A DNA stretch of 64,000 bases, taken from assembly GCF_024138675.1 (NCBI RefSeq), contig NZ_CP090959.1, positions 3,646,001 through 3,710,000 on the forward strand, read 5' to 3'. How positions within the stretch are numbered: the stretch's first letter is position 1; each line of letters opens with the position of its first letter. This DNA comes from Simiduia sp. 21SJ11W-1 (GTDB lineage: Bacteria > Pseudomonadota > Gammaproteobacteria > Pseudomonadales > Cellvibrionaceae). The notes under the pieces are model-generated. The model was not told where the DNA came from and ran no database searches. It was given only the letters and a program-made list of their open reading frames with translations. Both the position numbers and the translations under genes were made by a program. Below are positions 1 to 64,000 of this stretch, one piece after another.

Positions 1-361
1 CTGGGATGCCCCCACCCGTATTCCGAACGCCGCAGGCTACATGAAAGGCGTGGTGAATATTAGGGGCCTTGTGATCCCCATTATCGATTTACGCATTTTA
101 TTTGGCGTTGGCGAGCCCACCTACAACGCCACCACGGTGGTGGTGGTATTGGCGATTCACACAGCCCAAATCGATCGCACCATGGGCTTTGTGGTAGATG
201 CGGTGAGTGATGTGCTGGATGTTGATGCCGAGAAAATCAAAAAAAATTGCAGCCTTAGCGGCACTGTGTCTGAAGCCTATATTCGTGGGCTTGTGAATTC
301 AGGTAAAGACGTCGTGACGCTGCTCGAAATTGAGCGCCTGATCAGGCTGGATAGGGAGTAA
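1..361 (+). CDS. cheW: CheW chemotaxis coupling protein, 5' end outside window
   Basis: CheW is an SH3-like scaffold that joins the kinase CheA to chemoreceptors at the cytoplasmic array. The window opens inside the gene: frame 2 is open from the first base (W-D-A-P-T-R-I-P...), so the ATG at 41 is internal. The visible 119 residues hold the typical CheW segments GVVNIRG, VIPIIDLR and the GFVVDAVSDV strand. The first 241 bases are almost identical to part of the other cheW at 35168-35701 (2 mismatches, at 154 and 231), after which the two abruptly diverge. The gene ends 4 bp before the next cheW-like start, so they are one operon. A cheA probably lies just upstream, by analogy with the second cluster; this is inference. 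Confidence 0.93.
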   Translation, partial: WDAPTRIPNAAGYMKGVVNIRGLVIPIIDLRILFGVGEPTYNATTVVVVLAIHTAQIDRTMGFVVDAVSDVLDVDAEKIKKNCSLSGTVSEAYIRGLVNSGKDVVTLLEIERLIRLDRE

Positions 362-364
362 ACC

Positions 365-865
365 ATGACAGAAGCCTCACATGAGTACCTCACATTTCTA
401 TTAGGTGACGGCGAGTATGGCGTAGATATTCTCTGCGTACAGGAAATCATGGTACTCACACCCACAACGGAAATTCCAGGCGTACCAGACTACATAAAAG
501 GCGTGATTAATCTGCGCGGCGTCATTGTACCCATAGTGGATTTACGCAACCGCTTTGGCCTGCGGGAGAAACCTTACGATGCCACTACCGTCGTGATAGT
601 GCTGCGCACCCAGCAAGCGGGTCGCAATGTGGTGCTTGGCATAGTGGTAGACGCCGTATCGGAAGTCTACAAGCTCTCGGATGCCGATTTAAAAACCGCA
701 CCGGATTTTGGCGAAGCCATAGACAGCCGTTTTATACACTCGCTGGCTGCCATTGAAGATCAAATAATCGTATTGCTAGACACCCACAAATTGCTGGATG
801 TGAAAGAGCTCTACAAGGTTACCCAGCGTGCCGTACCCGCGGCAGAACTTGGAGGCGCTGCATGA
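365..865 (+). CDS. cheW: CheW-like coupling protein
   Basis: A second CheW-domain protein of 166 residues, normal length for the family. It shows the paired motifs [16 protein letters not shown] and [13 protein letters not shown], and is clearly diverged from the preceding cheW. Start ATG at 365 follows GGGA in the end of the previous gene. The stop overlaps the receptor start as ATGA at 862-865, a sign of translational coupling. Two different CheW proteins beside one receptor may allow mixed arrays or receptor-specific coupling (inference). It could also be a CheV-like protein without receiver, but no receiver domain is present. Confidence 0.92.
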
Positions 866-3639
866 ATGCAGAGCAAGTGGCATTGGTGCGCAAGGGTTGG
901 AGCCAGCTGGCGCCTCATGCAGAGCGCGCATCGAACGTATTTTTGGAAACCGTTGTTAAGCACGACCCAAGCCTTAGCCACCTGTTTGAGGGTTCGATTA
1001 CAGAACGCGGTGCAGAGCTCGTTGAATCACTCGACACAATAATTTCAGCACTGGATGACGAAAAAGAATTAGCAGCGCAGTTTATGAACATCGGCCAGCA
1101 ATACACACCCTACGGTGTATTGCCTGACCACAGCCCAGTAATAAAACGCTCGCTGATGGAAACACTGGAAGAAATACTGGGCAAAAAATTTGATGACGAT
1201 GCATACCTGGCCTGGAGTGCATTTTATAACCAAGCAACCGACATATTGAATTCAATCGACGCGCAGGAAGAAGTCGCCGCCGATGAAACACCCGAAGAGG
1301 ACGATACAATGGCAAAGTCTGGCGACAACGATGGCCTGAAGCTGTTAGAGAGCGCAATTAACAATACGCTAACTGCAATCATGATGGTTGATAGGGATCT
1401 GGTGATCACCTATGTCAATAAAGCAACCATGGCGCTGTTTCGTAAGCACGAGAAAACCTTCCAGTCTATTTGGCCTGGTTTCTCGGCATCGGAAGATTAC
1501 ATGATAGGCAAGTGCATAGACGACTTTCATAAAAAGCCAGAGCACCAGCGACGGATACTTAACGACCCATCCAACCTGCCTTACCGGACAGACATTCAAG
1601 TGGCAGATCTCATTATTGAGCTGAATGTATCTTCAATTATGGGCGATGACGGAAGCTACATCGGCTGCACGTTGGAGTGGAACGATGTTACCGCAATCCG
1701 CGAAACAGAAGACCGTGGGGTTCGATTACAAGGCGCGGTAGATCAATCTACCACCGCCCTCATGATGGTTGATCGAAACTTTGAAATTACCTACATGAAC
1801 CAGGCAAGCCTCAAGCTACTTAAAGAGCACGAAGCGGTATTTCAGAAAAAGTGGCCCACCTTCAGAGCAGACGAGTCCTTCATGATGGGCGCCTGCATTG
1901 ATATGTTCCATAAAAATCCCGCGCATCAACGAAAGATGCTGGATGACCCTTCCATATTGCCTTACACCACCGACATTCACATTGAAGATTTAACCTTCTC
2001 GCTGGGTGTATCAGCCATTTATTCACGCACAGGCGACTACATAGGCAACTGCCTGGAGTGGAGCGATGTAAGCGAGCTGCGTAAGCGCCAGTTGGAAGTG
2101 GGCAGGCTAAGCTCTGCCGTAGAAGGCATGACAACCAACCTGATGATGGCAGACACCAAAGGCAACATTGTCTATATGAACCCCTCGGTTGGACAAATGC
2201 TGAAAAAGCGCGAGGCAAAAATACAAACTGTGCTGCCCTCATTCCGGGTAGATAAAATTGTGGGCACCAACTTCGACTCCTTCCACAAAAACCCGGCCCA
2301 CCAGCAAAACCTGTTGGGCAACCCCGACAACCTTCCCTACCAGAATGACATCGCACTCGCGGGCTTGGAGTTTAACCTCACAGCTATTGCACTGCGCGAC
2401 AGCGATGGCAAGCATGTGGGTACGGCCGTTCAGTGGGTAGACAATACAGAAGAAAAAGATGCTCAGCGCCAAATCGGCGCGCTGATTAACGCGGCGATTG
2501 AAGGCAATCTGGATAAGCGCATAGATACCTCAAGCTATGAAGGCTTTATGAAGGATCTGGGCGATGGTATCAACAAGTTGATGGATACCATTGTTGAGCC
2601 CGTTAACAATACCATCGACATCATCCAGTCCCTTTCCCAGGGTGACGTCAGCCGCAATATGGATGGAGAATACGGCGGTCAGTTTTTGGCGCTTTCCAGT
2701 GCTATTAACGAATCCATGAATAACCTGCGCAACATGGTGTCCGAGATCCGCTCGGCTTCCAACAATGTGTTCAGTGCTGCCCGCGAAATTGCAGAGGGCA
2801 ACAACGACCTCAGCCAACGCACAGAAACCCAGGCATCAAATCTTGAAGAAACCGCCTCCGCCATGGAGGAACTTACCACCACTGTGCAACAAAATGCTGA
2901 AAATGCCAGCGAAGCCACCAAACTCGCAAGCGGAGTGATGGATAGGGCCAGCAACGGTGGCACAGTGGTTAAAAGCGCTGTGCAAGCCATGGAAGACATC
3001 AATCGCTCCAGCCGCAAAATCTCAGACATCATTGGCGTAATTGATGAAATTGCCTTCCAAACCAACTTGCTGGCGTTGAACGCCGCCGTTGAGGCCGCCC
3101 GCGCCGGCGAACAAGGGCGGGGCTTCGCAGTAGTAGCAGCTGAAGTGCGCAATCTCGCACAACGCTCCGCCGCCGCCGCCAAGGAAATCAAAGGCCTGAT
3201 TAACGACAGCGTAGAGGCCGTAGGCAAAGGTAACAAACTGGTAGACGAAACCGGCCAAACTTTTGGTGAACTGGTTGAGGCGGTAAAGGAAGTGGTGGCG
3301 ATGATCTCCGATATCGATTCCGCCAGCAAAGAGCAAGCCGCCGGCATTAATGAAATCAGCCAGGCCGTGGCACAAATGGATGAAATGACACAGCAAAATG
3401 CCGCACTGGTAGAAGAGGCATCCGCATCCAGCCGCGCCATGGAAGATCAGGCCCAACAGCTGCTCGAACAGGTAAGCTTCTTCAGTACCGGGGAAGAAGA
3501 CACTCAGGTTGCCCAGGCCAGCCCTCGCACCAAAACCACTGCGCGCAGGCCTGCCAACGGCGCTGCCGCCCGGGCACAAAGGCCCGCCCGCGCGGGTGGC
3601 CAAGCTAAAGCATCAGATGAGGAGTGGGAGGAATTTTGA
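862..3639 (+). CDS. Soluble chemoreceptor: globin-like domain + 3 PAS + MCP signalling domain
   Basis: Methyl-accepting chemotaxis protein of 925 residues without membrane segments, so a cytoplasmic receptor. Residues 1-130 follow the single-domain globin pattern ([46 protein letters not shown]), but the position of the proximal heme histidine (LG.rH..YGV in globins) is Tyr81. Residues about 158-525 are three PAS-like repeats, each with an MMVDR-like strand; all three contain an FHK.P.HQ motif. A HAMP-like linker (530-640) leads to the MCP helical hairpin, with tip [20 protein letters not shown] near residue 729. The C-terminal EWEEF resembles the CheR/CheB tether pentapeptide. Start ATG has GGAGG 6 bp upstream. 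Likely senses gas, redox or another cytoplasmic cue; the ligand is unknown. Confidence 0.93.
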
Positions 3640-4484
3640 GCCCAGGCGCAAACCCCCACGAGCTGACTGAAGGAGACTTTCGCTATTTATGCGAACTCGT
3701 ACGCAGTGAAACCGGCATAGTTCTGGGTGAACGGAAACGCGAGATGGTGTATCGCCGCTTAATGCGGCGCATACGCGACCTGAAGCTTCCTTCATTTGCA
3801 GCTTACATTGCATTATTAAAAGCAGGAGATAAAAACGAGCTACCCGACTTCATAAACTCCATGACAACCAACCTCACCAGCTTTTTCAGGGAGGCTCATC
3901 ATTTCGAATTTCTGGCTAATACCTTTGTGCCGGAGCACAGGCAACAGTTTGGCCACAGCCGGCGGTTGCGCGTTTGGTCTGCCGGGTGTTCAACGGGTGA
4001 AGAGCCTTACAGCATCGCCATGACACTGCTCAACGCAGGCAGCTGGGGCGATTGGGATATGCGTTTACTTGCAACGGATCTCGATTCCGATGTGCTGGCC
4101 AAAGCCTCAAGCGGCCTTTATGCAATGGACAGGCTGGAAAAGGTAGACCAAAAAATTACAGAGAAGTTTTTTCTTCGCGGGCGAGGCGACGCAGCAGGAA
4201 AAGCGCTTATCAAGCCTCACATAAAGGAATACATAAGCTTCAAGCAACTCAACCTGCTTACCCAAAGCTGGCCTTTCCGCGGCCCCTTCGACGTAATATT
4301 CTGCCGCAACGTGCTGATCTATTTCGACAAAGAAACACAGGCACAAATAGTAAACCGATTTCAGGAAAAGCTACGCCCAGGTGGCTACCTAATGCTGGGC
4401 CATAGCGAAAGCATTGGCAAGCATGTGCGCGGCCTGGAAATGGTTGGGCGCACGATATTCCGCCGTTCACGGGTGGCCACATGA
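3636..4484 (+). CDS. cheR: Chemoreceptor glutamate methyltransferase CheR
   Basis: CheR transfers methyl from S-adenosylmethionine to receptor glutamates for adaptation. The N-terminal helical domain ([16 protein letters not shown]) is followed by the SAM fold with [21 protein letters not shown] and [11 protein letters not shown]. Start: TTG at 3636 overlaps the receptor stop (TTGA) and has GGGAGGA just before it; an in-frame GTG at 3624 would add four residues. The length, about 282 residues, matches CheR. It ends in an ATGA overlap with cheD. The receptor immediately upstream ends in EWEEF, a plausible docking tail for this enzyme. Confidence 0.95.
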
Positions 4485-5125
4485 GGGGCCTTGAAGCGCA
4501 TCACGAGCAACCGCTGGCCGGATTTGAAGCGATAAATCGCTACTGGGACCAACGGCGTAACCAGGTGGTCGCAAAGATATTGCCCGGTGAATTCTACGTA
4601 AGCCTTCAAGATGAAATGATTGCCACCACACTTGGCTCCTGTGTGTCTGCCTGTATATGGGACGACATCAATCACGTTGGCGGCATGAACCATTTCATGC
4701 TGCCAGAAACAGAACAGCAGGCCCACCAGGTTACTTGGGGCAATATACCCAGCCAGGCTACTCGTTATGGCAATCACGCCATGGAGCACCTGATAAACAG
4801 CATTTTAAAGGCCGGAGGCAAGCGTGCCCACTTAAAGGCAAAAATTTTTGGCGGCGGCAAGGTGCTAAACCAGTGTGTAGACGTTGGCAGTCGCAATGCG
4901 GATTTTGTTGTGAAGTACTTGCACGATGAAAACATACCGATTTTGGCAGAAGACCTATATGGCGACTATGCTAGAAAGGTTCTATTTTCGCCCATTAGCG
5001 GTCAAGCTTTTCTAAGAAAACTCTATAGTTTCAATAACAATACCCTAGCACAGCGCGAACAACGCTACGGCATGAAGCTGAAGACTGAACGTCTAGAAGG
5101 ACAAGTGGAGTTGTTTAATGACTGA
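4481..5125 (+). CDS. cheD: Chemoreceptor glutamine deamidase CheD
   Basis: CheD deamidates receptor glutamines to glutamates, creating methylation sites. The 214-residue protein carries the family motifs TTLGSCVSAC, with catalytic Cys54, and GGMNHFMLP, with catalytic His71, plus AKIFGGG. Its start overlaps the cheR stop (ATGA) and its end overlaps the cheB start by 8 bp. The protein ends in EGQVELFND; the membrane MCP-like protein two genes downstream ends in GDIELF, so the two may share a docking peptide (inference). No CheC is seen in the window. Confidence 0.95.
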   Translation: MRGLEAHHEQPLAGFEAINRYWDQRRNQVVAKILPGEFYVSLQDEMIATTLGSCVSACIWDDINHVGGMNHFMLPETEQQAHQVTWGNIPSQATRYGNHAMEHLINSILKAGGKRAHLKAKIFGGGKVLNQCVDVGSRNADFVVKYLHDENIPILAEDLYGDYARKVLFSPISGQAFLRKLYSFNNNTLAQREQRYGMKLKTERLEGQVELFND

Positions 5126-6182
5126 GACCAAGATAAAAGTACTTATAGTGGATGACTCTCGGCTCGTCAGGGACATTTTACGCAGCATATTCCTTATGGA
5201 TAAATCCATGGAGGTTGTGGGATCCGCCGTAGATCCGATAGATGCCCGGGAAAAAATAAAATCACTAAACCCTGATGTCATCACCCTCGACATAGAAATG
5301 CCGAAGATGGACGGCCTGACCTTCTTGAGAAACCTCATGAGGTTAAGGCCCACGCCGGTTGTGATGATTTCCACACTCACCGAAAAGGGTGCAGACGCCA
5401 CATTGCAGGCGTTGGAGCTTGGCGCAATAGATTTCATCGCCAAACCAAAAATCAAGATTGAGAGCGAATTTCCAGCCCTTGCCGATGAAATACTGAGAAA
5501 AGTGCGCTGCGCAGCGCGGGCCAAGGTAGCCCCCTTTCAACCGCCGGAAAAGCCCTCAGCGCCTGTGGCGGTGACTGCCGGCGGCCTGGCCTGCGACCTG
5601 CTCGCTATTGGCGCGTCAACCGGCGGTACAGAAGCCATAAAAACCGTGCTGCTGGCCCTACCCGCCAACGTGCCGCCTATTGTTATTGTGCAACACATGC
5701 CTCCGGGGTTTACTCAATCTTTCGCGAACCGATTGAACGAACTGTTGCCCTTTGATGTCATTGAGTTCTCAGGCCGCAACGAGCCGCTAAAGCCCGGCGT
5801 TGTATACCTTGCCAATGGTGCTGAACACATGATTGTTGAAACCCACCGCGGCCTGCTTACGGCCTCTGTGGACGACGGCGCTCCGGTAAACCGGCACAAG
5901 CCTTCTGTAGATGTGCTGTTTCGCTCTGTGGCTAAACTGCCTGAGTTGCGCACTATTGGCGTCATCCTTACAGGCATGGGAATGGATGGTGCAAAAGGCC
6001 TGCTAGACATGCGCCAGGCAGGAGCTCACACCATCGCACAAGACAAAGAAAGCTCTGTGGTTTGGGGTATGCCGCGCATTGCCTCTGAGATAGGTGCTGC
6101 TGAGCTCGTGCTCCCCCTCAACAAAATCGGCACAGCAATTGGCAACCGGTTATTTGCAAGCCGCCGGGGAGAAGCACTATGA
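5118..6182 (+). CDS. cheB: Chemotaxis response regulator / protein-glutamate methylesterase CheB
   Basis: CheB removes methyl groups from (and can deamidate) chemoreceptors when phosphorylated by CheA. Residues 1-125 form a receiver with acidic pair Asp12/Asp13, phospho-acceptor Asp58 in [10 protein letters not shown] and the lysine of IAKPK. After a short linker the methylesterase domain shows the triad Ser167 (IGASTGGTE), His193 (QHMPPGFT) and Asp290 (GMGMDGAKG). The 354-residue length is typical. It overlaps cheD by 8 bp and the next gene by 4 bp (ATGA), so the operon is tightly coupled. No CheY or CheZ gene lies in this cluster within the window. Confidence 0.96.
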
Positions 6183-7372
6183 ACCATTGGTTAACCGCAG
6201 CTAAACCCTTTGCACCTTTCGCCGCCGCTGCGTTAGTAGGGCTTGCGCTTAACATACTCTGGCCTTCTGCCTGGATGGGCTGCCTGAGTGTACTGGCGCT
6301 GCTGGGATGGCACTTATTGGGGCGCGTCAATGGAGAATCAGACGCTCAAAGTAAGCCGCTTGAAGAGGAGCTCAATCACAGTGAGATTGCCGATATTTTG
6401 CAAGAAATTGGCAATCAAGTTGATCACATCATGCTTGAGGAAACAGGCAATATTGAAGACAGCGTAAACCGCATTCAAACACTGGTAGCGGAATCTATTG
6501 TGATTTTGCAGCAAAGCTTTAAGAAAATACTTAGCCATACCGAGGTTCAATCCAATTCTGCACAAGAGCTTGTCGCGCGCATAACAGGCCAGGATGAGCA
6601 CGACAAAGACAAACTCCTCATACGCGATTTTATTGAAAAAACAGATGAAATAATACAGCACTATGTAGATCTTCTGGTTCTGGTAAGTGAAAAAAGTGTT
6701 GGTGCCGTTCACAAGATATCCGACATGACCCGCGACATGGAAAGCATGTTTTCAATACTTGATGATGTACAAAAACTTGCTGCACAAACAAATCTACTTG
6801 CGCTGAATGCAGCCATAGAAGCGGCTCGTGCAGGCGATGTTGGCCGAGGCTTTGCGGTAGTTGCCGGCGAGGTAAGATCACTTTCCGAAACATCATCCCA
6901 ACTCAATGAGCAGATTCGTAAAAACGTAGAAGCTGCAAAATCAAGAGTAAGCGAAGTACGCTCGGTAGTGGGAGAGATAGCAAGCCTGGACTTAAACGCG
7001 GCTATTGAAGGAAAGGTTTCCATTGATGAAATGCTTTCAAACATAGAAGAACTGAATCAAGACACGCAGGTAATCCTTCACGAGCTAAACGACAAAAGCA
7101 AGAGTATTCACAAAGAGGTATCTGACTCCATAAGAGCACTCCAATTTGAGGATATTATTACCCAACTATCTGATCACATTGGCCAAAGGCTAACACACAT
7201 TAAATCCATATCAAAAACAGCAGAGGTGGACGGAAATGCACTAAAAGATCAACGTACACTGGTTGGCATTAGAGACAGCATAAGATTTCAACGTGAAAAT
7301 TTTACCAGCAAGAAAATAGAGCAAAAGGTCATGCAATCCTCTATGGATGAAGGCGACATAGAGCTATTTTAA
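6179..7372 (+). CDS. Membrane-anchored MCP-like signalling protein with a CheZ-like C-terminal motif
   Basis: A 397-residue protein with two N-terminal hydrophobic helices (about 9-27 and 33-50) joined by a very short loop, so there is no periplasmic sensor domain. The rest is cytoplasmic and has an MCP tip: [20 protein letters not shown] and [14 protein letters not shown]. The hairpin is short, and no WEEF-type tether is present. Near the C-terminus [17 protein letters not shown] resembles the D-x-x-x-Q helix of the CheY phosphatase CheZ; that function is only inferred. It ends GDIELF. It could be an array organiser, adaptor or phosphatase rather than a true receptor. Start overlaps the cheB stop. 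Confidence 0.85.
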
Positions 7373-7383
7373 CGAGGGCATTT

Positions 7384-7674
7384 ATGGCAATAAGATACGA
7401 AACAAATGGTGATACACTCATCATCCATCTGGATAATAAATTCGACTTTGACTCAGTAGAGGAATTCAGAGACACATATAAAGGAACCACACCTAAGGCT
7501 GTGACCGTAAATTTTGCCAACACAAGCTATATGGATAGCTCAGGCCTTGGCATGCTACTGAACATGCATCGCACACTGGGCGATGCAACAACCATTACGC
7601 TTGCCAATTGTCAGCCTGCAGTAAAAAGAATTTTGGCAATCTCGCGCTTTGAGAATTTTTTCAGTGTAACCTGA
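7384..7674 (+). CDS. STAS-domain anti-sigma factor antagonist (HsbA-like)
   Basis: Single STAS domain, 96 residues, of the SpoIIAA/HsbA type. The loop YMDSSGLGMLL has the conserved serine (Ser53 by alignment with SpoIIAA) whose phosphorylation state switches partner binding. It lies 11 bp after the MCP-like gene and 1 bp before a receiver-PP2C-kinase gene that would phosphorylate and dephosphorylate it. In Pseudomonas aeruginosa the equivalent pair HsbA/HsbR links FlgM/FliA and a diguanylate cyclase to motility; the same role here is inference from domain order. Confidence 0.88.
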   Translation: MAIRYETNGDTLIIHLDNKFDFDSVEEFRDTYKGTTPKAVTVNFANTSYMDSSGLGMLLNMHRTLGDATTITLANCQPAVKRILAISRFENFFSVT

Positions 7675-7675
7675 A

Positions 7676-9334
7676 ATGAATATTCTAATCATTGAAGATG
7701 CCTTGGCAGATCTTGATCTTCTGGCAAATACTTTAAAAGACTTTGGCTACCCCGTATCTGCATTCGAAAGTGGTGAAGCTGCCATAGAGCACCTTTTAGC
7801 CAGCGGTGAAAAACCAGACCTGGTACTTACAGATATCGGCATGCCAGGCATGGATGGCTATGAAGCCGCAAAGAAGATTAAGTCTATATTTAGAGACGGC
7901 CACATACCCATAGTATTTCTTACCGCAAGAAACGACATCAAAACACTAAAAAAATGCTTGAAAATTGGTGACGATTTTATAAGCAAGCCATTGATTCCGG
8001 AAATATTAGAAGCAAGAATTGCCGCACATCTTCGTACTAGCGGGCTATATAGAACGCTAAAAAACCAAGCACAGGAGCTACAGACATTCCGCGCCAGAGT
8101 AGATGAAGAGTTTCGTATAGTTGACAGAATCTTCGAAAACTACATTAGCGGCAGCACCGTTGGATTTCCTAATGTCAGACTACACATGTCAGCCATGTCT
8201 GCTTTTAATGGCGATGTTCTTTTATCAGCCCTAGGACCTGCCGGTAGCTTCTACATAATGATTGGCGACGTTACTGGTCACGGCCTGCCGGCTGCAGTTG
8301 CAGCTATCCCTACCTACAGCACATTTAAAACCATGGCCACTAAGGGGTTGCCGGTAGGCACTATTGCCTATGAGATCAACGAAGGCCTCATTTCGGTTAT
8401 GCCGGCAGATATGATGATGGCCGCACTGATCATGCGCATTGACAAATCTGGCCAAGAAGCGACCGTCTGGAGTGGCGGCATGCCACCTATGATTGTACTA
8501 GACAAAAACAGCCATATTACACAGCGAATTCACGCCACACATGCCCCATTATCTATGCTGCCGGGTAAAAAGTTCTCACGTGACATACAACATTACACAT
8601 TCGACCTAGGCGATAGAATTTATCTATACACAGACGGCATTGAAGAAGCAGAGGGCGAATTCGGCACAATGTTTGGTGAAACCGAACTTGTAAACTCTCT
8701 GGTTGGCTCTGTAGATCCATTTGAAAGCCTACTGAATGATGTAGAGAACTTTCGCTCTGGTGAGAAGCAAAATGATGATGTAACACTACTTGAATTTACT
8801 TGCAAACCTCTTGAGGCATGCCTAATGACAAGTATTCAGAAAGCAAAAAACATCATACCCTGGCACTTTGAAACCACACTCACCAAAGATCACTTTATTA
8901 ATGCCGAGCCTGCACCAGCGTTAGCCAAAATGCTGGGATCTGTAAATGGAATTGAGCGACATCAGGATATTATTTCCACTGTGCTTTCTGAGCTCTACGC
9001 GAACGCACTAGATCATGGGCTATTGAAGCTAGACTCTACATTAAAAGAAGAGGACGACGGATTTTTTCAGTTCTACGAGCTAAGAAAGCAACGCCTGAGT
9101 GAGCTAAAAAATGGATGGATAAAAATCACTCTTGATTGCTATAGCACAGATGATGGCGCCACCGTATACATAACCCTGCAAGACAGCGGTGAGGGTTTCG
9201 ACACCCAAAAAGTCCTCAATCATTGCGGCAGCCAATTGCTCTCAGGGCGCGGCATCGCTTTAATTAAGTCCCTCGCAGATGAGCTGAAGTACAGCAATAA
9301 CGGTACCTGTGCCAAGGTTCGCTTCGACATTTAA
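7676..9334 (+). CDS. Receiver - PP2C phosphatase - HATPase partner-switch regulator (HsbR-like)
   Basis: A 552-residue cytoplasmic three-domain protein. Residues 1-120 are a receiver with Asp53 in LTDIGMPGMDG and the SKP lysine. Residues about 160-390 are an SpoIIE-type PP2C phosphatase with GDVTGHGLPAA, WSGGMPP and YLYTDGIEEA. Residues about 400-552 are a GHKL kinase of the anti-sigma type, with N-box ELYANALDHG and GEGFD/GRGI boxes. It probably dephosphorylates and phosphorylates the adjacent STAS protein according to its own receiver state. The architecture is the same as P. aeruginosa HsbR. It is the last gene of the operon; an 80-bp gap follows. Confidence 0.9.
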   Translation: MNILIIEDALADLDLLANTLKDFGYPVSAFESGEAAIEHLLASGEKPDLVLTDIGMPGMDGYEAAKKIKSIFRDGHIPIVFLTARNDIKTLKKCLKIGDDFISKPLIPEILEARIAAHLRTSGLYRTLKNQAQELQTFRARVDEEFRIVDRIFENYISGSTVGFPNVRLHMSAMSAFNGDVLLSALGPAGSFYIMIGDVTGHGLPAAVAAIPTYSTFKTMATKGLPVGTIAYEINEGLISVMPADMMMAALIMRIDKSGQEATVWSGGMPPMIVLDKNSHITQRIHATHAPLSMLPGKKFSRDIQHYTFDLGDRIYLYTDGIEEAEGEFGTMFGETELVNSLVGSVDPFESLLNDVENFRSGEKQNDDVTLLEFTCKPLEACLMTSIQKAKNIIPWHFETTLTKDHFINAEPAPALAKMLGSVNGIERHQDIISTVLSELYANALDHGLLKLDSTLKEEDDGFFQFYELRKQRLSELKNGWIKITLDCYSTDDGATVYITLQDSGEGFDTQKVLNHCGSQLLSGRGIALIKSLADELKYSNNGTCAKVRFDI

Positions 9335-9414
9335 CTTCTTCACAAGCCATTCACTCGCCGTTCAGGTTGCAGGCGCTATAAATAGCGCACTGATAACGCC
9401 TGGAGGGCAAGACT

Positions 9415-9960
9415 ATGAAAACCCTTTTTACTGCAGCTACAACCCTCGTTCTTTGCGGCCTGACCCAAAGCGCTTTGGCCGCCAGTGACGCCGGCCTGTA
9501 CCTTGGCGGCTCGATTGGCAACGCACAAATGGACTTCGACAGTTTTGACAATTTGGTAGATGACAACGACACAGGCTACAAGATCTTCGGCGGCTACAAC
9601 TTCGGCTTTTTGCCAGGTATTAGCCTAGGTATAGAAACAGGCTTTACCGATTTCGGCAGTGTAGAAGGTGAGCTACAAGGGCTGCCGGCGCGCTTTGATA
9701 ACACTGCCTGGCAGGCGCATCTTGTAGGCGGATTAGACTTAGGGCCACTGGGAATTTTCGCCAAGGCCGGCGTTAACCATTGGCAAACCAAATTTCAATA
9801 CGGCAGCTTTTCTGACAAAAATACCGGCTCAGATCCAGCTTACGGTATTGGCGCAACCCTTGAGGTAGATGCATTGCAATTGCGCGCAGAATACGAGCAA
9901 CTGGATTTCGAGGATGCCAAAATGGACTTTTACAGTGTAGGGGCAAGCTTTCGCTTCTAA
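9415..9960 (+). CDS. Small outer-membrane beta-barrel protein
   Basis: 181 residues with a clear signal peptide (about residues 1-22, cleavage after SALA). The mature part alternates aromatic and glycine residues (LYLGGSIGNAQMDF, GYKIFGGYNFG, AHLVGGLDLG) and ends in GASFRF, the C-terminal aromatic signal for outer-membrane insertion. This is the OmpA-like/OmpX-size beta-barrel pattern, eight strands by length. GGAGGG lies about 10 bp before the ATG. It is a single gene, convergent with the PEP-CTERM gene. Substrate or adhesin role unknown. Confidence 0.85.
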   Translation: MKTLFTAATTLVLCGLTQSALAASDAGLYLGGSIGNAQMDFDSFDNLVDDNDTGYKIFGGYNFGFLPGISLGIETGFTDFGSVEGELQGLPARFDNTAWQAHLVGGLDLGPLGIFAKAGVNHWQTKFQYGSFSDKNTGSDPAYGIGATLEVDALQLRAEYEQLDFEDAKMDFYSVGASFRF

Positions 9961-9992
9961 CCAACACAGGTTCAACAACTTAATCTAGACAT

Positions 9993-10020
9993 ATGGCCAC
10001 CCGCTAAAACGGGCGGCCAT
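9993..10020. terminator. Hairpin between convergent genes
   Basis: Inverted repeat ATGGCC...GGCCAT continued inward by CCCG/CGGG after one mismatch, with loop CTAAAA. It lies between the ends of the barrel gene and the PEP-CTERM gene. No T-run follows on either strand, so termination efficiency is uncertain. Confidence 0.45.
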
Positions 10021-10034
10021 GTTACAGCGCGAAA

Positions 10035-10724
10035 TCAAGCAAGTTTCTTACGGCTGATGATTAAACCTATTAAGCCCAAGCCAAGTAAAGCAATAGGCAT
10101 GGGTTCCGGTACGTTATAGCTAAGCCCAGACAGATACCAAGGGTCGGTTGGCAAGTAGTCCCAATCTGGCTCTATCCAAAGGCTTGTGAGCATGGTGCCA
10201 TTGAGTGAAATGGCGCCGTTGTTATATACATTATTCAGCTGGTTCGTGGCAGCGCCCATGCCGTAAAACAAAAATGTGTAGCCATCAAACCCGGTATGAT
10301 TGCCATTGAAATACAGAGTATCAATGCTTACCGCACTGGAAAACTCCAAATATAACGACTCACCGCCGCTATTGTTATCGGCACTGGAATCACCTAGATC
10401 ATCGTAGTGCGCACTGCCCAATCCGCCCATCGCCGGGTTCGCATCGTGCCAAACATGCAGCGGGGCATTCACATATGAGCCATCGTAAGGTCGACCTGAA
10501 AAGCTATCGTAGGCAGACACAGTGACGCTTAAGCCAGCGCCCAAATCCCAGGTTTGCGTTAACGCACAAAAATCGCCACTGGAACACGCAGCGGCTCCGG
10601 TGCTTGAATCTGCAAAACCCAAATAGTCACCACTGCCCGAATCCCAAGATATCATGGTTGCCTGGCCGGCCACGGGTAGCGCCAACGCAATTGCCGCTAT
10701 AAATCCTTTCATTTTGTTTTTCAT
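10035..10724 (-). CDS. PEP-CTERM sorting-domain exported protein
   Basis: 229 residues with an N-terminal signal peptide (MKGFIAAIALALPVAGQA) and a textbook C-terminal sorting region: the VPEP motif, a hydrophobic helix and the basic tail SRKKLA. Such proteins are cut by an exosortase and are usually linked to exopolysaccharide production. The middle is Ser/Gly/Asp/Tyr rich, with two cysteines, and I do not recognise a fold. No exosortase gene is in the window. A sigma-54-like element lies about 60 bp upstream (see 10786-10800), as reported for several PEP-CTERM genes under PrsK/PrsR control. Confidence 0.88.
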   Translation of the reverse strand: MKNKMKGFIAAIALALPVAGQATMISWDSGSGDYLGFADSSTGAAACSSGDFCALTQTWDLGAGLSVTVSAYDSFSGRPYDGSYVNAPLHVWHDANPAMGGLGSAHYDDLGDSSADNNSGGESLYLEFSSAVSIDTLYFNGNHTGFDGYTFLFYGMGAATNQLNNVYNNGAISLNGTMLTSLWIEPDWDYLPTDPWYLSGLSYNVPEPMPIALLGLGLIGLIISRKKLA

Positions 10725-10785
10725 GTCATTGCACCCTGTCTTTTGGCACCCTCTTTAGCGGGGTAACCTGTTGGGCTAAAACCCA

Positions 10786-10800
10786 ATCAAGATTCGTGCC
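10786..10800 (-). promoter_or_regulatory. Possible sigma-54 promoter of the PEP-CTERM gene
   Basis: On the minus strand GGCACG-AATC-TTGAT has the -24 GG and the 4-bp gap to TTG of the sigma-54 consensus, but the usual -12 GC reads GA. The site would start transcription about 50 bp before the PEP-CTERM start codon. The leader would contain the hairpin TTGGG-TTTTAG-CCCAA. Confidence 0.35.
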
Positions 10801-11276
10801 CTACTAGAGAGAATGGCTAACACTCTGAAACGCCTGGAAATTTCCAGCAATAAAAATGATTTAAGCGGCCTTTGTGTAAGCAAACTCGACTCGATTATTA
10901 CCTGAGAATATATTGCAGATTGAGCTTATTACTGCTCTACCAGAGGAAGACCCGTGATCATTTATAGATTATTTATAGATTATTTTTTATAGCGTTTTCT
11001 TGGCTAACTAAGGAATAACGCATAACCAGATTTGATTAGATAAAAAAAGCAACTTTAAAATATTTTATCTGCCCTCTTGCCAATCATAAGTGTTAATTTG
11101 TTCGACACACGTTAGCAAATCACTGCTAGACAAAACTTGTGTTAAAGAATTTGGAGCGCGGCTTTTAATCGCCATCTACATTGTTGTATTTCTGCGGTAA
11201 TGACGCATAGCTTTGTGGGTTCTTATACACTTGCAAACCGGGTTTGCTAGCAGGCGCCATAGGAATTTTTGCTGTG

Positions 11277-11334
11277 CGCGGTCAGCGAAGAATGTTATGC
11301 CATGCCTGTGAAAGAAGATTCTGCGCTGACTGCG
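11277..11334. repeat. Imperfect 17-bp inverted repeat
   Basis: Arms 11277-11293 and 11318-11334 match at 15 of 17 positions around a 24-base loop. The arms contain GTCAGCG/CGCTGAC. It lacks the CTACAGGGA...TTTACG core found in the neighbouring element, so it may be a decayed or different repeat. Confidence 0.6.
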
Positions 11335-11426
11335 ATTACGGAGACCACCTAATGGGGAGTTACAAACTTAGGGCAGCATCGGACTGCCAAGCCACTGCTG
11401 TCCCACAAATCTACAGGCATGGAATA

Positions 11427-11514
11427 TGGGGCGGAGTTTGTGACCGTCACCCGCATGGACGCGGGTGTCGAGACTACAGGGATGTATTTACGTCGTGTCA
11501 CAAACTGCGCCCCA
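11427..11514 (+). repeat. Hairpin repeat with conserved core, copy 1
   Basis: Arms 11427-11444 and 11497-11514 pair at 17 of 18 positions. Inside the loop is a smaller hairpin (CACCCGC-ATGGAC-GCGGGTG) and then the core CTACAGGGATGTATTTACG at 11474-11492, ending 4 bases before the right arm. The same core and arrangement recur at 50593-50688 (inverted) and 50765-50858, with unrelated arm sequences. Confidence 0.8.
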
Positions 11515-11698
11515 AATTTCATGTCCAGGTATCGCTTAGAAACTCTGCGATATAAGTAGTTTCAACGTCTGTTTTCCATTGAGACATAAACTATGGGACG
11601 GCAGTGACTGCCAAGCCCCCTTTATACAATAGCTGCACCCTGTAATTGGTGGCAGCGGCAGCACCCGCGCCTACAGCACGGGCATGGCAGGTTCCAGG

Positions 11699-12490
11699 CT
11701 ATTCAAACATATCCGGCTGCTCGGCCGTGATTACGTTAAACAGGGGCGAGAATTGAAATAATCCGGCCAGTTCACTGCCCACGGTTTCATAGGTTTTACG
11801 GGCTACATCCGGCGCAATGGATTTCGGTTTTCCCGCAGCCTCTGCCAGTAACTGCGCCTGGCAAGTGCGCTCTAAGGTGATGTACCACCAGGCGGCAGAT
11901 TCAACGGACTGACCCACAGTAATCAAACCGTGGTTTTGTAAAATAGCGGCCTTTTTTGCCCCCAATGCCTTGGCAATGCGCTCACCTTCTTCCATTTCCA
12001 AAGCCACACCACCGAAGTCGTCGTAGAGGGCGTGATCTTCAAAAAATGCACAGGCATCCTGGGTGATTGGGTCTAGCAAGCGCCCCAAGCTCGCCCAGGC
12101 TTTGCCATGTATCGAGTGGGCATGGGCAGCAGCAACCACATCGGGACGGGCAGCGTGTACGTGGGAGTGAATGGTAAAGGCCGCACCATTTAGCAAACCA
12201 TGGCCCTCAACCACTTCACCCTTGTGATTGACCAACAGCAATTGCGATTGCTTGATCTGCTTGAATGATACCCCCATGGGGTTCACCCAAAAGTGATCGG
12301 TGTGCTCCGGGTCGCGCACGGTAATGTGACCGGCCACACCTTCATCAAAACCGAACTTGCCAAACAACCTAAAGGCCGCCGTTAACTGACGCTTGCGGTG
12401 CTCGCGTTCATCTTCCACAGATCGCGTAAGCGGCGCCATGGCCTCAGTATCTGCATTCATCACAATGGCGTTGGTATCTTGATTGCTCAT
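11699..12490 (-). CDS. Class II aldolase/adducin family protein
   Basis: 263 residues of the class II aldolase/adducin fold (fuculose-phosphate aldolase-like). It shows GVAGHITVRDP, the zinc-ligand histidines in TIHSHVHAARPD and AAAHAHSIHG, and ILQNHGLITVG. The family includes sugar-phosphate aldolases/epimerases, and several members close to this length are unassigned decarboxylase- or aldolase-like enzymes. The substrate cannot be read from sequence. It is 14 bp downstream of the DUF808 gene on the same strand, so the two may be co-transcribed. Confidence 0.85.
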   Translation of the reverse strand: MSNQDTNAIVMNADTEAMAPLTRSVEDEREHRKRQLTAAFRLFGKFGFDEGVAGHITVRDPEHTDHFWVNPMGVSFKQIKQSQLLLVNHKGEVVEGHGLLNGAAFTIHSHVHAARPDVVAAAHAHSIHGKAWASLGRLLDPITQDACAFFEDHALYDDFGGVALEMEEGERIAKALGAKKAAILQNHGLITVGQSVESAAWWYITLERTCQAQLLAEAAGKPKSIAPDVARKTYETVGSELAGLFQFSPLFNVITAEQPDMFE

Positions 12491-12504
12491 AACGGGCCCT
12501 CAGA

Positions 12505-13434
12505 TTATTGGGGATAAACCTTGTTATTGTTCGGGAGCACGCGGGCCGCAACACTGACCAGCAGCAGTGTGGCCGCTCCAGCTACTAACCCTACCAGCAA
12601 ATTAAATATTTGTGCAAACAACGCTTGCCAAGGCAAGTTTAGCGCCAAAAACCCGTGATGGAGCGCGGGCACTCCGTGCACCAGTATGCCGCCGCCCACC
12701 AAAAACATGGCCGCAGTACCCACCACCGAGAGGCCTTTCATCAACCAGGGGCAGAAGGCCAATAGGCCCGCACCCAGCTTGCGCTTGCAGCGTGTAGCAA
12801 GGCTGTCGCCTTCGCGGCTCAGGAGGTATAGGCCTATGTCGTCCAGCTTGACGATGAGCGCCACCAAGCCGTATACGCCAATGGTCATGAGCGCGGCAAT
12901 ACTGGTAACCACCAATACCTGAGTGGCAAACGGTGCCTGGCTTACAGTGCCGAGCGCAATCACAATGATCTCGGCAGACAAAATAAAATCTGTGCGAATA
13001 GCGCCTTTGATTTTGCGGGCTTCAAAAGCCACTAGATCTGCTGCAGGGTTGAGCAAGGCGTTGTGCAGGGCTTTGCGGTCTTGCTGCTTTTGCTCGCGAT
13101 GGGCAACACTGTGCCAGAGCTTTTCAACACCTTCGTAACACAAGTACAAACCGCCCAGCATAAGCAGCGGCACAATCAACCAGGGAATAAAGGCACTGAT
13201 GGCAAGCGCTGCGGGCACCAGAATGAGTTTATTAAATGCCGAGCCCTTGGCCACCGCCCACACCACGGGCAGTTCGCGCTCGGCGCGCACGCCACTGACC
13301 TGCTGCGCGTTGAGCGCCAGGTCGTCACCTAATACGCCGGCGGTTTTTTTTGCGGCCACTTTGGTCATTACCGCAACGTCATCCAAAACCGCGGCAATAT
13401 CATCTAGAAGTATAAGCAGGTTGGCACTGGCCAT
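12505..13434 (-). CDS. DUF808 (YedI-type) inner-membrane protein
   Basis: 309 residues matching the DUF808/YedI pattern: N-terminal LLILLDDIAAVLDDVAVMTKVAAKKTAG-type segment, then several hydrophobic helices (LILVPAALAISAFIPWLIVPLLML, FILSAEIIVIALGTV, a long run around residues 235-300). Function in the family is unknown; it is annotated as a putative membrane or periplasmic-facing protein. It sits between the RND pump and the aldolase-like gene, all on the minus strand. Confidence 0.82.
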   Translation of the reverse strand: MASANLLILLDDIAAVLDDVAVMTKVAAKKTAGVLGDDLALNAQQVSGVRAERELPVVWAVAKGSAFNKLILVPAALAISAFIPWLIVPLLMLGGLYLCYEGVEKLWHSVAHREQKQQDRKALHNALLNPAADLVAFEARKIKGAIRTDFILSAEIIVIALGTVSQAPFATQVLVVTSIAALMTIGVYGLVALIVKLDDIGLYLLSREGDSLATRCKRKLGAGLLAFCPWLMKGLSVVGTAAMFLVGGGILVHGVPALHHGFLALNLPWQALFAQIFNLLVGLVAGAATLLLVSVAARVLPNNNKVYPQ

Positions 13435-13525
13435 GAGGCGTCCTTTTTCTGGCGTGAGTAGCTGTCAAAAAAATCTATTAAAAATGTGTAACAAAAACAT
13501 CTGGGAAAAGCGCTACCGGCGCAGG

Positions 13526-16500
13526 CTAGGGCGTAAGCTGGGCTTGCAGCGCTTCGGCCTTGGCGCGTTCTTGCTGGTGATCTTTAGCCAGCAATACATA
13601 TACCGACGGTAAAACAAACAGTGTGAGCACTGTACCAATGGCCATGCCGAAAACCAACACCAGGCCAATGGCCACACGGGCCTCGGCGCCCGGGCCGTCG
13701 GCAAAAATCAGTGGCATGTGGCCGGCAACGGTTGCAATGCTGGTCATCAATACCGGGCGCAGGCGCACTACGGCGGCATCGTGCACTGCCTCAAGCTTGC
13801 TTTTGCCCTCTTCTTGCAGGCGGTTGGCAAACTCCACCACCAAGATGCCATTGCGCGCAATCAGCCCCATGAGTGTAACCAGCCCCACTTGGGAGTAAAT
13901 ATTTAATGTAGTGCTAAAACCGTCGGTAAAAAACGGCATGGGCATGGGCATTTTTATAAAGGTGAAAATGAGCGCGCCGAACACCGCGAGCGGTACCGAC
14001 CCCGCCAAAATTACCACCGGGTCGCGAAAGCTGTTGTACTGGGCGGCCAACACCAAAAAGATCATCGTGAGCGCCAGCAAAAATGCCGGTAAAAAAGTAT
14101 TACCCTCGCGAATAAGCTGGCGCGATTCGCCGGTGTAATCCACGGAATAGCCTTGGGGCAAAATCTTTTTGGCCTCTGCCTCCAAAAATGCCAATGCCTC
14201 GCCTAGCGGCAGGTGGGTATCACCGGAAATTTTCACCGCGTTGCGTTGTTGCATGCGGTGAATGGTACGCGGGGCCGTGCTGTGGGTAATACTTGCCACC
14301 TGATCAAGACGAATCATTTGGCCGTTGGGGCCTGTGATATAAAGCCGCTGCAGATCATCGGGCGATAGCCGCGCACTGCGCTGAACCTGGGGAATCACCT
14401 TGTAGCTTTGGCCGGCCATATTAAAGCGGTTAACGTAGTTGCCGCCCAGTAGCGTGCCCAGATCCTGCGTGACTGTCTGCAGGTCAAGGCCAAGGTCGGC
14501 CACTTTTTCACGATCGATTTCAAGCAGGTAATCGGGCTGATCCACCTTCATATCGAGCATGGTGAAATTGAACTTGCCGCTGTTATTGGCCACTTCCTGC
14601 AACGCTTGGGCGTAGGTATAGATTTCCTTTGCCTCGGCTGTGCCTGCCACCACAAATTCCACAGGAAAATTGCCGCCGCCCGGCAATGAAGGCGGTGTTA
14701 CCGGAAATATGCGCACGCCCGCAATAGCGCCCAGTTGTTCTTGCAGCTGGGGCTGAATGTCAAAAACCGAGCGCGAACGCTCTTCCCATGGTTTGGTTAC
14801 CATGCCGGAAAAGCCACCGGTGGGAAAGGTAAGCTGAAAGGTAAATTCGGTCTCCGGCACGGCCATGAATACTTCGTTTACTTCCTTGGCATAAAACGAT
14901 GCTTGATCGAGGGTGGCGTTAGCAGGTGATTCAAGAATGCCAAAAATAACACCCTGGTCTTCCAGCGGGGCAAGCTCTTTGGTGGAAAACAAATAGAGCG
15001 GCAGGCAAATCAATGCGATGCCTACCCACACCACATACACCGCCGGGCGGTGCGCAAGGGTGCTGGCCAAACGCAGGCTGTAATATGCCTGAAAGCGATC
15101 GAACAGTTTACCCAGTGGCGCATTCAGGCTTTTGTGGGGCTTTAACATGCGCGAACCCAACATGGGCGACAGGGTAATGGCAACCACAGCAGAAATAGTC
15201 ACAGCGCCGGCCAAGGTAATGGCGAACTCGCGAAACAATGTACCGGTGAGCCCGCCCTGTAAACCAATGGGCAAATACACCGAAATCAGCGTGACTGTCA
15301 TGGCCAAAATGGGGCCCGCCAATTCACGGGCCGCAATTATGGATGCCGCAAAGGGCGGCTTGCCTTCCTGAATATGCCGCTCGATGTTTTCCACCATCAC
15401 GATGGCATCGTCTACCACCAGGCCCACACTCAGCACAATAGAAAGCAAGGTAAGCAAGTTCAGCGAAAACCCGAACAACTGCATGATAAACAGCGCGCCG
15501 ATAAGCGATAGTGGTATGGCCACCACTGGAATCAATACCGAGCGACTAAAACCCAGAAACAAAAATATCACCAACACAATGATGGCCAATGTTTCGGTAA
15601 GTGTGGTGAGCACTTCATCTATTGATGCATCAATGTATTCAGTGGCATCGTAAGCCACCACTGCCTGCAGGCCCGTGGGCAGCTCGGATTGTATCGCCTG
15701 CATTTCTGCATTGACGCGCTGCATAACTTCCAAGGAGTTTGCCGTGGGGGCCACCCACACGCCCATGAACACCGCCGTATCGCCCGAAAAGCGCACCTCT
15801 GTGTTGTAGTCTTCTGCACCCAGTTGAATATCGGCCAGATCGCGCAGGCGAATAATGCCTTCCGGCGTTTCACGCACTACAATGCGTTCAAAATCCTGCA
15901 CGCTTTTGAGATCGGTATCGGCCCGCAAATTTACCTGGGTGTAGCTGCCCTTGGTTTGGCCGATGGCGGCCTGCACATTGTTTTGCACCAGCGCCTGGCG
16001 CACCTGCATGGGGGTTACACCCATAGCGGCCATGCGGGATTCATCTAACCAGATGCGCATGGCAAAAATACGCTCGCCCAGGGTTTGTGCCTTCTGTACA
16101 CCGGCAATGGCCGTAAGCCTGGGTTGTACGGAGCGGGTGAGGAAATCGGTGATCTGGTTTTGATCAAGAATATCGGAGTTAAAGCTTAAATAGGCGGCAG
16201 CGAACTCGCTGTCTGCGGCTTCAATGGTAATGGTGGGCACTTCGGCTTCAGGCGGCAATTCGCCACGCACCTGATTGACCTTGGCGTTAATTTCCGTCAT
16301 GGCGCGCAGCGGATCATAATTTAGCCGCAGGTGCGCGCGCACCGTTGAGCGATTCATGGCACTTTCTGAATCTATGTAGTCTATGCCTTCGGCTGAGGCA
16401 ATGGCGCGCTCTATGGGCGTGGTAATAAAGCCGCGCACAAGCTCGGCGCTTGCTCCTACATAGGTTGTGTTGATGGTGATGCGCGCCACATCGCTTTGCG

Positions 16501-16615
16501 GAAATTGGCGCACAGACAAATTACTGCCCGCCTGAAACCCTGCCAACAGAATAAGCAGGCTCACCACCAGCGCGATTACCGGGCGCTGAATAAAAATGTC
16601 GGTAAATTTCATCAT
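13526..16615 (-). CDS. RND multidrug efflux pump, inner-membrane subunit
   Basis: Proton-driven HAE1-family RND transporter of about 1029 residues (AcrB/MexB-type fold). Visible features are the start MKFTDIFIQRPVIALVVSLLI, large periplasmic loops after helices 1 and 7, the TM4 proton-relay pair in LSVGLVVDDAIVMVENIERH, GGFSGMVTKPW in the docking/porter region, and the second-half helix AARNGILVVEFAN-like segment (LIARNGILVVEFANRL). I chose an ATG at 16615 (MMKF); a GTG at 16663 would overlap the adaptor gene. The adaptor is upstream, 19 bp away. No outer-membrane TolC-type gene is adjacent, so the pump likely uses one encoded elsewhere. Substrates unknown. Confidence 0.94.
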   Translation of the reverse strand: MMKFTDIFIQRPVIALVVSLLILLAGFQAGSNLSVRQFPQSDVARITINTTYVGASAELVRGFITTPIERAIASAEGIDYIDSESAMNRSTVRAHLRLNYDPLRAMTEINAKVNQVRGELPPEAEVPTITIEAADSEFAAAYLSFNSDILDQNQITDFLTRSVQPRLTAIAGVQKAQTLGERIFAMRIWLDESRMAAMGVTPMQVRQALVQNNVQAAIGQTKGSYTQVNLRADTDLKSVQDFERIVVRETPEGIIRLRDLADIQLGAEDYNTEVRFSGDTAVFMGVWVAPTANSLEVMQRVNAEMQAIQSELPTGLQAVVAYDATEYIDASIDEVLTTLTETLAIIVLVIFLFLGFSRSVLIPVVAIPLSLIGALFIMQLFGFSLNLLTLLSIVLSVGLVVDDAIVMVENIERHIQEGKPPFAASIIAARELAGPILAMTVTLISVYLPIGLQGGLTGTLFREFAITLAGAVTISAVVAITLSPMLGSRMLKPHKSLNAPLGKLFDRFQAYYSLRLASTLAHRPAVYVVWVGIALICLPLYLFSTKELAPLEDQGVIFGILESPANATLDQASFYAKEVNEVFMAVPETEFTFQLTFPTGGFSGMVTKPWEERSRSVFDIQPQLQEQLGAIAGVRIFPVTPPSLPGGGNFPVEFVVAGTAEAKEIYTYAQALQEVANNSGKFNFTMLDMKVDQPDYLLEIDREKVADLGLDLQTVTQDLGTLLGGNYVNRFNMAGQSYKVIPQVQRSARLSPDDLQRLYITGPNGQMIRLDQVASITHSTAPRTIHRMQQRNAVKISGDTHLPLGEALAFLEAEAKKILPQGYSVDYTGESRQLIREGNTFLPAFLLALTMIFLVLAAQYNSFRDPVVILAGSVPLAVFGALIFTFIKMPMPMPFFTDGFSTTLNIYSQVGLVTLMGLIARNGILVVEFANRLQEEGKSKLEAVHDAAVVRLRPVLMTSIATVAGHMPLIFADGPGAEARVAIGLVLVFGMAIGTVLTLFVLPSVYVLLAKDHQQERAKAEALQAQLTP

Positions 16616-16634
16616 GCTGTGGGCTTCACTCGGC

Positions 16635-17756
16635 TTAGCGATTGGCGGGCGTTGGGGTTTCACTTAACGGCGGCGTGGGTGCATCGCTCACGGTGATTAA
16701 CGCACCGTTCATTAACTTGAACGCACCGGCACTGACGATGCGGGCACCCGCCTCAAGGCCGCTTTCTATGGCCACAAAATCGCCACGGGCGGCACCCAGT
16801 TTTACAAACTGCTGGCGCGCCACTGTTTGGCCCTGATCATTTTGTTCAATTACAAACACTGTATCGCCATAGGGCGCGTAAACGATGGCCGTAGCGGGCA
16901 CCGCCAAAACCTCACGGGGCTCAGACAGGCTCACTCGGGTGGTTACGGCCATGCCGGGAATGAGGGCGCCGTCGCGATTATCAATAGACGATTGCACCAT
17001 CGCGTTGCGGGTTGTCTCATCTATTTCAACGCCAATGGCGGTGATCACACCATTAAATTCGCGCTCGGAGCCATCGCCTGCAATGACGCGCACCGGCAAG
17101 CCACTGCTAAATTTAGACAACCAAAATTGCGGCACCGGGAAGTTCACCCGCACCCGCTGGGTGGCCTGCAGTGAAACGATGGGCGTACCCACCTGCAAAT
17201 CCTGCCCTAAATCCACCAGCCGCAAACCCAGGCGCCCGGCAAAGGGGGCGCGCACCTGTTTTTTAGCAAGCGTGGCCTGCAAATTTTCAAGCTCGCCCTT
17301 GGAAGACAGCATTTGTTGTTCGGCAGCTTCCAGCTCACTTTGTGAGGCGGTGTGATTGGCGCGCAATTTAATGAGACGTTCAAAGGTTGAGAGCGCAAGG
17401 TTATAGCGCGCCTGGGCGGCATTCAGCTGCGCGCGTTCGTTGCTTGTGTCTTGCGCGAGCAGCAGCTTGCCAGCGGCCACCTCCTCGCCCGATTCAAACA
17501 TAATGCGCGCTACCCGCCCTGGCACTTCGGCGGCCAGGGTAATACCCTCACCCGCCTCCACGGTGCCCATGGCGGCAAACTCGTTGGGCCAGGCCTTTGG
17601 GCCCACTTCATAGGCACTTACGGTTTCCGGCGGCATGGCAAACAGTTCACCGGCGTTGCCCATGGCAGAAAATTGCGAAAACTTGATGCCCGCCAAGGAT
17701 AAAACCACAAAAATCAGGCCCGCCAAAGCGAGCCCGATGGACTTAACATGAGTCAT
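16635..17756 (-). CDS. RND periplasmic adaptor (membrane fusion) protein
   Basis: 373 residues of the HlyD/AcrA family, linking the RND pump to an outer-membrane channel. An N-terminal signal/anchor helix (LALAGLIFVVLSLAGI) is followed by the split lipoyl domain (GEGITLAAEVPGRVARIMFESGEEVAAGKLL and VRAPFAGRLGLRLVDLGQDL), a coiled-coil hairpin between them (about residues 105-165) and beta-barrel segments. No lipobox cysteine is visible. It is the first gene of the pump operon; the 190 bp upstream contain no recognised regulator site. Confidence 0.92.
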   Translation of the reverse strand: MTHVKSIGLALAGLIFVVLSLAGIKFSQFSAMGNAGELFAMPPETVSAYEVGPKAWPNEFAAMGTVEAGEGITLAAEVPGRVARIMFESGEEVAAGKLLLAQDTSNERAQLNAAQARYNLALSTFERLIKLRANHTASQSELEAAEQQMLSSKGELENLQATLAKKQVRAPFAGRLGLRLVDLGQDLQVGTPIVSLQATQRVRVNFPVPQFWLSKFSSGLPVRVIAGDGSEREFNGVITAIGVEIDETTRNAMVQSSIDNRDGALIPGMAVTTRVSLSEPREVLAVPATAIVYAPYGDTVFVIEQNDQGQTVARQQFVKLGAARGDFVAIESGLEAGARIVSAGAFKLMNGALITVSDAPTPPLSETPTPANR

Positions 17757-17947
17757 ATAAATTGTCGTATGTTGTTAGAATTCGGGTGCCCGGCCAAGGT
17801 AGCAATAGCAATGAAACAATAGCACTACCGCAAATGAATGCATCGCCGGAATTGCGCAATGATACACCCAATCGCGGCAGTTCGCCCAAAGCAGCGGCTT
17901 CACATGGCCGCGAACCGCAGCCATTGGCTAACCGGTGCCTAGCGGCA

Positions 17948-20008
17948 CTAGATGCCCTGAGCCATCTTGGCCTTGCGTACCAGTTGTACAAACTCTGTGC
18001 GGTAGCCGTAGAGATCTTCGCCTTTATTGGCCTGAGCTAAGGCCAGGGCGTCATCATAGCTCCAGCTGCCCGTGTACTTGCCGCCTTTCAACAGTTGCGC
18101 AAAACCTGCCACGGCAGTGGCAAATTGGGTTTCACGCATCACCCAGGCGGCCACGCGTGTGTTGGGGTTAACGGTGTTCTGCGCGGCAACGGGTTGCTCA
18201 ATGAGCTTTGAGTCACGGCCGCCCGGCAGTTTGTAGCGCAACTTTACAAAGGCGTATTCATTGGTATTGGGGGTTGCTTCCAATGCCGTTGCATTTTGGG
18301 CTTGGCTGTAACGTGAACTTTCAATTAAAGGCTTGGCGCCTGTGGGGGTAAATTCGTAAATGGCGGTAACTGTGTGGCCTGCGCCAATGTCGCCAGCATC
18401 CACTTTATCGTTATTAAAATCTTCCCGCGCAAGCGCCCGTGTTTCATAGCCAATCAGCCGGTATTCCTGCACAGTGGCCGGGTTAAATTCCACCTGGATT
18501 TTTACATCTTGCGCGATGGGAAATAAATTACGCGTGGCCTCGGTAACCAGGACTTTTTGGGCCTCGCTTAAGGTATCTATGTAGGCCGCCACGCCATTGC
18601 CATTTTGTGCCAGTGTTTGCATCAGGTTATCGTGATAGTTGCCTTGGCCGAACCCCAGAACCGATAGGTAAATGCCCTTTTCCCGCTCGCGCTCCACAAA
18701 ACCTTTGAGTTCTTCGCGATCGGTGATACCCACATTGAAATCGCCATCGGTTGCGAGAATCACGCGGTTAACGGCCTGCTTATCAAAATTTTGCGCAGCC
18801 AGCTGGTAGGCAAGCTTGATGCCCTGTGCGCCCGCAGTAGTGCCTCCGGCGCTGAGCTGTTGCAGGGCATGTAAAATTTTCTGCTTGTCTTGCACGAGCG
18901 TCGGCGCCAGCACAGTACCGGCCGCGCCTGCGTAAACGGCAATGGCTACCGTGTCATCCGGCGCCAACTGCGAGAGCAATAACTCCATGGATTGCTTAAC
19001 CAGCGGCAGTTTATCGGCCGCGTTCATTGAGCCCGATACATCCAATAAAAATACCAGGTTGGTTTTGGGCTTGGCGGCGGCCGCCATCTCATAACCTTTG
19101 ATGCCTATGTGCATGAGTTTGCGGCCTTCGGCCCATGGCGAATCACTCACCACCACATGGGTATTAAAGGGCGTGGATTTGCCTTCGGGTGCGGGGTATT
19201 GGTAATCAAAATAGTTCACCATTTCTTCCACCCGCACGGCCGCTTTTTGGGGCAACACACCCTGGTTAAGCTGGCGGCGCACGAAGCTGTAGGCGCTGGT
19301 ATCCACATCAATTGAAAAAGTAGATACAGGAGCATCTACCACCCGCTGCACGGGGTTTTCATCCACTGTCTCAAAGCTGTCGCGGCCCTGATCGCTGAAG
19401 GCCTGTGGGCTTGAAGGTTCGGAGACTATCGATTCGGAGACTTTGGGCGCGGGCATTGCCGCCTGGTACTCGGCCATTACCGCCTTTTGCTGACGTTTGG
19501 GTGGCGCGATCGCCAAAAGATTTGCAGGTGAAGCCGCGCGCTCTACCACAACTTCTTCCAGCGCAGCCGGTGCCGGGCTTTCGGGCTTTGCACCTGCCAG
19601 CCGTTCGGCGGGGGCGCGAGGCCCGGTTGTTTGGTCGGCCCTATACAATTCGGCCGAAGGCGCTTGTACATTGCTGGCCTCTGGCAGTGCGGGCGTTACC
19701 AGCTCCTGCTGCATTTGTTGTGTCACCATCACCGTTAACACCGCCACGCTTGCTGCTGCGATGCCACTGTAAAGCCACTTGCGTTGAAAAAGTTCCATAA
19801 TCGATTGCCCTAGGGTTGTGAGTGTCCCCATTGGACGCAAGCCTTGCCAAAATCCTTGGCGCTGGTTGGATTTTTTTTGGGCCAGGTCAAATTCAGCCAG
19901 CGCGGCATTGATGGCGCGCGCCTTGGCCGATTCGTTTACCGGTGCCTGTTGCGCCTCGTTTAAAGCGCGCTCCAGGTCGTCATTTGGCCGGTTGTGTTGA
20001 TCGGTCAT
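17948..20008 (-). CDS. Membrane-anchored VWA/DUF3520 (YfbK-like) protein, possible anti-sigma partner
   Basis: 686 residues. The first 78 are cytoplasmic in character (charged, LERALNEAQQ), followed by one membrane helix (about 79-96, LYSGIAAASVAVLTVMVT). A low-complexity Pro/Ala/Glu stretch leads to the YfbK N-terminal region, then a von Willebrand A domain at about 315-495 with the MIDAS motif FLLDVSGSMN and ATDGDFNVG, and a DUF3520-like C-terminus. The start ATG overlaps the ECF sigma stop (ATGA). Gene order plus a short cytoplasmic N-domain and one TM helix suggests it could act as that sigma factor's anti-sigma protein; this is inference. RBS GGGGAG lies 7 bp before the ATG. Confidence 0.85.
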   Translation of the reverse strand: MTDQHNRPNDDLERALNEAQQAPVNESAKARAINAALAEFDLAQKKSNQRQGFWQGLRPMGTLTTLGQSIMELFQRKWLYSGIAAASVAVLTVMVTQQMQQELVTPALPEASNVQAPSAELYRADQTTGPRAPAERLAGAKPESPAPAALEEVVVERAASPANLLAIAPPKRQQKAVMAEYQAAMPAPKVSESIVSEPSSPQAFSDQGRDSFETVDENPVQRVVDAPVSTFSIDVDTSAYSFVRRQLNQGVLPQKAAVRVEEMVNYFDYQYPAPEGKSTPFNTHVVVSDSPWAEGRKLMHIGIKGYEMAAAAKPKTNLVFLLDVSGSMNAADKLPLVKQSMELLLSQLAPDDTVAIAVYAGAAGTVLAPTLVQDKQKILHALQQLSAGGTTAGAQGIKLAYQLAAQNFDKQAVNRVILATDGDFNVGITDREELKGFVEREREKGIYLSVLGFGQGNYHDNLMQTLAQNGNGVAAYIDTLSEAQKVLVTEATRNLFPIAQDVKIQVEFNPATVQEYRLIGYETRALAREDFNNDKVDAGDIGAGHTVTAIYEFTPTGAKPLIESSRYSQAQNATALEATPNTNEYAFVKLRYKLPGGRDSKLIEQPVAAQNTVNPNTRVAAWVMRETQFATAVAGFAQLLKGGKYTGSWSYDDALALAQANKGEDLYGYRTEFVQLVRKAKMAQGI

Positions 20009-20556
20009 GGGCCACTCCCCGATTGCTCTTGCCATTGCCCAATGCGTTTACGTACCTCATGAATACGCCAAGACACTGTGCTTTCTTTAACATCCAAAAT
20101 GCGCGCTGCCTCTTGGTGTGTAAGGCCTTCGCCCAGCACCAGCAGCACCGCTTCTTTAAAACCTTCGCCCAGCCCTGCGACCCAGGCCAATACCGCCTGC
20201 AAAAACACGCTGGTTTCCACAGTGCCGGGCGCCGGACGTGCATTAATCAAGGTATCTTGCGGGTCACTTACACGATTGCTCTCGTGGCGGCGCTGACTCT
20301 GTTGCCAGTCTTTGGCGCAATTAATCACCAAGCGGTACAGCCAGGTGTGAAAGGCCGACTCAAAGCGAAACTGGCCAAGGCTTGCCGCCAGTTTGATGCA
20401 GGCCTGTTGGGCGATGTCTTCGGCATCTTCCACTACCCCACACCACTTGAGTGCAAACCGGTAGATCACTGCGTACTCGGTATCGACCAGGCGTGCAAAG
20501 GCCTGCCGGTCGCCGGCTTGGGCGGCTTCAATTAATGCGCGTTGTGCGTTGCTCAA
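20005..20556 (-). CDS. ECF-family RNA polymerase sigma factor
   Basis: About 183 residues with region 2 (FARLVDTEYAVIYRFALKW, EDAEDIAQQACIKL, FRFESAFHTWLYRLVINCAKD) and region 4 (AVLLVLGEGLTHQEAARILDVKESTVSWRIHEVRKRI), joined by a short linker. I prefer TTG at 20556, which has GGAG 7 bases upstream; an ATG at 20622 would add 22 residues without homology-like sequence. It is translationally coupled to the VWA protein by an ATGA overlap. Divergent from the TSUP gene. Confidence 0.9.
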   Translation of the reverse strand: MSNAQRALIEAAQAGDRQAFARLVDTEYAVIYRFALKWCGVVEDAEDIAQQACIKLAASLGQFRFESAFHTWLYRLVINCAKDWQQSQRRHESNRVSDPQDTLINARPAPGTVETSVFLQAVLAWVAGLGEGFKEAVLLVLGEGLTHQEAARILDVKESTVSWRIHEVRKRIGQWQEQSGSGP

Positions 20557-20715
20557 TGTGCCGCTCCAACAGGCCTCGGGTTTAGTGTTAGACGAGCGAT
20601 CCGGCAAAATCCTTGGCCGCATATCAAGATGCGTGCAACCTCAGGCCCCGTAGATGCAAAACCTGCCAACCACTACAATGGCCCACTCTTAATCACCAGA
20701 GCACACTCTACCACC

Positions 20716-21627
20716 ATGACAAGCAACATTGCGCTGCGCGCATTTACCCTTTGTGGTGCACTCATGCTGGCGCTGGCCTTGGCGGCGATTGTGTGGCGGG
20801 CCAATCTCAACCCGGCCCTGATTGCCGAGCTGCTGCCGGTGGTGTTTGTGGGCATTGGTGGGGCTACCATCGCCAATGCCTCAGGCGTGGGCGGTGGCGT
20901 GGTGTTTGTGCCAGTGTTCGACTACTTCAATAGCGCAGGCATAGTACCTGTAAGCGCCCAGCAAATTGTGGCCACCAGTTTTTTGATCCAGTGCTTCGGC
21001 ATGAGCACGGGCTCGCTCACCTGGCTGAATAAAATGCAATCTGAACAGGGTGTGGTCACGGGTGTGCCCAAGGGCGATTTCACCCGCATTGTGCTGTGGG
21101 TGTTGGCGGGCTGCCTACCGGCACTGTTGGCCACCCAATACCTTCTGGCATTCGCACCAGCTAACGTGCTGTTCTGGTTTAAAAGCCTTTCCATTTGCCT
21201 GGGCGCAGCCCTGCTTTTCAGCGTCTGGCGCGACAACCCCAAGGCCCGTGCGCGCACCTCTCTGGCCCGGGCAGACCTCGCCGTATTAATTGTGCTTGGG
21301 GTCATCGGGGGTTTTGCCACAGCGCTTTTTTCCGTGGGCGTGGGTGAGCTGGTTGCGCTGTATTTGTTTATTCGCAACTACCCCTTGGTGACCTGTGCGG
21401 CCACGGCGGTAATTATCACAGCGGTTACGGTTATCACCGGTATGGTGTTTCATTTGTTGCATACCGATGTGCCCTGGGCACTGGCCGCCTTCGCGGTGCC
21501 AGGCGCCATTATTGGCGGCTATATTGCGCGCGGCTTTGCGTATTTTCTAGGGCCTTACCGGCTAAAAATTCTGGCGGGGCTTTGGATTGTGGGCTCCAGC
21601 GTCTACCTCCTGGCAGTGCACGGGTAG
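20716..21627 (+). CDS. TSUP (TauE/SafE) family permease
   Basis: About 303 residues with eight or so hydrophobic helices and the duplicated TSUP pattern: ANASGVGGGVVFVPVF near the first repeat and GGFATALFSVGVGELVALYLFI in the second. The family exports sulfite, sulfoacetate or related organosulfur anions; the substrate here is unknown. The open frame extends 58 codons upstream over the sigma-factor start, but the first hydrophobic helix begins just after the ATG at 20716 (MTSNIALRAFTLCGALML). It is followed by a strong hairpin. Confidence 0.85.
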   Translation: MTSNIALRAFTLCGALMLALALAAIVWRANLNPALIAELLPVVFVGIGGATIANASGVGGGVVFVPVFDYFNSAGIVPVSAQQIVATSFLIQCFGMSTGSLTWLNKMQSEQGVVTGVPKGDFTRIVLWVLAGCLPALLATQYLLAFAPANVLFWFKSLSICLGAALLFSVWRDNPKARARTSLARADLAVLIVLGVIGGFATALFSVGVGELVALYLFIRNYPLVTCAATAVIITAVTVITGMVFHLLHTDVPWALAAFAVPGAIIGGYIARGFAYFLGPYRLKILAGLWIVGSSVYLLAVHG

Positions 21628-21636
21628 CGCGCCCCA

Positions 21637-21663
21637 ACTTGCCGGCCCACAGTGCCGGCAAGT
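21637..21663. terminator. Hairpin after the TSUP gene
   Basis: Perfect 10-bp arms ACTTGCCGGC / GCCGGCAAGT with a 7-base loop, between two convergent genes. No T-run, but the position and strength suggest a bidirectional terminator. A short direct repeat TACGGGCTT occurs twice just after it. Confidence 0.55.
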
Positions 21664-21690
21664 CAGTATTTACGGGCTTGAAATACGGGC

Positions 21691-21999
21691 TTAAAAGTTC
21701 CAGCGCCCGTCTTCTACTTCCAGGCTTGCAATAGCGCCGCCGGTTTTCGCAATCACGCACTTCACCTTGCGCGATACGGTATCGCCGTTGGCCTCTGCGC
21801 GGTAGTTGTACATAAAGGTGTACTCGCCACGGCGGTAATCGGCCAGTGAATTGCGACGGAATTTAAACCCGGTTTCACCCGCTTGCGTTTGCGCCACTTG
21901 GGCATCGCAGGCTTTACGTGCTTCTTTCTGGCTTAGGCCTGCGGCGAAGGTGGGGGCTGCTGCCAGTGCCAATGCGGCCACAATGAGTCGGGAAGCCAT
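21691..21999 (-). CDS. Small secreted protein of unknown function
   Basis: 102 residues with a signal peptide (MASRLIVAALALAAAPTFAA). The mature protein has two cysteines (ARKACDAQ and RKVKCVI), which could form a disulfide, and a basic, aromatic middle (FKFRRNSLADYRRGEYTFMYNYRAE). I do not recognise a named family. The ATG at 21999 is fixed by AGGAGA 7 bases upstream; an upstream in-frame start would spoil the signal peptide. It is divergent from the HxlR regulator, with which it shares a promoter region containing a palindrome. Confidence 0.75.
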   Translation of the reverse strand: MASRLIVAALALAAAPTFAAGLSQKEARKACDAQVAQTQAGETGFKFRRNSLADYRRGEYTFMYNYRAEANGDTVSRKVKCVIAKTGGAIASLEVEDGRWNF

Positions 22000-22093
22000 G
22001 GTGTGTCTCCTTTGGATAATCAATGTGAAAGACGTGCGCTGCACATCAGTCCTTTAATGCAACGGTTGCATTACGAAACGAATGCTAGTTGCT

Positions 22094-22114
22094 TTAGTTG
22101 TTTTTTGCAACTAA
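22094..22114. promoter_or_regulatory. Perfect inverted repeat, candidate HxlR operator
   Basis: TTAGTTG-N7-CAACTAA lies 30 bp before the HxlR start and about 95 bp before the divergent secreted-protein start. Dimeric winged-helix regulators often bind such repeats near their own gene. Confidence 0.45.
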
Positions 22115-22143
22115 CATCAGCTGAAAAAGTGAGGCAAAACTCC

Positions 22144-22596
22144 ATGGTCAAAAACAGCTTTTCACACTTGTGCTGCCCGGTTGCGCGCTCCATGGATGTG
22201 GTGGGCGAGGCGTGGTCGATGCTGGTATTGCGAAATTTAATGCTGGCCGGGGGTGCGGCCCGGTTTGATCAGATGGTGGAAGAGCTGGGTATTTCCCGCA
22301 ATATCCTCACCGAGCGCCTGAAACGCCTGGAAGCCGAGGAGATTCTTACCAAGCAACCGGTGCAGGAAGGCGGTCGGCGCATGGAATACAAGCTAACGGC
22401 CAAGGGCTGGGAGCTGATGCCCATCATGATTGGTTTTGCCCAGTGGTTTGATCGCTGGCGCGCAGACCCGGAGCGTTCACCGCTAACCTTTCTGGATCGC
22501 CGCGATGGCGAACCCATTCAACCCTTGCGGGTGCTCTCGCACGATGGTCGCCCACTGGGGCCTGCGGATATCCGCCCGGTATCGGAAGATGCCTAG
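22144..22596 (+). CDS. HxlR-family winged-helix transcriptional regulator
   Basis: 150 residues of the HxlR family: CCPVARSMDVVGEAWSMLVLRN at the N-terminus, then the winged helix (FDQMVEELGISRNILTERLKRLE, GRRMEYKLTAKG). The conserved N-terminal cysteine, here doubled, is a redox or quinone sensor in relatives such as YodB/HypR; sensing is inferred. ATG at 22144 follows GAGG by 8 bases. Its target may be itself and the divergent small secreted protein. Confidence 0.9.
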   Translation: MVKNSFSHLCCPVARSMDVVGEAWSMLVLRNLMLAGGAARFDQMVEELGISRNILTERLKRLEAEEILTKQPVQEGGRRMEYKLTAKGWELMPIMIGFAQWFDRWRADPERSPLTFLDRRDGEPIQPLRVLSHDGRPLGPADIRPVSEDA

Positions 22597-22620
22597 CCGC
22601 TACTGCGCCGAGAAGCGGCT
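22595..22620 (+). terminator. Intrinsic terminator overlapping the HxlR stop codon
   Basis: AGCCGCT-N12-AGCGGCT followed by CTTTTC; the first arm includes the end of the TAG stop. It lies between convergent genes whose stops are only 3 bp apart. Confidence 0.5.
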
Positions 22621-23418
22621 CTTTTCAAGCCAGGCCTGTGAGCGGTAGCGGGTGGTAGCCGGGCTGCCCACGTTGTACCAAAACGAGGTGCGGTTGAACT
22701 GAAATTGCGGCTGATATTTTGGCTGCATGGCCGCCAGCGGGTAGCGTTTGAGGCCGGCCAAACCGCTTTTTTGGGTGGCTTCCAGAATGTATTCCTGCCC
22801 GTCTTTGATTAATACCACCCAGGCATGGCCCCCCCCATCATAAGTGCCTAGCGCCACGCGGGCATCCTCGCCCATGTCGATGAGCCAGTCTGCCAGTGCA
22901 ATGGCGTGATCTTCACAATCGCCGCGGGTGTAGAGGTAGGCCTGGCGGCTGGTTTGCCACACTTCTTCGCCGCCGTGGTTGAGCTTATCGAGCATGTAGG
23001 TTTTGCGCCTGGCCAATACCGACAGCGGCACAAATACATTGCTGGCAACAAAGGGGCTGTAGCCTTCAAGGTAGGCATTGACAAAATGGTGGCGTAAATC
23101 CAGCCCCATGGCCGAGGCAGTGGCGAATTCAACACCGTGCAATTTGTAGGAGAAAAAGGCCGAGCGGCTGTTATCGCGCCCAAGAATGGTGTGCAGCTGG
23201 CTTTCATCGAACAGCGCGCCGTTCATCACAAGCTCAATGCGCCCGGGCCGTGGGCCCTGATGGGTATCTTGCTGTTTTAGCTTGGCAATGCCCTCGGCGT
23301 AAGCGCGATCTTCTTGCAGGCGAGAAGCCTGTTGCGCGTCGGCGGTGCGCGCGCGCTTAAACTCTGAAATGCCTTGCAGGGCCACAATCAGCAGCACCCA
23401 TAACCCAAGCTTGTTCAT
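22600..23418 (-). CDS. Transglutaminase-like cysteine peptidase-fold protein
   Basis: 272 residues with an N-terminal hydrophobic helix that may be a signal anchor (LGLWVLLIVALQGI). The core has the transglutaminase-like catalytic pattern: YTRGDCEDHAIALADWL with the cysteine, GGGHAWVVL with the histidine, and an acidic residue in ILEATQKSG. Bacterial members act as proteases or amidases in the envelope; the substrate is unknown. Its ATG directly follows the DUF350 gene stop, so the two are surely co-expressed. Confidence 0.8.
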   Translation of the reverse strand: MNKLGLWVLLIVALQGISEFKRARTADAQQASRLQEDRAYAEGIAKLKQQDTHQGPRPGRIELVMNGALFDESQLHTILGRDNSRSAFFSYKLHGVEFATASAMGLDLRHHFVNAYLEGYSPFVASNVFVPLSVLARRKTYMLDKLNHGGEEVWQTSRQAYLYTRGDCEDHAIALADWLIDMGEDARVALGTYDGGGHAWVVLIKDGQEYILEATQKSGLAGLKRYPLAAMQPKYQPQFQFNRTSFWYNVGSPATTRYRSQAWLEKSRFSAQ

Positions 23419-23649
23419 CTAGCCTTTGAAACCAAAGGTCACAATTAGGGCTACAAAAATTAAAATGGATGAGGCGAAAATTGCCACCGCCACATTGCCG
23501 TTTTTCAGCTCTTCTTCAAAGCTCACGTTTTTTAAGAGCTTGTGATCAATCATTAACAGCGCCTTCACACCCACAAACAACGCCACCAGGGTGTATAAAA
23601 GATTCACGCCCAGATTCATCAGGGTGGCCAATAAAAAATCCCACTGCAT
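23419..23649 (-). CDS. DUF350-like two-helix membrane protein
   Basis: 76 residues from ATG 23649: two hydrophobic helices (LMNLGVNLLYTLVALFVGVKALLM and VAVAIFASSILIFVALIVTF) separated by a charged loop with EEELKNGN, the pattern of the DUF350 family. An upstream start would overlap cobS. It is coupled without gap to the transglutaminase-like gene, suggesting a joint envelope function that is not known. Confidence 0.75.
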   Translation of the reverse strand: MQWDFLLATLMNLGVNLLYTLVALFVGVKALLMIDHKLLKNVSFEEELKNGNVAVAIFASSILIFVALIVTFGFKG

Positions 23650-23695
23650 AATCGTTTCCAAGAGGTTAAAAGTTAACGGCTGCGATTTTACCCGG

Positions 23696-24460
23696 TTAGG
23701 CAACCGCCAGATAGGCGAGTAAAACCAAGCTGCTCATCTCGGTAATCTCAACGGCGGCGCCCACGGTATCACCGGTGACGCCACCGAGGCGCTGGCACAT
23801 CAGCCTGCGCAAAAGCCACAGCTGCACTGCAAGCCCCACCCAAAGCCCGAGGCTTGTAAAACCTGCCAGCCACACAAGGCTGAGCACGGCCATTGCCAGC
23901 CACACTGCCACCCACACCAGTTGGCGGGCCCCGTTGGCGCCGGCCACCATAGGGCTTGCCAAGCCGTCTGTACGGGCATAGGGGGTAGTGAAAAATAACA
24001 GTGCCGGAACGCAGCGACCAAGGGTTGGCGCGAACAACAAGGCCCACACCACAAGCGGCACCGCCGCCTCGGCAAGCAGGCAGGCCAAGGCTGCAAATTT
24101 CACCAGCAGCACACAGGCAATGGTCATTACCGCCGCCGAGCCCGCGCGCGGGTCTTTCATAATTTCAAGAGTGCGGGCTTTATCGCCCAGCCCGCCCAAC
24201 CAGCCATCGGCCGAGTCGCCCAGGCCATCGATGTGCAAGCCGCCGGTAACAAATACCCAAAACATCACGAGCAAGGCGGCATTCAGCATTGCAGCCGCTG
24301 GCAACAGCAGCAGAGCCACTGCCATTAGCGCGCCAATTAACAGCCCAATGAAGGGGAAGAAATACAGTACCCCACGCTGGTGGGCGTCGCTCACCTCGCC
24401 AAGGGTGGGCGCCGGCACGCGGGTGAGGAACATCAGCGCCAGCCAAAAACTAGTGATCAT
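23696..24460 (-). CDS. cobS: Adenosylcobinamide-GDP ribazoletransferase
   Basis: CobS joins adenosylcobinamide-GDP to alpha-ribazole to finish the nucleotide loop of cobalamin. This is a multi-helix inner-membrane protein of 254 residues with FLTRVPAP at the start, GGLHIDGLGDSADGWLGG (acidic metal motif), MKDPRAGS and a C-terminal hydrophobic end. It overlaps the cobC-like gene by 11 bp. Last gene of cobUTCS. Confidence 0.95.
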   Translation of the reverse strand: MITSFWLALMFLTRVPAPTLGEVSDAHQRGVLYFFPFIGLLIGALMAVALLLLPAAAMLNAALLVMFWVFVTGGLHIDGLGDSADGWLGGLGDKARTLEIMKDPRAGSAAVMTIACVLLVKFAALACLLAEAAVPLVVWALLFAPTLGRCVPALLFFTTPYARTDGLASPMVAGANGARQLVWVAVWLAMAVLSLVWLAGFTSLGLWVGLAVQLWLLRRLMCQRLGGVTGDTVGAAVEITEMSSLVLLAYLAVA

Positions 24461-25070
24461 CGCCTGCCCGCCCGTTGTGAAAGATCAGTTGTGGCCAATC
24501 CGGTTGATCGGGCGCATGGAAATTGCGGATCAAACTCAGGCTGGCGTGGGGGACATGCAGGTGCGACAAGGGCCGCAAAGGCATGGCCAAAAGCTCCGCC
24601 AAAATCATGCGGATAACCCCGCCGTGGGTCACAAGCACCACCTGCTTACCCGCCCACTGGGTGAGCAATGCCTGCCAGGCGCCCGCCACCCGGGCGCGAA
24701 AATCCGGCAGGGTTTCGGCTGCCGGTGGCGCATGGTGCACAGGATCTCGCCAGAAGGCGGCAATGGCACTGGGTGACTCGGCCTCAACCTCGGCCACCAA
24801 GCGCCCCTCCCAGGTGCCGAAATCAATCTCTGCAAAGGCAGATTCCAGGGTGCAACTTATGCCGCGGGCGCGGGCGAAGTCTTGGGCGGGGGCCGCGCAG
24901 CGCACCAGCGGTGAGCTGATCACGCCGTCCAGCGCGGGCAGGCTATCGAGCGTTGCGCGCATCTGGCTGAAACCTTCGGGCGTGCAGGGAGAATCTGTGC
25001 GGCCGCGGAATATCTGCCCGCCGGTGCAGGCACCGTGGCGCAGCAAGTAAATGCTGGTGGGTTGCATCAA
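24450..25070 (-). CDS. cobC: Alpha-ribazole phosphatase / histidine phosphatase family
   Basis: 206 residues of the histidine-phosphatase superfamily: catalytic YLLRHGACTGG at the start, FRGRTDSPCT, SSPLVRC, FGTWEGRL and the second histidine in LVTHGGVIRM. Placement between cobT and cobS supports CobC, which dephosphorylates alpha-ribazole-5'-phosphate or adenosylcobalamin-5'-phosphate. It overlaps both neighbours by a few bases. Confidence 0.9.
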   Translation of the reverse strand: MMQPTSIYLLRHGACTGGQIFRGRTDSPCTPEGFSQMRATLDSLPALDGVISSPLVRCAAPAQDFARARGISCTLESAFAEIDFGTWEGRLVAEVEAESPSAIAAFWRDPVHHAPPAAETLPDFRARVAGAWQALLTQWAGKQVVLVTHGGVIRMILAELLAMPLRPLSHLHVPHASLSLIRNFHAPDQPDWPQLIFHNGRAGDDH

Positions 25071-26110
25071 CGCTCAGACACGCCAGCCTCGGCAAAGGTG
25101 GCCATGTTGTTGTGCAGATCGCAAGCCATACGCAAAAGCCCCACAGCGAGCGCCGCGCCGCTGCCCTCGCCCAGGCGCAAGCCCAGATTCAATAAAGGCT
25201 CAAGCCCGGCGGCTGCCAGCGCGGCACCGTGGCCCGGCTCGGCCGAGTGGTGAGAGGCCAGCAACCAAGGCCGGATACCCGGGTTAATCTTGAGGGCGGC
25301 CAGGGCCGCCACGGTGCAAATATAGCCATCTACCAGCACCGGTAGCTTGGCTTGGGCGCAGGCTATGTAGGCGCCGGCTAGTGCTGCAATTTCAAAGCCA
25401 CCCAGGCTGCGCAGCACAGAGAGCGGGTCTGTCACGCCTTGGTGAAAGCTGAGCGCGCGCTCGATAACCGCAACTTTATGGGCGATGCGCTCGTCACTTA
25501 AGCCCGTGCCCGGGCCCGTTAAACTTCCTGCTGGTTGATTGAGCATGCGCGCCAACATGGCCGTGGCGGCGGTGGTATTGCCAATACCCATTTCACCGGG
25601 CACAAACAATTCACAACCGGCATCCACGGCGCGGGCCACTGCCTCACGCCCCTCATCCAGCGCCCGGTTGAGCTGGGCTTCGGTCATGGCGGGCGCGGCC
25701 GTGAAGTTCGCGGTTTGCGGCGCTATAGTGGCATCGCGCATGCCGCGCACCTCTTGCACCTTGCCCACTGTGCCAAGGCTCACCACCTCAAAGGCGGCAC
25801 CCAGGGATTTGGCCAACACGGTAATGGCCGCCCCGCCAATGACAAAGTTGTCGATCATTTGCGCGGTAACCACTTGCGGAAACGCCGACACCCGCTCTGC
25901 GCAAACACCGTGGTCGGCGGCGAAAATACAAATATTCACCTGCTTTACTTCCGGGTGTTTACGCTGCTGGAGGGCTGCCAGATCTATCGCAAGGCATTCC
26001 AGCCGGCCCAGAGAACCGGCGGGTTTGGTGAGTTGTTGTTGCCAAGCCCGGGCCTTGGTGCGGTGCTTTTCACTGGGCACCTGACCGGGGTGCAAAAACC
26101 ATGATTGCAT
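25067..26110 (-). CDS. cobT: Nicotinate-nucleotide--dimethylbenzimidazole phosphoribosyltransferase
   Basis: CobT makes alpha-ribazole phosphate from the lower-ligand base and nicotinate mononucleotide. About 347 residues from ATG 26110, which follows AGGA; the frame runs further up but into the cobU gene. Features: KPAGSLGRLE, IFAADHGVCAERVSAFPQ, GEMGIGNTTAATAML, GTGLSDERIAHK, and the C-terminal SHHSAEPGH and GEGSGAALA. Confidence 0.96.
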   Translation of the reverse strand: MQSWFLHPGQVPSEKHRTKARAWQQQLTKPAGSLGRLECLAIDLAALQQRKHPEVKQVNICIFAADHGVCAERVSAFPQVVTAQMIDNFVIGGAAITVLAKSLGAAFEVVSLGTVGKVQEVRGMRDATIAPQTANFTAAPAMTEAQLNRALDEGREAVARAVDAGCELFVPGEMGIGNTTAATAMLARMLNQPAGSLTGPGTGLSDERIAHKVAVIERALSFHQGVTDPLSVLRSLGGFEIAALAGAYIACAQAKLPVLVDGYICTVAALAALKINPGIRPWLLASHHSAEPGHGAALAAAGLEPLLNLGLRLGEGSGAALAVGLLRMACDLHNNMATFAEAGVSER

Positions 26111-26163
26111 GAGTTCATCCTTTGGATACGACATCCGTGCATTGAATACTCCAACGCCACCCG

Positions 26164-26688
26164 TCAGGGGCTGACGTCTTTCAAAACCATCGGCAAGCCA
26201 GCGGCGCAAAACACCACCCGGTCACAGCATGCTGCCAATGCTTGGTGCAAAAATCCGCTCTCGTCCACGAAACGGCGGTTGATCTCCCCCATAGGCACGA
26301 TACCCAGCCCCACTTCATTGCTGATGAGGGTAATGGAGCCCGGCGCCTCGGCAAAGGCTTGCAAAAAATGCGCGCGCTCTTTAGCCCAGGTGTCCGCCAA
26401 CAGGCAGTTGCTCAACCACAGTGTTAAGCAATCTACCAAAACCGGCGCACTATTTGAATGCAAACGCTCAATTAACGCACCAAGGTGCAAGGGTTCTTCT
26501 ATACACTGCCATTGCTCGCCACGATCAACACGGTGCTTTGCAATACGTTGGGCCATTTCAGCATCCGATTCGGGCTCGCTGGCCGTGGCGATGTAAACAG
26601 GCTGCAGGCCGCGGGCCTGCGCCAATACCTGCTGCTCGCCGTAGCGGCTTTTACCCGAGCGGGCACCCCCTAAAATTAACTGCTTCAC
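26164..26688 (-). CDS. cobU: Adenosylcobinamide kinase / guanylyltransferase
   Basis: Bifunctional CobU phosphorylates and guanylylates adenosylcobinamide. The P-loop ILGGARSGKSRYGE is near the N-terminus, with VLVDCLTLWLSN and ISNEVGLGIVP further on. I prefer GTG at 26688 with GAGG upstream, giving 174 residues (E. coli CobU is similar); ATG at 26718 is the alternative. First gene of the set. I see no cobalamin riboswitch in the 180 bp upstream. The four genes are enough for nucleotide-loop assembly, i.e. corrinoid salvage, within the window. Confidence 0.93.
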   Translation of the reverse strand: MKQLILGGARSGKSRYGEQQVLAQARGLQPVYIATASEPESDAEMAQRIAKHRVDRGEQWQCIEEPLHLGALIERLHSNSAPVLVDCLTLWLSNCLLADTWAKERAHFLQAFAEAPGSITLISNEVGLGIVPMGEINRRFVDESGFLHQALAACCDRVVFCAAGLPMVLKDVSP

Positions 26689-26871
26689 GCCCACCTCACT
26701 ATACCCATATACGGCCATTGTATCGCGCTGGACCTGCAGGCAAAGAAAACCGGAAAGGCTGCACACACTGCTAGACTTAACGGGCCGCTCGCGCAATGAT
26801 TCGCGCCACTACCTGCGCCATGCGCTAATGAAGACACCGAGGCTTAGGCCCATTCATTACCAAGGAACCCT

Positions 26872-27336
26872 ATGACCGATGCCAATACACCTGCTGCCCT
26901 GCCCTCTGTTGGCTGGCGTGAGTGGGTTGCCCTGCCGGAGCTGGGCATCAACAACATTAAAGTAAAAGTGGATACCGGTGCGCGCACCTCTGCATTACAC
27001 ACCTTCGGGCTGGAGCTGTTCGAACGCGATGGCCGCGAGTGGGTACGCATGGGCGTTCACCCCATCCAGAAGAGCGATCGGGAGTGGTTTACCGAAGCAC
27101 CCATACTCGATAAGCGCATTGTGCGCGACTCAGGTGGCCACGAAGAACTGCGCCCGGTGATAGAAACTGACATCCGCCTGGGTGATTACACATTTCGCGC
27201 CGAGCTTACGCTCACCAGCCGCGACAACATGAAATTTCGCATGCTGCTCGGGCGCAAAGCTTTGGAGGGCCGCTTTCTGGTGGACTCTCAAGGCTCCTAC
27301 TTACAATCTGTCCGGCCCACGCCCGACAAACTTTGA
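26872..27336 (+). CDS. RimB-like retropepsin-type protease (ATP-dependent zinc protease family)
   Basis: 154 residues of the family often named ATP-dependent zinc protease, which has a retropepsin-like fold: [16 protein letters not shown] with the D-T-G triad, and [15 protein letters not shown] near the end. In Pseudomonas RimB acts with RimK on the glutamate tail of ribosomal protein S6. It lies 8 bp before rimK on the same strand, supporting that role here. ATG follows AAGGAA. Confidence 0.85.
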
Positions 27337-27344
27337 GAAACACT

Positions 27345-28250
27345 ATGAAAATTGCCATTCTTTCCCGCAACCCCAACCTCTATTCCACCCGCAGGCTTAA
27401 AGAGGCCGCAGAAAGCCGTGGCCACGAGGTAGAAATTATTGATGCCCTGCGCTGTTACATGGCCATCAATCCCTCGGATCTCGACATGCACTACAAAGGC
27501 CGGGAGCTCCTGGGCTTTGATGCCGTGATCCCCCGCATTGGTGCCTCGGTTACCTTTTACGGCACCGCCGTATTGCGCCAATTTGAAATGATGGGTGTCT
27601 ACCCGCTGAATGAATCGGTTGCCATTTCGCGCTCGCGCGACAAGCTGCGCTCTATGCAACTGCTGGCGCGCAAAAATATTGGCCTGCCCACCACAGGCTT
27701 TGCCAACCAAACCCGCTACATTCCCGATTTGATCGACATGGTCGGCGGCGCGCCACTGGTCATTAAATTGTTGGAAGGCACCCAGGGCATTGGCGTGGTG
27801 TTGGCCGAAAACCGCAAAGCGGCAGAAAGTATTCTTGAGGCCTTCATGGGCCTGGGCGCCAACATCATGGTGCAGAAATTTGTGAAGGAAGCCGGCGGCG
27901 CCGACATCCGCTGTTTTGTAGTGGGCGACAAAGTTGTAGGCGCCATGAAGCGCCAGGGCAAAGAAGGCGAGTTTCGCTCCAATCTGCACCGGGGCGGCAC
28001 CGCAACACTTGCGAAAATTACCCCCCAAGAGCGCGAAACCGCTGTGCGCGCGGCCCGCACCATGGGCCTGAATGTGGCCGGTGTAGACCTGCTGCGCTCA
28101 TCCAGCGGGCCAGTGGTGATGGAAGTGAATTCCTCACCGGGCCTTGAAGGTGTGGAAGCCGCCACCGGCAAAGACATAGCCGGCGCCATAATCGATTGGA
28201 TGGAAAAAAACGCCAAGCTCAACGCCTCGAAAACCAAGGGCAAAGGCTAG
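27345..28250 (+). CDS. rimK: Ribosomal protein S6--L-glutamate ligase (ATP-grasp)
   Basis: RimK adds glutamates to the C-terminus of ribosomal protein S6 and can make poly-alpha-glutamate. 301 residues, the same as the E. coli enzyme: N-domain [18 protein letters not shown] and [13 protein letters not shown]-grasp motifs [25 protein letters not shown], and the metal site [15 protein letters not shown] at 27345 is preferred to an in-frame TTG at 27333. Flanked by a RimB-like protease and an amidohydrolase-like gene, 4 bp spacing. Confidence 0.96.
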
Positions 28251-28254
28251 CGGT

Positions 28255-29334
28255 ATGAGCAAAACTTCAAGCAGGCGTGCAGCCTTTGACATACTGGGCG
28301 AGCAGGTGGCGCCCGGCACGCGCGCCATGCTGCAAATGGATATTGGCAAGCTCTACACCAACACCCCGCTCAGCATTGGCGTGGAAGTGATTCACGGCAA
28401 GCATGATGGGCCGGTGCTATTGGTTACCGCCGCCATTCATGGCGATGAACTCAACGGCATTGAAGTGTGCCGCCGCCTGGCCAAGCTGCCGGCGCTGGAT
28501 CGATTACACGGCACCCTTGTATTAGTGCCGATTGTCAACGCCTTCGGTTTTATTCAACAAATCCGCTACCTGCCAGACAGGCGCGATTTGAATCGCTGTT
28601 TTCCCGGCAGCGAGAAGGGCTCGCTAGGCTCGCGCATTGCCTACCTTATTCGCAAGGAACTGCTGGAAAAATGTACTCACGTGGTAGACCTGCACACAGG
28701 CGCCATTCACCGCTCCAACCTGCCACAAATTCGCGCCAACCTTGAAGATGACGCCAATGTTGCCATGGCCCAGGCCTTCGGCGCGCCGGTGGTGATGCAC
28801 TCCAATGTGCTAGACGGCTCCTTTCGCGAAGCCGCCGATAAACTCGGCAAGCCCTTTATATTGTATGAAGCGGGCCAGGCGCTGCGCTTTGATGAGCCCT
28901 CAATTAACGGTGGCGTAAAGGGCGTGCTGGGCGTTATGGATCACCTGGGCATGCTTAAATCGCGCCGGCGCTCAAAAAAATCCATCGAGCCCATTGTTGC
29001 AAGCTCAAGCCAGTGGGTGCGCGCAGCCCACGATGGCATGATGGTAGCCAAAACCGAGCTGGGCGAACGGGTTAAGAAAGACGACCTGCTCGCATTAATT
29101 GTTGACCCTTACGGTGAAATGGAGCTGGAAGTGCGCACGCCGGTGAACGGCATAGTGATCGGCCGCAATAACATTCCCGTAGTGAACGAAGGCGAAGCAC
29201 TGTTTCACGTGGCAAAATTTGATACCGTGCGCGAAGCTGCCAAAACCGTAGAACAATTTCACGAACACATGGAAGATTTGAACGACCCCGATTTGCGCCA
29301 CACCGACCCCTGGGGAGAGCGCTATGACAGTTAG
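28255..29334 (+). CDS. Succinylglutamate desuccinylase/aspartoacylase-like zinc hydrolase
   Basis: 359 residues of the M14-like AstE/AspA family. Zinc-site motifs: AAIHGDELNGIEVCRRL (His and Glu) and HVVDLHTGAIHR (His), with RDLNRCFPG between. The C-terminal third is a barrel-like extension (MELEVRTPVNGIVIGRNNIPVV). It is 4 bp after rimK; relatives are widely found next to rimK. Since RimK makes a glutamate peptide, removal or trimming of glutamyl groups is a reasonable but unproven role. It overlaps the next gene by 11 bp. Confidence 0.85.
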   Translation: MSKTSSRRAAFDILGEQVAPGTRAMLQMDIGKLYTNTPLSIGVEVIHGKHDGPVLLVTAAIHGDELNGIEVCRRLAKLPALDRLHGTLVLVPIVNAFGFIQQIRYLPDRRDLNRCFPGSEKGSLGSRIAYLIRKELLEKCTHVVDLHTGAIHRSNLPQIRANLEDDANVAMAQAFGAPVVMHSNVLDGSFREAADKLGKPFILYEAGQALRFDEPSINGGVKGVLGVMDHLGMLKSRRRSKKSIEPIVASSSQWVRAAHDGMMVAKTELGERVKKDDLLALIVDPYGEMELEVRTPVNGIVIGRNNIPVVNEGEALFHVAKFDTVREAAKTVEQFHEHMEDLNDPDLRHTDPWGERYDS

Positions 29335-30292
29335 AGCCATGCTCTTTGATGAGCGCGGCACACTCATCAAAACCGGCGGCCTTGAGCTGGTGAGCCAGTA
29401 CCATGCCCAAGAGCAATTTCTCTGGCTGGATATCAGCGGTGCACCGGCAGATATCGAGCGCCAGGCCCTGGAGGGGTTTGATTTAAACCCGCTGGCATTG
29501 CGCGATGCCCAACGCACACGCCACCCGCCGAAATATGAAGCCTTTAGCGACCATGTTTTCCTGCTGCTGCACGAGCTGCAGCAAAAGGGTGATTGCGAAT
29601 CCATGGATCGACACCAACTGGCGCTCTTTGCCAGCAATACTCACGTGATTACCCGTCACGACCTGCCTTCGGTCGCAGTAGATTTACACTGGGCGCAATT
29701 ACACGCCAATCAACAATTGCCCCAGGGCGGCATGGGCCAGCTTTGCTACCAGCTCATGCGCGCGGTGGTAGACCGCTTCTTGCCATTAATGTTTGAAGTA
29801 GAACACCGCTTAAGCGAAATCGAAGACGAAATATTTTCTACCAATTCAGACGACCTATTGGGTGAACTGATTAACTACGGCGCACAACTAAAAAAGGCGC
29901 GACGCTCGTTTGTTTACCAAAAAGAGTTGGTAGATGAAATATTTACCAGCCATAAACACCAGCTACTGGCCTTTGATGAACATGAGCTTACCGACCTGTT
30001 CGAACATTTCGAGCGGCTGGCCAGCCTTTCAAACCTTTACCAGGAACTTACCGCTGATTTAATCAACGGTTTTATCTCCATAAGCGCCCACCGCGCCAAC
30101 CACATCATGAAATTGCTCACCATCGTCACAGCCATATTTTTGCCGCTCACGCTGATTGCCGGCATTTACGGTATGAACTTTGAACATATGCCGGAATTGA
30201 AATGGCACTACGGCTACTTTTTCGTGCTGGGCTTTATGGCCGCCTTTGTGGCTTTTGGTGTGATATTTGTCCGCAAGCGAGGCTGGCTCTAA
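29324..30292 (+). CDS. CorA/ZntB-type divalent-cation transporter
   Basis: 322 residues with a large acidic cytoplasmic N-domain, long helix (FEHFERLASLSNLYQELTADLINGFISISAHRAN), and two C-terminal helices carrying the family signature YGMNFEHMP at about residue 282. It ends with the basic tail VRKRGWL. Without a GMN-flanking MPEL context test I cannot tell Mg (CorA) from Zn (ZntB); the N-domain start and MPEL/W sequence look ZntB-like. It overlaps the hydrolase gene and is 3 bp before the MscS gene. Confidence 0.88.
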   Translation: MTVRAMLFDERGTLIKTGGLELVSQYHAQEQFLWLDISGAPADIERQALEGFDLNPLALRDAQRTRHPPKYEAFSDHVFLLLHELQQKGDCESMDRHQLALFASNTHVITRHDLPSVAVDLHWAQLHANQQLPQGGMGQLCYQLMRAVVDRFLPLMFEVEHRLSEIEDEIFSTNSDDLLGELINYGAQLKKARRSFVYQKELVDEIFTSHKHQLLAFDEHELTDLFEHFERLASLSNLYQELTADLINGFISISAHRANHIMKLLTIVTAIFLPLTLIAGIYGMNFEHMPELKWHYGYFFVLGFMAAFVAFGVIFVRKRGWL

Positions 30293-30295
30293 ACC

Positions 30296-31180
30296 ATGCA
30301 AGACATCTTAAGTTTCGCATTAATTGATTACGAAGGTTACCGCCTGACGGTATTCGGCCTGCTGAAAATGCTGGCGGTGCTTATTGGCGGAGTGATTGTT
30401 TCGAGTATTGTGCAGCGCTCCATCATGCGCCTGGCCCAACTCAAGCGCACCTTCGATGCGCGCGCGGCCTATTCGTTCTCGCGCATTGTGCACTACGCAA
30501 TCATGACGCTGGCCATTATTTTTTCACTCTCGGTGGCCGGTTTCGACTTTACCAAGCTCGCCATTATTGCCGGCGCACTCTCTGTGGGCATTGGCTTTGG
30601 TTTGCAAGGCATCGCCAATAATTTTATTTCCGGCATCATCATGTTGTTTGAGCGCAACATTAACGCCGGCGATGTAGTGGAACTGCAATCAGGCACCTTT
30701 GGCACCATAAAAGAGATCAACGTGCGCTCTACGCTCATCAACACGCCAGACAACATGGACGTGCTGGTGCCGAACTCTGAATTTTTATCAGGCCAGGTCA
30801 CCAACTGGACGCTGCGCGAAGGTGTGGTGCGTTTTCGCATTCCCTTCGGTGTGGCCTACGGTACCGATAAAGACAAAATGCGCGATATCGTATTGAACGC
30901 CGCCAACGCCCTACCCACCACAGTGAACGAAGTACCCAGGTATGAAACCCGTGTTTTTATGACGGGCTTTGGCGATTCAAGCCTGGATTTCGTACTGGCG
31001 GTGTGGGTTTCAGACGACGCCGCCAAACGCCCTACCACCACAAAATCAGATTACCTCTGGACGCTCGAAAGCGCACTCAAACGCAATGGCTTTGAAATTC
31101 CCTTTCCGCAGCGTGATTTGCACCTGCGCTCGGATTTTCGCACCCAAGATAAAAGCGGCACATTGGAAACCGGGGAATAA
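30296..31180 (+). CDS. MscS-family mechanosensitive channel
   Basis: 294 residues: three membrane helices, the pore helix AIIAGALSVGIGFGLQGIANNFISGIIMLFE (glycine/alanine-rich TM3), then the beta-domain NAGDVVEL...GTIKEINVRSTLINTPDN and the alpha/beta C-domain. This is close to E. coli MscS in length. The channel opens on hypo-osmotic shock. It is the last gene of the rimK run and is followed by a hairpin. Confidence 0.93.
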   Translation: MQDILSFALIDYEGYRLTVFGLLKMLAVLIGGVIVSSIVQRSIMRLAQLKRTFDARAAYSFSRIVHYAIMTLAIIFSLSVAGFDFTKLAIIAGALSVGIGFGLQGIANNFISGIIMLFERNINAGDVVELQSGTFGTIKEINVRSTLINTPDNMDVLVPNSEFLSGQVTNWTLREGVVRFRIPFGVAYGTDKDKMRDIVLNAANALPTTVNEVPRYETRVFMTGFGDSSLDFVLAVWVSDDAAKRPTTTKSDYLWTLESALKRNGFEIPFPQRDLHLRSDFRTQDKSGTLETGE

Positions 31181-31199
31181 GGCCGGCGAGCGCTAAAAT

Positions 31200-31223
31200 G
31201 TGGGCACATCTTGCTGTGCCCGC
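31200..31223. terminator. Hairpin between convergent mscS-like and methyltransferase-like genes
   Basis: GTGGGCACA-TCTTGC-TGTGCCCGC, nine pairs including one G-T, directly before the stop codon of the minus-strand gene. No T-run. Confidence 0.5.
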
Positions 31224-31949
31224 CTAGCCAGAGCGCCTGCAAACATACACGCTGTTAATGGCATCTACCTGCTGAAACGGATTATAAAAGCTCACCAGGT
31301 GCGCGCTTACCTCACTGAATACCTCGCCCAATAGTGCGCTAAACTTTTCATCGGGCGCATTTTGCGACCACATGGCAAACACACCGCCCGGTGCCAGCTG
31401 GCCTGCCATGCGTGAAAGATTTTCCACGCTATAGAACTCGGCATTTTGTGCGTTTAAAAATTCGCTTGGCGAGTGATCAATGTCCAATAATATTGCATCG
31501 AACTGACGCCCCGGCGTGGCCGGGTCGAAGCCCTTGGCCGGATTCATCGCCAAGTCAAAAAAATTACCCAATACAAAGCGTGCACGGGCATCGGCATTCA
31601 ACACTTTGCCTAGCGGCACCAGCTCCTGCTCGTGCCAATGAATTACCGTGGCCAGTGCATCAACCACCAACAGCTCGCTCACACGGGTATGGGCCAGCGC
31701 CGCCACAGCCGTATAACCCAGGCCGAGCCCGCCCACCACCACACGGGCATCATCGCGCGCAAGCGCCGCCAGCCCCAAATGTGCCAGCTGCTCTTCGGCC
31801 TCTACAAACATGCTGGACATCAAAAATTCTTCGCCAAGCTTCACCTCCCAAATGGGCTCTGGGCCCAGCACGGGAATAACCCGCTTGCGTAGCGATATTT
31901 CACCCAAGGGGGAAGGCTGACTGTCGATTTCTTCAAAGAGTGGCGGCAT
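31224..31949 (-). CDS. Spermidine-synthase-like SAM-dependent methyltransferase-fold protein
   Basis: 241 residues of the spermidine synthase-like Rossmann fold: RVVVGGLGLGYTAVAAL (nucleotide loop), LLVVDALATVIHWHEQEL, FDAILLDIDHSPSEFL and LAPGGVFAMWSQ. The substrate and whether it transfers aminopropyl or methyl groups are unknown; the N-terminal spermidine synthase tetramer domain is reduced. Divergent from the BLUF gene. Confidence 0.75.
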   Translation of the reverse strand: MPPLFEEIDSQPSPLGEISLRKRVIPVLGPEPIWEVKLGEEFLMSSMFVEAEEQLAHLGLAALARDDARVVVGGLGLGYTAVAALAHTRVSELLVVDALATVIHWHEQELVPLGKVLNADARARFVLGNFFDLAMNPAKGFDPATPGRQFDAILLDIDHSPSEFLNAQNAEFYSVENLSRMAGQLAPGGVFAMWSQNAPDEKFSALLGEVFSEVSAHLVSFYNPFQQVDAINSVYVCRRSG

Positions 31950-32020
31950 AAGGCGTCTCGATAGTGGTCACTTGGCTGAACCGGCACCAATACAAGCTGC
32001 CAGAATATGAAAAATTCCTA

Positions 32021-32039
32021 TTATGCATTAATTGCATAA
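32021..32039. promoter_or_regulatory. Palindrome upstream of the BLUF gene
   Basis: Perfect inverted repeat TTATGCA-TTAAT-TGCATAA in the AT-rich part of the divergent promoter region. Possible regulator site; no matching regulator is known. Confidence 0.4.
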
Positions 32040-32056
32040 AAAATATTGGCGCTGCA

Positions 32057-32104
32057 GGCAAAATGCCCGGGCTTGAAATAGCGGCTTTGCCCGCTATAGT
32101 TTTT
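32057..32104 (+). promoter_or_regulatory. Attenuator-like leader of the BLUF gene
   Basis: Hairpin ATAGCGG-CTTTGC-CCGCTAT at 32078-32097 is followed by AG and five T, the form of an intrinsic terminator, and ends only about 20 bp before the BLUF ATG. An upstream GGCAAA (32057-32062) can pair with TTTGCC (32086-32091), which would break the terminator stem. No plus-strand gene precedes it, so it is not the terminator of an upstream gene. Confidence 0.45.
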
Positions 32105-32125
32105 ATCTCGCCTATGGAGTTCACC

Positions 32126-32548
32126 ATGTTACTGACTCGCCTTGTGTATACCAGCACTATATCCAGTGCCTTTACCAGTGATGATCTGGAAAAAATCCTT
32201 GAAATATCACGCAAAAATAATCCAAAAAAAGGCATTACCGGCATGCTGTTTTTTAACCAGAAATATTTTTTGCAGTGCCTGGAAGGATCACGCCAGGAGG
32301 TGAACGCCACCTACCATAAGCTCGCCAAAGATGCCCGCCACACGAACATCATCATACTGGATTACAAGGAGGTGGATTTTCGTGAATTCAGCGCTTGGTC
32401 TATGGGCTATCTGCCGGAATCCAGCTTAACGGCCCCCATCATTTTGAAGTACTCGGGCTTAAATGCCTTTAATCCCTACGAAATGTCTGGCGAAAGTGCC
32501 CACAAAATGATGCTTGAATTACATGGCAACGCCAACCAAAGCACTTAA
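32126..32548 (+). CDS. Stand-alone BLUF blue-light photoreceptor (PixD-like)
   Basis: 140 residues: one BLUF domain with short C-terminal helices. BLUF proteins bind FAD and switch hydrogen bonding in blue light. With ATG 32126 (GGAG 6 bases upstream) the key residues fall at the same numbers as in Synechocystis Slr1694/PixD: Tyr8 (LVYTS), Asn32 (SRKNNP), Gln50 (YFLQCLEG), Trp91 and Met93 (FSAWSMGYL). There is no output domain, so it must act through a partner. It is the closest plus-strand gene before a cheA-cheW-receptor unit, 473 bp away, which suggests but does not prove a phototaxis role. Confidence 0.92.
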   Translation: MLLTRLVYTSTISSAFTSDDLEKILEISRKNNPKKGITGMLFFNQKYFLQCLEGSRQEVNATYHKLAKDARHTNIIILDYKEVDFREFSAWSMGYLPESSLTAPIILKYSGLNAFNPYEMSGESAHKMMLELHGNANQST

Positions 32549-33021
32549 CCCGGCTGCCTATACCCTGCAGGCGATACAAGCTGCTTGAATAGGCCTGATT
32601 CTGGGGAAGCCTAAAATTTTCTTATATTAATTTACTGTAAGAACTCCCTAGTTATTACCGCGCCCACGGTAACTGCCCGCAATCAGCCTTTAATTTATCG
32701 CAGTTTAACGATGTTAAGCCTGCCTAAAATGATTGACACGCCAATCTACGGCGTACCTGCATCAAAATTACGCCATCTTGCCCAAACTGCAGCCTATTGC
32801 GAAATAAGTTTCTAAAGCTACGCTTAGTTTTGCCGAAAACCTGAAGCGCAATTGTGCATCACCGCTTGCATAAAATTATTGTAGAAGTTGCTGTCATATC
32901 ACCTAGCAGTGCGGGAACTATCCATTCCATAACCAGATTATCGGGCCGCACCGGTATTTTGCACTAGCGCCAGTTGACTCGCGGGTTTGCCAAGGTCGGG
33001 CAGGGAAACAGGAGCTTTTGT
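32549..33021. other. 473-bp intergenic region before cheA
   Basis: Just after the BLUF gene is a weak stem TAGGC...GCCTA followed by AAAATTTTC, a possible terminator. The stretch 32640-32800 is AT-rich with no clear site. The sigma-28-like promoter at 32813-32839 is the main recognisable element, leaving a leader of roughly 170 bases before cheA. Confidence 0.6.
32813..32839 (+). promoter_or_regulatory. Sigma-28 (FliA) type promoter for cheA-cheW-mcp
   Basis: TAAAGCTA, 11 bases, GCCGAAAA. The consensus is TAAAGTTT-N11-GCCGATAA, so 13 of 16 bases match with exact spacing. Position about 180 bp before the cheA start fits a flagellar class III operon. Confidence 0.65.
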
Positions 33022-35166
33022 GTGTCTATCGATTTAAAACAATTTCACCAAACCTTCTTTGAGGAAAGCCTTGAAGGGTTAGATGTGATGGAGCAGTCGC
33101 TGCTCCAGGTACAAAACGAAGACGGCGACAACCCAGAGCTCATTAATACCATCTTCCGCGCAGCCCACTCCATTAAAGGTGGCAGCGGCACCTTTGGTTT
33201 TGCCGACATCGCAGAATTCACCCACCTGCTGGAAACCCTGCTCGATGAAGCCCGCGATGGCAAGCGCACCCTCGATACCGAGGCCATCGACCTGTTGCTG
33301 AAATCCACCGATTGCCTGCGCGCCATGGTGGCGGGCCACATGGCCGATGCGCCCGCTGCGGCCAACATCACCGATGAACTTGCGGCAGGTTTTAAAAAGC
33401 TTCTGGCACAAGCACCCGGCGCTGCAGGCGCGCCGCAAGCGGCCCCCACGCCATCGAGCACACCATCGGAATCCAGCAGCACCCGGGTTTGGAATATCAG
33501 TTTCATTCCCAACCGCGACATATTATTGAGCGGCAACGAGCCGGCACGGATTTTTCGCGAGCTGGCCGAACTGGGCGAATGCCTGGCGCTGGCCGATGAA
33601 TCACAACTGCCCGAGCTGAACCTGCTCACCCCCGATGAATGTTTTTTACAATGGCAACTGTGGCTGCGTACAGCCGCGGCCGAGGCCGATATTCGCGAAG
33701 TGTTTGAGTGGGTAATAGACGATTGCACACTCACTGTCCGCCAGGCAGCCGATGCCGAGTGGCCGGGCGAAGACGCACAGGCCGACACGCCCGTTAGAGC
33801 CCAAAATAATTCAGAGCAATCGGCAGTGAGCGAAGTCACTGCGCCCGCGCAAGCTGCAACCGCTCAGGCGACAGACGCGCAAGCTAAAGCCACAAGCCCT
33901 GCCGCGAGCCCGCCTCAAGGCCCTAAGAAAGCCGCGCCAGCCGCAGAACCCGCCCAGGCGGTAGCCAGCCCCCAGTCGTCGTCTATTCGGGTGGGCATCG
34001 ATAAGGTAGACAGCCTTATTAACCTTGTGGGGGAGCTTGTGATTACCCAATCCATGCTCTCGGAATTGGGTAACGATTTCACCATGGATCGCGTAGACAG
34101 GCTCAACAACGGGCTTGAGCAGTTGATGCAAAACACCCGCGAGCTGCAAGAGAGCGTAATGCGCATTCGCATGCTGCCCATCAGCTTTGCCTTTAACCGC
34201 TTCCCGCGCATGATTCGCGATTTAAGCCAGAAAACCGGCAAGCAGGTAGAGCTGAAACTCAGCGGCGAGCAAACGGAACTGGATAAAACCGTGATGGAAC
34301 AAATCAGCGATCCGTTGGTGCACCTGGTGCGCAACGCCGTGGATCACGGGCTGGAACCGCCGGCTGAGCGCGAACAGGCGGGCAAAGCCGCCACCGGCAA
34401 CCTGCACCTGAACGCCTTTCATCAGGGTGGCAACATTGTCATTGAAATTTCCGATGACGGGCGCGGCATCAACGGCGAGCGGGTGCTGCAAAAAGCCATC
34501 GAAAAAGGCCTGGTGCCCGAGGGCACAGAGCTTAGCCAGCAACAGATTTTTGATTTGATATTCGAGCCCGGCTTTTCCACCGCAGCCACCGTGAGCGACA
34601 TCTCCGGGCGCGGCGTGGGCATGGATGTGGTTAAACGCAACATCAAATCCTTAGGCGGGCGCATTGAGGTGATCTCGGCCCAAGGCAAGGGCTCCACCTT
34701 CCGCGTGCACCTGCCCTTAACCCTTGCCATTCTCGATGGCCAGCTGGTGCGCGTGGGTGGCGAAACCTACGTCATCCCCCTGGTGACCATTGTGGAATCG
34801 CTGCAAATGCAGCCCGACTCCATCAACTATGTGTCGGGCAATATCCCTATGTATCGCCTGCGCGAAGACAACGTACCGCTGGTGGCCATGAACCAGCTGT
34901 TCGATGTAGAGACAGACCCCACCGCGGTAGATAACCAATTGCTTGTGGTGGTAGAAGCCGACGGTCAAAAACTGGGCCTGCGCATCGACGACTTACTGGC
35001 CCAACAGCAGGTGGTGATCAAGAGCCTGGAAAGCAACTACAAGCGCATTGAAGGTGTATCCGGCGCCACCATTTTAGGCGATGGCTCAGTGGCGCTGATA
35101 TTGGATGTCACCGGCATTATGAACCTGGCGCTCAGCCAGCGCGGCAGCAACCCGAGGGCCGCGTAA
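33022..35166 (+). CDS. cheA: Chemotaxis histidine kinase CheA
   Basis: 714 residues. Hpt domain with phospho-acceptor His49 (AAHSIKGGSGTFGF); a variable region about 160-260 that may bind response regulators; Ala/Pro-rich linker; dimerisation helices from about 325 (VDSLINLVGELVITQSML); ATPase domain with HLVRNAVDHGLE, DDGRGI and GRGVGMDVVKRN; CheW-like regulatory domain at the end. GTG at 33022 has GGAG 7 bases upstream and gives the usual CheA start (SIDLKQFHQTFFEES); an upstream ATG at 32974 lacks support. Followed directly by cheW (2 bp). Confidence 0.97.
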   Translation: MSIDLKQFHQTFFEESLEGLDVMEQSLLQVQNEDGDNPELINTIFRAAHSIKGGSGTFGFADIAEFTHLLETLLDEARDGKRTLDTEAIDLLLKSTDCLRAMVAGHMADAPAAANITDELAAGFKKLLAQAPGAAGAPQAAPTPSSTPSESSSTRVWNISFIPNRDILLSGNEPARIFRELAELGECLALADESQLPELNLLTPDECFLQWQLWLRTAAAEADIREVFEWVIDDCTLTVRQAADAEWPGEDAQADTPVRAQNNSEQSAVSEVTAPAQAATAQATDAQAKATSPAASPPQGPKKAAPAAEPAQAVASPQSSSIRVGIDKVDSLINLVGELVITQSMLSELGNDFTMDRVDRLNNGLEQLMQNTRELQESVMRIRMLPISFAFNRFPRMIRDLSQKTGKQVELKLSGEQTELDKTVMEQISDPLVHLVRNAVDHGLEPPAEREQAGKAATGNLHLNAFHQGGNIVIEISDDGRGINGERVLQKAIEKGLVPEGTELSQQQIFDLIFEPGFSTAATVSDISGRGVGMDVVKRNIKSLGGRIEVISAQGKGSTFRVHLPLTLAILDGQLVRVGGETYVIPLVTIVESLQMQPDSINYVSGNIPMYRLREDNVPLVAMNQLFDVETDPTAVDNQLLVVVEADGQKLGLRIDDLLAQQQVVIKSLESNYKRIEGVSGATILGDGSVALILDVTGIMNLALSQRGSNPRAA

Positions 35167-35167
35167 C

Positions 35168-35701
35168 ATGAACAGCCAGACAACCCCCGAACTCATCGCC
35201 GTACCCGAAGTGCACACCGCAGCCCAAGATGCCTACACCGGCATCGATTTTATCAGCACCGGTGATCAGTACCTCACCTTTTACCTGGGCCGCGAGCTCT
35301 ACGGGGTAGACATTCTAAACGTTACCGAAATCCGCGGCTGGGATGCCCCCACCCGTATTCCGAACGCCGCAGGCTACATGAAAGGCGTGGTGAATATTAG
35401 GGGCCTTGTGATCCCCATTATCGATTTACGCATTTTATTTGGCGTTGGCGAGCCCACCTACAACGCCACCACGGTGGTGGTGGTATTGGCCATTCACACA
35501 GCCCAAATCGATCGCACCATGGGCTTTGTGGTAGATGCGGTGAGTGATGTGCTGGATGTTGATGCCGCGAAAATCAAACCGGGCATTCACCTTACGGGCA
35601 CTGTTTCCAAAAGCTATATTCGCGGCTGCGTTAATTCAGAAAATGAAACCATCACATTGCTCGAACTCAGCCAAATTATACAGCTGGATAGGTCTGGCTA
35701 G
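35168..35701 (+). CDS. cheW: CheW chemotaxis coupling protein
   Basis: 177 residues, CheW fold with an N-terminal extension of about 30 residues. Motifs: YLTFYLGRELYGVDIL, GVVNIRGLVIPIIDLR, GFVVDAVSDVLDVD. Bases 35338-35578 are almost the same as 1-241 of this window (239 of 241), but the 3' ends differ strongly. It couples the CheA just upstream to the quadruple-PAS receptor 65 bp downstream. Confidence 0.96.
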   Translation: MNSQTTPELIAVPEVHTAAQDAYTGIDFISTGDQYLTFYLGRELYGVDILNVTEIRGWDAPTRIPNAAGYMKGVVNIRGLVIPIIDLRILFGVGEPTYNATTVVVVLAIHTAQIDRTMGFVVDAVSDVLDVDAAKIKPGIHLTGTVSKSYIRGCVNSENETITLLELSQIIQLDRSG

Positions 35702-35766
35702 AAAAACACAATCCTATTACCCATAAATTTTACTAGATATTCTGCACCACTTACGAGGAACACAAG

Positions 35767-38346
35767 ATGAGTAAATCCAGCAAAGCTCAAGATACAACCG
35801 AGCCGCAAGACGAGGCTGTGCAGATTGATATATTGAATGCGCAGGTTGAAGCCATCAGCAGATCCCAGGCGGTAATTGAGTTCAACATGGACGGCACCAT
35901 TATTACCGCCAATGAAAATTTCACCAACGCCGTGGGTTACGAACTGGGTGAAATACAAGGCAAACACCACAGCATGTTTGTCACAGCGAAAGACAAAGCG
36001 AGTGCTGCCTACAAACAGTTTTGGGAGAAATTAAACCAAGGTAAATTTGATGCAGGCGAGTATAAGCGTATAGGCAAGGGTGGCAAAGAGATCTGGATAC
36101 AAGCCACCTATAACCCCATACTAGGTAAAGACGGAAAACCCTTTAAGGTGATTAAATTTGCAACCGACATCACCGAACAGAAACTGAGCTACGCCAATTA
36201 TTCGGGCCAATTGGCCGCCATCAATAAAGCGCAAGCAGTCATTGAATTTAATATGGACGGCACCATCATCACAGCCAATAAAAACTTCCTGGATACCGTG
36301 GGCTATACGCTAGATGAAATCAAAGGCCAACACCACGGCATGTTTGTAGAAGAAAGCTACCGTCAAAGCCAAGCCTATAAGAAATTCTGGCAGGAACTCG
36401 GCAAAGGAAACTATGAGGCGGGCGAGTACAAACGCATTGGCAAGAACGGAAAAGAAATCTGGATACAGGCCTCCTACAACCCCATTATGGATATGGATGG
36501 CAATCCCATGAAAGTGGTGAAGTACGCCACAAATATCACCGAGCAGAAGCAGCAGTTTGCCAATTTTTCCGGGCAAATGCAGGCCATTAGCAAGGCCCAG
36601 GCGGTAATCGAGTTCAATATGGATGGCACCATCAGAACTGCAAATGAAAACTTTCTGAAAACCCTGGGTTATTCTTTAGACCAGATTAAAGGCAAGCACC
36701 ACAGCATGTTTGTGGAGCCAGGCTACAAGAACAGCCAGGAGTATAAACAGTTCTGGGCAAACCTTAATGAAGGAAATTACGATGCAGGGGAGTATAAGCG
36801 CATTGGTAACAACGGCGCTGAAATCTGGATTCAAGCCTCTTACAACCCCATCCTTGATCCGGAAGGCAAGCCCTATAAGGTGGTAAAATACGCAACCGAC
36901 ATTACCGAGCAGAAGAATTTGAATGCGGATTTCTCCGGCCAGATTCGTGCCATCAATAAATCTCAAGCCGTGATTGAGTTCAATATGGACGGCACCATCA
37001 TCAAAGCCAACGACAACTTTTTAAATGCCGTAGGCTACTCTTTAAATGAAATACAAGGCAGGCACCACAGCATGTTTGTGCTGCCAAAACAGCGTGACAG
37101 CCAAGCCTACAAACTTTTTTGGGAAAAGCTTAACCAAGGGAAATTTGACGCTGGCGAATACCAACGCGTAGGCAAGAACAATAAAACCATTTGGATTCAG
37201 GCTTCCTACAACCCCATTCTTGATGCCGAGGGCCGCCCGTCCAAGGTGGTAAAATACGCAACCGACATCACCGAGCAAAAAGAGCTGCAAGCCATGATTG
37301 AACTTGTACTTGCTGATGCAGGCAAGGTGGCTGAATCACTTTCGGCGGGTGATTTAACCGTCACTATGGATAACGAGTACCAAGCGCAATTCCAGGCGCT
37401 GGCCTCTGCCATGAATAGCTCTATGAGTAATCTTACCGACATGGTGCGCAAAATCCGGGATGCCTCAAATAACGTATTCAGCGCTGCTCGCGAGATCGCC
37501 CAAGGCAATAGTGACCTTAGCCAACGCACTGAATCGCAGGCGTCAAATCTTGAAGAAACCGCCTCGGCTATGGAAGAGCTCACCACCACCGTGCAGCAAA
37601 ATGCCGAAAACGCCACCGAAGCCACACGGCTTGCCAACGGCGTAAAACAGCGTGCCAGCAACGGCGGCAGTGTAGTAAGCAGCGCCGTTCAAGCCATGGA
37701 AAACATTAACCGCTCAAGCAAGAAAATTGCAGATATTATTGGCGTGATTGATGAAATTGCCTTCCAAACCAACCTGCTGGCATTGAACGCAGCCGTTGAG
37801 GCCGCCCGCGCGGGTGAGCAGGGCCGGGGGTTCGCAGTAGTTGCCGCAGAAGTGCGCAACCTCGCGCAACGCTCGGCCGCCGCCGCCAAGGAAATCAAAG
37901 GCCTGATTAACGACAGCGTAGAGGCCGTTGGCAACGGCACAAAACTGGTAGACGAAACCGGGCAAACTTTTAGCGAACTGGTAGACGCCGTAAACGAAGT
38001 GGTGGCCATGATTTCCGATATCGACTCTGCCAGTAAGGAGCAGGCGGCGGGCATTAGTGAAATCAGCCAGGCAGTGGCACAAATGGATGAAATGACGCAG
38101 CAAAACGCGGCCTTGGTAGAAGAGGCTTCCGCGTCCAGCCGCGCCATGGAAGATCAAGCCCAGCAGCTGCTACAGCAAGTCAGCTTCTTCAATACAGGTG
38201 ATGAAGAAGAGGCCCCAACCTCCGTTAAAGACAATGGCGCAACAAGGCCCAAGCTCAATGGTGCAGCCAAAACCAATGGGCGGGTGCCACCCCGGCACAG
38301 GCAAGCGGCCCAACAAGCCGCTGCAGATCAATGGGAAGAATTTTAA
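35767..38346 (+). CDS. Soluble chemoreceptor with four tandem PAS domains (BdlA-like)
   Basis: 859 residues, no membrane segments. Four PAS-PAC units repeat with an exact period of 366 bp (units begin at 35851, 36217, 36583, 36949), each with [16 protein letters not shown] and an EIWIQA/TIWIQA strand and ending TDITEQK or TNITEQK. This resembles P. aeruginosa BdlA (two PAS plus MCP), doubled. The signalling hairpin has the tip [20 protein letters not shown] near residue 661 and is close to that of the receptor at 862-3639. The C-terminus QWEEF is a CheR/CheB tether. GAGGA lies before the ATG. PAS ligand (heme, FAD or none) not evident. Confidence 0.95.
35851..37314 (+). repeat. Four tandem 366-bp PAS-coding repeats
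   Basis: The same reading-frame position recurs at 35851, 36217, 36583 and 36949, i.e. exactly 122 codons each, with no insertion or deletion between units. Each unit codes for one PAS-PAC module. Likely arisen by unequal crossing-over. Confidence 0.9.
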
Positions 38347-38374
38347 AAGGTTAAATTGGTTACAACCCACGATT

Positions 38375-38402
38375 ACAGGCTACCCGGGTAGCCTGTTTTT
38401 TT
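38375..38402 (+). terminator. Strong intrinsic terminator of the second che operon
   Basis: ACAGGCTACCC / GGGTAGCCTGT, a perfect 11-bp inverted repeat with no spacer bases, followed by T6. It is 28 bp after the receptor stop. Confidence 0.9.
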
Positions 38403-38494
38403 GCGCAGCCTTTGGCTCTAACTTGGAATTCGGCAGACGCTGCAAGTTTCAGCCTGTCGAAAACACCCTACCAGCAACGCTCGCACACAATGGC

Positions 38495-39034
38495 CTATGA
38501 AAACACCACTGCCACTGCCACTGCCACTGCACATATTCCTATGCCTGTCAGTAGCTGCACTAGCATAGGCCAGGCAAATGACTGCACCAGAAATGCGCGA
38601 TGTGGAAATTTTGGGTGATAAAATACATGCACTTTATCACCTGGCTGCACATCAGCTAGCCGATTACCACCCACCGGCCACACGGGAGCGGATTGCATTT
38701 GCGCGCCAATGTATTTAAAGCCCTCAAGGGCATAGACGTAGCACAGCTGCTGCGCAGGTTCCGCTGATGATATTTCTGCTGCTTGCCCTGCTTGACTTTG
38801 ATCTGTGAGATCTGGCGCGGCCCGGCCTGGCGCGGCCCTACCGAGCGCGGCCCGACCGAGCACCACCTGATCAAACCATTCCCTTAAATTTTGCGGCTCG
38901 GTGGGCACAGCCCACTGCACTATGCCAACGGTGTGTGGCCAATGCCGGCGCGTAAGTACCCGAAGCAGGTTCCCCGCACCCAGCGTAAACAACATTGCGC
39001 CAAGCGCACATGACAATATGGCAACCCAAGACAT
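38495..39034 (-). CDS. DUF3592-like two-helix membrane protein with short repeats
   Basis: 179 residues: a hydrophobic helix at each end (WVAILSCALGAMLFTLGAG; FAWPMLVQLLTGIGICAVAVAVAVV) around an extracytoplasmic region with CYVYALEGFKYIGAQ and GDKVHVFYHPKFPHRAFL, the DUF3592 pattern. The middle has three GRAA[LP] units coded by a 15-bp tandem repeat (38814-38858), and the final Ala-Val run is coded by a hexamer repeat (near 38507-38530), so its length may vary between strains. Function unknown. Confidence 0.75.
   Translation of the reverse strand: MSWVAILSCALGAMLFTLGAGNLLRVLTRRHWPHTVGIVQWAVPTEPQNLREWFDQVVLGRAALGRAAPGRAAPDLTDQSQAGQAAEISSAEPAQQLCYVYALEGFKYIGAQMQSAPVWPVGGNRLADVQPGDKVHVFYHPKFPHRAFLVQSFAWPMLVQLLTGIGICAVAVAVAVVFS
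38814..38858. repeat. 15-bp minisatellite, three copies
   Basis: Three consecutive units near GGCGCGGCCCGGCCT, in frame within the DUF3592-like gene and encoding LGRAA/LGRAA/PGRAA. Confidence 0.7.
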
Positions 39035-39092
39035 GTATTTACTTTCACGACTCTTGATTAACTACAACCGGAAATGCGATACATGGGCGGCC

Positions 39093-40454
39093 CTACACCA
39101 AAAATAACGAGCCCAGCCCCAAAAATGCGAAGAAGCCCACAACGTCCGTTACGGTGGTGAGAATCACCGCCCCGGAAAGGGCCGGGTCGATTTTTAATTT
39201 ATCAAGTACCAGCGGTATCAGCACACCACTGACTGCAGCAAATATCAGGTTCACCAGTATCGCCGCGCCAATCACAAAACCGATGGCTGGCTTGGCGAAC
39301 CAGAGCCCGGCCATTACACCAATCACAATCGCCCAGATAAGCCCGTTAAGCAGGCCCACCATAATCTCTTTTCTGAAAATAATTTTTGCGTTCGAAGATG
39401 ACAAATGCCCCAACGCCAAACCGCGAATGGCGAGCGTTAGGGTTTGGCTGCCGGCAATGCCACCCATGCTGGCAACAATGGGCATTAAAATCGCCAGCGC
39501 CACCACCTGTTCAAGGGTTGCCTCAAATAGTCCGATGGTCCAGGAGGCCAAGAGCGCAGTGCACAGATTAATACCCAGCCACACAGCGCGGCGCTTGGCA
39601 GAGCGCTTGACCGGGGCGAACAAGTCTTCGTCTTCCGAAAGACCGGCCTGGTTCAACATTTGCGCTTCGGCATCGTCTTGCACCCAGCCCAGAATATCTT
39701 GCGAGGTAATGCGCCCCAGTAAATGGCCTGCGTCATCAACTACGGGCGTCATGGCGTAGTGATTTTGATAGCTGTGATCGGCCAAATCGCTCATGTGCAT
39801 GTCGGCGCCCACGGCGGGATCTTCTTCCAACTTCAGTTCATTGATAAGCTGTTGCGGGTGGGCGTTGAATAAATCCGTGAGCTGTACACTGCCGGCGTAG
39901 AGGCCGTCTTCGCTTACCAAACACAGAAGATCGGTGTTTGATGGGATTTGCCACTGGCGCAGCAGGCGCATTACTTGCTGGGCGGTAAGGTTTTCACTGA
40001 TGCTGATAAAATCGGAATCAATGTTGCGACCCACCTGATCTTCATCAAAACGCATGGCGGTATTAACCGCCGTTTGCTCTTTGATGCTCATCAGTTTCAA
40101 GCGACGCGAGTACAACTTGGCCGGAATCAGCTCGTTGAGCTCCACAAGCTCTTGCGGTGTTAGCCGCGCAGCCATGGTGCGCAACTCGGCCTCGTCCATT
40201 TCATTGATCAAATGGCGGCGGGCGTCGTCGTGCATTTCAAACAGCACATCACCGCGCTCTTCAGCACTGATGAGCGCCCACACATTCAGGCGCGAATCTA
40301 CCGGCAAAGATTCCAGCAGTGCGGCTACGGCCTCACTGGGTAATTCCAGAATCGCCGCGCGCGTGGCTTCGGTTAACTCGCCATCTTCAACGGATAATTC
40401 GCTGAGAATCGGGTTAACGAGGGGCTCGTGCGTGACGACTTCTGTAATTTCCAA
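39093..40454 (-). CDS. mgtE: MgtE magnesium channel
   Basis: 453 residues: N-terminal helical superhelix domain (ALLESLPVDSRLNVWALI, DEAELRTMAARL), two CBS domains (about 135-255, MTPVVDDAGHLLGRITSQDIL), then five C-terminal helices (LCTALLASWTIGLFEATLEQVVALAILMPIVASMGG-like segments, GSQTLTLAIRGL). Mg2+ channel gated by cytosolic Mg. The apparent start is TTG at 40454 with AGGAAAG upstream. A 7-bp tandem repeat lies 27-60 bp before it. No M-box-like structure is apparent. Confidence 0.94.
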   Translation of the reverse strand: MEITEVVTHEPLVNPILSELSVEDGELTEATRAAILELPSEAVAALLESLPVDSRLNVWALISAEERGDVLFEMHDDARRHLINEMDEAELRTMAARLTPQELVELNELIPAKLYSRRLKLMSIKEQTAVNTAMRFDEDQVGRNIDSDFISISENLTAQQVMRLLRQWQIPSNTDLLCLVSEDGLYAGSVQLTDLFNAHPQQLINELKLEEDPAVGADMHMSDLADHSYQNHYAMTPVVDDAGHLLGRITSQDILGWVQDDAEAQMLNQAGLSEDEDLFAPVKRSAKRRAVWLGINLCTALLASWTIGLFEATLEQVVALAILMPIVASMGGIAGSQTLTLAIRGLALGHLSSSNAKIIFRKEIMVGLLNGLIWAIVIGVMAGLWFAKPAIGFVIGAAILVNLIFAAVSGVLIPLVLDKLKIDPALSGAVILTTVTDVVGFFAFLGLGSLFLV

Positions 40455-40480
40455 TGAGCTTTCCTCAGAAAAAATTCGGT

Positions 40481-40514
40481 TTCTAGCTTCTAGCTTCTAG
40501 CTTCTAGCTTCTAG
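40481..40514. repeat. Heptanucleotide tandem repeat upstream of mgtE
   Basis: TTCTAGC repeated four times plus TTCTAG (4.9 copies), between mgtE and ettA, in the likely promoter or leader of mgtE and 33 bp after the end of ettA. Confidence 0.85.
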
Positions 40515-40546
40515 AGACTAATGACTAGGAATCAGAAACCTACAAC

Positions 40547-42208
40547 CTACTTCAGGCGTTTGTATTTCATGCGCTGGGGCGTAGCGTTGGCACCTTTGCG
40601 CTTTACAAAATCTTCGTGGTACTCAGTGTAGTTGCCCTCAAAGAACACCACGTCGGATTCACCTTCGTAGGCCAGAATATGCGTGGCAATGCGATCCAAA
40701 AACCAGCGATCGTGCGAGATAACGAGCACGCAACCCGGGAACGCCAGCACGGCTTCTTCAAGGGCACGCAGGGTTTCTACATCCAGGTCATTTGAAGGTT
40801 CATCAAGCAGCAACACGTTAGCGCCCTGCTTTAAGGTGTTGGCCAGATGCAAGCGGCCACGCTCACCGCCGGATAAATCGCCCACGCGCTTTTGCTGGTC
40901 TGTGCCTTTGAAGTTAAACCGGCCTACGTATGAGCGCGAACTCACTTCATAGCTGCCAATTTTTAACACGTCCGCACCGCCTGAAATGGCCTGCCATACG
41001 GTGTCTTCATCTTTCAGGTTTTGGCGGCTCTGCTCTACGAAGGCAAGCTTTACGGTATCACCGATGGTGATGCTGCCGCTATCTGGCTGCTCGTCGCCGG
41101 CGATCATGCGAAACAGGGTGGATTTACCGGCGCCGTTACCACCGATAATACCCACAACGGCGCCCTTGGGTACGTTGAAGCTCAGGTTATCGATCAATAC
41201 CCGATCGCCGTAGGCCTTGGTAACGCCTGCGAATTCAATCACCTTATCGCCCAGGCGCTCGCCCGGCGGAATGTAAATCTCGTTGGTTTCGTTGCGCTTT
41301 TGGAATTCCTGGCTTTGCATTTCTTCAAAACGCGCCACGCGAGCCTTGCTCTTGGCCTGACGGCCCTTGGGGTTCTGGCGCACCCACTCGAGTTCGGCTT
41401 TCATGGCCTTGGTGTGGGCGGCTTCCTGACGTTGCTCTTGGGCAATGCGGGCTTCTTTTTGCTCAAGCCAAGAGGAGTAGTTGCCCTCATAGGGAATGCC
41501 GTGGCCACGGTCCAGCTCCAAAATCCAGCCGGCGGCGTTGTCCAGGAAGTAGCGGTCGTGGGTGATGGCAACCACGGTGCCTTCAAACTCGCACAAAAAG
41601 CGTTCAAGCCAGTGCACGGATTCGGCATCCAGGTGGTTGGTGGGCTCATCCAGTAACAGCATGTCCGGGCGCGAGAGCAGCAAGCGGCACAGGGCCACAC
41701 GGCGCTTTTCACCGCCGGAGAGCTTGCTCACATCGGCATCCCAGGCCGGCAGGCGCAGGGCATCGGCGGCCACTTCCAAGGTGTGATCCAGGTTGTGGGC
41801 ATCCCAGGCCTGAATGATGTCTTCACAACGGGCCTGCTTTTTGGCCAGCTCGTCGAAATCTGCCTCGGGCTCGGCGTAGGCGGCGTAGATGGCATCCAGC
41901 TCTTTCAGGGCGTCTACCGCTTCGCGCATACCGTCTTCAACGTTGCCGCGCACGTCTTTGGCTTCATCCAGCTGCGGCTCCTGGGGCAGGTAGCCCACCT
42001 TGATGCCGGGCATGGGCCGGGCTTCGCCGTTAAAATCCTGATCAACACCCGCCATAATGCGCAGCAGCGTGGATTTACCCGAGCCATTCAGGCCCAGCAC
42101 ACCAATTTTGGCACCGGGGAAGAAAGACAGGGAGATGTCTTTCAGAATCTCGCGCTTTGGGGGCACTATCTTGCCCAGGCGGTTCATCGTATACACGTAT
42201 TGCGCCAT
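40547..42208 (-). CDS. ettA: ABC-F translational throttle ATPase EttA
   Basis: 553 residues with two ABC ATPase domains: GLNGSGKSTLLRIMAG, LSGGEKRRVALCRLL, LLLDEPTNHLD in the first; GGNGAGKSTLFRMI, LSGGERGRLHLANTL, LLLDEPSNDLD in the second; a charged linker between (KGRQAKSKARVARFEEM) and an arm region typical of EttA. It gates ribosome entry into elongation according to ADP/ATP ratio. ATG at 42208; start MAQYVYTMNRLGK is characteristic. Confidence 0.96.
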   Translation of the reverse strand: MAQYVYTMNRLGKIVPPKREILKDISLSFFPGAKIGVLGLNGSGKSTLLRIMAGVDQDFNGEARPMPGIKVGYLPQEPQLDEAKDVRGNVEDGMREAVDALKELDAIYAAYAEPEADFDELAKKQARCEDIIQAWDAHNLDHTLEVAADALRLPAWDADVSKLSGGEKRRVALCRLLLSRPDMLLLDEPTNHLDAESVHWLERFLCEFEGTVVAITHDRYFLDNAAGWILELDRGHGIPYEGNYSSWLEQKEARIAQEQRQEAAHTKAMKAELEWVRQNPKGRQAKSKARVARFEEMQSQEFQKRNETNEIYIPPGERLGDKVIEFAGVTKAYGDRVLIDNLSFNVPKGAVVGIIGGNGAGKSTLFRMIAGDEQPDSGSITIGDTVKLAFVEQSRQNLKDEDTVWQAISGGADVLKIGSYEVSSRSYVGRFNFKGTDQQKRVGDLSGGERGRLHLANTLKQGANVLLLDEPSNDLDVETLRALEEAVLAFPGCVLVISHDRWFLDRIATHILAYEGESDVVFFEGNYTEYHEDFVKRKGANATPQRMKYKRLK

Positions 42209-42343
42209 GACGCTGCAACCTCACAGTAATCGGGAATATTGGCGCGCACGTTACCCCAAAGCTCAGCGCCATTTCAATGCTGAAAGCCTCTACGCGCCCG
42301 CTTTGCACCTATACTGCTAGTTTAGTTAAACGGGAGACCGAAC

Positions 42344-43993
42344 GTGCAGCAACTGCTGGAAGCCGCCTTTCACCAATCGCACCAGCCACAGTGCTTACTC
42401 GATGGGGCAGACCAGCTGCTAACCGTTAACCACGCCTACCTGGCGCTCATCGGCGAGCAAGCCACCCCCAAAGATAGCCTTTGCCCCTTCCTGAACCCCA
42501 ATCTCCAGGGCCCGGCGATGGTAAAGTCCATCAAAGATGCCATCGCCCGCAAGGGTTGGTGGGAGGGCGAGCTGCCGTTTCAGCACCGCGCACGCAGCTT
42601 CCAGAGCTGGGTGAGCATCAAGCGCCTGCAAACACCCACAGGCAACAACCTGCTGGTGAGCTTTAGCGACATCAGCGAGCGCAAGTTGGCCGAGGTTAAA
42701 CTCCAGCGCCTGGCCTACTTCGATGGCCTGACCCAACTGCCCAACCTAAGCCTGCTGCTCGATCGCCTGAACCAGGCCCAGATGCGCGCCAAGCGCAGCA
42801 ACCAGCTGGTTGCGGTGGTGCTGTTCGAGCCAGATCACGCCGATAACTTGCGCGCCGATCTCGGCAGCACGGCCTTCGATGAAACCGTGGTGGCCATGAG
42901 CCAGCGTGTGGGTGACATTCTGCGCGCGCAAGACACTCTGGCAGCCCTTGGCCACGGGCGCTTTGCCTTGCTCATGCCGGATCTGCCCGACAAACGCGCC
43001 GCCCTCAACGCTTTCACACAAATCGCCGATAAACTGCAAGTAGCCCTGCGCCAAAAACTGCCTAACCTTCAACAGGGGTTGTCGGCGGCAGTGGGCGCCG
43101 CCCTGTTTCCACTGGATGCCGTCACCCCGCAAACGCACCTCAAGCAAGCGGAAACTGCACTGTTACAAGCCAAGCGCCGCGGCCGGGGCCAGAGCCTGTT
43201 GTTTACTCCCGCACTGCAGCAGCAAGCCAGTGCGCGCCAGCAAATGGCCAAAGAGATGCAGCGCGCCATTGAACACAATGATTTCTTATTGCATTACCAA
43301 CCGGTGCTCGATGCCAATGACGGCACCATAGTGGGCGTGGAAGCCTTGCTGCGCTGGGCGCACGCCGAGCGCGGCCTGTTACTGCCGGAAGACTTTTTGG
43401 AAGCGGCCGAGGCCACCGGCTGCCTGAAGGTATTGGGTGGCTGGGTGTTTCGTGAATCCGCCAAGCAATTTTTACGCTGGCGCAATCAGGGCGTTAAGTT
43501 AAGCACTATCAACATCAATATTTCGGTCAGCCAATTCCAGTCGCCTTTACTGGTGGCACAGGCCAAAGAAATTCTCACCGAAACCGGCATAGACCCTGCC
43601 AATGTCGTTTTGGAAATTACCGAAGCGGCACTCACCACCGACAACTTTCAGCAGCAACTCACCCAGCTGCGAGCACTCGGCTTGAAACTCGCGCTCGACG
43701 ATTTCGGCGCAGGCCCCTCAAGCCTGCTAAGCCTGCACACCTTGCCCTTCAGCCAGATCAAACTAAACCGCGCCTTTACCCAGGGGCTGCCAGCGGAAAA
43801 GCCACGCAAGCAACTGCAAGGGCTTGCCACCTATTTGCACACGCTGGGTTTTGAAGTGGTACTGACGGGGGTTGAAACACCGGTGCAGCTGGAGGTTGCG
43901 CAGCGTATCGACTGCCAGTGTGTGCAGGGCTATTTACTGCGCGAGCCCGCAAGCGCTGCCGATTTAAACTTGAGGCCACCCCATGAACACTAG
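42344..43993 (+). CDS. EAL phosphodiesterase with degenerate GGDEF and N-terminal PAS-like domain
   Basis: 549 residues, no membrane segments. Residues 1-115 are PAS-like (DQLLTVNHAYLALIGE, VSFSDISERKLAE). The GGDEF-type domain (120-290) has GHGRF instead of GG[DE]EF at about 203, so it is probably not a cyclase. The EAL domain keeps catalytic-type residues: EALLRW at about 332, ININIS, LEITEAAL, ALDDFGAG, the lysine of IKLNR, GVET and QGYLL; the usual KIDR reads KLNR. c-di-GMP hydrolysis is therefore likely but should be tested. GTG start with GGGAG upstream. The 3' end overlaps the next gene by 11 bp. Confidence 0.88.
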   Translation: MQQLLEAAFHQSHQPQCLLDGADQLLTVNHAYLALIGEQATPKDSLCPFLNPNLQGPAMVKSIKDAIARKGWWEGELPFQHRARSFQSWVSIKRLQTPTGNNLLVSFSDISERKLAEVKLQRLAYFDGLTQLPNLSLLLDRLNQAQMRAKRSNQLVAVVLFEPDHADNLRADLGSTAFDETVVAMSQRVGDILRAQDTLAALGHGRFALLMPDLPDKRAALNAFTQIADKLQVALRQKLPNLQQGLSAAVGAALFPLDAVTPQTHLKQAETALLQAKRRGRGQSLLFTPALQQQASARQQMAKEMQRAIEHNDFLLHYQPVLDANDGTIVGVEALLRWAHAERGLLLPEDFLEAAEATGCLKVLGGWVFRESAKQFLRWRNQGVKLSTININISVSQFQSPLLVAQAKEILTETGIDPANVVLEITEAALTTDNFQQQLTQLRALGLKLALDDFGAGPSSLLSLHTLPFSQIKLNRAFTQGLPAEKPRKQLQGLATYLHTLGFEVVLTGVETPVQLEVAQRIDCQCVQGYLLREPASAADLNLRPPHEH

Positions 43994-44741
43994 CTGGCCA
44001 ACAATCCTGCCAACCAACAACCTACGATGGCCGCAGGCGCTGGTGTTTACCATGGGCTGCCTGATATTGCTGTGGGCAATGGCTGCGAGTGCAGAAGACG
44101 TTAGAAAAAATTTGTTGTTTACCATCGACAGTTTTTACGCCCAACCTATTTATGAGCAGCACCCCGCACGCGACCGGATGCGCGTGGCGCTGGCCAACCT
44201 TGGCTACACCTACAGCCTGCGCTACATCAAGGGCCCACGCACACTCACCGTGGCCAACAATGGCGAGGCCGATGGCGAGTTTGCCCGCAACCGCGACTAT
44301 ACCGATGAGTTTCCCAATCTGGTTTTTGTGCCGGCGCCTGTAAATGCGGTGCACACCCTGGTGGTAACCCGCGCCGAACTCACCGATGCCAGCCGCGCCT
44401 GGCGAGATCTCATGCCGCGCAACCGGGTGGTTATTCCAGGCTCGCGCGTTGGGCGCACTGTGCCCGAACAGTTTGCGGCACTGCCCACAATAACCGCAGA
44501 TAATTACGAGCAAGCGCTAAAGCTTGTGGCATCGGGCCGGGCCGACATGGTGATTATTCCCGCCAACTTTGACTTTCTCCCCAGCCATCACGGCGGCAGC
44601 CAGGCACAACTGGTTGCGCTGCAACCGCAGTTGGAAGAAGAGGCGGCCTACATGCACTTGCATAAGCGCCACCAACATCTGGTTGCGCCTTTAGCCTCTG
44701 AGTTGGAAAAGTTAAAATATCAAACCCACTTCCCCGATTAG
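43983..44741 (+). CDS. Periplasmic binding-protein-like protein, paralogue 1 of 3
   Basis: 252 residues with a signal peptide (ending AMAASA). It fits the type 2 periplasmic binding fold (family 3-like): LLFTIDSFYAQPIYEQHPARDRMRVALANLGY, then GPRTLTVANNGEADGEFAR, FPNLVFVPAPV, a central V-V-I-P-G-S-R-V-G region and the terminal YMHLHKRHQHLVAPLASEL. The motif R-x-L-x-x-A-N/S-x-G-x-x-D-G-E is shared with the next two genes. No ABC permease or ATPase is nearby, so it may be a sensor or receptor-partner rather than a transporter part. ATG at 43983 overlaps the EAL gene. Confidence 0.82.
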   Translation: MNTSWPTILPTNNLRWPQALVFTMGCLILLWAMAASAEDVRKNLLFTIDSFYAQPIYEQHPARDRMRVALANLGYTYSLRYIKGPRTLTVANNGEADGEFARNRDYTDEFPNLVFVPAPVNAVHTLVVTRAELTDASRAWRDLMPRNRVVIPGSRVGRTVPEQFAALPTITADNYEQALKLVASGRADMVIIPANFDFLPSHHGGSQAQLVALQPQLEEEAAYMHLHKRHQHLVAPLASELEKLKYQTHFPD

Positions 44742-44753
44742 GCACCCCCACCC

Positions 44754-45584
44754 ATGACACGGCTGCACCGCAATTTGCTGTTCACCCTCGCGTGCCTTGC
44801 GGCCATTGCGGCCATTGCGGCCACGGCCACCTACTTGCTGGCACCAAGCGCGCCTGATCCCCAGCCCGCAGCAAGCGCCTCAGCCAATGCTTTGCAGGCA
44901 GAGGGAGTGTTTGCAGCAAAAGCGCGTCCGGTGATCACCTTAAGTGCAACGAATTATTTGGGTAAACAAACCTACACCAATCACCCCATTACCCAACGCG
45001 TGGCAAACGCGCTTGATACACTTGGCTACGATATTCAAATAATGCACAACCCCGGCCTTAGAAGCTTGGCCATGGCAAATAGTGGCGTGGTGGATGGCGA
45101 GCTGATTCGCATCCGCGCAGTGGGTACTGAGTACCCCAACCTATTAGTGGTACCCGTGCCTCTGGTGGTGGCCGGTGTGGGCCTGTATACCCACAAACGG
45201 CACCCGCAGGTATCAAAGCGCAGCTGGCACAATTTCAACGCAGAGCGTTTTGCTGCAGTCAAGGGCATGATGCTGCTGGAAAAGTTGCCACCCCAATTTG
45301 CCCACACGCCGGTGATCTATGCCCAGGGGTACCAGCAAGCGGTACACCAGGTGATTGCCGGGCGCGCCGATTTAACCCTGCTGCCCACAAGTTATGTAGA
45401 CAGGTTACTTGATAAGAGCGAGGCCGCAGAACTGGTGCTGTTGCAACCACCACTACCCCCGGCGGAAGGGTTTCTACACCTGCACAAGCGCCATGAGGGG
45501 CTGATTCAACCCCTGACGCGCTTGCTACAGGAACAATCTATGCAACAAAACACGAGTAGCATTGCACGCTCCCACGCGCGCTGA
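44754..45584 (+). CDS. Periplasmic binding-protein-like protein, paralogue 2 of 3
   Basis: 276 residues, N-terminal hydrophobic segment (LLFTLACLAAIAAIAATATYLLA) that could be a signal peptide or anchor; its Ala-Ile stretch is coded by a 9-bp tandem GCGGCCATT. The core has the family motif GLRSLAMANSGVVDGELIRIR, EYPNLLVVPVPLV and FLHLHKRHEGLIQPLTRLL. Same fold and gene-block as paralogues 1 and 3, 12 bp after the first. Ligand unknown. Confidence 0.82.
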   Translation: MTRLHRNLLFTLACLAAIAAIAATATYLLAPSAPDPQPAASASANALQAEGVFAAKARPVITLSATNYLGKQTYTNHPITQRVANALDTLGYDIQIMHNPGLRSLAMANSGVVDGELIRIRAVGTEYPNLLVVPVPLVVAGVGLYTHKRHPQVSKRSWHNFNAERFAAVKGMMLLEKLPPQFAHTPVIYAQGYQQAVHQVIAGRADLTLLPTSYVDRLLDKSEAAELVLLQPPLPPAEGFLHLHKRHEGLIQPLTRLLQEQSMQQNTSSIARSHAR

Positions 45585-45598
45585 GTCAAGGAGATGAC

Positions 45599-46336
45599 AT
45601 GAGCCGCACCAATAAGCACTTTAGGAAAATTTTGCACTGGGGCCTGTGGTGGTTGCTTGCAACCGCCGCCTCAAGCCATGCTAATGAACAGGCGACCCAG
45701 CTTAAAACGCTCACCTTAAGCACCGTGCAGGTGCACGAAAATCAGGATTTAAATCAACACGCCGGCATCGGGCTATTGCGCCAGGCGCTGGCCAATCTGG
45801 GCTACAGCTTGCGCATTGTATCGGCGCCCTCCGAGCGCAGCCTGCGCTTGGCGAGCGCCGGGCAGGTGGATGGTGAGCTGCTGCGCATTCGCGACATGAC
45901 CTTCGAATACCCGCAATTGCGTCTGGTGAACGAGGCAATTGTAACCAGCAAGGTTTTCCTGGTAACCCGAAAACAGTCAGCACCCGCAAACCGGCGCTGG
46001 AGGCAACTGGATGCCCAGCAACTAATCACGGTGCAAGATGTATATGTGAGTGAGTTGATGCCCTCAAAATTCAGGCAGTTGCCACTGCTTAATGCCCCCA
46101 ACTACCGCACGGCCTTAAAAATGCTAAGCGCACACAGAGGCGACGCCCTGCTAATACCCGAGCTCTATCTTCCCTTGGTAGAAGCCATACCAGAAATTGG
46201 CTGGCGAGAAAATTTTGTACTACTAAGGCCTGCGGTTTTTGAGCTGTCAGGTTTCGTGCATCTGCATTTTCGCCACCACCAGCTGGTGCTGCCACTGGCG
46301 GAGGAAATCAAGCGCCTTAAAGCGCAAGCGCATTAA
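45599..46336 (+). CDS. Periplasmic binding-protein-like protein, paralogue 3 of 3
   Basis: 245 residues with a signal peptide (MSRTNKHFRKILHW...TAASSHA). Motifs: SERSLRLASAGQVDGELLRIR, FEYPQLRLVNEAIV, and VHLHFRHHQLVLPLAEEI at the end. AAGGAG 5 bases before the ATG. Sequence is as distant from its neighbours as they are from each other, so the triplication is old. Ends 21 bp before a convergent zf-HC2 gene. Confidence 0.82.
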   Translation: MSRTNKHFRKILHWGLWWLLATAASSHANEQATQLKTLTLSTVQVHENQDLNQHAGIGLLRQALANLGYSLRIVSAPSERSLRLASAGQVDGELLRIRDMTFEYPQLRLVNEAIVTSKVFLVTRKQSAPANRRWRQLDAQQLITVQDVYVSELMPSKFRQLPLLNAPNYRTALKMLSAHRGDALLIPELYLPLVEAIPEIGWRENFVLLRPAVFELSGFVHLHFRHHQLVLPLAEEIKRLKAQAH

Positions 46337-46357
46337 AAACTAAAGCGCCCGCCGAGC

Positions 46358-46615
46358 TTAAGGGTTTACATCGCCATCAGGCTTTTCACTGGCAGCCTTT
46401 TGAATATTGCTGGCAAGGTGGCTGGCCTGCTCATCACTCACACTACGCTTGGCCACCTTGGCCGCCGCCTGCGCTGCCACTTGTACATGCCGCAAATAAC
46501 GCCGGCAATGGGTACACATAAACAGGTGAACTTTATAATTGGCACGGGCCCAGCCGGAGAGCTCCCCTTCTATGTAATCGCTTGAGCGCGCAACAATGTC
46601 TTTGCACTTTAGCAT
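46358..46615 (-). CDS. Zinc-finger anti-sigma factor (zf-HC2)
   Basis: 85 residues with the HxxxCxxC anti-sigma zinc motif (VHLFMCTHCRRYLRHV), preceded by a short helix. No transmembrane helix, so a soluble, possibly redox-sensitive ZAS protein like ChrR/RsrA types. It overlaps the ECF sigma gene by 7 bp, indicating that it controls that sigma factor. Confidence 0.85.
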   Translation of the reverse strand: MLKCKDIVARSSDYIEGELSGWARANYKVHLFMCTHCRRYLRHVQVAAQAAAKVAKRSVSDEQASHLASNIQKAASEKPDGDVNP

Positions 46616-47226
46616 TGGCCGGTTTCCTGATAATGATCCACCACCGAGAGCAAGCTCACCCGCGCCCGGTGCAACAACACCCGCGCATTAGAGTTGCTGA
46701 TTTCCAGCATGTTACAGATGTGATCGAGCGATTGTTGCTCCACATCGCGCAGCAAAAAAACCGCCCGCTGGGCATCGGGCAGTTGTGCCAGGTTTTTCTC
46801 AAGGCATTGCTTGAGCTGCGCCTCCTCTAAAATGCGATCGGGCGACTCCATGTGCCAGTTGGCCGGGCCCGCCGCCCAGTGGCCATCGCTTTTAAATCGC
46901 TCTTCAGACAAATAATTGCCCAGCACCCGCTCGGCGTCGTTCAAAGTGATCTCGCGGTTTTCCTTGCGCAACTTGCCTTTGGCTGCATTACTTACGATTG
47001 TGTACATCCAGGTTTTCAGCGTCGAGCGGCCCTCAAACTTGGGCAGTGCTCGGAATATAGACACCCAGGCCTCTTGCACAACTTCCTCTGCCTGCGCTGG
47101 CCGCACAATGGCGCGCGCCACCACCAGCAATTGCTCGTGATACTGTTGCACTAACTGCGTGAATGCCCGGTGATCCTGCGCCCGCAATACTGCAAGATCT
47201 GGCTCTTCGGTGTGCTTGATGGTCAT
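46609..47226 (-). CDS. ECF-family RNA polymerase sigma factor
   Basis: About 205 residues from ATG 47226 (MTIKHTEEPD). Region 2: AFTQLVQQYHEQLLVVARAIV, QAEEVVQEAWVSIFRALPKFEGRSTLKTWMYTIVSNAAKGKLRK; region 4: LPDAQRAVFLLRDVEQQSLDHICNMLEISNSNARVLLHRARVSLL. Forms an operon with the zf-HC2 anti-sigma gene; the divergent DoxX gene could be a target. Confidence 0.93.
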   Translation of the reverse strand: MTIKHTEEPDLAVLRAQDHRAFTQLVQQYHEQLLVVARAIVRPAQAEEVVQEAWVSIFRALPKFEGRSTLKTWMYTIVSNAAKGKLRKENREITLNDAERVLGNYLSEERFKSDGHWAAGPANWHMESPDRILEEAQLKQCLEKNLAQLPDAQRAVFLLRDVEQQSLDHICNMLEISNSNARVLLHRARVSLLSVVDHYQETGQC

Positions 47227-47380
47227 AGAATGTCCCGTTACCCAGGCGTTGCCTGGCCCATTAAAACACAGGCCTCTCGCCCTGTAACACCGGGCGCGCA
47301 CCTGCCTCTAAAGACCAAGTTACACGGTTATTGAACGCAAAAAGTTCACTTTTTATAAACTTAATATTGCGGAGCACCCT

Positions 47381-47977
47381 TTGATCAGCACCCTAGCCAA
47401 TACTTACGCCCGCCTGGGCAAACTTCTCACCCCCATTGATGGCCTGCCGGCATTGCTGCTGCGGCTGTACCTGGTGCCCGTATTCTGGATGGCGGGCACC
47501 AACAAACTGAACAACTTCGAAGCCACCGTGGCCTGGATGGGCAACCCCGACTGGGGCCTGGGGCTACCGTTACCCTGGCTCATGGCAGCCCTGGCCACTG
47601 GTGCAGAAGTGCTGGGCGCAATACTGTTACTGCTGGGGTTGGGTACGCGGCTCATCAGCCTGCCGCTGGCCATTACTATGGCGGTAGCGGCACTCACCGT
47701 GCACTGGCAAAACGGCTGGCAAGCCATTGCCGATGCAGCTGCGCCCTTTGCCAATGAGGCAGTGCTTGCCGCGCCGGAAAAGCTTGAGCGCGCTCGCGCC
47801 ATTTTGCAGGAACACGGCCATTACGAGTGGCTCACCAGCAGCGGCAATTTTGTAATTTTAAATAACGGCATTGAATTTGCGGCCACCTACTTTGTGATGT
47901 GTCTGGCACTCATGGCTTTGGGCGGTGGCCGCTACGTGAGTGTGGATTACTTCATTGCCAGAAAGCTACGCCCCTAG
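47381..47977 (+). CDS. DoxX-family membrane protein
   Basis: 198 residues, four hydrophobic helices, with the DoxX signature LRLYLVPVFWMAGTNKLNNFEATVAWM and ALATGAEVLGAILLLLGLGTRL. Family members take part in respiratory or thiol/redox functions in the membrane. TTG start at 47381 with GGAG 6 bases upstream. It is divergent from the ECF/anti-sigma pair, a common partner arrangement. Ends 5 bp before the AraC-type gene, convergent. Confidence 0.85.
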   Translation: MISTLANTYARLGKLLTPIDGLPALLLRLYLVPVFWMAGTNKLNNFEATVAWMGNPDWGLGLPLPWLMAALATGAEVLGAILLLLGLGTRLISLPLAITMAVAALTVHWQNGWQAIADAAAPFANEAVLAAPEKLERARAILQEHGHYEWLTSSGNFVILNNGIEFAATYFVMCLALMALGGGRYVSVDYFIARKLRP

Positions 47978-47982
47978 CCCGT

Positions 47983-48861
47983 TTACACATTGTGTAGCCC
48001 GGCGCGGTAGCGCGCAGGGCTTACACCCATTACCTTTTTAAACAGGCGCGAAAAATAGTAGGCATCTTCATAGCCCAAATTCAGCGCCACCTGCTTGATG
48101 GATTGGCGGCTGGTATCTAACAGGTAGCAGGCCTGCTGCATTTTTAATTCAATAAAATAATGAATGGGCGATTGCCCTGTTTGCGCCTTGAACACCTTGG
48201 CAAAGTGGTATTTCGAAAGCGCGGCATCCGCGGCCAAGGCATCCAGATCTATATGGTCGTGAATGTGAGCCATCATCACGCCTTTGATGCGGGCAATATC
48301 CAACCGCCCGGCCGACTCTGCCGCCCGCCCCAACATCTGCGCAATATGGCTTAATAAAAATTGCAGCTGGTGGCAGGCATGCACCGCGGCGTCCCAATTG
48401 GAGCCCTGCTCGCGCAAACTGAACTGCGCATCAAACAACGCCAACAACCGGGCGTTGAGCCCCAGGCGTTTAACCGGTGCCGCGCTGGCGGCCAGCCACT
48501 CACTCATGGCCTGGGCCAAAGCGCCGGCAAAGTGCACCCAGTACACAGTCCACGGCCGCTGATGATCCGAGCAATAATGGTGCGCCCGGCCTGCCGGGAT
48601 GATCACTACATCGCCTGCCGCAATGGCGTAGCGGGCCTCGCCCAAGGTGAGGGTGCCGGCACCCGCCGTGCAATACAGCAGCAGGTGATCATCGTGCAGC
48701 TCACGCTGCATTTGGTGGCCCCGCGCCACCGGATAAAACCCCAGCGCGCGCGGGTAGAGCTGGCAGGTTAAGGGCTCTGCGGCCAGCCTCTCCAATAGTG
48801 CTTTTGGTAATAAAAACCGCTTTCCGTCAGGGGGTAAGGGCCAATCGGAAGGTTGAGACAA
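47983..48861 (-). CDS. AraC-family regulator (MmsR-like)
   Basis: 292 residues: cupin-type sensor N-domain (ELHDDHLLLYCTAGAGTLTLGEARYAIAAGDVVIIPAGRAHHY) and two C-terminal helix-turn-helices (LAADAALSKYHFAKVFKAQTGQSP; IKQVALNLGYEDAYYFSRLFKKVMGVSPARYR). It is divergent from the valine operon, the arrangement of P. aeruginosa mmsR-mmsAB, so it is likely its activator. Apparent start is TTG at 48861. CCAAG occurs three times at 48904-48932, which may mark binding half-sites. Confidence 0.85.
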   Translation of the reverse strand: MSQPSDWPLPPDGKRFLLPKALLERLAAEPLTCQLYPRALGFYPVARGHQMQRELHDDHLLLYCTAGAGTLTLGEARYAIAAGDVVIIPAGRAHHYCSDHQRPWTVYWVHFAGALAQAMSEWLAASAAPVKRLGLNARLLALFDAQFSLREQGSNWDAAVHACHQLQFLLSHIAQMLGRAAESAGRLDIARIKGVMMAHIHDHIDLDALAADAALSKYHFAKVFKAQTGQSPIHYFIELKMQQACYLLDTSRQSIKQVALNLGYEDAYYFSRLFKKVMGVSPARYRAGLHNV

Positions 48862-49057
48862 ACATAACCCCTTGTTTTTAAATGGTTTTACTTGGCATCA
48901 CACCCAAGTATGACCAAGCATTCAATCCCAAGATAGTCCATCAAGCTGCCAATATCGTCAATCCCTGCGCTGCGTGGGCTATGTTTTGATGGTGCATTAC
49001 CCAGTGCAGTGGCAAACCCTGCCATTACCCACACCCGCCCAATGAAAGGCCGCGACT

Positions 49058-50575
49058 ATGAGCAAGCATTTTTCCAACGGACTGCCCAAGCGCATTCCTC
49101 TGTTCCTCGAAGGTGAGTGGACCAATAGCGAAACCAGCCAGTGGATTCCGGTCACCAACCCCGCAACCCAGGAAGTGATTACCGAGGCCCCCTGCGCCAC
49201 CGAAGCCGAAGTAGAGCGCGCCGTTGCCAGCGCCAAGCAAGCCTTTGAAAGCTGGAAAGATGTTGCCGTACCCGTGCGTGCGCGCATCATGCTGCAATAC
49301 CAGCACCTGCTGAAAGAGCACCACGATGAAATTGCCACCATCCTCGCGCAGGAAACGGGCAAAACCTTCGACGATGCCAAGGGCGACGTATGGCGCGGCA
49401 TTGAAGTGGTAGAACACGCCTGCAACATTGCCACCCTGATGATGGGCGAAACCGTTGAAAACGTGGCGCGCACCATCGACTGCTACTCCTACACCCAGCC
49501 GCTCGGCGTGTGCATGGGCATTACGCCCTTTAACTTCCCGGCCATGATTCCCCTGTGGATGTTCCCGCTCGCCATTGCCGCGGGCAACACGTTCATTTTG
49601 AAACCCTCAGAGCAAGACCCGCTCACACCCACGCGTTTGGTGGAATTGTTTGAGCAAGCCGGTGCACCAAAAGGTGTGCTGCAGGTCATTCACGGTGGCA
49701 AAGAGCAGGTGAACCAACTGCTGAACCACCCAGAGGTTAAAGCGGTAAGTTTTGTGGGCTCGGTACCCGTAGGCGAGCATGTGTACCGCACCGCCACCCA
49801 AAATCTAAAACGCGCCCAGTGCTTTGCCGGTGCCAAAAACCACATGGTAGTAATGCCCGATGCCAACAAGCAGCAGGTGATTAACAACCTGGTTGGCGCA
49901 GGTTTTGGCGCTGCCGGCCAGCGCTGTATGGCCATTTCTGTGGCGGTGATGGTGGGCGAATCCAAAGAGTGGGTTGACGATCTAAAAGCCGCCGCCAGCG
50001 GCATTCGCCCGGGCGCCTGGGACGACAAAAACGCCGCCTACGGCCCGCAAATTTCCCCGCAAGCGCGCGACCGTGTGTTGGCCTTTATTGAAAAGGGCAA
50101 GCAAGAAGGCGCCAATTGCATTTTGGATGGCAGCAATTGTGTGGTTGACGGTTTCCCCGATGGCAACTGGGTAGGCCCCACCATCTTTACCGATGTCACG
50201 CCCGATATGGAAATTTACAAAAGCGAAATTTTCGGCCCGGTGTTGTGCATCATGACCGTAGACACACTGGAAGAAGCCATCGCGCTGATCAACAACTGCC
50301 CCTTTGGCAACGGCACGTCTATTTTTACTGCCAGCGGCGCCTGCGCACGCAAATACCAGCACGAAATTTTAGTGGGCCAGGTGGGCATTAACGTACCGGT
50401 ACCCGTGCCACTGCCTTTCTTCAGCTTTACCGGCTGGCGCGGTTCCTTCTTCGGCGATCAGCACGCCTACGGCAAGCAGGCAGTGCGCTTTTACACCGAA
50501 ACAAAAACGGTCACCGCCCGCTGGTTTGATGAAGACATTCCCGGCGGCCCGAACATGACCATTAATTTGAAGTAA
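49058..50575 (+). CDS. mmsA: CoA-acylating methylmalonate-semialdehyde dehydrogenase
   Basis: Converts methylmalonate semialdehyde (or malonate semialdehyde) with CoA and NAD to propionyl-CoA (or acetyl-CoA) at the end of valine breakdown. 505 residues of the aldehyde dehydrogenase superfamily: [56 protein letters not shown], and the catalytic cysteine in [12 protein letters not shown] (Cys290). [14 protein letters not shown] at the end is typical of MmsA. ATG after AAAGG. Confidence 0.95.
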
Positions 50576-50592
50576 GACGAGTCTGGGCCAGC

Positions 50593-50688
50593 GAGCGCCA
50601 CCCAAGCATCCCAGGGGACGCGTAAATACGTCCCTGTAGCGCAGCGCCTTCCCTCCGTCGAAGCCCCTGAGCTGCTTGGCTGGCACTC
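50593..50688 (-). repeat. Hairpin repeat with conserved core, copy 2 (inverted)
   Basis: Arms 50593-50617 and 50664-50688 pair at 21 of 25 positions. Core CGTAAATACGTCCCTGTAG at 50621-50639 is the reverse complement of the core in the other copies, again next to one arm (gap of 3). Located 18 bp after the mmsA stop. Confidence 0.8.
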
Positions 50689-50764
50689 TTGCAGATATCG
50701 CAGAAGAACGGGCCATGAATGCTTTCTTGTTTCACAACTTAATTGCAACGTGCCCAACGTGAAG

Positions 50765-50858
50765 GCAAAGCTGTAAGGCCTTCTGGGCACTCGCTAGCGA
50801 CCGCGGCGTGTAGCTACAAGGACGTATTTACGCGGCCCAGAAGGCTTCACAGCTTTGC
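50765..50858 (+). repeat. Hairpin repeat with conserved core, copy 3
   Basis: Arms 50765-50788 and 50835-50858 pair at 22 of 24 positions. Core CTACAAGGACGTATTTACG at 50814-50832, 2 bases before the right arm. Lies in opposite orientation to copy 2, 76 bp apart. Confidence 0.8.
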
Positions 50859-50970
50859 CGAAACTGACGATGGCACTGTGCTTTGAAAAAGAATTGGCGT
50901 AACCAGACTTTAACAACACGCTAAAGATAAACAGATTGGTAACAACCAACCAAAAAAAGACGAGAGCGCA

Positions 50971-52137
50971 ATGAACTTTGATCTAACCGAAGAACAACTC
51001 GCCTTTCAACAGGCCGCGCGGGATTTCGCCAATGGCGAAATGAAACCCCATGCCGCGGAGTGGGATGAGCAACAAATCTTTCCCGTTGAGCTGTTTCAAA
51101 AAGCCGGGCCTATGGGATTCATGGGAATTTATTCACCGGAAGATTGCGGCGGCATGAATTTATCCCGTGCAGACACCATGGTCATTGTGGAAGATCTCGC
51201 GCGCGCCTGCCCCAGCACCGCGGCATTTATAACTATTCACAACATGGCCACCTGGATGCTGTGCAACTGGGGCAATGATGCACTCAAAGCCGAGTGGGCA
51301 GAGCGTTTAACCGCCGGCGAAAAACTCGCCTCTTACTGCCTTACCGAAGCCGGCGCCGGCAGCGATGCCGCAAGCCTCAGAACCCGTGCCGAGCGCGATG
51401 GCGATCACTATGTGATTAACGGTAGCAAAGCGTTTATTTCAGGCGCGGGCAGTACCGATATTTTAATCGCCATGGTGCGCACCGGAACCCAGGAAGACGG
51501 CGCCAAGGGTGTGAGCTGCCTGGCCATTCCCGCACATTTACCGGGCATCAGCTACGGCAAGAAAGAAGTAAAAATGGGTTGGAACAGCCAGCCCACGCGC
51601 ACCATCACCTTTGAAGACGTACGCGTGCCGGTGGCCAATCGCCTGGGCGCCGAAGGTGAGGGTTTTGCCATCGCCATGAAAGGCCTGGATGGCGGGCGCA
51701 TTAACATTGCCACCTGCTCGCTGGGTGCAGCCCAAGAGGCCATTACCGTGGCGCAAAATTATTTGCACGAGCGCAAGCAATTCGGCAAACCGCTGGCGGC
51801 CTTTCAGGCACTGCAGTTTAAACTGGCAGACATGGCAACACGGCTGGTAGCTGCGCGCAACATGGTGGCACTGGCGGCGTTTAAGCTCGATCAAAACCAC
51901 CCGGATAAATCCACCTACTGCGCCATGGCCAAGCAATTTGCCACCGACCACTGCTTTGATGTGGTAAACGATGCGCTGCAAATGCACGGCGGCTATGGTT
52001 ACATACGCGAATACCCGCTGGAGCGCTTTCTGCGCGACTGCCGCGTTCACCAGATTCTGGAAGGCACCAACGAAATCATGCGCGTTATTGTTGCGCGCAA
52101 AATGCTAGCCGAACACGCAACGGAGACAATTCGATGA
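50971..52137 (+). CDS. Acyl-CoA dehydrogenase, probably isobutyryl-CoA dehydrogenase
   Basis: 388 residues, FAD-dependent acyl-CoA dehydrogenase: MNFDLTEEQLAFQQAARDFA, YCLTEAGAGSDAASL, the C-terminal FAD part and the catalytic-base region YGYIREYPLERFLRDCRVHQILEGTNEIMRV. Its place between mmsA and the hydratase, hydrolase and mmsB of valine breakdown points to isobutyryl-CoA (first dehydrogenation after transamination and decarboxylation). Overlaps the next gene (ATGA). Confidence 0.9.
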   Translation: MNFDLTEEQLAFQQAARDFANGEMKPHAAEWDEQQIFPVELFQKAGPMGFMGIYSPEDCGGMNLSRADTMVIVEDLARACPSTAAFITIHNMATWMLCNWGNDALKAEWAERLTAGEKLASYCLTEAGAGSDAASLRTRAERDGDHYVINGSKAFISGAGSTDILIAMVRTGTQEDGAKGVSCLAIPAHLPGISYGKKEVKMGWNSQPTRTITFEDVRVPVANRLGAEGEGFAIAMKGLDGGRINIATCSLGAAQEAITVAQNYLHERKQFGKPLAAFQALQFKLADMATRLVAARNMVALAAFKLDQNHPDKSTYCAMAKQFATDHCFDVVNDALQMHGGYGYIREYPLERFLRDCRVHQILEGTNEIMRVIVARKMLAEHATETIR

Positions 52138-52916
52138 GCACAAGCGAGCTGTTAAAATTCGAAACCCGCGGCCACACCGCCATCATCACCATGAACAACC
52201 CACCGGCCAACACCTGGACGCCGGAAAGCCTGAACTACCTGAAAGACATTATTGGCCAATTAAATGCCGACAAAAATAATTATGCTTTGATTCTGGCAAG
52301 CGAAAGCGAGAAGTTTTTTTCCGCCGGGGCCGATTTAAACCGCTTTAATCACGATGATAAAGATAAGGCCTTCAGTTTTTGCGCAGCCTTCGGCGAAGCC
52401 TTTGAAGCGCTCACCCATTACCGGGGCGTATCTATTGCTGCCATCACAGGCTTTGCCATGGGCGGCGGTTTAGAGGCAGCGCTGTGCTGCGATATCCGCA
52501 TCTGTGAAACCCAATCGCAAATGGCACTGCCAGAGGCCACCGTGGGCCTGCTGCCCTGTGGCATTGGCACCCAACACCTGCCGTGGCTTGTGGGCGAAGG
52601 CTGGGCCAAGCGCATGATCTTGCTAGGCGAACGCATTAAAGCGCCCAAGGCCGAACAGATTGGCCTGGTGCAGGAAGTGGTAGAAACCGGCAAGGCGCTG
52701 GAAACGGCCCTGGCCCTGGCAGACAAAGTTGCCGGCCAGTCGCCCACCTCCGTTGCGCGCTGCAAGCAGTTGATCATGGGCGCGCGCACCACGCCAATGA
52801 ATCACATGATGGCATTAGAGCGTGAACAGTTTGTAAAGCTGTGGGACACCCAAGATCAAAAAGAAGGCGTGGCCGCCTTTTTGGAAAAGCGTAAACCCGA
52901 GTGGAAAAACGCCTAG
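52134..52916 (+). CDS. Enoyl-CoA hydratase (methacrylyl-CoA hydratase role likely)
   Basis: 260 residues of the crotonase family: NPPANTWTPESL, FFSAGADLNRF (oxyanion hole), AITGFAMGGGLEAALCCDIRI, LPEATVGLLPCGIGTQ. The family acid/base glutamates are in place (GGGLE and PEATVG). In this operon it would hydrate methacrylyl-CoA to 3-hydroxyisobutyryl-CoA. Coupled by ATGA overlap to the dehydrogenase; 14 bp before the hydrolase. Confidence 0.88.
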   Translation: MSTSELLKFETRGHTAIITMNNPPANTWTPESLNYLKDIIGQLNADKNNYALILASESEKFFSAGADLNRFNHDDKDKAFSFCAAFGEAFEALTHYRGVSIAAITGFAMGGGLEAALCCDIRICETQSQMALPEATVGLLPCGIGTQHLPWLVGEGWAKRMILLGERIKAPKAEQIGLVQEVVETGKALETALALADKVAGQSPTSVARCKQLIMGARTTPMNHMMALEREQFVKLWDTQDQKEGVAAFLEKRKPEWKNA

Positions 52917-52930
52917 GGCGAGGAGCAGCT

Positions 52931-54043
52931 GTGAGCGATCAACCCGTAATTTTTGAATACCTGCCTACCGCCTGCGGCAAGCGCATTGGCGTGGCGCGGC
53001 TGAATGCTGAAAAATCCCTAAACGCCCTTAACCTTGCCATGATTGATGCGCTGCATGCGCAATTGAAGGCGTGGGAACACGACGGCACCGTGGTTGCCGT
53101 GTGGCTTGAGGGCGCGGGCGAGAAAGCCTTTTGCGCCGGTGGCGATGTGGTGGCCCTGCACGCGGGCTCTGCCGCTTACGGAGAGGCCCTGCCCGATAAC
53201 AGCGCGCAAACATTTTTCGAGCGCGAGTATCGGCTGGATCACTACCTGCACGTTTATACCAAGCCCTTGATTGTGTGGGGCAGCGGCATTGTGATGGGTG
53301 GTGGCATGGGCCTGCTGTGCGGCGCACCTGTGCGGCTGGTCACTGAAACCACGCGCATGGCCATGCCGGAAATTACCATCGGCTTATTTCCCGATGTGGG
53401 CGGCAGCTATTTCCTAAGCCGCACGCCGGGCCAGGCCGGGCTCTTTTTGGGGCTCACCGGCGCCCAGTTTAACGCAACCGATGCCCTCTACCTGGGCTTT
53501 GCCGACGGCTTTGTACCACAGGGCGAAAAATTCGCACTGTTAAACCATTTAAGCGCAGCAAAAAGCTGGGCCAAAGACGATGTGTTCCAACACCTGCTGA
53601 GCTTTTGCAACCAATTCAGCGAACAAAAGCCCAAAGCTCAGGTGGAACCGCATCAAGCCCACATAGATACCGTGTGCAAAGGGGACAAGCTGCTCTCCAT
53701 CATCGAAGCCATTACCGGCTACCAGGGCGAGGATGAATGGCTTACGCGGGCCGCAAAAACACTCGCCCGCGGCTGCCCGGTAACGCCCTTTCTGGTGCAG
53801 CAACAATTGCAACGCGCAGCCGGCTTGAGTTTGGCCGAGGTGTTTCGCATGGAATTAATCATGGCGGTAAACAGTGCGCGCTTAGGCCATTTTAAAGAGG
53901 GCGTGCGCGCATTGCTGATTGATAAAGACCGCAAGCCCCAGTGGGTGCCAGCCACCTTCGCCGAGGTAGAGGCAGATCACATCAAGGCCTTTTTTGAGGC
54001 GCCCTTTGCGCCCGATCAACCCCACCCACTGGCCGACCTCTAG
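52931..54043 (+). CDS. 3-hydroxyisobutyryl-CoA hydrolase
   Basis: 370 residues of the crotonase family, HIBCH subgroup: RLNAEKSLNALNLAMIDAL, AFCAGGDVVALH, WGSGIVMGGGMGLLCGAPVRLVTETTRMAMPEITIGLFPDVGGSYFLSR. It releases CoA from 3-hydroxyisobutyryl-CoA before oxidation by MmsB. GTG at 52931 is set by AGGAG 5 bases upstream; the longer reading frame overlaps the hydratase. Confidence 0.92.
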   Translation: MSDQPVIFEYLPTACGKRIGVARLNAEKSLNALNLAMIDALHAQLKAWEHDGTVVAVWLEGAGEKAFCAGGDVVALHAGSAAYGEALPDNSAQTFFEREYRLDHYLHVYTKPLIVWGSGIVMGGGMGLLCGAPVRLVTETTRMAMPEITIGLFPDVGGSYFLSRTPGQAGLFLGLTGAQFNATDALYLGFADGFVPQGEKFALLNHLSAAKSWAKDDVFQHLLSFCNQFSEQKPKAQVEPHQAHIDTVCKGDKLLSIIEAITGYQGEDEWLTRAAKTLARGCPVTPFLVQQQLQRAAGLSLAEVFRMELIMAVNSARLGHFKEGVRALLIDKDRKPQWVPATFAEVEADHIKAFFEAPFAPDQPHPLADL

Positions 54044-54062
54044 CAGTTTTACGGAGCAAACT

Positions 54063-54968
54063 ATGAGCACAAAAATAACGGATGTCGCATTCATTGGCCT
54101 GGGTAACATGGGCGGCGGCATGGCTGCCAACCTCGCCCAAAAAGGCTTTCGCGTGCGCGCCTTCGATTTAATGCAAGCCCATCTGGATAAAGCCCAAGCC
54201 GATGGCTGCCGGGTATTTACCAGCGCCACTGAGGCCGTGCGCGAATGCGATGCGGTGGTCTCTATGCTGCCCAATGGCGCCATTGTTGAAAGCGTGTACA
54301 TCGATCAAGACGCCCTGTTTGATGTTATGCCCAAAGGCACGCTGGTGATTGATTGCTCAACCGTTGCACCGGAAAACTCGCGCCGCATGGCGAAAGTGGG
54401 CACTGAAAAGGGCATGCGCGTAATTGACGCGCCTGTCTCCGGTGGCGTGGCGGCGGCGGCCGCGGGCACACTGGCATTCATGTGCGGCGGCACAGAGGCA
54501 GATGTTGAAGCCGCGCGCCCGGTACTGGCGGCCATGGGTGCCAACATCTTTCGCGCAGGTGATCACGGCGCAGGCCAGGTAGCCAAAGTGTGCAACAACA
54601 TGCTGCTGGCGATTCACATGGCCGGCACTGCCGAGGCGCTGCAACTGGGTGTAAACAACGGGCTAGACCCGAAAGTGCTGAGCGAGATCATGCTCAAAAG
54701 TTCTGGCTGCAACTGGAGCCTTGAGAAGTACAACCCCTACCCGGGCGTGCAGGAAAATTCAGCCGCCAGCCGCGGCTACACGGGCGGCTTTATGGTGGAC
54801 TTAATGCTGAAAGACTTGGGGCTTGCCATGCAATCGGCCCAGGCCAGCCAGTCTTCCGTGCCCATGGGGGCGGCTGCGCGCAATTTGTTCAGCCTGCACA
54901 AGGGCGGTGGCGAGCAAAATAACGGCGGGCTGGATTTTTCTTCAATCCAGCAGCTGTATCAGCGCTAA
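54063..54968 (+). CDS. mmsB: 3-hydroxyisobutyrate dehydrogenase
   Basis: 301 residues; NAD-dependent oxidation of 3-hydroxyisobutyrate to methylmalonate semialdehyde, the substrate of MmsA. Rossmann start FIGLGNMGGGMAANLAQKGF, the substrate motif DAPVSGGVAAAAAGTLAFMCGG, and the catalytic lysine in GAGQVAKVCNNML. ATG at 54063 has GGAG 7 bases upstream. Last gene of the operon; its end overlaps the end of the GNAT gene by 4 bp on the other strand. Confidence 0.96.
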   Translation: MSTKITDVAFIGLGNMGGGMAANLAQKGFRVRAFDLMQAHLDKAQADGCRVFTSATEAVRECDAVVSMLPNGAIVESVYIDQDALFDVMPKGTLVIDCSTVAPENSRRMAKVGTEKGMRVIDAPVSGGVAAAAAGTLAFMCGGTEADVEAARPVLAAMGANIFRAGDHGAGQVAKVCNNMLLAIHMAGTAEALQLGVNNGLDPKVLSEIMLKSSGCNWSLEKYNPYPGVQENSAASRGYTGGFMVDLMLKDLGLAMQSAQASQSSVPMGAAARNLFSLHKGGGEQNNGGLDFSSIQQLYQR

Positions 54969-55429
54969 GCCAGCAGCCGCTTCATGATCACATCGCAACG
55001 GGCATAGTCGGCGTGGCGACACCCTTGCTGGCGCACAAAATTGTATTTTTCATACAGTGCCAGTGCGGTGGTTAACTTCGAGCTGGTTAGCAGGTCAATG
55101 TGGGCTGCGCCCTGGCGTGTGGCAAGGCCAATGGCAGCCTCCATTAGCCGGTGGCTCAGGCCTTGGCCCTGTGCCTTTGGCGCCACCGCCATTTTGGCCA
55201 GTTCAAAACTCTGGGCACCGTTTTTCAGCAGTGCACAACAGCCTTGCACGTTTCCTTCAACAGCCAGCGTTAAAATAAAGCCCCCCTGCTCTACTATTAC
55301 TGCCGGGCGATCTAGCACCTTGGCATCTGAGGGCTCCACCTCAAAATAGGCTTCAATCCAGGCGCGATTCAATGCCGCAAAGGCGGGAAAGTCTGCAGAT
55401 TCATTTACTCGAATATCCAACGCGCGCAC
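54965..55429 (-). CDS. GNAT-family N-acetyltransferase
   Basis: About 154 residues with the acetyl-CoA pattern AVAPKAQGQGLSHRLMEAAIGLA and a C-terminal strand ALYEKYNFVRQQG. GTG at 55429 with GGAGG 5 bases before it is preferred over a TTG at 55450. Substrate unknown. Convergent with mmsB. Confidence 0.85.
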   Translation of the reverse strand: MRALDIRVNESADFPAFAALNRAWIEAYFEVEPSDAKVLDRPAVIVEQGGFILTLAVEGNVQGCCALLKNGAQSFELAKMAVAPKAQGQGLSHRLMEAAIGLATRQGAAHIDLLTSSKLTTALALYEKYNFVRQQGCRHADYARCDVIMKRLLA

Positions 55430-55555
55430 CTGCCCCTCCAATATAACCAAAAGCTAAATTTATACGCATATTTTGCGCAATAGGCTATAAAAACTCACAA
55501 CGGGCAGCTGCGCGCCCATGGCCTATACTCAAGGGAAATCACAAATGACTGACTC

Positions 55556-58500
55556 ATGACGGCAACGCCAGCATCATCACACAGCTTGACGGACGCCCAG
55601 CGGATCGAACAGCTGGAGGCTCGCCTGTGCGAGTTGGAATCTGCCAGCCGCACGCAGCAGGCGCTGCTGGACATTGCAGACCTCGCCTTCAAGGCAGGCA
55701 GCCTGCAACACCTGTTTGCCAGTAGCCACGCCATCATCCATCAGTTCATGTATGCCCGCAATTTCTACATTGCCCTGGAGCACAAAGACCGCAACACCAT
55801 CAGCTTTCCCTACTATGTAGACACCCAAGACCCATCCACCAGCGATGACATTGGCGAAATCCCCATAGAAGAAATGAATAGCAGCCTCACGGCCTATCTC
55901 ATGCGCAAAGATGCCACGGTATTTCTGCAAACCGAGGCCGAATTCGAACAGCTGCTAACAAAAGAGGGCTTGGCCTTGGTGGGCACCAAGCCCAAGTGCC
56001 TGATTGGCGTGCCCATCCGGCGCACCGGCGGCCAGCAGGGCGCAATAGTCGTGCAAAGCTATAAAGAAGACGCACTGTTTTCCCTGGCCGACCGCGACAT
56101 GCTGTCATTTCTTGCAGAGCACATCGCCACCGCCTTTGATCGTTTTGAACAGCGCGAGCTACTGGAATTTGAAGTCAGCGAACGCACGCGCAGCCTGCAA
56201 CAAAAAAACCTGGAGCTTGAACAAACCCTGCGCGAGCGCGAGGCAGATAAACGCCTGCAATCGGCGCTCTACAAGGTAGCCCAACTGGCACACGGCGAAG
56301 ACGATGTAAAAAGTATTTTCCCCAAGCTGCACGCCATACTGCGCAAGCTCTTTTACGCCAAAAACTTCTACGTCGCACTCTTGAATGAACAGGGCGATGG
56401 CCTGGAGTTCCCCTACTTCTCAGACACCATCGATATCAGCACCGGGCCCCGCAAACTGGGCCATGGGGTTACGGAATTTATTCTGCACGCAGAAACTCCG
56501 CGGTTGATTCAAAAGGGTGAACTGCAACAACTGATTGCCTTAGGTGAACTAGACCCGGAAGGCACCCAGGCAGAAAGCTGGATAGGGGCCCCCATATTGG
56601 TAGGTGGCCAGGCCTTCGGCGTGATTGCAGCGCAAAGTTATGAGGCCGACATTGTATTTAACGAACGCGATCTTGAGTTGTTGAGCTTCGTGGCCGATCA
56701 ACTGGCGGAAATGCTTAAACGGCAGCAAGATTCAGACGCCCTGCTGCTGGCCAACATCACCCTTGAAGCCCGGGTAGAGCAGCGTACCTGGGAGCTTTCA
56801 CAAACAAACACCAGGCTCGAAAGCGAAATAGAAGAACGAAAACGTGCAGAAGAGCTGCAAAAAACCCTGTTCACCATTGATGAGCTAACCCACCGCATTG
56901 ATGACCTCAGCGACTTCTATGCCGAGGTACACCGCTTGGTGGGCAACTTCATCCATGCAGATCACTTTTTCATTGCCGAATACGACAACGCCAATGGCAA
57001 GCTCTACTTCCCTTATTACGTAGACGAAACCCAAGAGCTTAAGGATTTTACCGAGTCTAGCGAATCAGACCCGGTACCCCACATGCCCTTTGAGTTGATA
57101 CGCCAAACCATGACCGCCTATGTGATACGCACAGGCATGCCGCTGCTGGCAGACGACGCCACACGCAGACGCTTGGAAGATGCAGGGGAAATTGGCCGGG
57201 TAGGCATAGACCCGGTTGATTGGATGGGTGTGCCGCTGCGCAAAGACAACCAGGTAGCTGGCGTAATTGTGGTACAAACTTACGATGAGGCCCATCGCTT
57301 TGGGTGGATGGAATTTGAGCTGTTGCAGTTTGTGGCGTCTCACATCAGCACGGCATTACATCGTAAGGCCTACCGCGAAGAACTTGAAAACCGTGTAGAG
57401 CAGCGCACCCTGGAGCTTGAGAAAACCAATCAAAAGCTCTACCAGGAAATCTCTGTACGCGAGCGCGCAGAAAATTTGCAAACAGCCCTTTTTCGCATTG
57501 CAGACCTTACCAACACAGCCCAAGACATGCCCACATTTTACGGGCAAATCCATCAGGCCATTGGCAAACTGATGTATGCAAAATATTTTTTTATTGCCCT
57601 GCTCGATCCCGATCAGGACGAAACACTGACCTTCCCTTACTACATTGATATCGAAACCCAACAGCCCGCACCCAGGCCCATGGGCAATCACTTAACCGAG
57701 CACGTCATTAGAACGGGTAAATCCCTCTTACTGACCCCTGAAAACAGCAAAGACATTCAAACCGCCATTAAGATACAAGGTAAAGTACCGGTATCCTGGC
57801 TGGGCGTACCCTTGATTCTAGAGCAGGAAACTCTGGGCGCCTTGGTTGTGCAAACCTACGACACAGCCTTCGTACTCAGCATTAACGAAGAAGAAATTCT
57901 AACCTATGTGTCGCACCACGTAGCCACCGCACTAGATCGCAAGCGCGCCCGCGCCCAACTTGAGCACCGCGTAGAGCAGCGCACCCTGGAGTTGCGCGAA
58001 GCCAACCTGTCACTGGAGCGGCAAATTGATAAGCGCCGCCAAATCGAAAAGCAACTGGAGCACGATGCCTTTCACGATGCCCTCACCCAGCTACCCAATC
58101 GTATGCTGTTTATGGACAGGCTTAACCAGTTGATCGCCAAGGGCGGGCGCGAGACAAGCTTTCGCTATGCGGTGCTGTTTTTGGATTTAGACAGATTTAA
58201 AGTGATTAACGACAGCCTGGGTCACCTGGCGGGGGACAAATTATTACAAAAGGTATCGCAGCGTCTGTGCAAATTGGTGCGCCCACAAGATACGGTGGCG
58301 CGCCTAGGAGGCGATGAGTTTTGTGTACTGCTCGACGACATACAAGGCCTTACCATGGCCGAACAGGTTGCCAAACGCATTTGTGATGATTTAACCCGGC
58401 CTTTTATCATCATGGATAACGAGGTATTTACCTCCACCAGCATCGGCATTGCCTACAGCGGGCTGAAGTATCACGCCGCCGACGACATGCTACGTGATGC

Positions 58501-59359
58501 CGATGCCGCCATGTACCAGGCCAAGATGCTTGGCAAGCGTCAGTATTCCGTATTTGATAAAAGTATGCACGCCAAGGCCATGAATACACTCAAGCTCGAA
58601 ACCGAGCTGCGCAATGCCATACGCGCTGGCGAAATAGACGTGCACTACCAGCCTATTATTCGCCTCTCTGACCGCAGCATTGATGGCTTTGAAGCGCTCG
58701 CACGCTGGCAACACCCAAACCAGGGCATGATACACCCCGGCGACTTTATACCGCTGGCAGAAGAAAGCGGGCTGATTACAGAGCTAGACATGGCCATGTG
58801 CAAGAAGGCCTGCCTGCAGGCGGCGCTTTGGCAACAAAATGGCAAGCGCTTCACCATTAGTGTAAACCTTTCAAGTAAACATTTCTCCCGCAACGACCTG
58901 GTGGAACGCATCGCCAACATTCTGGAAATATCTGCCCTAGACCCAAGCCTGTTGAAACTTGAAATCACAGAAAGCGCGCTGATGGAAAACGTAATCACCG
59001 CGCAAAAGCTGTTACGGGCACTAAAAGACTTAGGTGTTACCCTGGCTATGGATGACTTCGGCACAGGCTACTCGTCATTGAGCTACCTGCATCGTTTTCC
59101 GTTAGACGTACTGAAAGTTGACCGCTGCTTTGTTGATGAGATTGAGATCAAGAAAGAAAACCGCGCCATTGTCGGCACCATTGTCACACTGGCCAACACC
59201 CTGGGCATGACCTCTGTTGCCGAAGGCATAGAGACCCACGCCCAACTCGAAACTGTAGTCGCCCTGGGCTGTGATCTGGGCCAAGGTTATTTGTTTTCCA
59301 AACCTCTATCGCATCAAGATGCCGATCGCATGGTGCGCTCCGCGCTGCTAAAGCAGTAG
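55556..59359 (+). CDS. Quadruple-GAF GGDEF-EAL c-di-GMP enzyme
   Basis: 1267 residues, no membrane helix. Four GAF-like units of about 200 residues (about 30-200, 235-397, 440-605, 640-800), each with FYIAL/FFIA.., P.Y.D and a WxGVPL or related segment and each followed by a helical linker like LE.RVEQRT.EL (about 205, 402, 609, 801). Then an intact GGDEF (RLGGDEF at about 915) and an intact EAL (GFEALARW at 1044, SVNLSS, LEITES, MDDFGTGYSS, LKVDR, EGIETHAQ, GQGYLFSKP). Probably bifunctional or switchable in c-di-GMP turnover. Start ATG at 55556; an AAGGGA is 23 bases upstream. GAF ligands not evident. Confidence 0.95.
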   Translation: MTATPASSHSLTDAQRIEQLEARLCELESASRTQQALLDIADLAFKAGSLQHLFASSHAIIHQFMYARNFYIALEHKDRNTISFPYYVDTQDPSTSDDIGEIPIEEMNSSLTAYLMRKDATVFLQTEAEFEQLLTKEGLALVGTKPKCLIGVPIRRTGGQQGAIVVQSYKEDALFSLADRDMLSFLAEHIATAFDRFEQRELLEFEVSERTRSLQQKNLELEQTLREREADKRLQSALYKVAQLAHGEDDVKSIFPKLHAILRKLFYAKNFYVALLNEQGDGLEFPYFSDTIDISTGPRKLGHGVTEFILHAETPRLIQKGELQQLIALGELDPEGTQAESWIGAPILVGGQAFGVIAAQSYEADIVFNERDLELLSFVADQLAEMLKRQQDSDALLLANITLEARVEQRTWELSQTNTRLESEIEERKRAEELQKTLFTIDELTHRIDDLSDFYAEVHRLVGNFIHADHFFIAEYDNANGKLYFPYYVDETQELKDFTESSESDPVPHMPFELIRQTMTAYVIRTGMPLLADDATRRRLEDAGEIGRVGIDPVDWMGVPLRKDNQVAGVIVVQTYDEAHRFGWMEFELLQFVASHISTALHRKAYREELENRVEQRTLELEKTNQKLYQEISVRERAENLQTALFRIADLTNTAQDMPTFYGQIHQAIGKLMYAKYFFIALLDPDQDETLTFPYYIDIETQQPAPRPMGNHLTEHVIRTGKSLLLTPENSKDIQTAIKIQGKVPVSWLGVPLILEQETLGALVVQTYDTAFVLSINEEEILTYVSHHVATALDRKRARAQLEHRVEQRTLELREANLSLERQIDKRRQIEKQLEHDAFHDALTQLPNRMLFMDRLNQLIAKGGRETSFRYAVLFLDLDRFKVINDSLGHLAGDKLLQKVSQRLCKLVRPQDTVARLGGDEFCVLLDDIQGLTMAEQVAKRICDDLTRPFIIMDNEVFTSTSIGIAYSGLKYHAADDMLRDADAAMYQAKMLGKRQYSVFDKSMHAKAMNTLKLETELRNAIRAGEIDVHYQPIIRLSDRSIDGFEALARWQHPNQGMIHPGDFIPLAEESGLITELDMAMCKKACLQAALWQQNGKRFTISVNLSSKHFSRNDLVERIANILEISALDPSLLKLEITESALMENVITAQKLLRALKDLGVTLAMDDFGTGYSSLSYLHRFPLDVLKVDRCFVDEIEIKKENRAIVGTIVTLANTLGMTSVAEGIETHAQLETVVALGCDLGQGYLFSKPLSHQDADRMVRSALLKQ

Positions 59360-59427
59360 CCCACCGGTTTTAATTGGCTGCAATTACATTGAGTGACAGC
59401 CGCCAGAGTAAAAAAGGGACTGCGTTC

Positions 59428-62424
59428 ATGGATTGCCCGCTGCCACCTGAAATTACACCGAGCACAAAGCTTGCTGCCGCGTGCCGGTACATTGTTGAGC
59501 AGCGCACGGGGCGCATTGAGCTGGATTTCAAATCTGGCGATAGCTTGCACCTTGAGCCTTTGCATCTATTAAGCATTCTGGTATCGCACCCAAACCTCGC
59601 AGAGTGCACCTTAGGCCAGCTATATGCAGAAAATCTGCTAACACAATCTGCAGCCCAATTGCTTGCACAGGCATCCACCAGCAAGGTGTTTTACAGCTGC
59701 GACGCTACAGGCACACTGGTGACAGCAAGCAATCACTTTGCTGCACTATTTGGCAAAACACCCCAGCAGCTGATTGGCCAACATTTTTCAGCGATATTGC
59801 CCGCCACACAAATAGCACAGTTACAGCAATGGCATGCTCAAACCCTGACAGACAACACACCCAACCTACACAGTGTTGAGCTTGCAACTCAATCTGGCAC
59901 CCACAGGGTAATACTCAGCTTGCTGCCGGTGGGCCTTCAAGGCCACGGCCATTTGCTGGGCGTCATACATGAAGTTCCCGAGGAGTTCCAAACCAGCGAA
60001 CAAGATCGGCTGGCTGAGAATGAATTGGAAACCATATTTCAATCGCTGCCCGATCTATTTTTTCGCCTGGCAAGCGACGGCACCATACTGGACTACCGCT
60101 CACAAAACGAAACCGAGCTGTACGCGCCGCCGTCATACTTTTTAGGCAAGCGTATGCAAGATGTGTTGCCCGAAGAGGTAGGCGACTTTTTTATTAAACG
60201 TATGGCTGAGCAGCGCGCTACCGGCAAGCTTGTGTGTTATGAATACGACCTGCCGTTACCCAATGGTATTGCACGTTTTGAAGGCCGCCTGCGGGATTTG
60301 CCCGGCACCGATCAAATGATCGTGATTGTGCGCAATATCACCGAGCAGCATGAGCAACAGCAGGCGCGCAAGCGCGCAGAGCAGCAACTAAAGCTTGCGC
60401 TCGATGCCGCCAAGGAAGGCGTGTGGGACTGGAGCATTACCGAGCACTTATGGTCCGCCAATAGCCGGTTGTTTGACATGCTGGGCTACGATGCGGAAGT
60501 ACCGCCACAGTCACCTGAGGTGTGGAACCAAAAAGTTCACCCAGACGATAGACAACGCCGTGCACTCGCGTATCAAGCGCTGCTGAAAGGTGAAACTGAT
60601 CGGCTGGATGTGGATTTTCGTGCGCGAAATGCCGCGGGCGATTGGCAATGGATCCGCGCGCGCGGGCAGGTAGTGGAGCGCGATGCCACAGGCCGCGCAT
60701 TGCGCGCGGTTGGCACCCACGAAGACATTACCGAGCGCAAGATTCTTGATGAGCGCTTAAAGCTTGCCGCCACCGTATTCGAAAATACCGCAGAAGGCGT
60801 GATCATTGCTACGCCGCGCGGCCATATTATTGAAGTGAACCAGGGCTTTATTGATGTAACCGGCTTTAGCCGCGAAGAGGTAATCGGCCGCCATGTAAGG
60901 CTGTTAAATTCAGGCCGGCAGGCACCAGCCTTTTACCGGACCATTTGGCGCGCCCTACTCAGTGAAGGGAGCTGGAGAGGTGAAGTATGGAACCGTCGCA
61001 AAGACGGCCAGATTATTCCCGAATGGCTCAACATTAATGCAGTTTATGACGACAACCGGCAAATCAGCCATTTTGTTGCAGTATTTTCAGATATCTCGGT
61101 ACTTAAGCGCTCAGAAGAAAAGCTGGACCACATGGCCCATCACGATGCGCTCACGGGGCTACCAAACCGGCTTATGCTGCAAGCACGCTTAAGCCGCGCA
61201 ATCATTCATGCTGGCCGCAATAAAAGTCATCTGGCGCTGCTATTTCTCGATGTAGACAGGTTTAAAAATATTAACGACAGCCTTGGCCACGTAGTGGGTG
61301 ATGATTTACTAAAACAGGTCGCCAAGCGGTTAAAAAGCGCCGTGCGCGCAGAAGATACAGTGGCAAGGCTTGGCGGTGATGAATTTGTCGTCATGTTGGA
61401 GCAGCTAACTACTGCACAAGCAGCCGCCCATGTGGCCGATAAAATACTGCACGCCATCAGGCTGCCCTTCAACTTACAGGGCAAGGAATTCTTTACCACC
61501 ACCAGTATAGGCATCAGTGCATTCCCTGAAGATGGACGCACACCTGCAGAGCTTTTACGCAATGCAGATACCGCCATGTACCAGGTTAAAAACAGGGGCC
61601 GAGACAGCTACAGCTTCTACACGCAGCAGCTTACCCAGCAGGCACAGCGCAAAGCGGAAATGGAATCTGAGTTACACCGCGCTATTCAACACAACGAGCT
61701 GACCCTGCAGTATCAGCCGCAGTTTGATTTACAGCATGAAACCTTGATCGGGCTGGAAGCGCTGGTGCGTTGGTCGCACCCGGTAAAAGGGATGATTGCA
61801 CCGGACCTGTTTGTGCCCCTGGCAGAGGAATCCAGCTTGATTTCAAAGCTTGGCGAATGGGTAACGCTTGAGGCGTGCAGACAAATCAAGCAATGGCGCA
61901 ACAATGGCTTTACCGTGCCCCGTGTTGCGGTGAATGTGTCTGGTGCAGAACTTGCCAGTGGCGGATTGCTCCAGAACTTCACCCACGCATTGCAAAGCTA
62001 TGGATTGTGCGGTGACTGCCTGGAAGCCGAAATTACCGAAAACTTTATGATGCAGGATGTCGATAAAGCCGTGGAGGTGATGCACAGCTTGCGTGAACTG
62101 GCCATTACCATTGCGGTAGATGATTTCGGCACCGGCTATTCATCGCTGGCCTACCTGCAAAAACTGCCAATTCATCGCCTGAAAATTGATCGCGCTTTTG
62201 TGCGCGACATCCCCAATAACGCCAACGACATGGCCATCGCCCAATCGATCATTGCGCTTGGCGAAAGCTTGGGCCTTGAGATACTTGCAGAGGGCATTGA
62301 AACCCGCGAGCAACAGGCATTCCTGCGTGAAAAGGGCTGCCGCTCAGGCCAAGGCTATTTATTTTCCCGCCCGTTAGATCCAAAGGCTGTGGAGTATTGG
62401 CTCACCAAAGGCGACGATATATAG
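59428..62424 (+). CDS. Multi-PAS GGDEF-EAL c-di-GMP enzyme
   Basis: About 998 residues from ATG 59428 (GGGA upstream). Four PAS-like modules: about 85-200 (STSKVFYSCDATGTLVTA), 220-320 (DLFFRLASDGTILDY), a PAS_3-type 325-455 (AKEGVWDWSI, VHPDD, WQWIRARG) and 465-585 (AEGVIIATPRGHIIEVN, WNRRKDGQIIPEW). GGDEF intact (LGGDEF near 647) and EAL intact (GLEALVRW near 775, NVSGAEL, AEITEN, VDDFGTGYSS, LKIDRAF, EGIETREQ, GQGYLFSRP). A second large c-di-GMP enzyme 68 bp after the first, with different sensors. Confidence 0.94.
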   Translation: MDCPLPPEITPSTKLAAACRYIVEQRTGRIELDFKSGDSLHLEPLHLLSILVSHPNLAECTLGQLYAENLLTQSAAQLLAQASTSKVFYSCDATGTLVTASNHFAALFGKTPQQLIGQHFSAILPATQIAQLQQWHAQTLTDNTPNLHSVELATQSGTHRVILSLLPVGLQGHGHLLGVIHEVPEEFQTSEQDRLAENELETIFQSLPDLFFRLASDGTILDYRSQNETELYAPPSYFLGKRMQDVLPEEVGDFFIKRMAEQRATGKLVCYEYDLPLPNGIARFEGRLRDLPGTDQMIVIVRNITEQHEQQQARKRAEQQLKLALDAAKEGVWDWSITEHLWSANSRLFDMLGYDAEVPPQSPEVWNQKVHPDDRQRRALAYQALLKGETDRLDVDFRARNAAGDWQWIRARGQVVERDATGRALRAVGTHEDITERKILDERLKLAATVFENTAEGVIIATPRGHIIEVNQGFIDVTGFSREEVIGRHVRLLNSGRQAPAFYRTIWRALLSEGSWRGEVWNRRKDGQIIPEWLNINAVYDDNRQISHFVAVFSDISVLKRSEEKLDHMAHHDALTGLPNRLMLQARLSRAIIHAGRNKSHLALLFLDVDRFKNINDSLGHVVGDDLLKQVAKRLKSAVRAEDTVARLGGDEFVVMLEQLTTAQAAAHVADKILHAIRLPFNLQGKEFFTTTSIGISAFPEDGRTPAELLRNADTAMYQVKNRGRDSYSFYTQQLTQQAQRKAEMESELHRAIQHNELTLQYQPQFDLQHETLIGLEALVRWSHPVKGMIAPDLFVPLAEESSLISKLGEWVTLEACRQIKQWRNNGFTVPRVAVNVSGAELASGGLLQNFTHALQSYGLCGDCLEAEITENFMMQDVDKAVEVMHSLRELAITIAVDDFGTGYSSLAYLQKLPIHRLKIDRAFVRDIPNNANDMAIAQSIIALGESLGLEILAEGIETREQQAFLREKGCRSGQGYLFSRPLDPKAVEYWLTKGDDI

Positions 62425-62466
62425 CGTGCAGGCAGCGCCTTGGGCGGCGCACAACCCCTCGCTAGA

Positions 62467-63258
62467 TCAGTGCTTGGCCCACTGGTAGATTAATCCGCCA
62501 TCAATGGGGTAGAGCTTTTTTTGCCAGCTGAAGCCCTGGGCTGTAAGCCAGCTTGCCAGCGCAGTGTGTGCCGATGCTTTTTCCGCGGGCACTGGCGTCT
62601 CGGGCAGAACAGCGCACAATGGCGCCTTGATAAAACTTTCATACAAAGGCGACTGCGGCAGCAGCTCTGCATGGCTATGGCTGACTGACAGCTCGCCAAT
62701 GCCCGTTAAGCGCTCACCAATACCCGCCCAAAATTCGGGCTTACCGGGCACTGCAACATAGATGCCTTCCGGAAACAGTGCGCACGACTGCTCTACAAAG
62801 CGCAAGGCAGCATCAAGCAGGCTGGCCTGAACGGCTGCCTGCTCGGTTTCAACTGCTGTATCAATCACGCAAAGTGAGATGCAGCCCTGCCCCAGCAGCG
62901 ATTGATCCAGGGTCAGTAGCTTTTGCGCATGGCACACAGAGAGGCTATCGGAGCGATGCAAAATGTGGCCAATGCTAAAGCTCAAGGCGCAGAACTGGTA
63001 GCCTGCCAGGCTTTGCAATTCAACAAAGCCCGCGAGCTTGCCTGCATGCTCGGCCACTAAAATGATGTTGCCCGCAGACTCACCTTCAGCGTATTGATGT
63101 GAAAGTATCGCCTCGGCAACCTGCTGCTCAGCCGCCCATTCGCGCAGCACATAGCGGCCTATTACCGGTGTGCCACTTACCATTAACTGTTTAATAGCCG
63201 CCAGGTCTTCTGCGGCAACCGGGCGCACGGCCAAAGGCTGGTTATTTTCGTGTTTCAT
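62467..63258 (-). CDS. AstA-like / GNAT-fold acyltransferase subunit
   Basis: 263 residues. The N-terminus (VRPVAAEDLAAIKQLM ... GKLAGFVELQSLAGYQF) resembles the start of arginine N-succinyltransferase, and the gene overlaps the AstA gene by 4 bp (ATGA). In Pseudomonas AstA-type enzymes can have two subunits (AruF/AruG); this shorter, divergent protein may be the second subunit. Only family-level confidence, since the C-terminal part is not recognised. Confidence 0.6.
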   Translation of the reverse strand: MKHENNQPLAVRPVAAEDLAAIKQLMVSGTPVIGRYVLREWAAEQQVAEAILSHQYAEGESAGNIILVAEHAGKLAGFVELQSLAGYQFCALSFSIGHILHRSDSLSVCHAQKLLTLDQSLLGQGCISLCVIDTAVETEQAAVQASLLDAALRFVEQSCALFPEGIYVAVPGKPEFWAGIGERLTGIGELSVSHSHAELLPQSPLYESFIKAPLCAVLPETPVPAEKASAHTALASWLTAQGFSWQKKLYPIDGGLIYQWAKH

Positions 63259-64000
63259 GGCGCAGGCACCTCACCGACATATCGCAATGCTTGATGCTCT
63301 GTACCGAGCAGGTGGCGTTCGGCACTGGCCACGCACATAAAATTTTGTACAGCCAGCGGCGCAAACCAACCTGCGGGCAAGTTTTCATTGTTCGCAGCCG
63401 CCAGCACCTGGCTGTTGCGCAAACTGTAGAGGTAGTCGCGCCGGCAGGTAAAGCAGGGGCCGGCATCAAAGATGTCTACGTGGGGGCTCTGTACAAAGCC
63501 TTCTGTTTTGGCAACGGCAATCACATCGGCGTCTTCCGGTGCGGCCTTGCCAATCACACTGCGGGCATCGTCGTTAAGCAGTGCCTCATAAATGGGGTAA
63601 GGCGGCGCCAGCTCGCCGATAAAGGCTTTGCTTAAGGTGCCACAGTAGTGCTCGGCCTGGTCGTATTCCATATTGAAAAACGCGCGCCCAACGGCGTTCC
63701 AAAAAGGCGATTCGGCTTTATGGTTTGTCACGCCCACAAACTCAACAATTACCTCTTCGCAAAAACGCTCGGGAAAACTGGCCATGAATAGAATGCGCGC
63801 GCGCGATAGCAATTCGATATTGGCACGGTTGCGGTATTGGGCGTGAATAAAGAATGCACTCAGCACGGTTTTGTCTTGATTATCGGTAACCAGTAGCAAC
63901 CGCGCTAGCCTGTTCGACTCGCCCGTGGTTTGTGAGTAGGCCAAATAGCGCTCGCGCCGAAAATTAAAATAGGGGTCGCGTACGCCGGATTTGGCCACCA
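63255..64000 (-). CDS. Arginine N-succinyltransferase AstA-like, N-terminus outside window
   Basis: The visible 248 residues match the AstA family: FWNAVGRAFFNMEYDQAEHYCGTLSKAFIGELAPPYPIYEALL, SVIGKAAPEDADV, VDIFDAGPCF. Succinyl-CoA:arginine acyltransferase starts the AST route of arginine breakdown. The gene continues past the right edge, so the first codon here is internal and the full length is unknown. No other ast genes are visible. Confidence 0.85.
   Translation of the reverse strand, partial: VAKSGVRDPYFNFRRERYLAYSQTTGESNRLARLLLVTDNQDKTVLSAFFIHAQYRNRANIELLSRARILFMASFPERFCEEVIVEFVGVTNHKAESPFWNAVGRAFFNMEYDQAEHYCGTLSKAFIGELAPPYPIYEALLNDDARSVIGKAAPEDADVIAVAKTEGFVQSPHVDIFDAGPCFTCRRDYLYSLRNSQVLAAANNENLPAGWFAPLAVQNFMCVASAERHLLGTEHQALRYVGEVPAP

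Follow-up and report, generated by a model that had tools for sequence, protein, structure and literature searches.

Probable recent gene conversion across cheA and most of cheW between two chemotaxis loci of Simiduia sp. 21SJ11W-1

Two chemotaxis loci in the genome of Simiduia sp. 21SJ11W-1 share a tract of 2,556 bp with only 33 differences. The tract is probably the product of a recent interlocus gene conversion, in which an older copy of an F7 operon (locus 2) would have been overwritten across cheA-cheW by the sequence of locus 1. The host genome (G000) is one contig of 3,964,050 bases, and the window is the whole stretch of 64,000 nucleotides that was analysed (G000:C1:3646001-3710000); positions without a prefix are those of the window. 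The tract corresponds to L003:5686-8241 in locus 1 and to 33023-35578 (plus strand) in locus 2. The window holds the right-hand end of the locus 1 copy (1-241, plus strand; cheW codons ~58-137), the remainder being located upstream of it. A sequence-only reading of the window had reported that 1-241 and 35338-35578 are identical at 239 of 241 positions, differing at 154 and 231, and that the left edge lies outside the window. The former was reproduced exactly, and reading upstream revealed a match of 2,556 bp, about ten times longer. The blastn match has an E value of 0 over 2,643 bases at 98% identity, and chance is excluded as the source of the match.

The tract contains all of cheA (714 codons and the stop codon) and continues into cheW up to codon 137. 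It begins at base two of the start codon of cheA (ATG in locus 1, GTG in locus 2), which is also where homology ends. Upstream of this point 86 of 300 bases are equal in an ungapped comparison, which is the level of chance, and little besides a sigma-28-like box is alike between the loci. The left edge carries no information, since homology is lacking upstream of it. The right edge is abrupt and lies inside homologous sequence, between cheW codons 137 and 138. Identity drops at once after position 241, as had been noted from the sequence, although to a lower level (68 of 120 bases, 57%, in 242-361) than the two thirds then given. Within the cheW tail, 53 of the 87 bases in 242-328 equal those of locus 2, and in 362-481 identity is at chance level (24/120). 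The event had also been assigned to the shared CheW core, but this is not its main part, as the whole of cheA is included.

Silent sites show the same edge. The two loci differ by a pS of 0.047 in cheA (pN 0.003) and 0.020 in cheW codons 1-137, and by a pS of 0.588 (pN 0.365) in cheW codons 138-176. The differences in cheA are 24 silent and five replacing ones. These five, one of them the start codon, are the only codons out of 714 that differ in residue; none is located after residue 280, and the dimerisation, kinase and CheW-like (P5) domains are identical between the loci. The small number of replacing relative to silent differences is as expected if purifying selection acts on both copies. 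Outside the tail, the two CheW proteins differ at residues 20 and 134 only, and their cores agree at 116 of 118 positions, as compared to at most 75 of 118 with relatives.

CheA and the CheW core are conserved proteins, and two copies might look alike through nothing more than purifying selection, or through an artefact of assembly. Selection alone is ruled out by the jump at cheW codon 137/138, where silent difference rises from 0.02-0.05 inside the tract to 0.59 just outside it, with about 0.7 in flanking genes compared with the genus mate G002. An artefact would have to explain 33 differences and distinct flanks kept in a single 3.96-Mb contig. We regard both as extremely improbable. A simple recent duplication of the whole of cheA-cheW is likewise ruled out, as the cheW tails are too diverged. 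The proposal of the sequence-only reading, a recent gene conversion or copied segment with a sharp right edge and distinct 3' ends, is therefore borne out by the change in pS from 0.020 to 0.588. Of the two observations it had named as speaking against it, equal silent identity along the whole gene is contradicted by the same values, and equal identity in other species by the CheW core of the relatives.

Five genes flanking the loci have a pS of 0.68-0.76 between G000 and G002; a sixth comparison (o13526m) was left out for an implausible dN of 2.6, probably a frame slip, and pS is quoted for these five, among them MgtE, whose dS is past saturation. The pS of the tract is far below these values, and the tract must therefore be far younger than the split between G000 and G002. 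By this measure the cheW tails are old and the tract is young. The differences within the tract are unevenly distributed. Of those at third positions, 22 of 25 lie left of position 34443 (130 of 5000 permutations as extreme), and the last 1.1 kb holds few differences. Clustering over all sites was equalled in 259 of 5000 permutations, and for the runs between differences 312 of 10000 permutations were as extreme in the longest run and 217 of 10000 in run variance. This hints, only weakly, at more than one conversion event, and the ongoing homogenisation suggested earlier from the sequence is likewise weakly indicated by the clustering.

Judged by its gene order, locus 1 is a complete F7/Che2-type cluster: STAS, cheY, cheA, cheW, cheW, Aer2-like receptor, cheR, cheD, cheB, MCP-signal protein, STAS and receiver-SpoIIE phosphatase. 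The first STAS protein is encoded at L003:5007-5276, with a provisional start codon. The locus 1 genes given by position below are on the plus strand of the window. The tail of the first cheW (codons 138-176, 242-361) is outside the tract and is followed by the second cheW (365-865, PF01584), about half identical to the first (51/110 in the core). The receptor gene (862-3639) encodes globin, PAS, HAMP and MCP signalling domains; the product is Aer2-like, although its score against NF041847, 1102.9 bits, is below the cut-off of 1200. It ends in EEWEEF, and its C-terminal EWEEF fits the pentapeptide x-[HFYW]-x(2)-[HFYW]. Next come cheR (3624-4484, PF01739), cheD (4481-5125, PF03975), cheB (5118-6182, PF01339 and PF00072) and, in the McpA position of the cluster, a gene for a putative mcpA-like MCP-signal protein (6179-7372, PF00015), so named by position and domain. 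A STAS (anti-sigma-factor-antagonist-like) protein (7384-7674, PF01740) and a receiver-SpoIIE phosphatase (7676-9334), the last gene of the cluster, complete it.

Locus 2, in direct orientation to locus 1 and 35.3 kb apart from it, consists of cheA, cheW and a receptor gene. Its cheA (33022-35166, plus strand) has a GTG start with AGGAG 7 nt upstream, as read by eye. The cheW gene (35168-35701, plus strand) appears converted to codon 137 and retains a divergent tail (35579-35698). The receptor (35767-38346, plus strand) has four PAS domains and an Aer2-like signalling domain and ends in DQWEEF. In tblastn searches of positions 31001-40000, cheR, cheD and cheY gave no match at an E value of 1, the best cheB match had an E value of 0.29, the cheW query matched the cheW of locus 2 only, with no second cheW, and the McpA-position query picked up the locus 2 receptor. 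A candidate cheY remnant upstream of locus 2 was unconvincing, having a best E value of 0.042 in a laxer search and lying on the other strand. The F7 gene complement of cheY, second cheW, cheR, cheD and cheB was thus not found at locus 2; the two loci are not equivalent CheA/CheW sets, and locus 2 is better described as a stripped satellite.

A BLUF blue-light sensor gene is located upstream of locus 2 (31964-32548). The four PAS domains of the locus 2 receptor form a 366-bp repeat (35831-37280), 69-83% alike, which is an internal duplication, and an 85-bp repeat, 74% alike, occurs inside a 1267-codon ORF (57331-57415 and 57907-57991 in 55556-59359). The tract itself is a 2.56-kb direct repeat (L003:5686-8241 and 33023-35578) with copies 35.3 kb apart. 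Recombination between them would delete or duplicate the intervening DNA, and structural variants may occur in cultures.

Upstream of locus 2 cheA a sigma-28-like box, TAAAG-N14-GCCGA, is predicted by consensus match at 32813-32840 (plus strand). The boxes preceding locus 1 and locus 2 are equal at 23 of 25 bases. The published sigma-28 form is TAAAGTTT-N11-GCCGATAA (PMC4866697). We scanned 14 of the 16 annotated clusters of relatives, the other two being without cheY in the stretch taken. In five of the 14, a 9/10 box match starts 389-510 bp upstream of cheY; in the other nine the best match was 7/10, and 12 of 560 base shuffles reached 9. One more exact box was found in the 72 kb scanned, at position 13957, not at a che operon.

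The old cheW tail and the similar promoter box that remain at locus 2 in this one strain may be traces of the recipient's earlier homology. Locus 2 probably descends from an older F7-type operon copy with a sigma-28-like promoter, since reduced to cheA-cheW-receptor. Alternatively, cheA-cheW could have been copied recently, by dispersed duplication, to a site with a cheW-receptor pair but previously no cheA, the joining being homologous on the cheW side and illegitimate on the left. This would yield the same tract and the same right edge, and all three genus mates lack cheA-cheW-receptor in the MscS-MgtE interval where locus 2 is located (31180-39093). On the other hand, the left edge coincides exactly with the start codon and is preceded by a distinct ribosome-binding site (by eye) and by the box resembling that of locus 1. 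This is unexpected for a chance insertion but expected of a locus that was already equipped with cheA; such a duplication is quite unlikely. The interval is variable in the genus, containing two-component-like signalling genes in G002 and, in G001 as well as in G003, a single long ORF on the minus strand.

At the thresholds given below, a second copy of the tract genes was seen in G000 only. Among family genomes, 35 of 100 (G000 included) have a CheA match at E <= 1e-150 and seven of 144 a CheW match at E <= 1e-45, and 38 of 390 order genomes have a CheA match at E <= 1e-200 (best two candidates per genome); in each search two copies were seen in G000 only, at thresholds that would miss more diverged second copies. 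Of the genus mates, G001 and G002 lack a CheA match at 1e-150, and G003 has one cluster of the locus 1 type elsewhere (G003:C1, L077), with identities of about 49% in CheA and about 38% in the first CheW. In G002 the peptidase and outer-membrane genes that flank locus 1 are 217 bp apart, and none of the locus 1 genes was matched in 12 kb; in G001 and G003 the flanks are not adjacent and are therefore uninformative.

The donor could also have been an allele of locus 1 that came from another strain and recombined with locus 2; a further variant is that locus 1 was the one replaced from outside. The 33 differences might then be strain differences, and neither locus is at the corresponding site of G002, suggesting that the clusters come and go. 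Against this, no near-identical third copy was found in G000 or the other genomes searched, which represent the host species by one strain, and an outside donor is not needed to explain the data; we consider it unlikely. The data do not point to a mobile element as carrier of the tract, there being no tRNA in the window and no near-identical third copy in G000. Of 72,556 plasmid records, 60 gave a match, with identities of 60-80% and with less than 80% of the query covered in every case.

For conversion within this genome, the direction was judged from CheW. Of 24 CheW rows of relatives, 14 were used in trees and fits; seven second-cheW rows, two rows of G003 and one of G075 were left out. In trees with these 14 relatives the two loci are sisters in both core and tail (tail 100/99), with branches of 0 and 0.018 in the core and of 0 and 0.82 in the tail. 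This sister topology, with short branches in the core and long ones in the tail, suggests that the paralogy of the tails is old and the core young. The different phylogeny of the 3' end that had been predicted from the sequence is seen in the strongly differing branch lengths but not in the topology.

The tails of the two loci agree at 20 of 39 residues; that of locus 1 agrees with G065 at 21 of 39 and that of locus 2 at 13 of 39. When tail identity (39 columns) was fitted against core identity over the 91 pairs among the 14 relatives, the residual of locus 1 (-0.033) was inside the range of the relatives (-0.048 to 0.059), as compared to -0.150 for locus 2. In seven of the 14 relatives one cheW was found in the cluster, and its best tblastn match is the second cheW; its core is as near the second cheW as the first. 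Repeating the analysis on the seven two-cheW relatives gave the same result (branches of 0 and 0.019 in the core and of 0.077 and 0.77 in the tail), apart from a small deviation of the locus 1 tail: its residual of -0.060 is slightly outside the range (-0.039 to 0.030), and that of locus 2, -0.186, far outside. The tail of locus 2 CheW is a clear outlier, which makes locus 1 the likelier donor. From these 39 tail residues we infer that locus 1 was likely the donor and locus 2 the recipient.

Under gene conversion in this direction, the two paralogous, directly oriented operons would have exchanged DNA by homologous recombination over 35.3 kb while their flanks stayed distinct. Between the start codon of cheA and codon 137 of cheW, locus 1 sequence would recently have replaced that of locus 2, possibly through two or more events. 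The left edge falls where homology ends and the right edge inside cheW, beyond which the old tail of locus 2 would have survived.

In their sensory halves, the locus 1 and locus 2 receptors of G000 do not match each other at 1e-5. That of locus 2 matches G021 (63%), G029 (60%) and G065 (59%), and that of locus 1 matches G025 (61%), G005 (60%, in part), G021 (57%) and G065 (56%). Both receptor kinds are found within one F7 cluster in G021 and G065 (genus g19), and in G029 the locus 2 kind adjoins a receptor with a sensory half 37% like that of locus 1. The signalling domains (191 residues) of the G000 receptors are 92% identical to each other and at most 86% to others, with a pS of 0.51, down to 0.35 at the tip; the alike stretches are 2629-2928 and 37336-37635. 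They form a clade (95/88), as do the two receptor kinds of G021 and G065 as sisters (91/94), and grouping the locus 2 receptor with its sensory counterparts in G021 and G065 is rejected for the signalling domain (p-AU 0.005). The two neighbouring receptors of G029 (L074) have signalling domains 97% identical (pS 0.34) and different sensory halves. When entire C-terminal halves are compared, the scores of the locus 1 receptor are slightly higher with G025 (507 bits) and G005 (496) than with the locus 2 receptor (491), indicating that the likeness does not extend beyond the signalling core. It seems that the parts in contact with the array were homogenised at an older stage, or that sensory domains were swapped repeatedly; either would give the same pattern.

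Both G000 receptors end in xWEEF. In Pseudomonas aeruginosa, which has four paralogues each of CheR and CheB, the GWEEF of Aer2/McpB is bound only by the CheR and CheB of its own pathway (PMC7698151). With xWEEF on both receptors and cheR and cheB in locus 1, the two loci may feed one array. The simplest inference from these sequences is one mixed F7 array, to which locus 2 would add a four-PAS sensor and extra CheA and CheW and locus 1 the adaptation proteins; CheA and the CheW core would be interchangeable, and the locus 2 receptor would be methylated by locus 1 CheR. As a broader and tentative speculation, somewhat doubtful as it stands, the array core (CheA, CheW core and receptor signalling tip) may evolve in concert across dispersed or neighbouring F7 sets, the sensory domains and CheW tail being specific to each set and new sensors being plugged into one shared array.

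If the conversion reading is right, the two loci would be a testable case of a satellite receptor set that stays compatible with its parent array without adaptation genes of its own, and conversion may be what keeps both sensor sets connected to one signalling machinery. It would also be a warning that trees based on CheA or CheW can be reset by conversion.

Gene conversion as a process is already known. Dispersed paralogous copies of rRNA operons are held alike by recombination. The concerted evolution of bacterial rRNA operons via gene conversion has been described (PMC6002687), whereas here two protein-coding operons are concerned, one of them partial, and the tract ends inside a gene. The Tlp2, Tlp3 and Tlp4 receptors of Campylobacter jejuni likewise have identical signalling domains with divergent sensory domains, but receptors only are concerned, CheA and CheW not being involved, and "gene conversion" in that paper refers to conversion to a pseudogene (PMC9769880). 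In the available portions of the open-licence literature we found no description of such gene conversion in cheA/cheW or chemoreceptor genes. The order published for the stage 1 F7 cluster, including Aer2/Che2-type systems, is anti-sigma-factor antagonist, cheY, cheA, two cheW, aer2-like, cheR, cheD and cheB, ending with mcpA-like, anti-sigma-factor antagonist and serine phosphatase (PMC7184735). Locus 1 shows the same gene order, whereas a second, stripped cheA-cheW-receptor locus with near-identical CheA and CheW core was not encountered in the available part of that description. Paralogous chemosensory pathways are said to appear insulated from each other in function (PMC7698151); the present loci would represent the reverse, their kinases and coupling-protein cores having become nearly identical through recombination.
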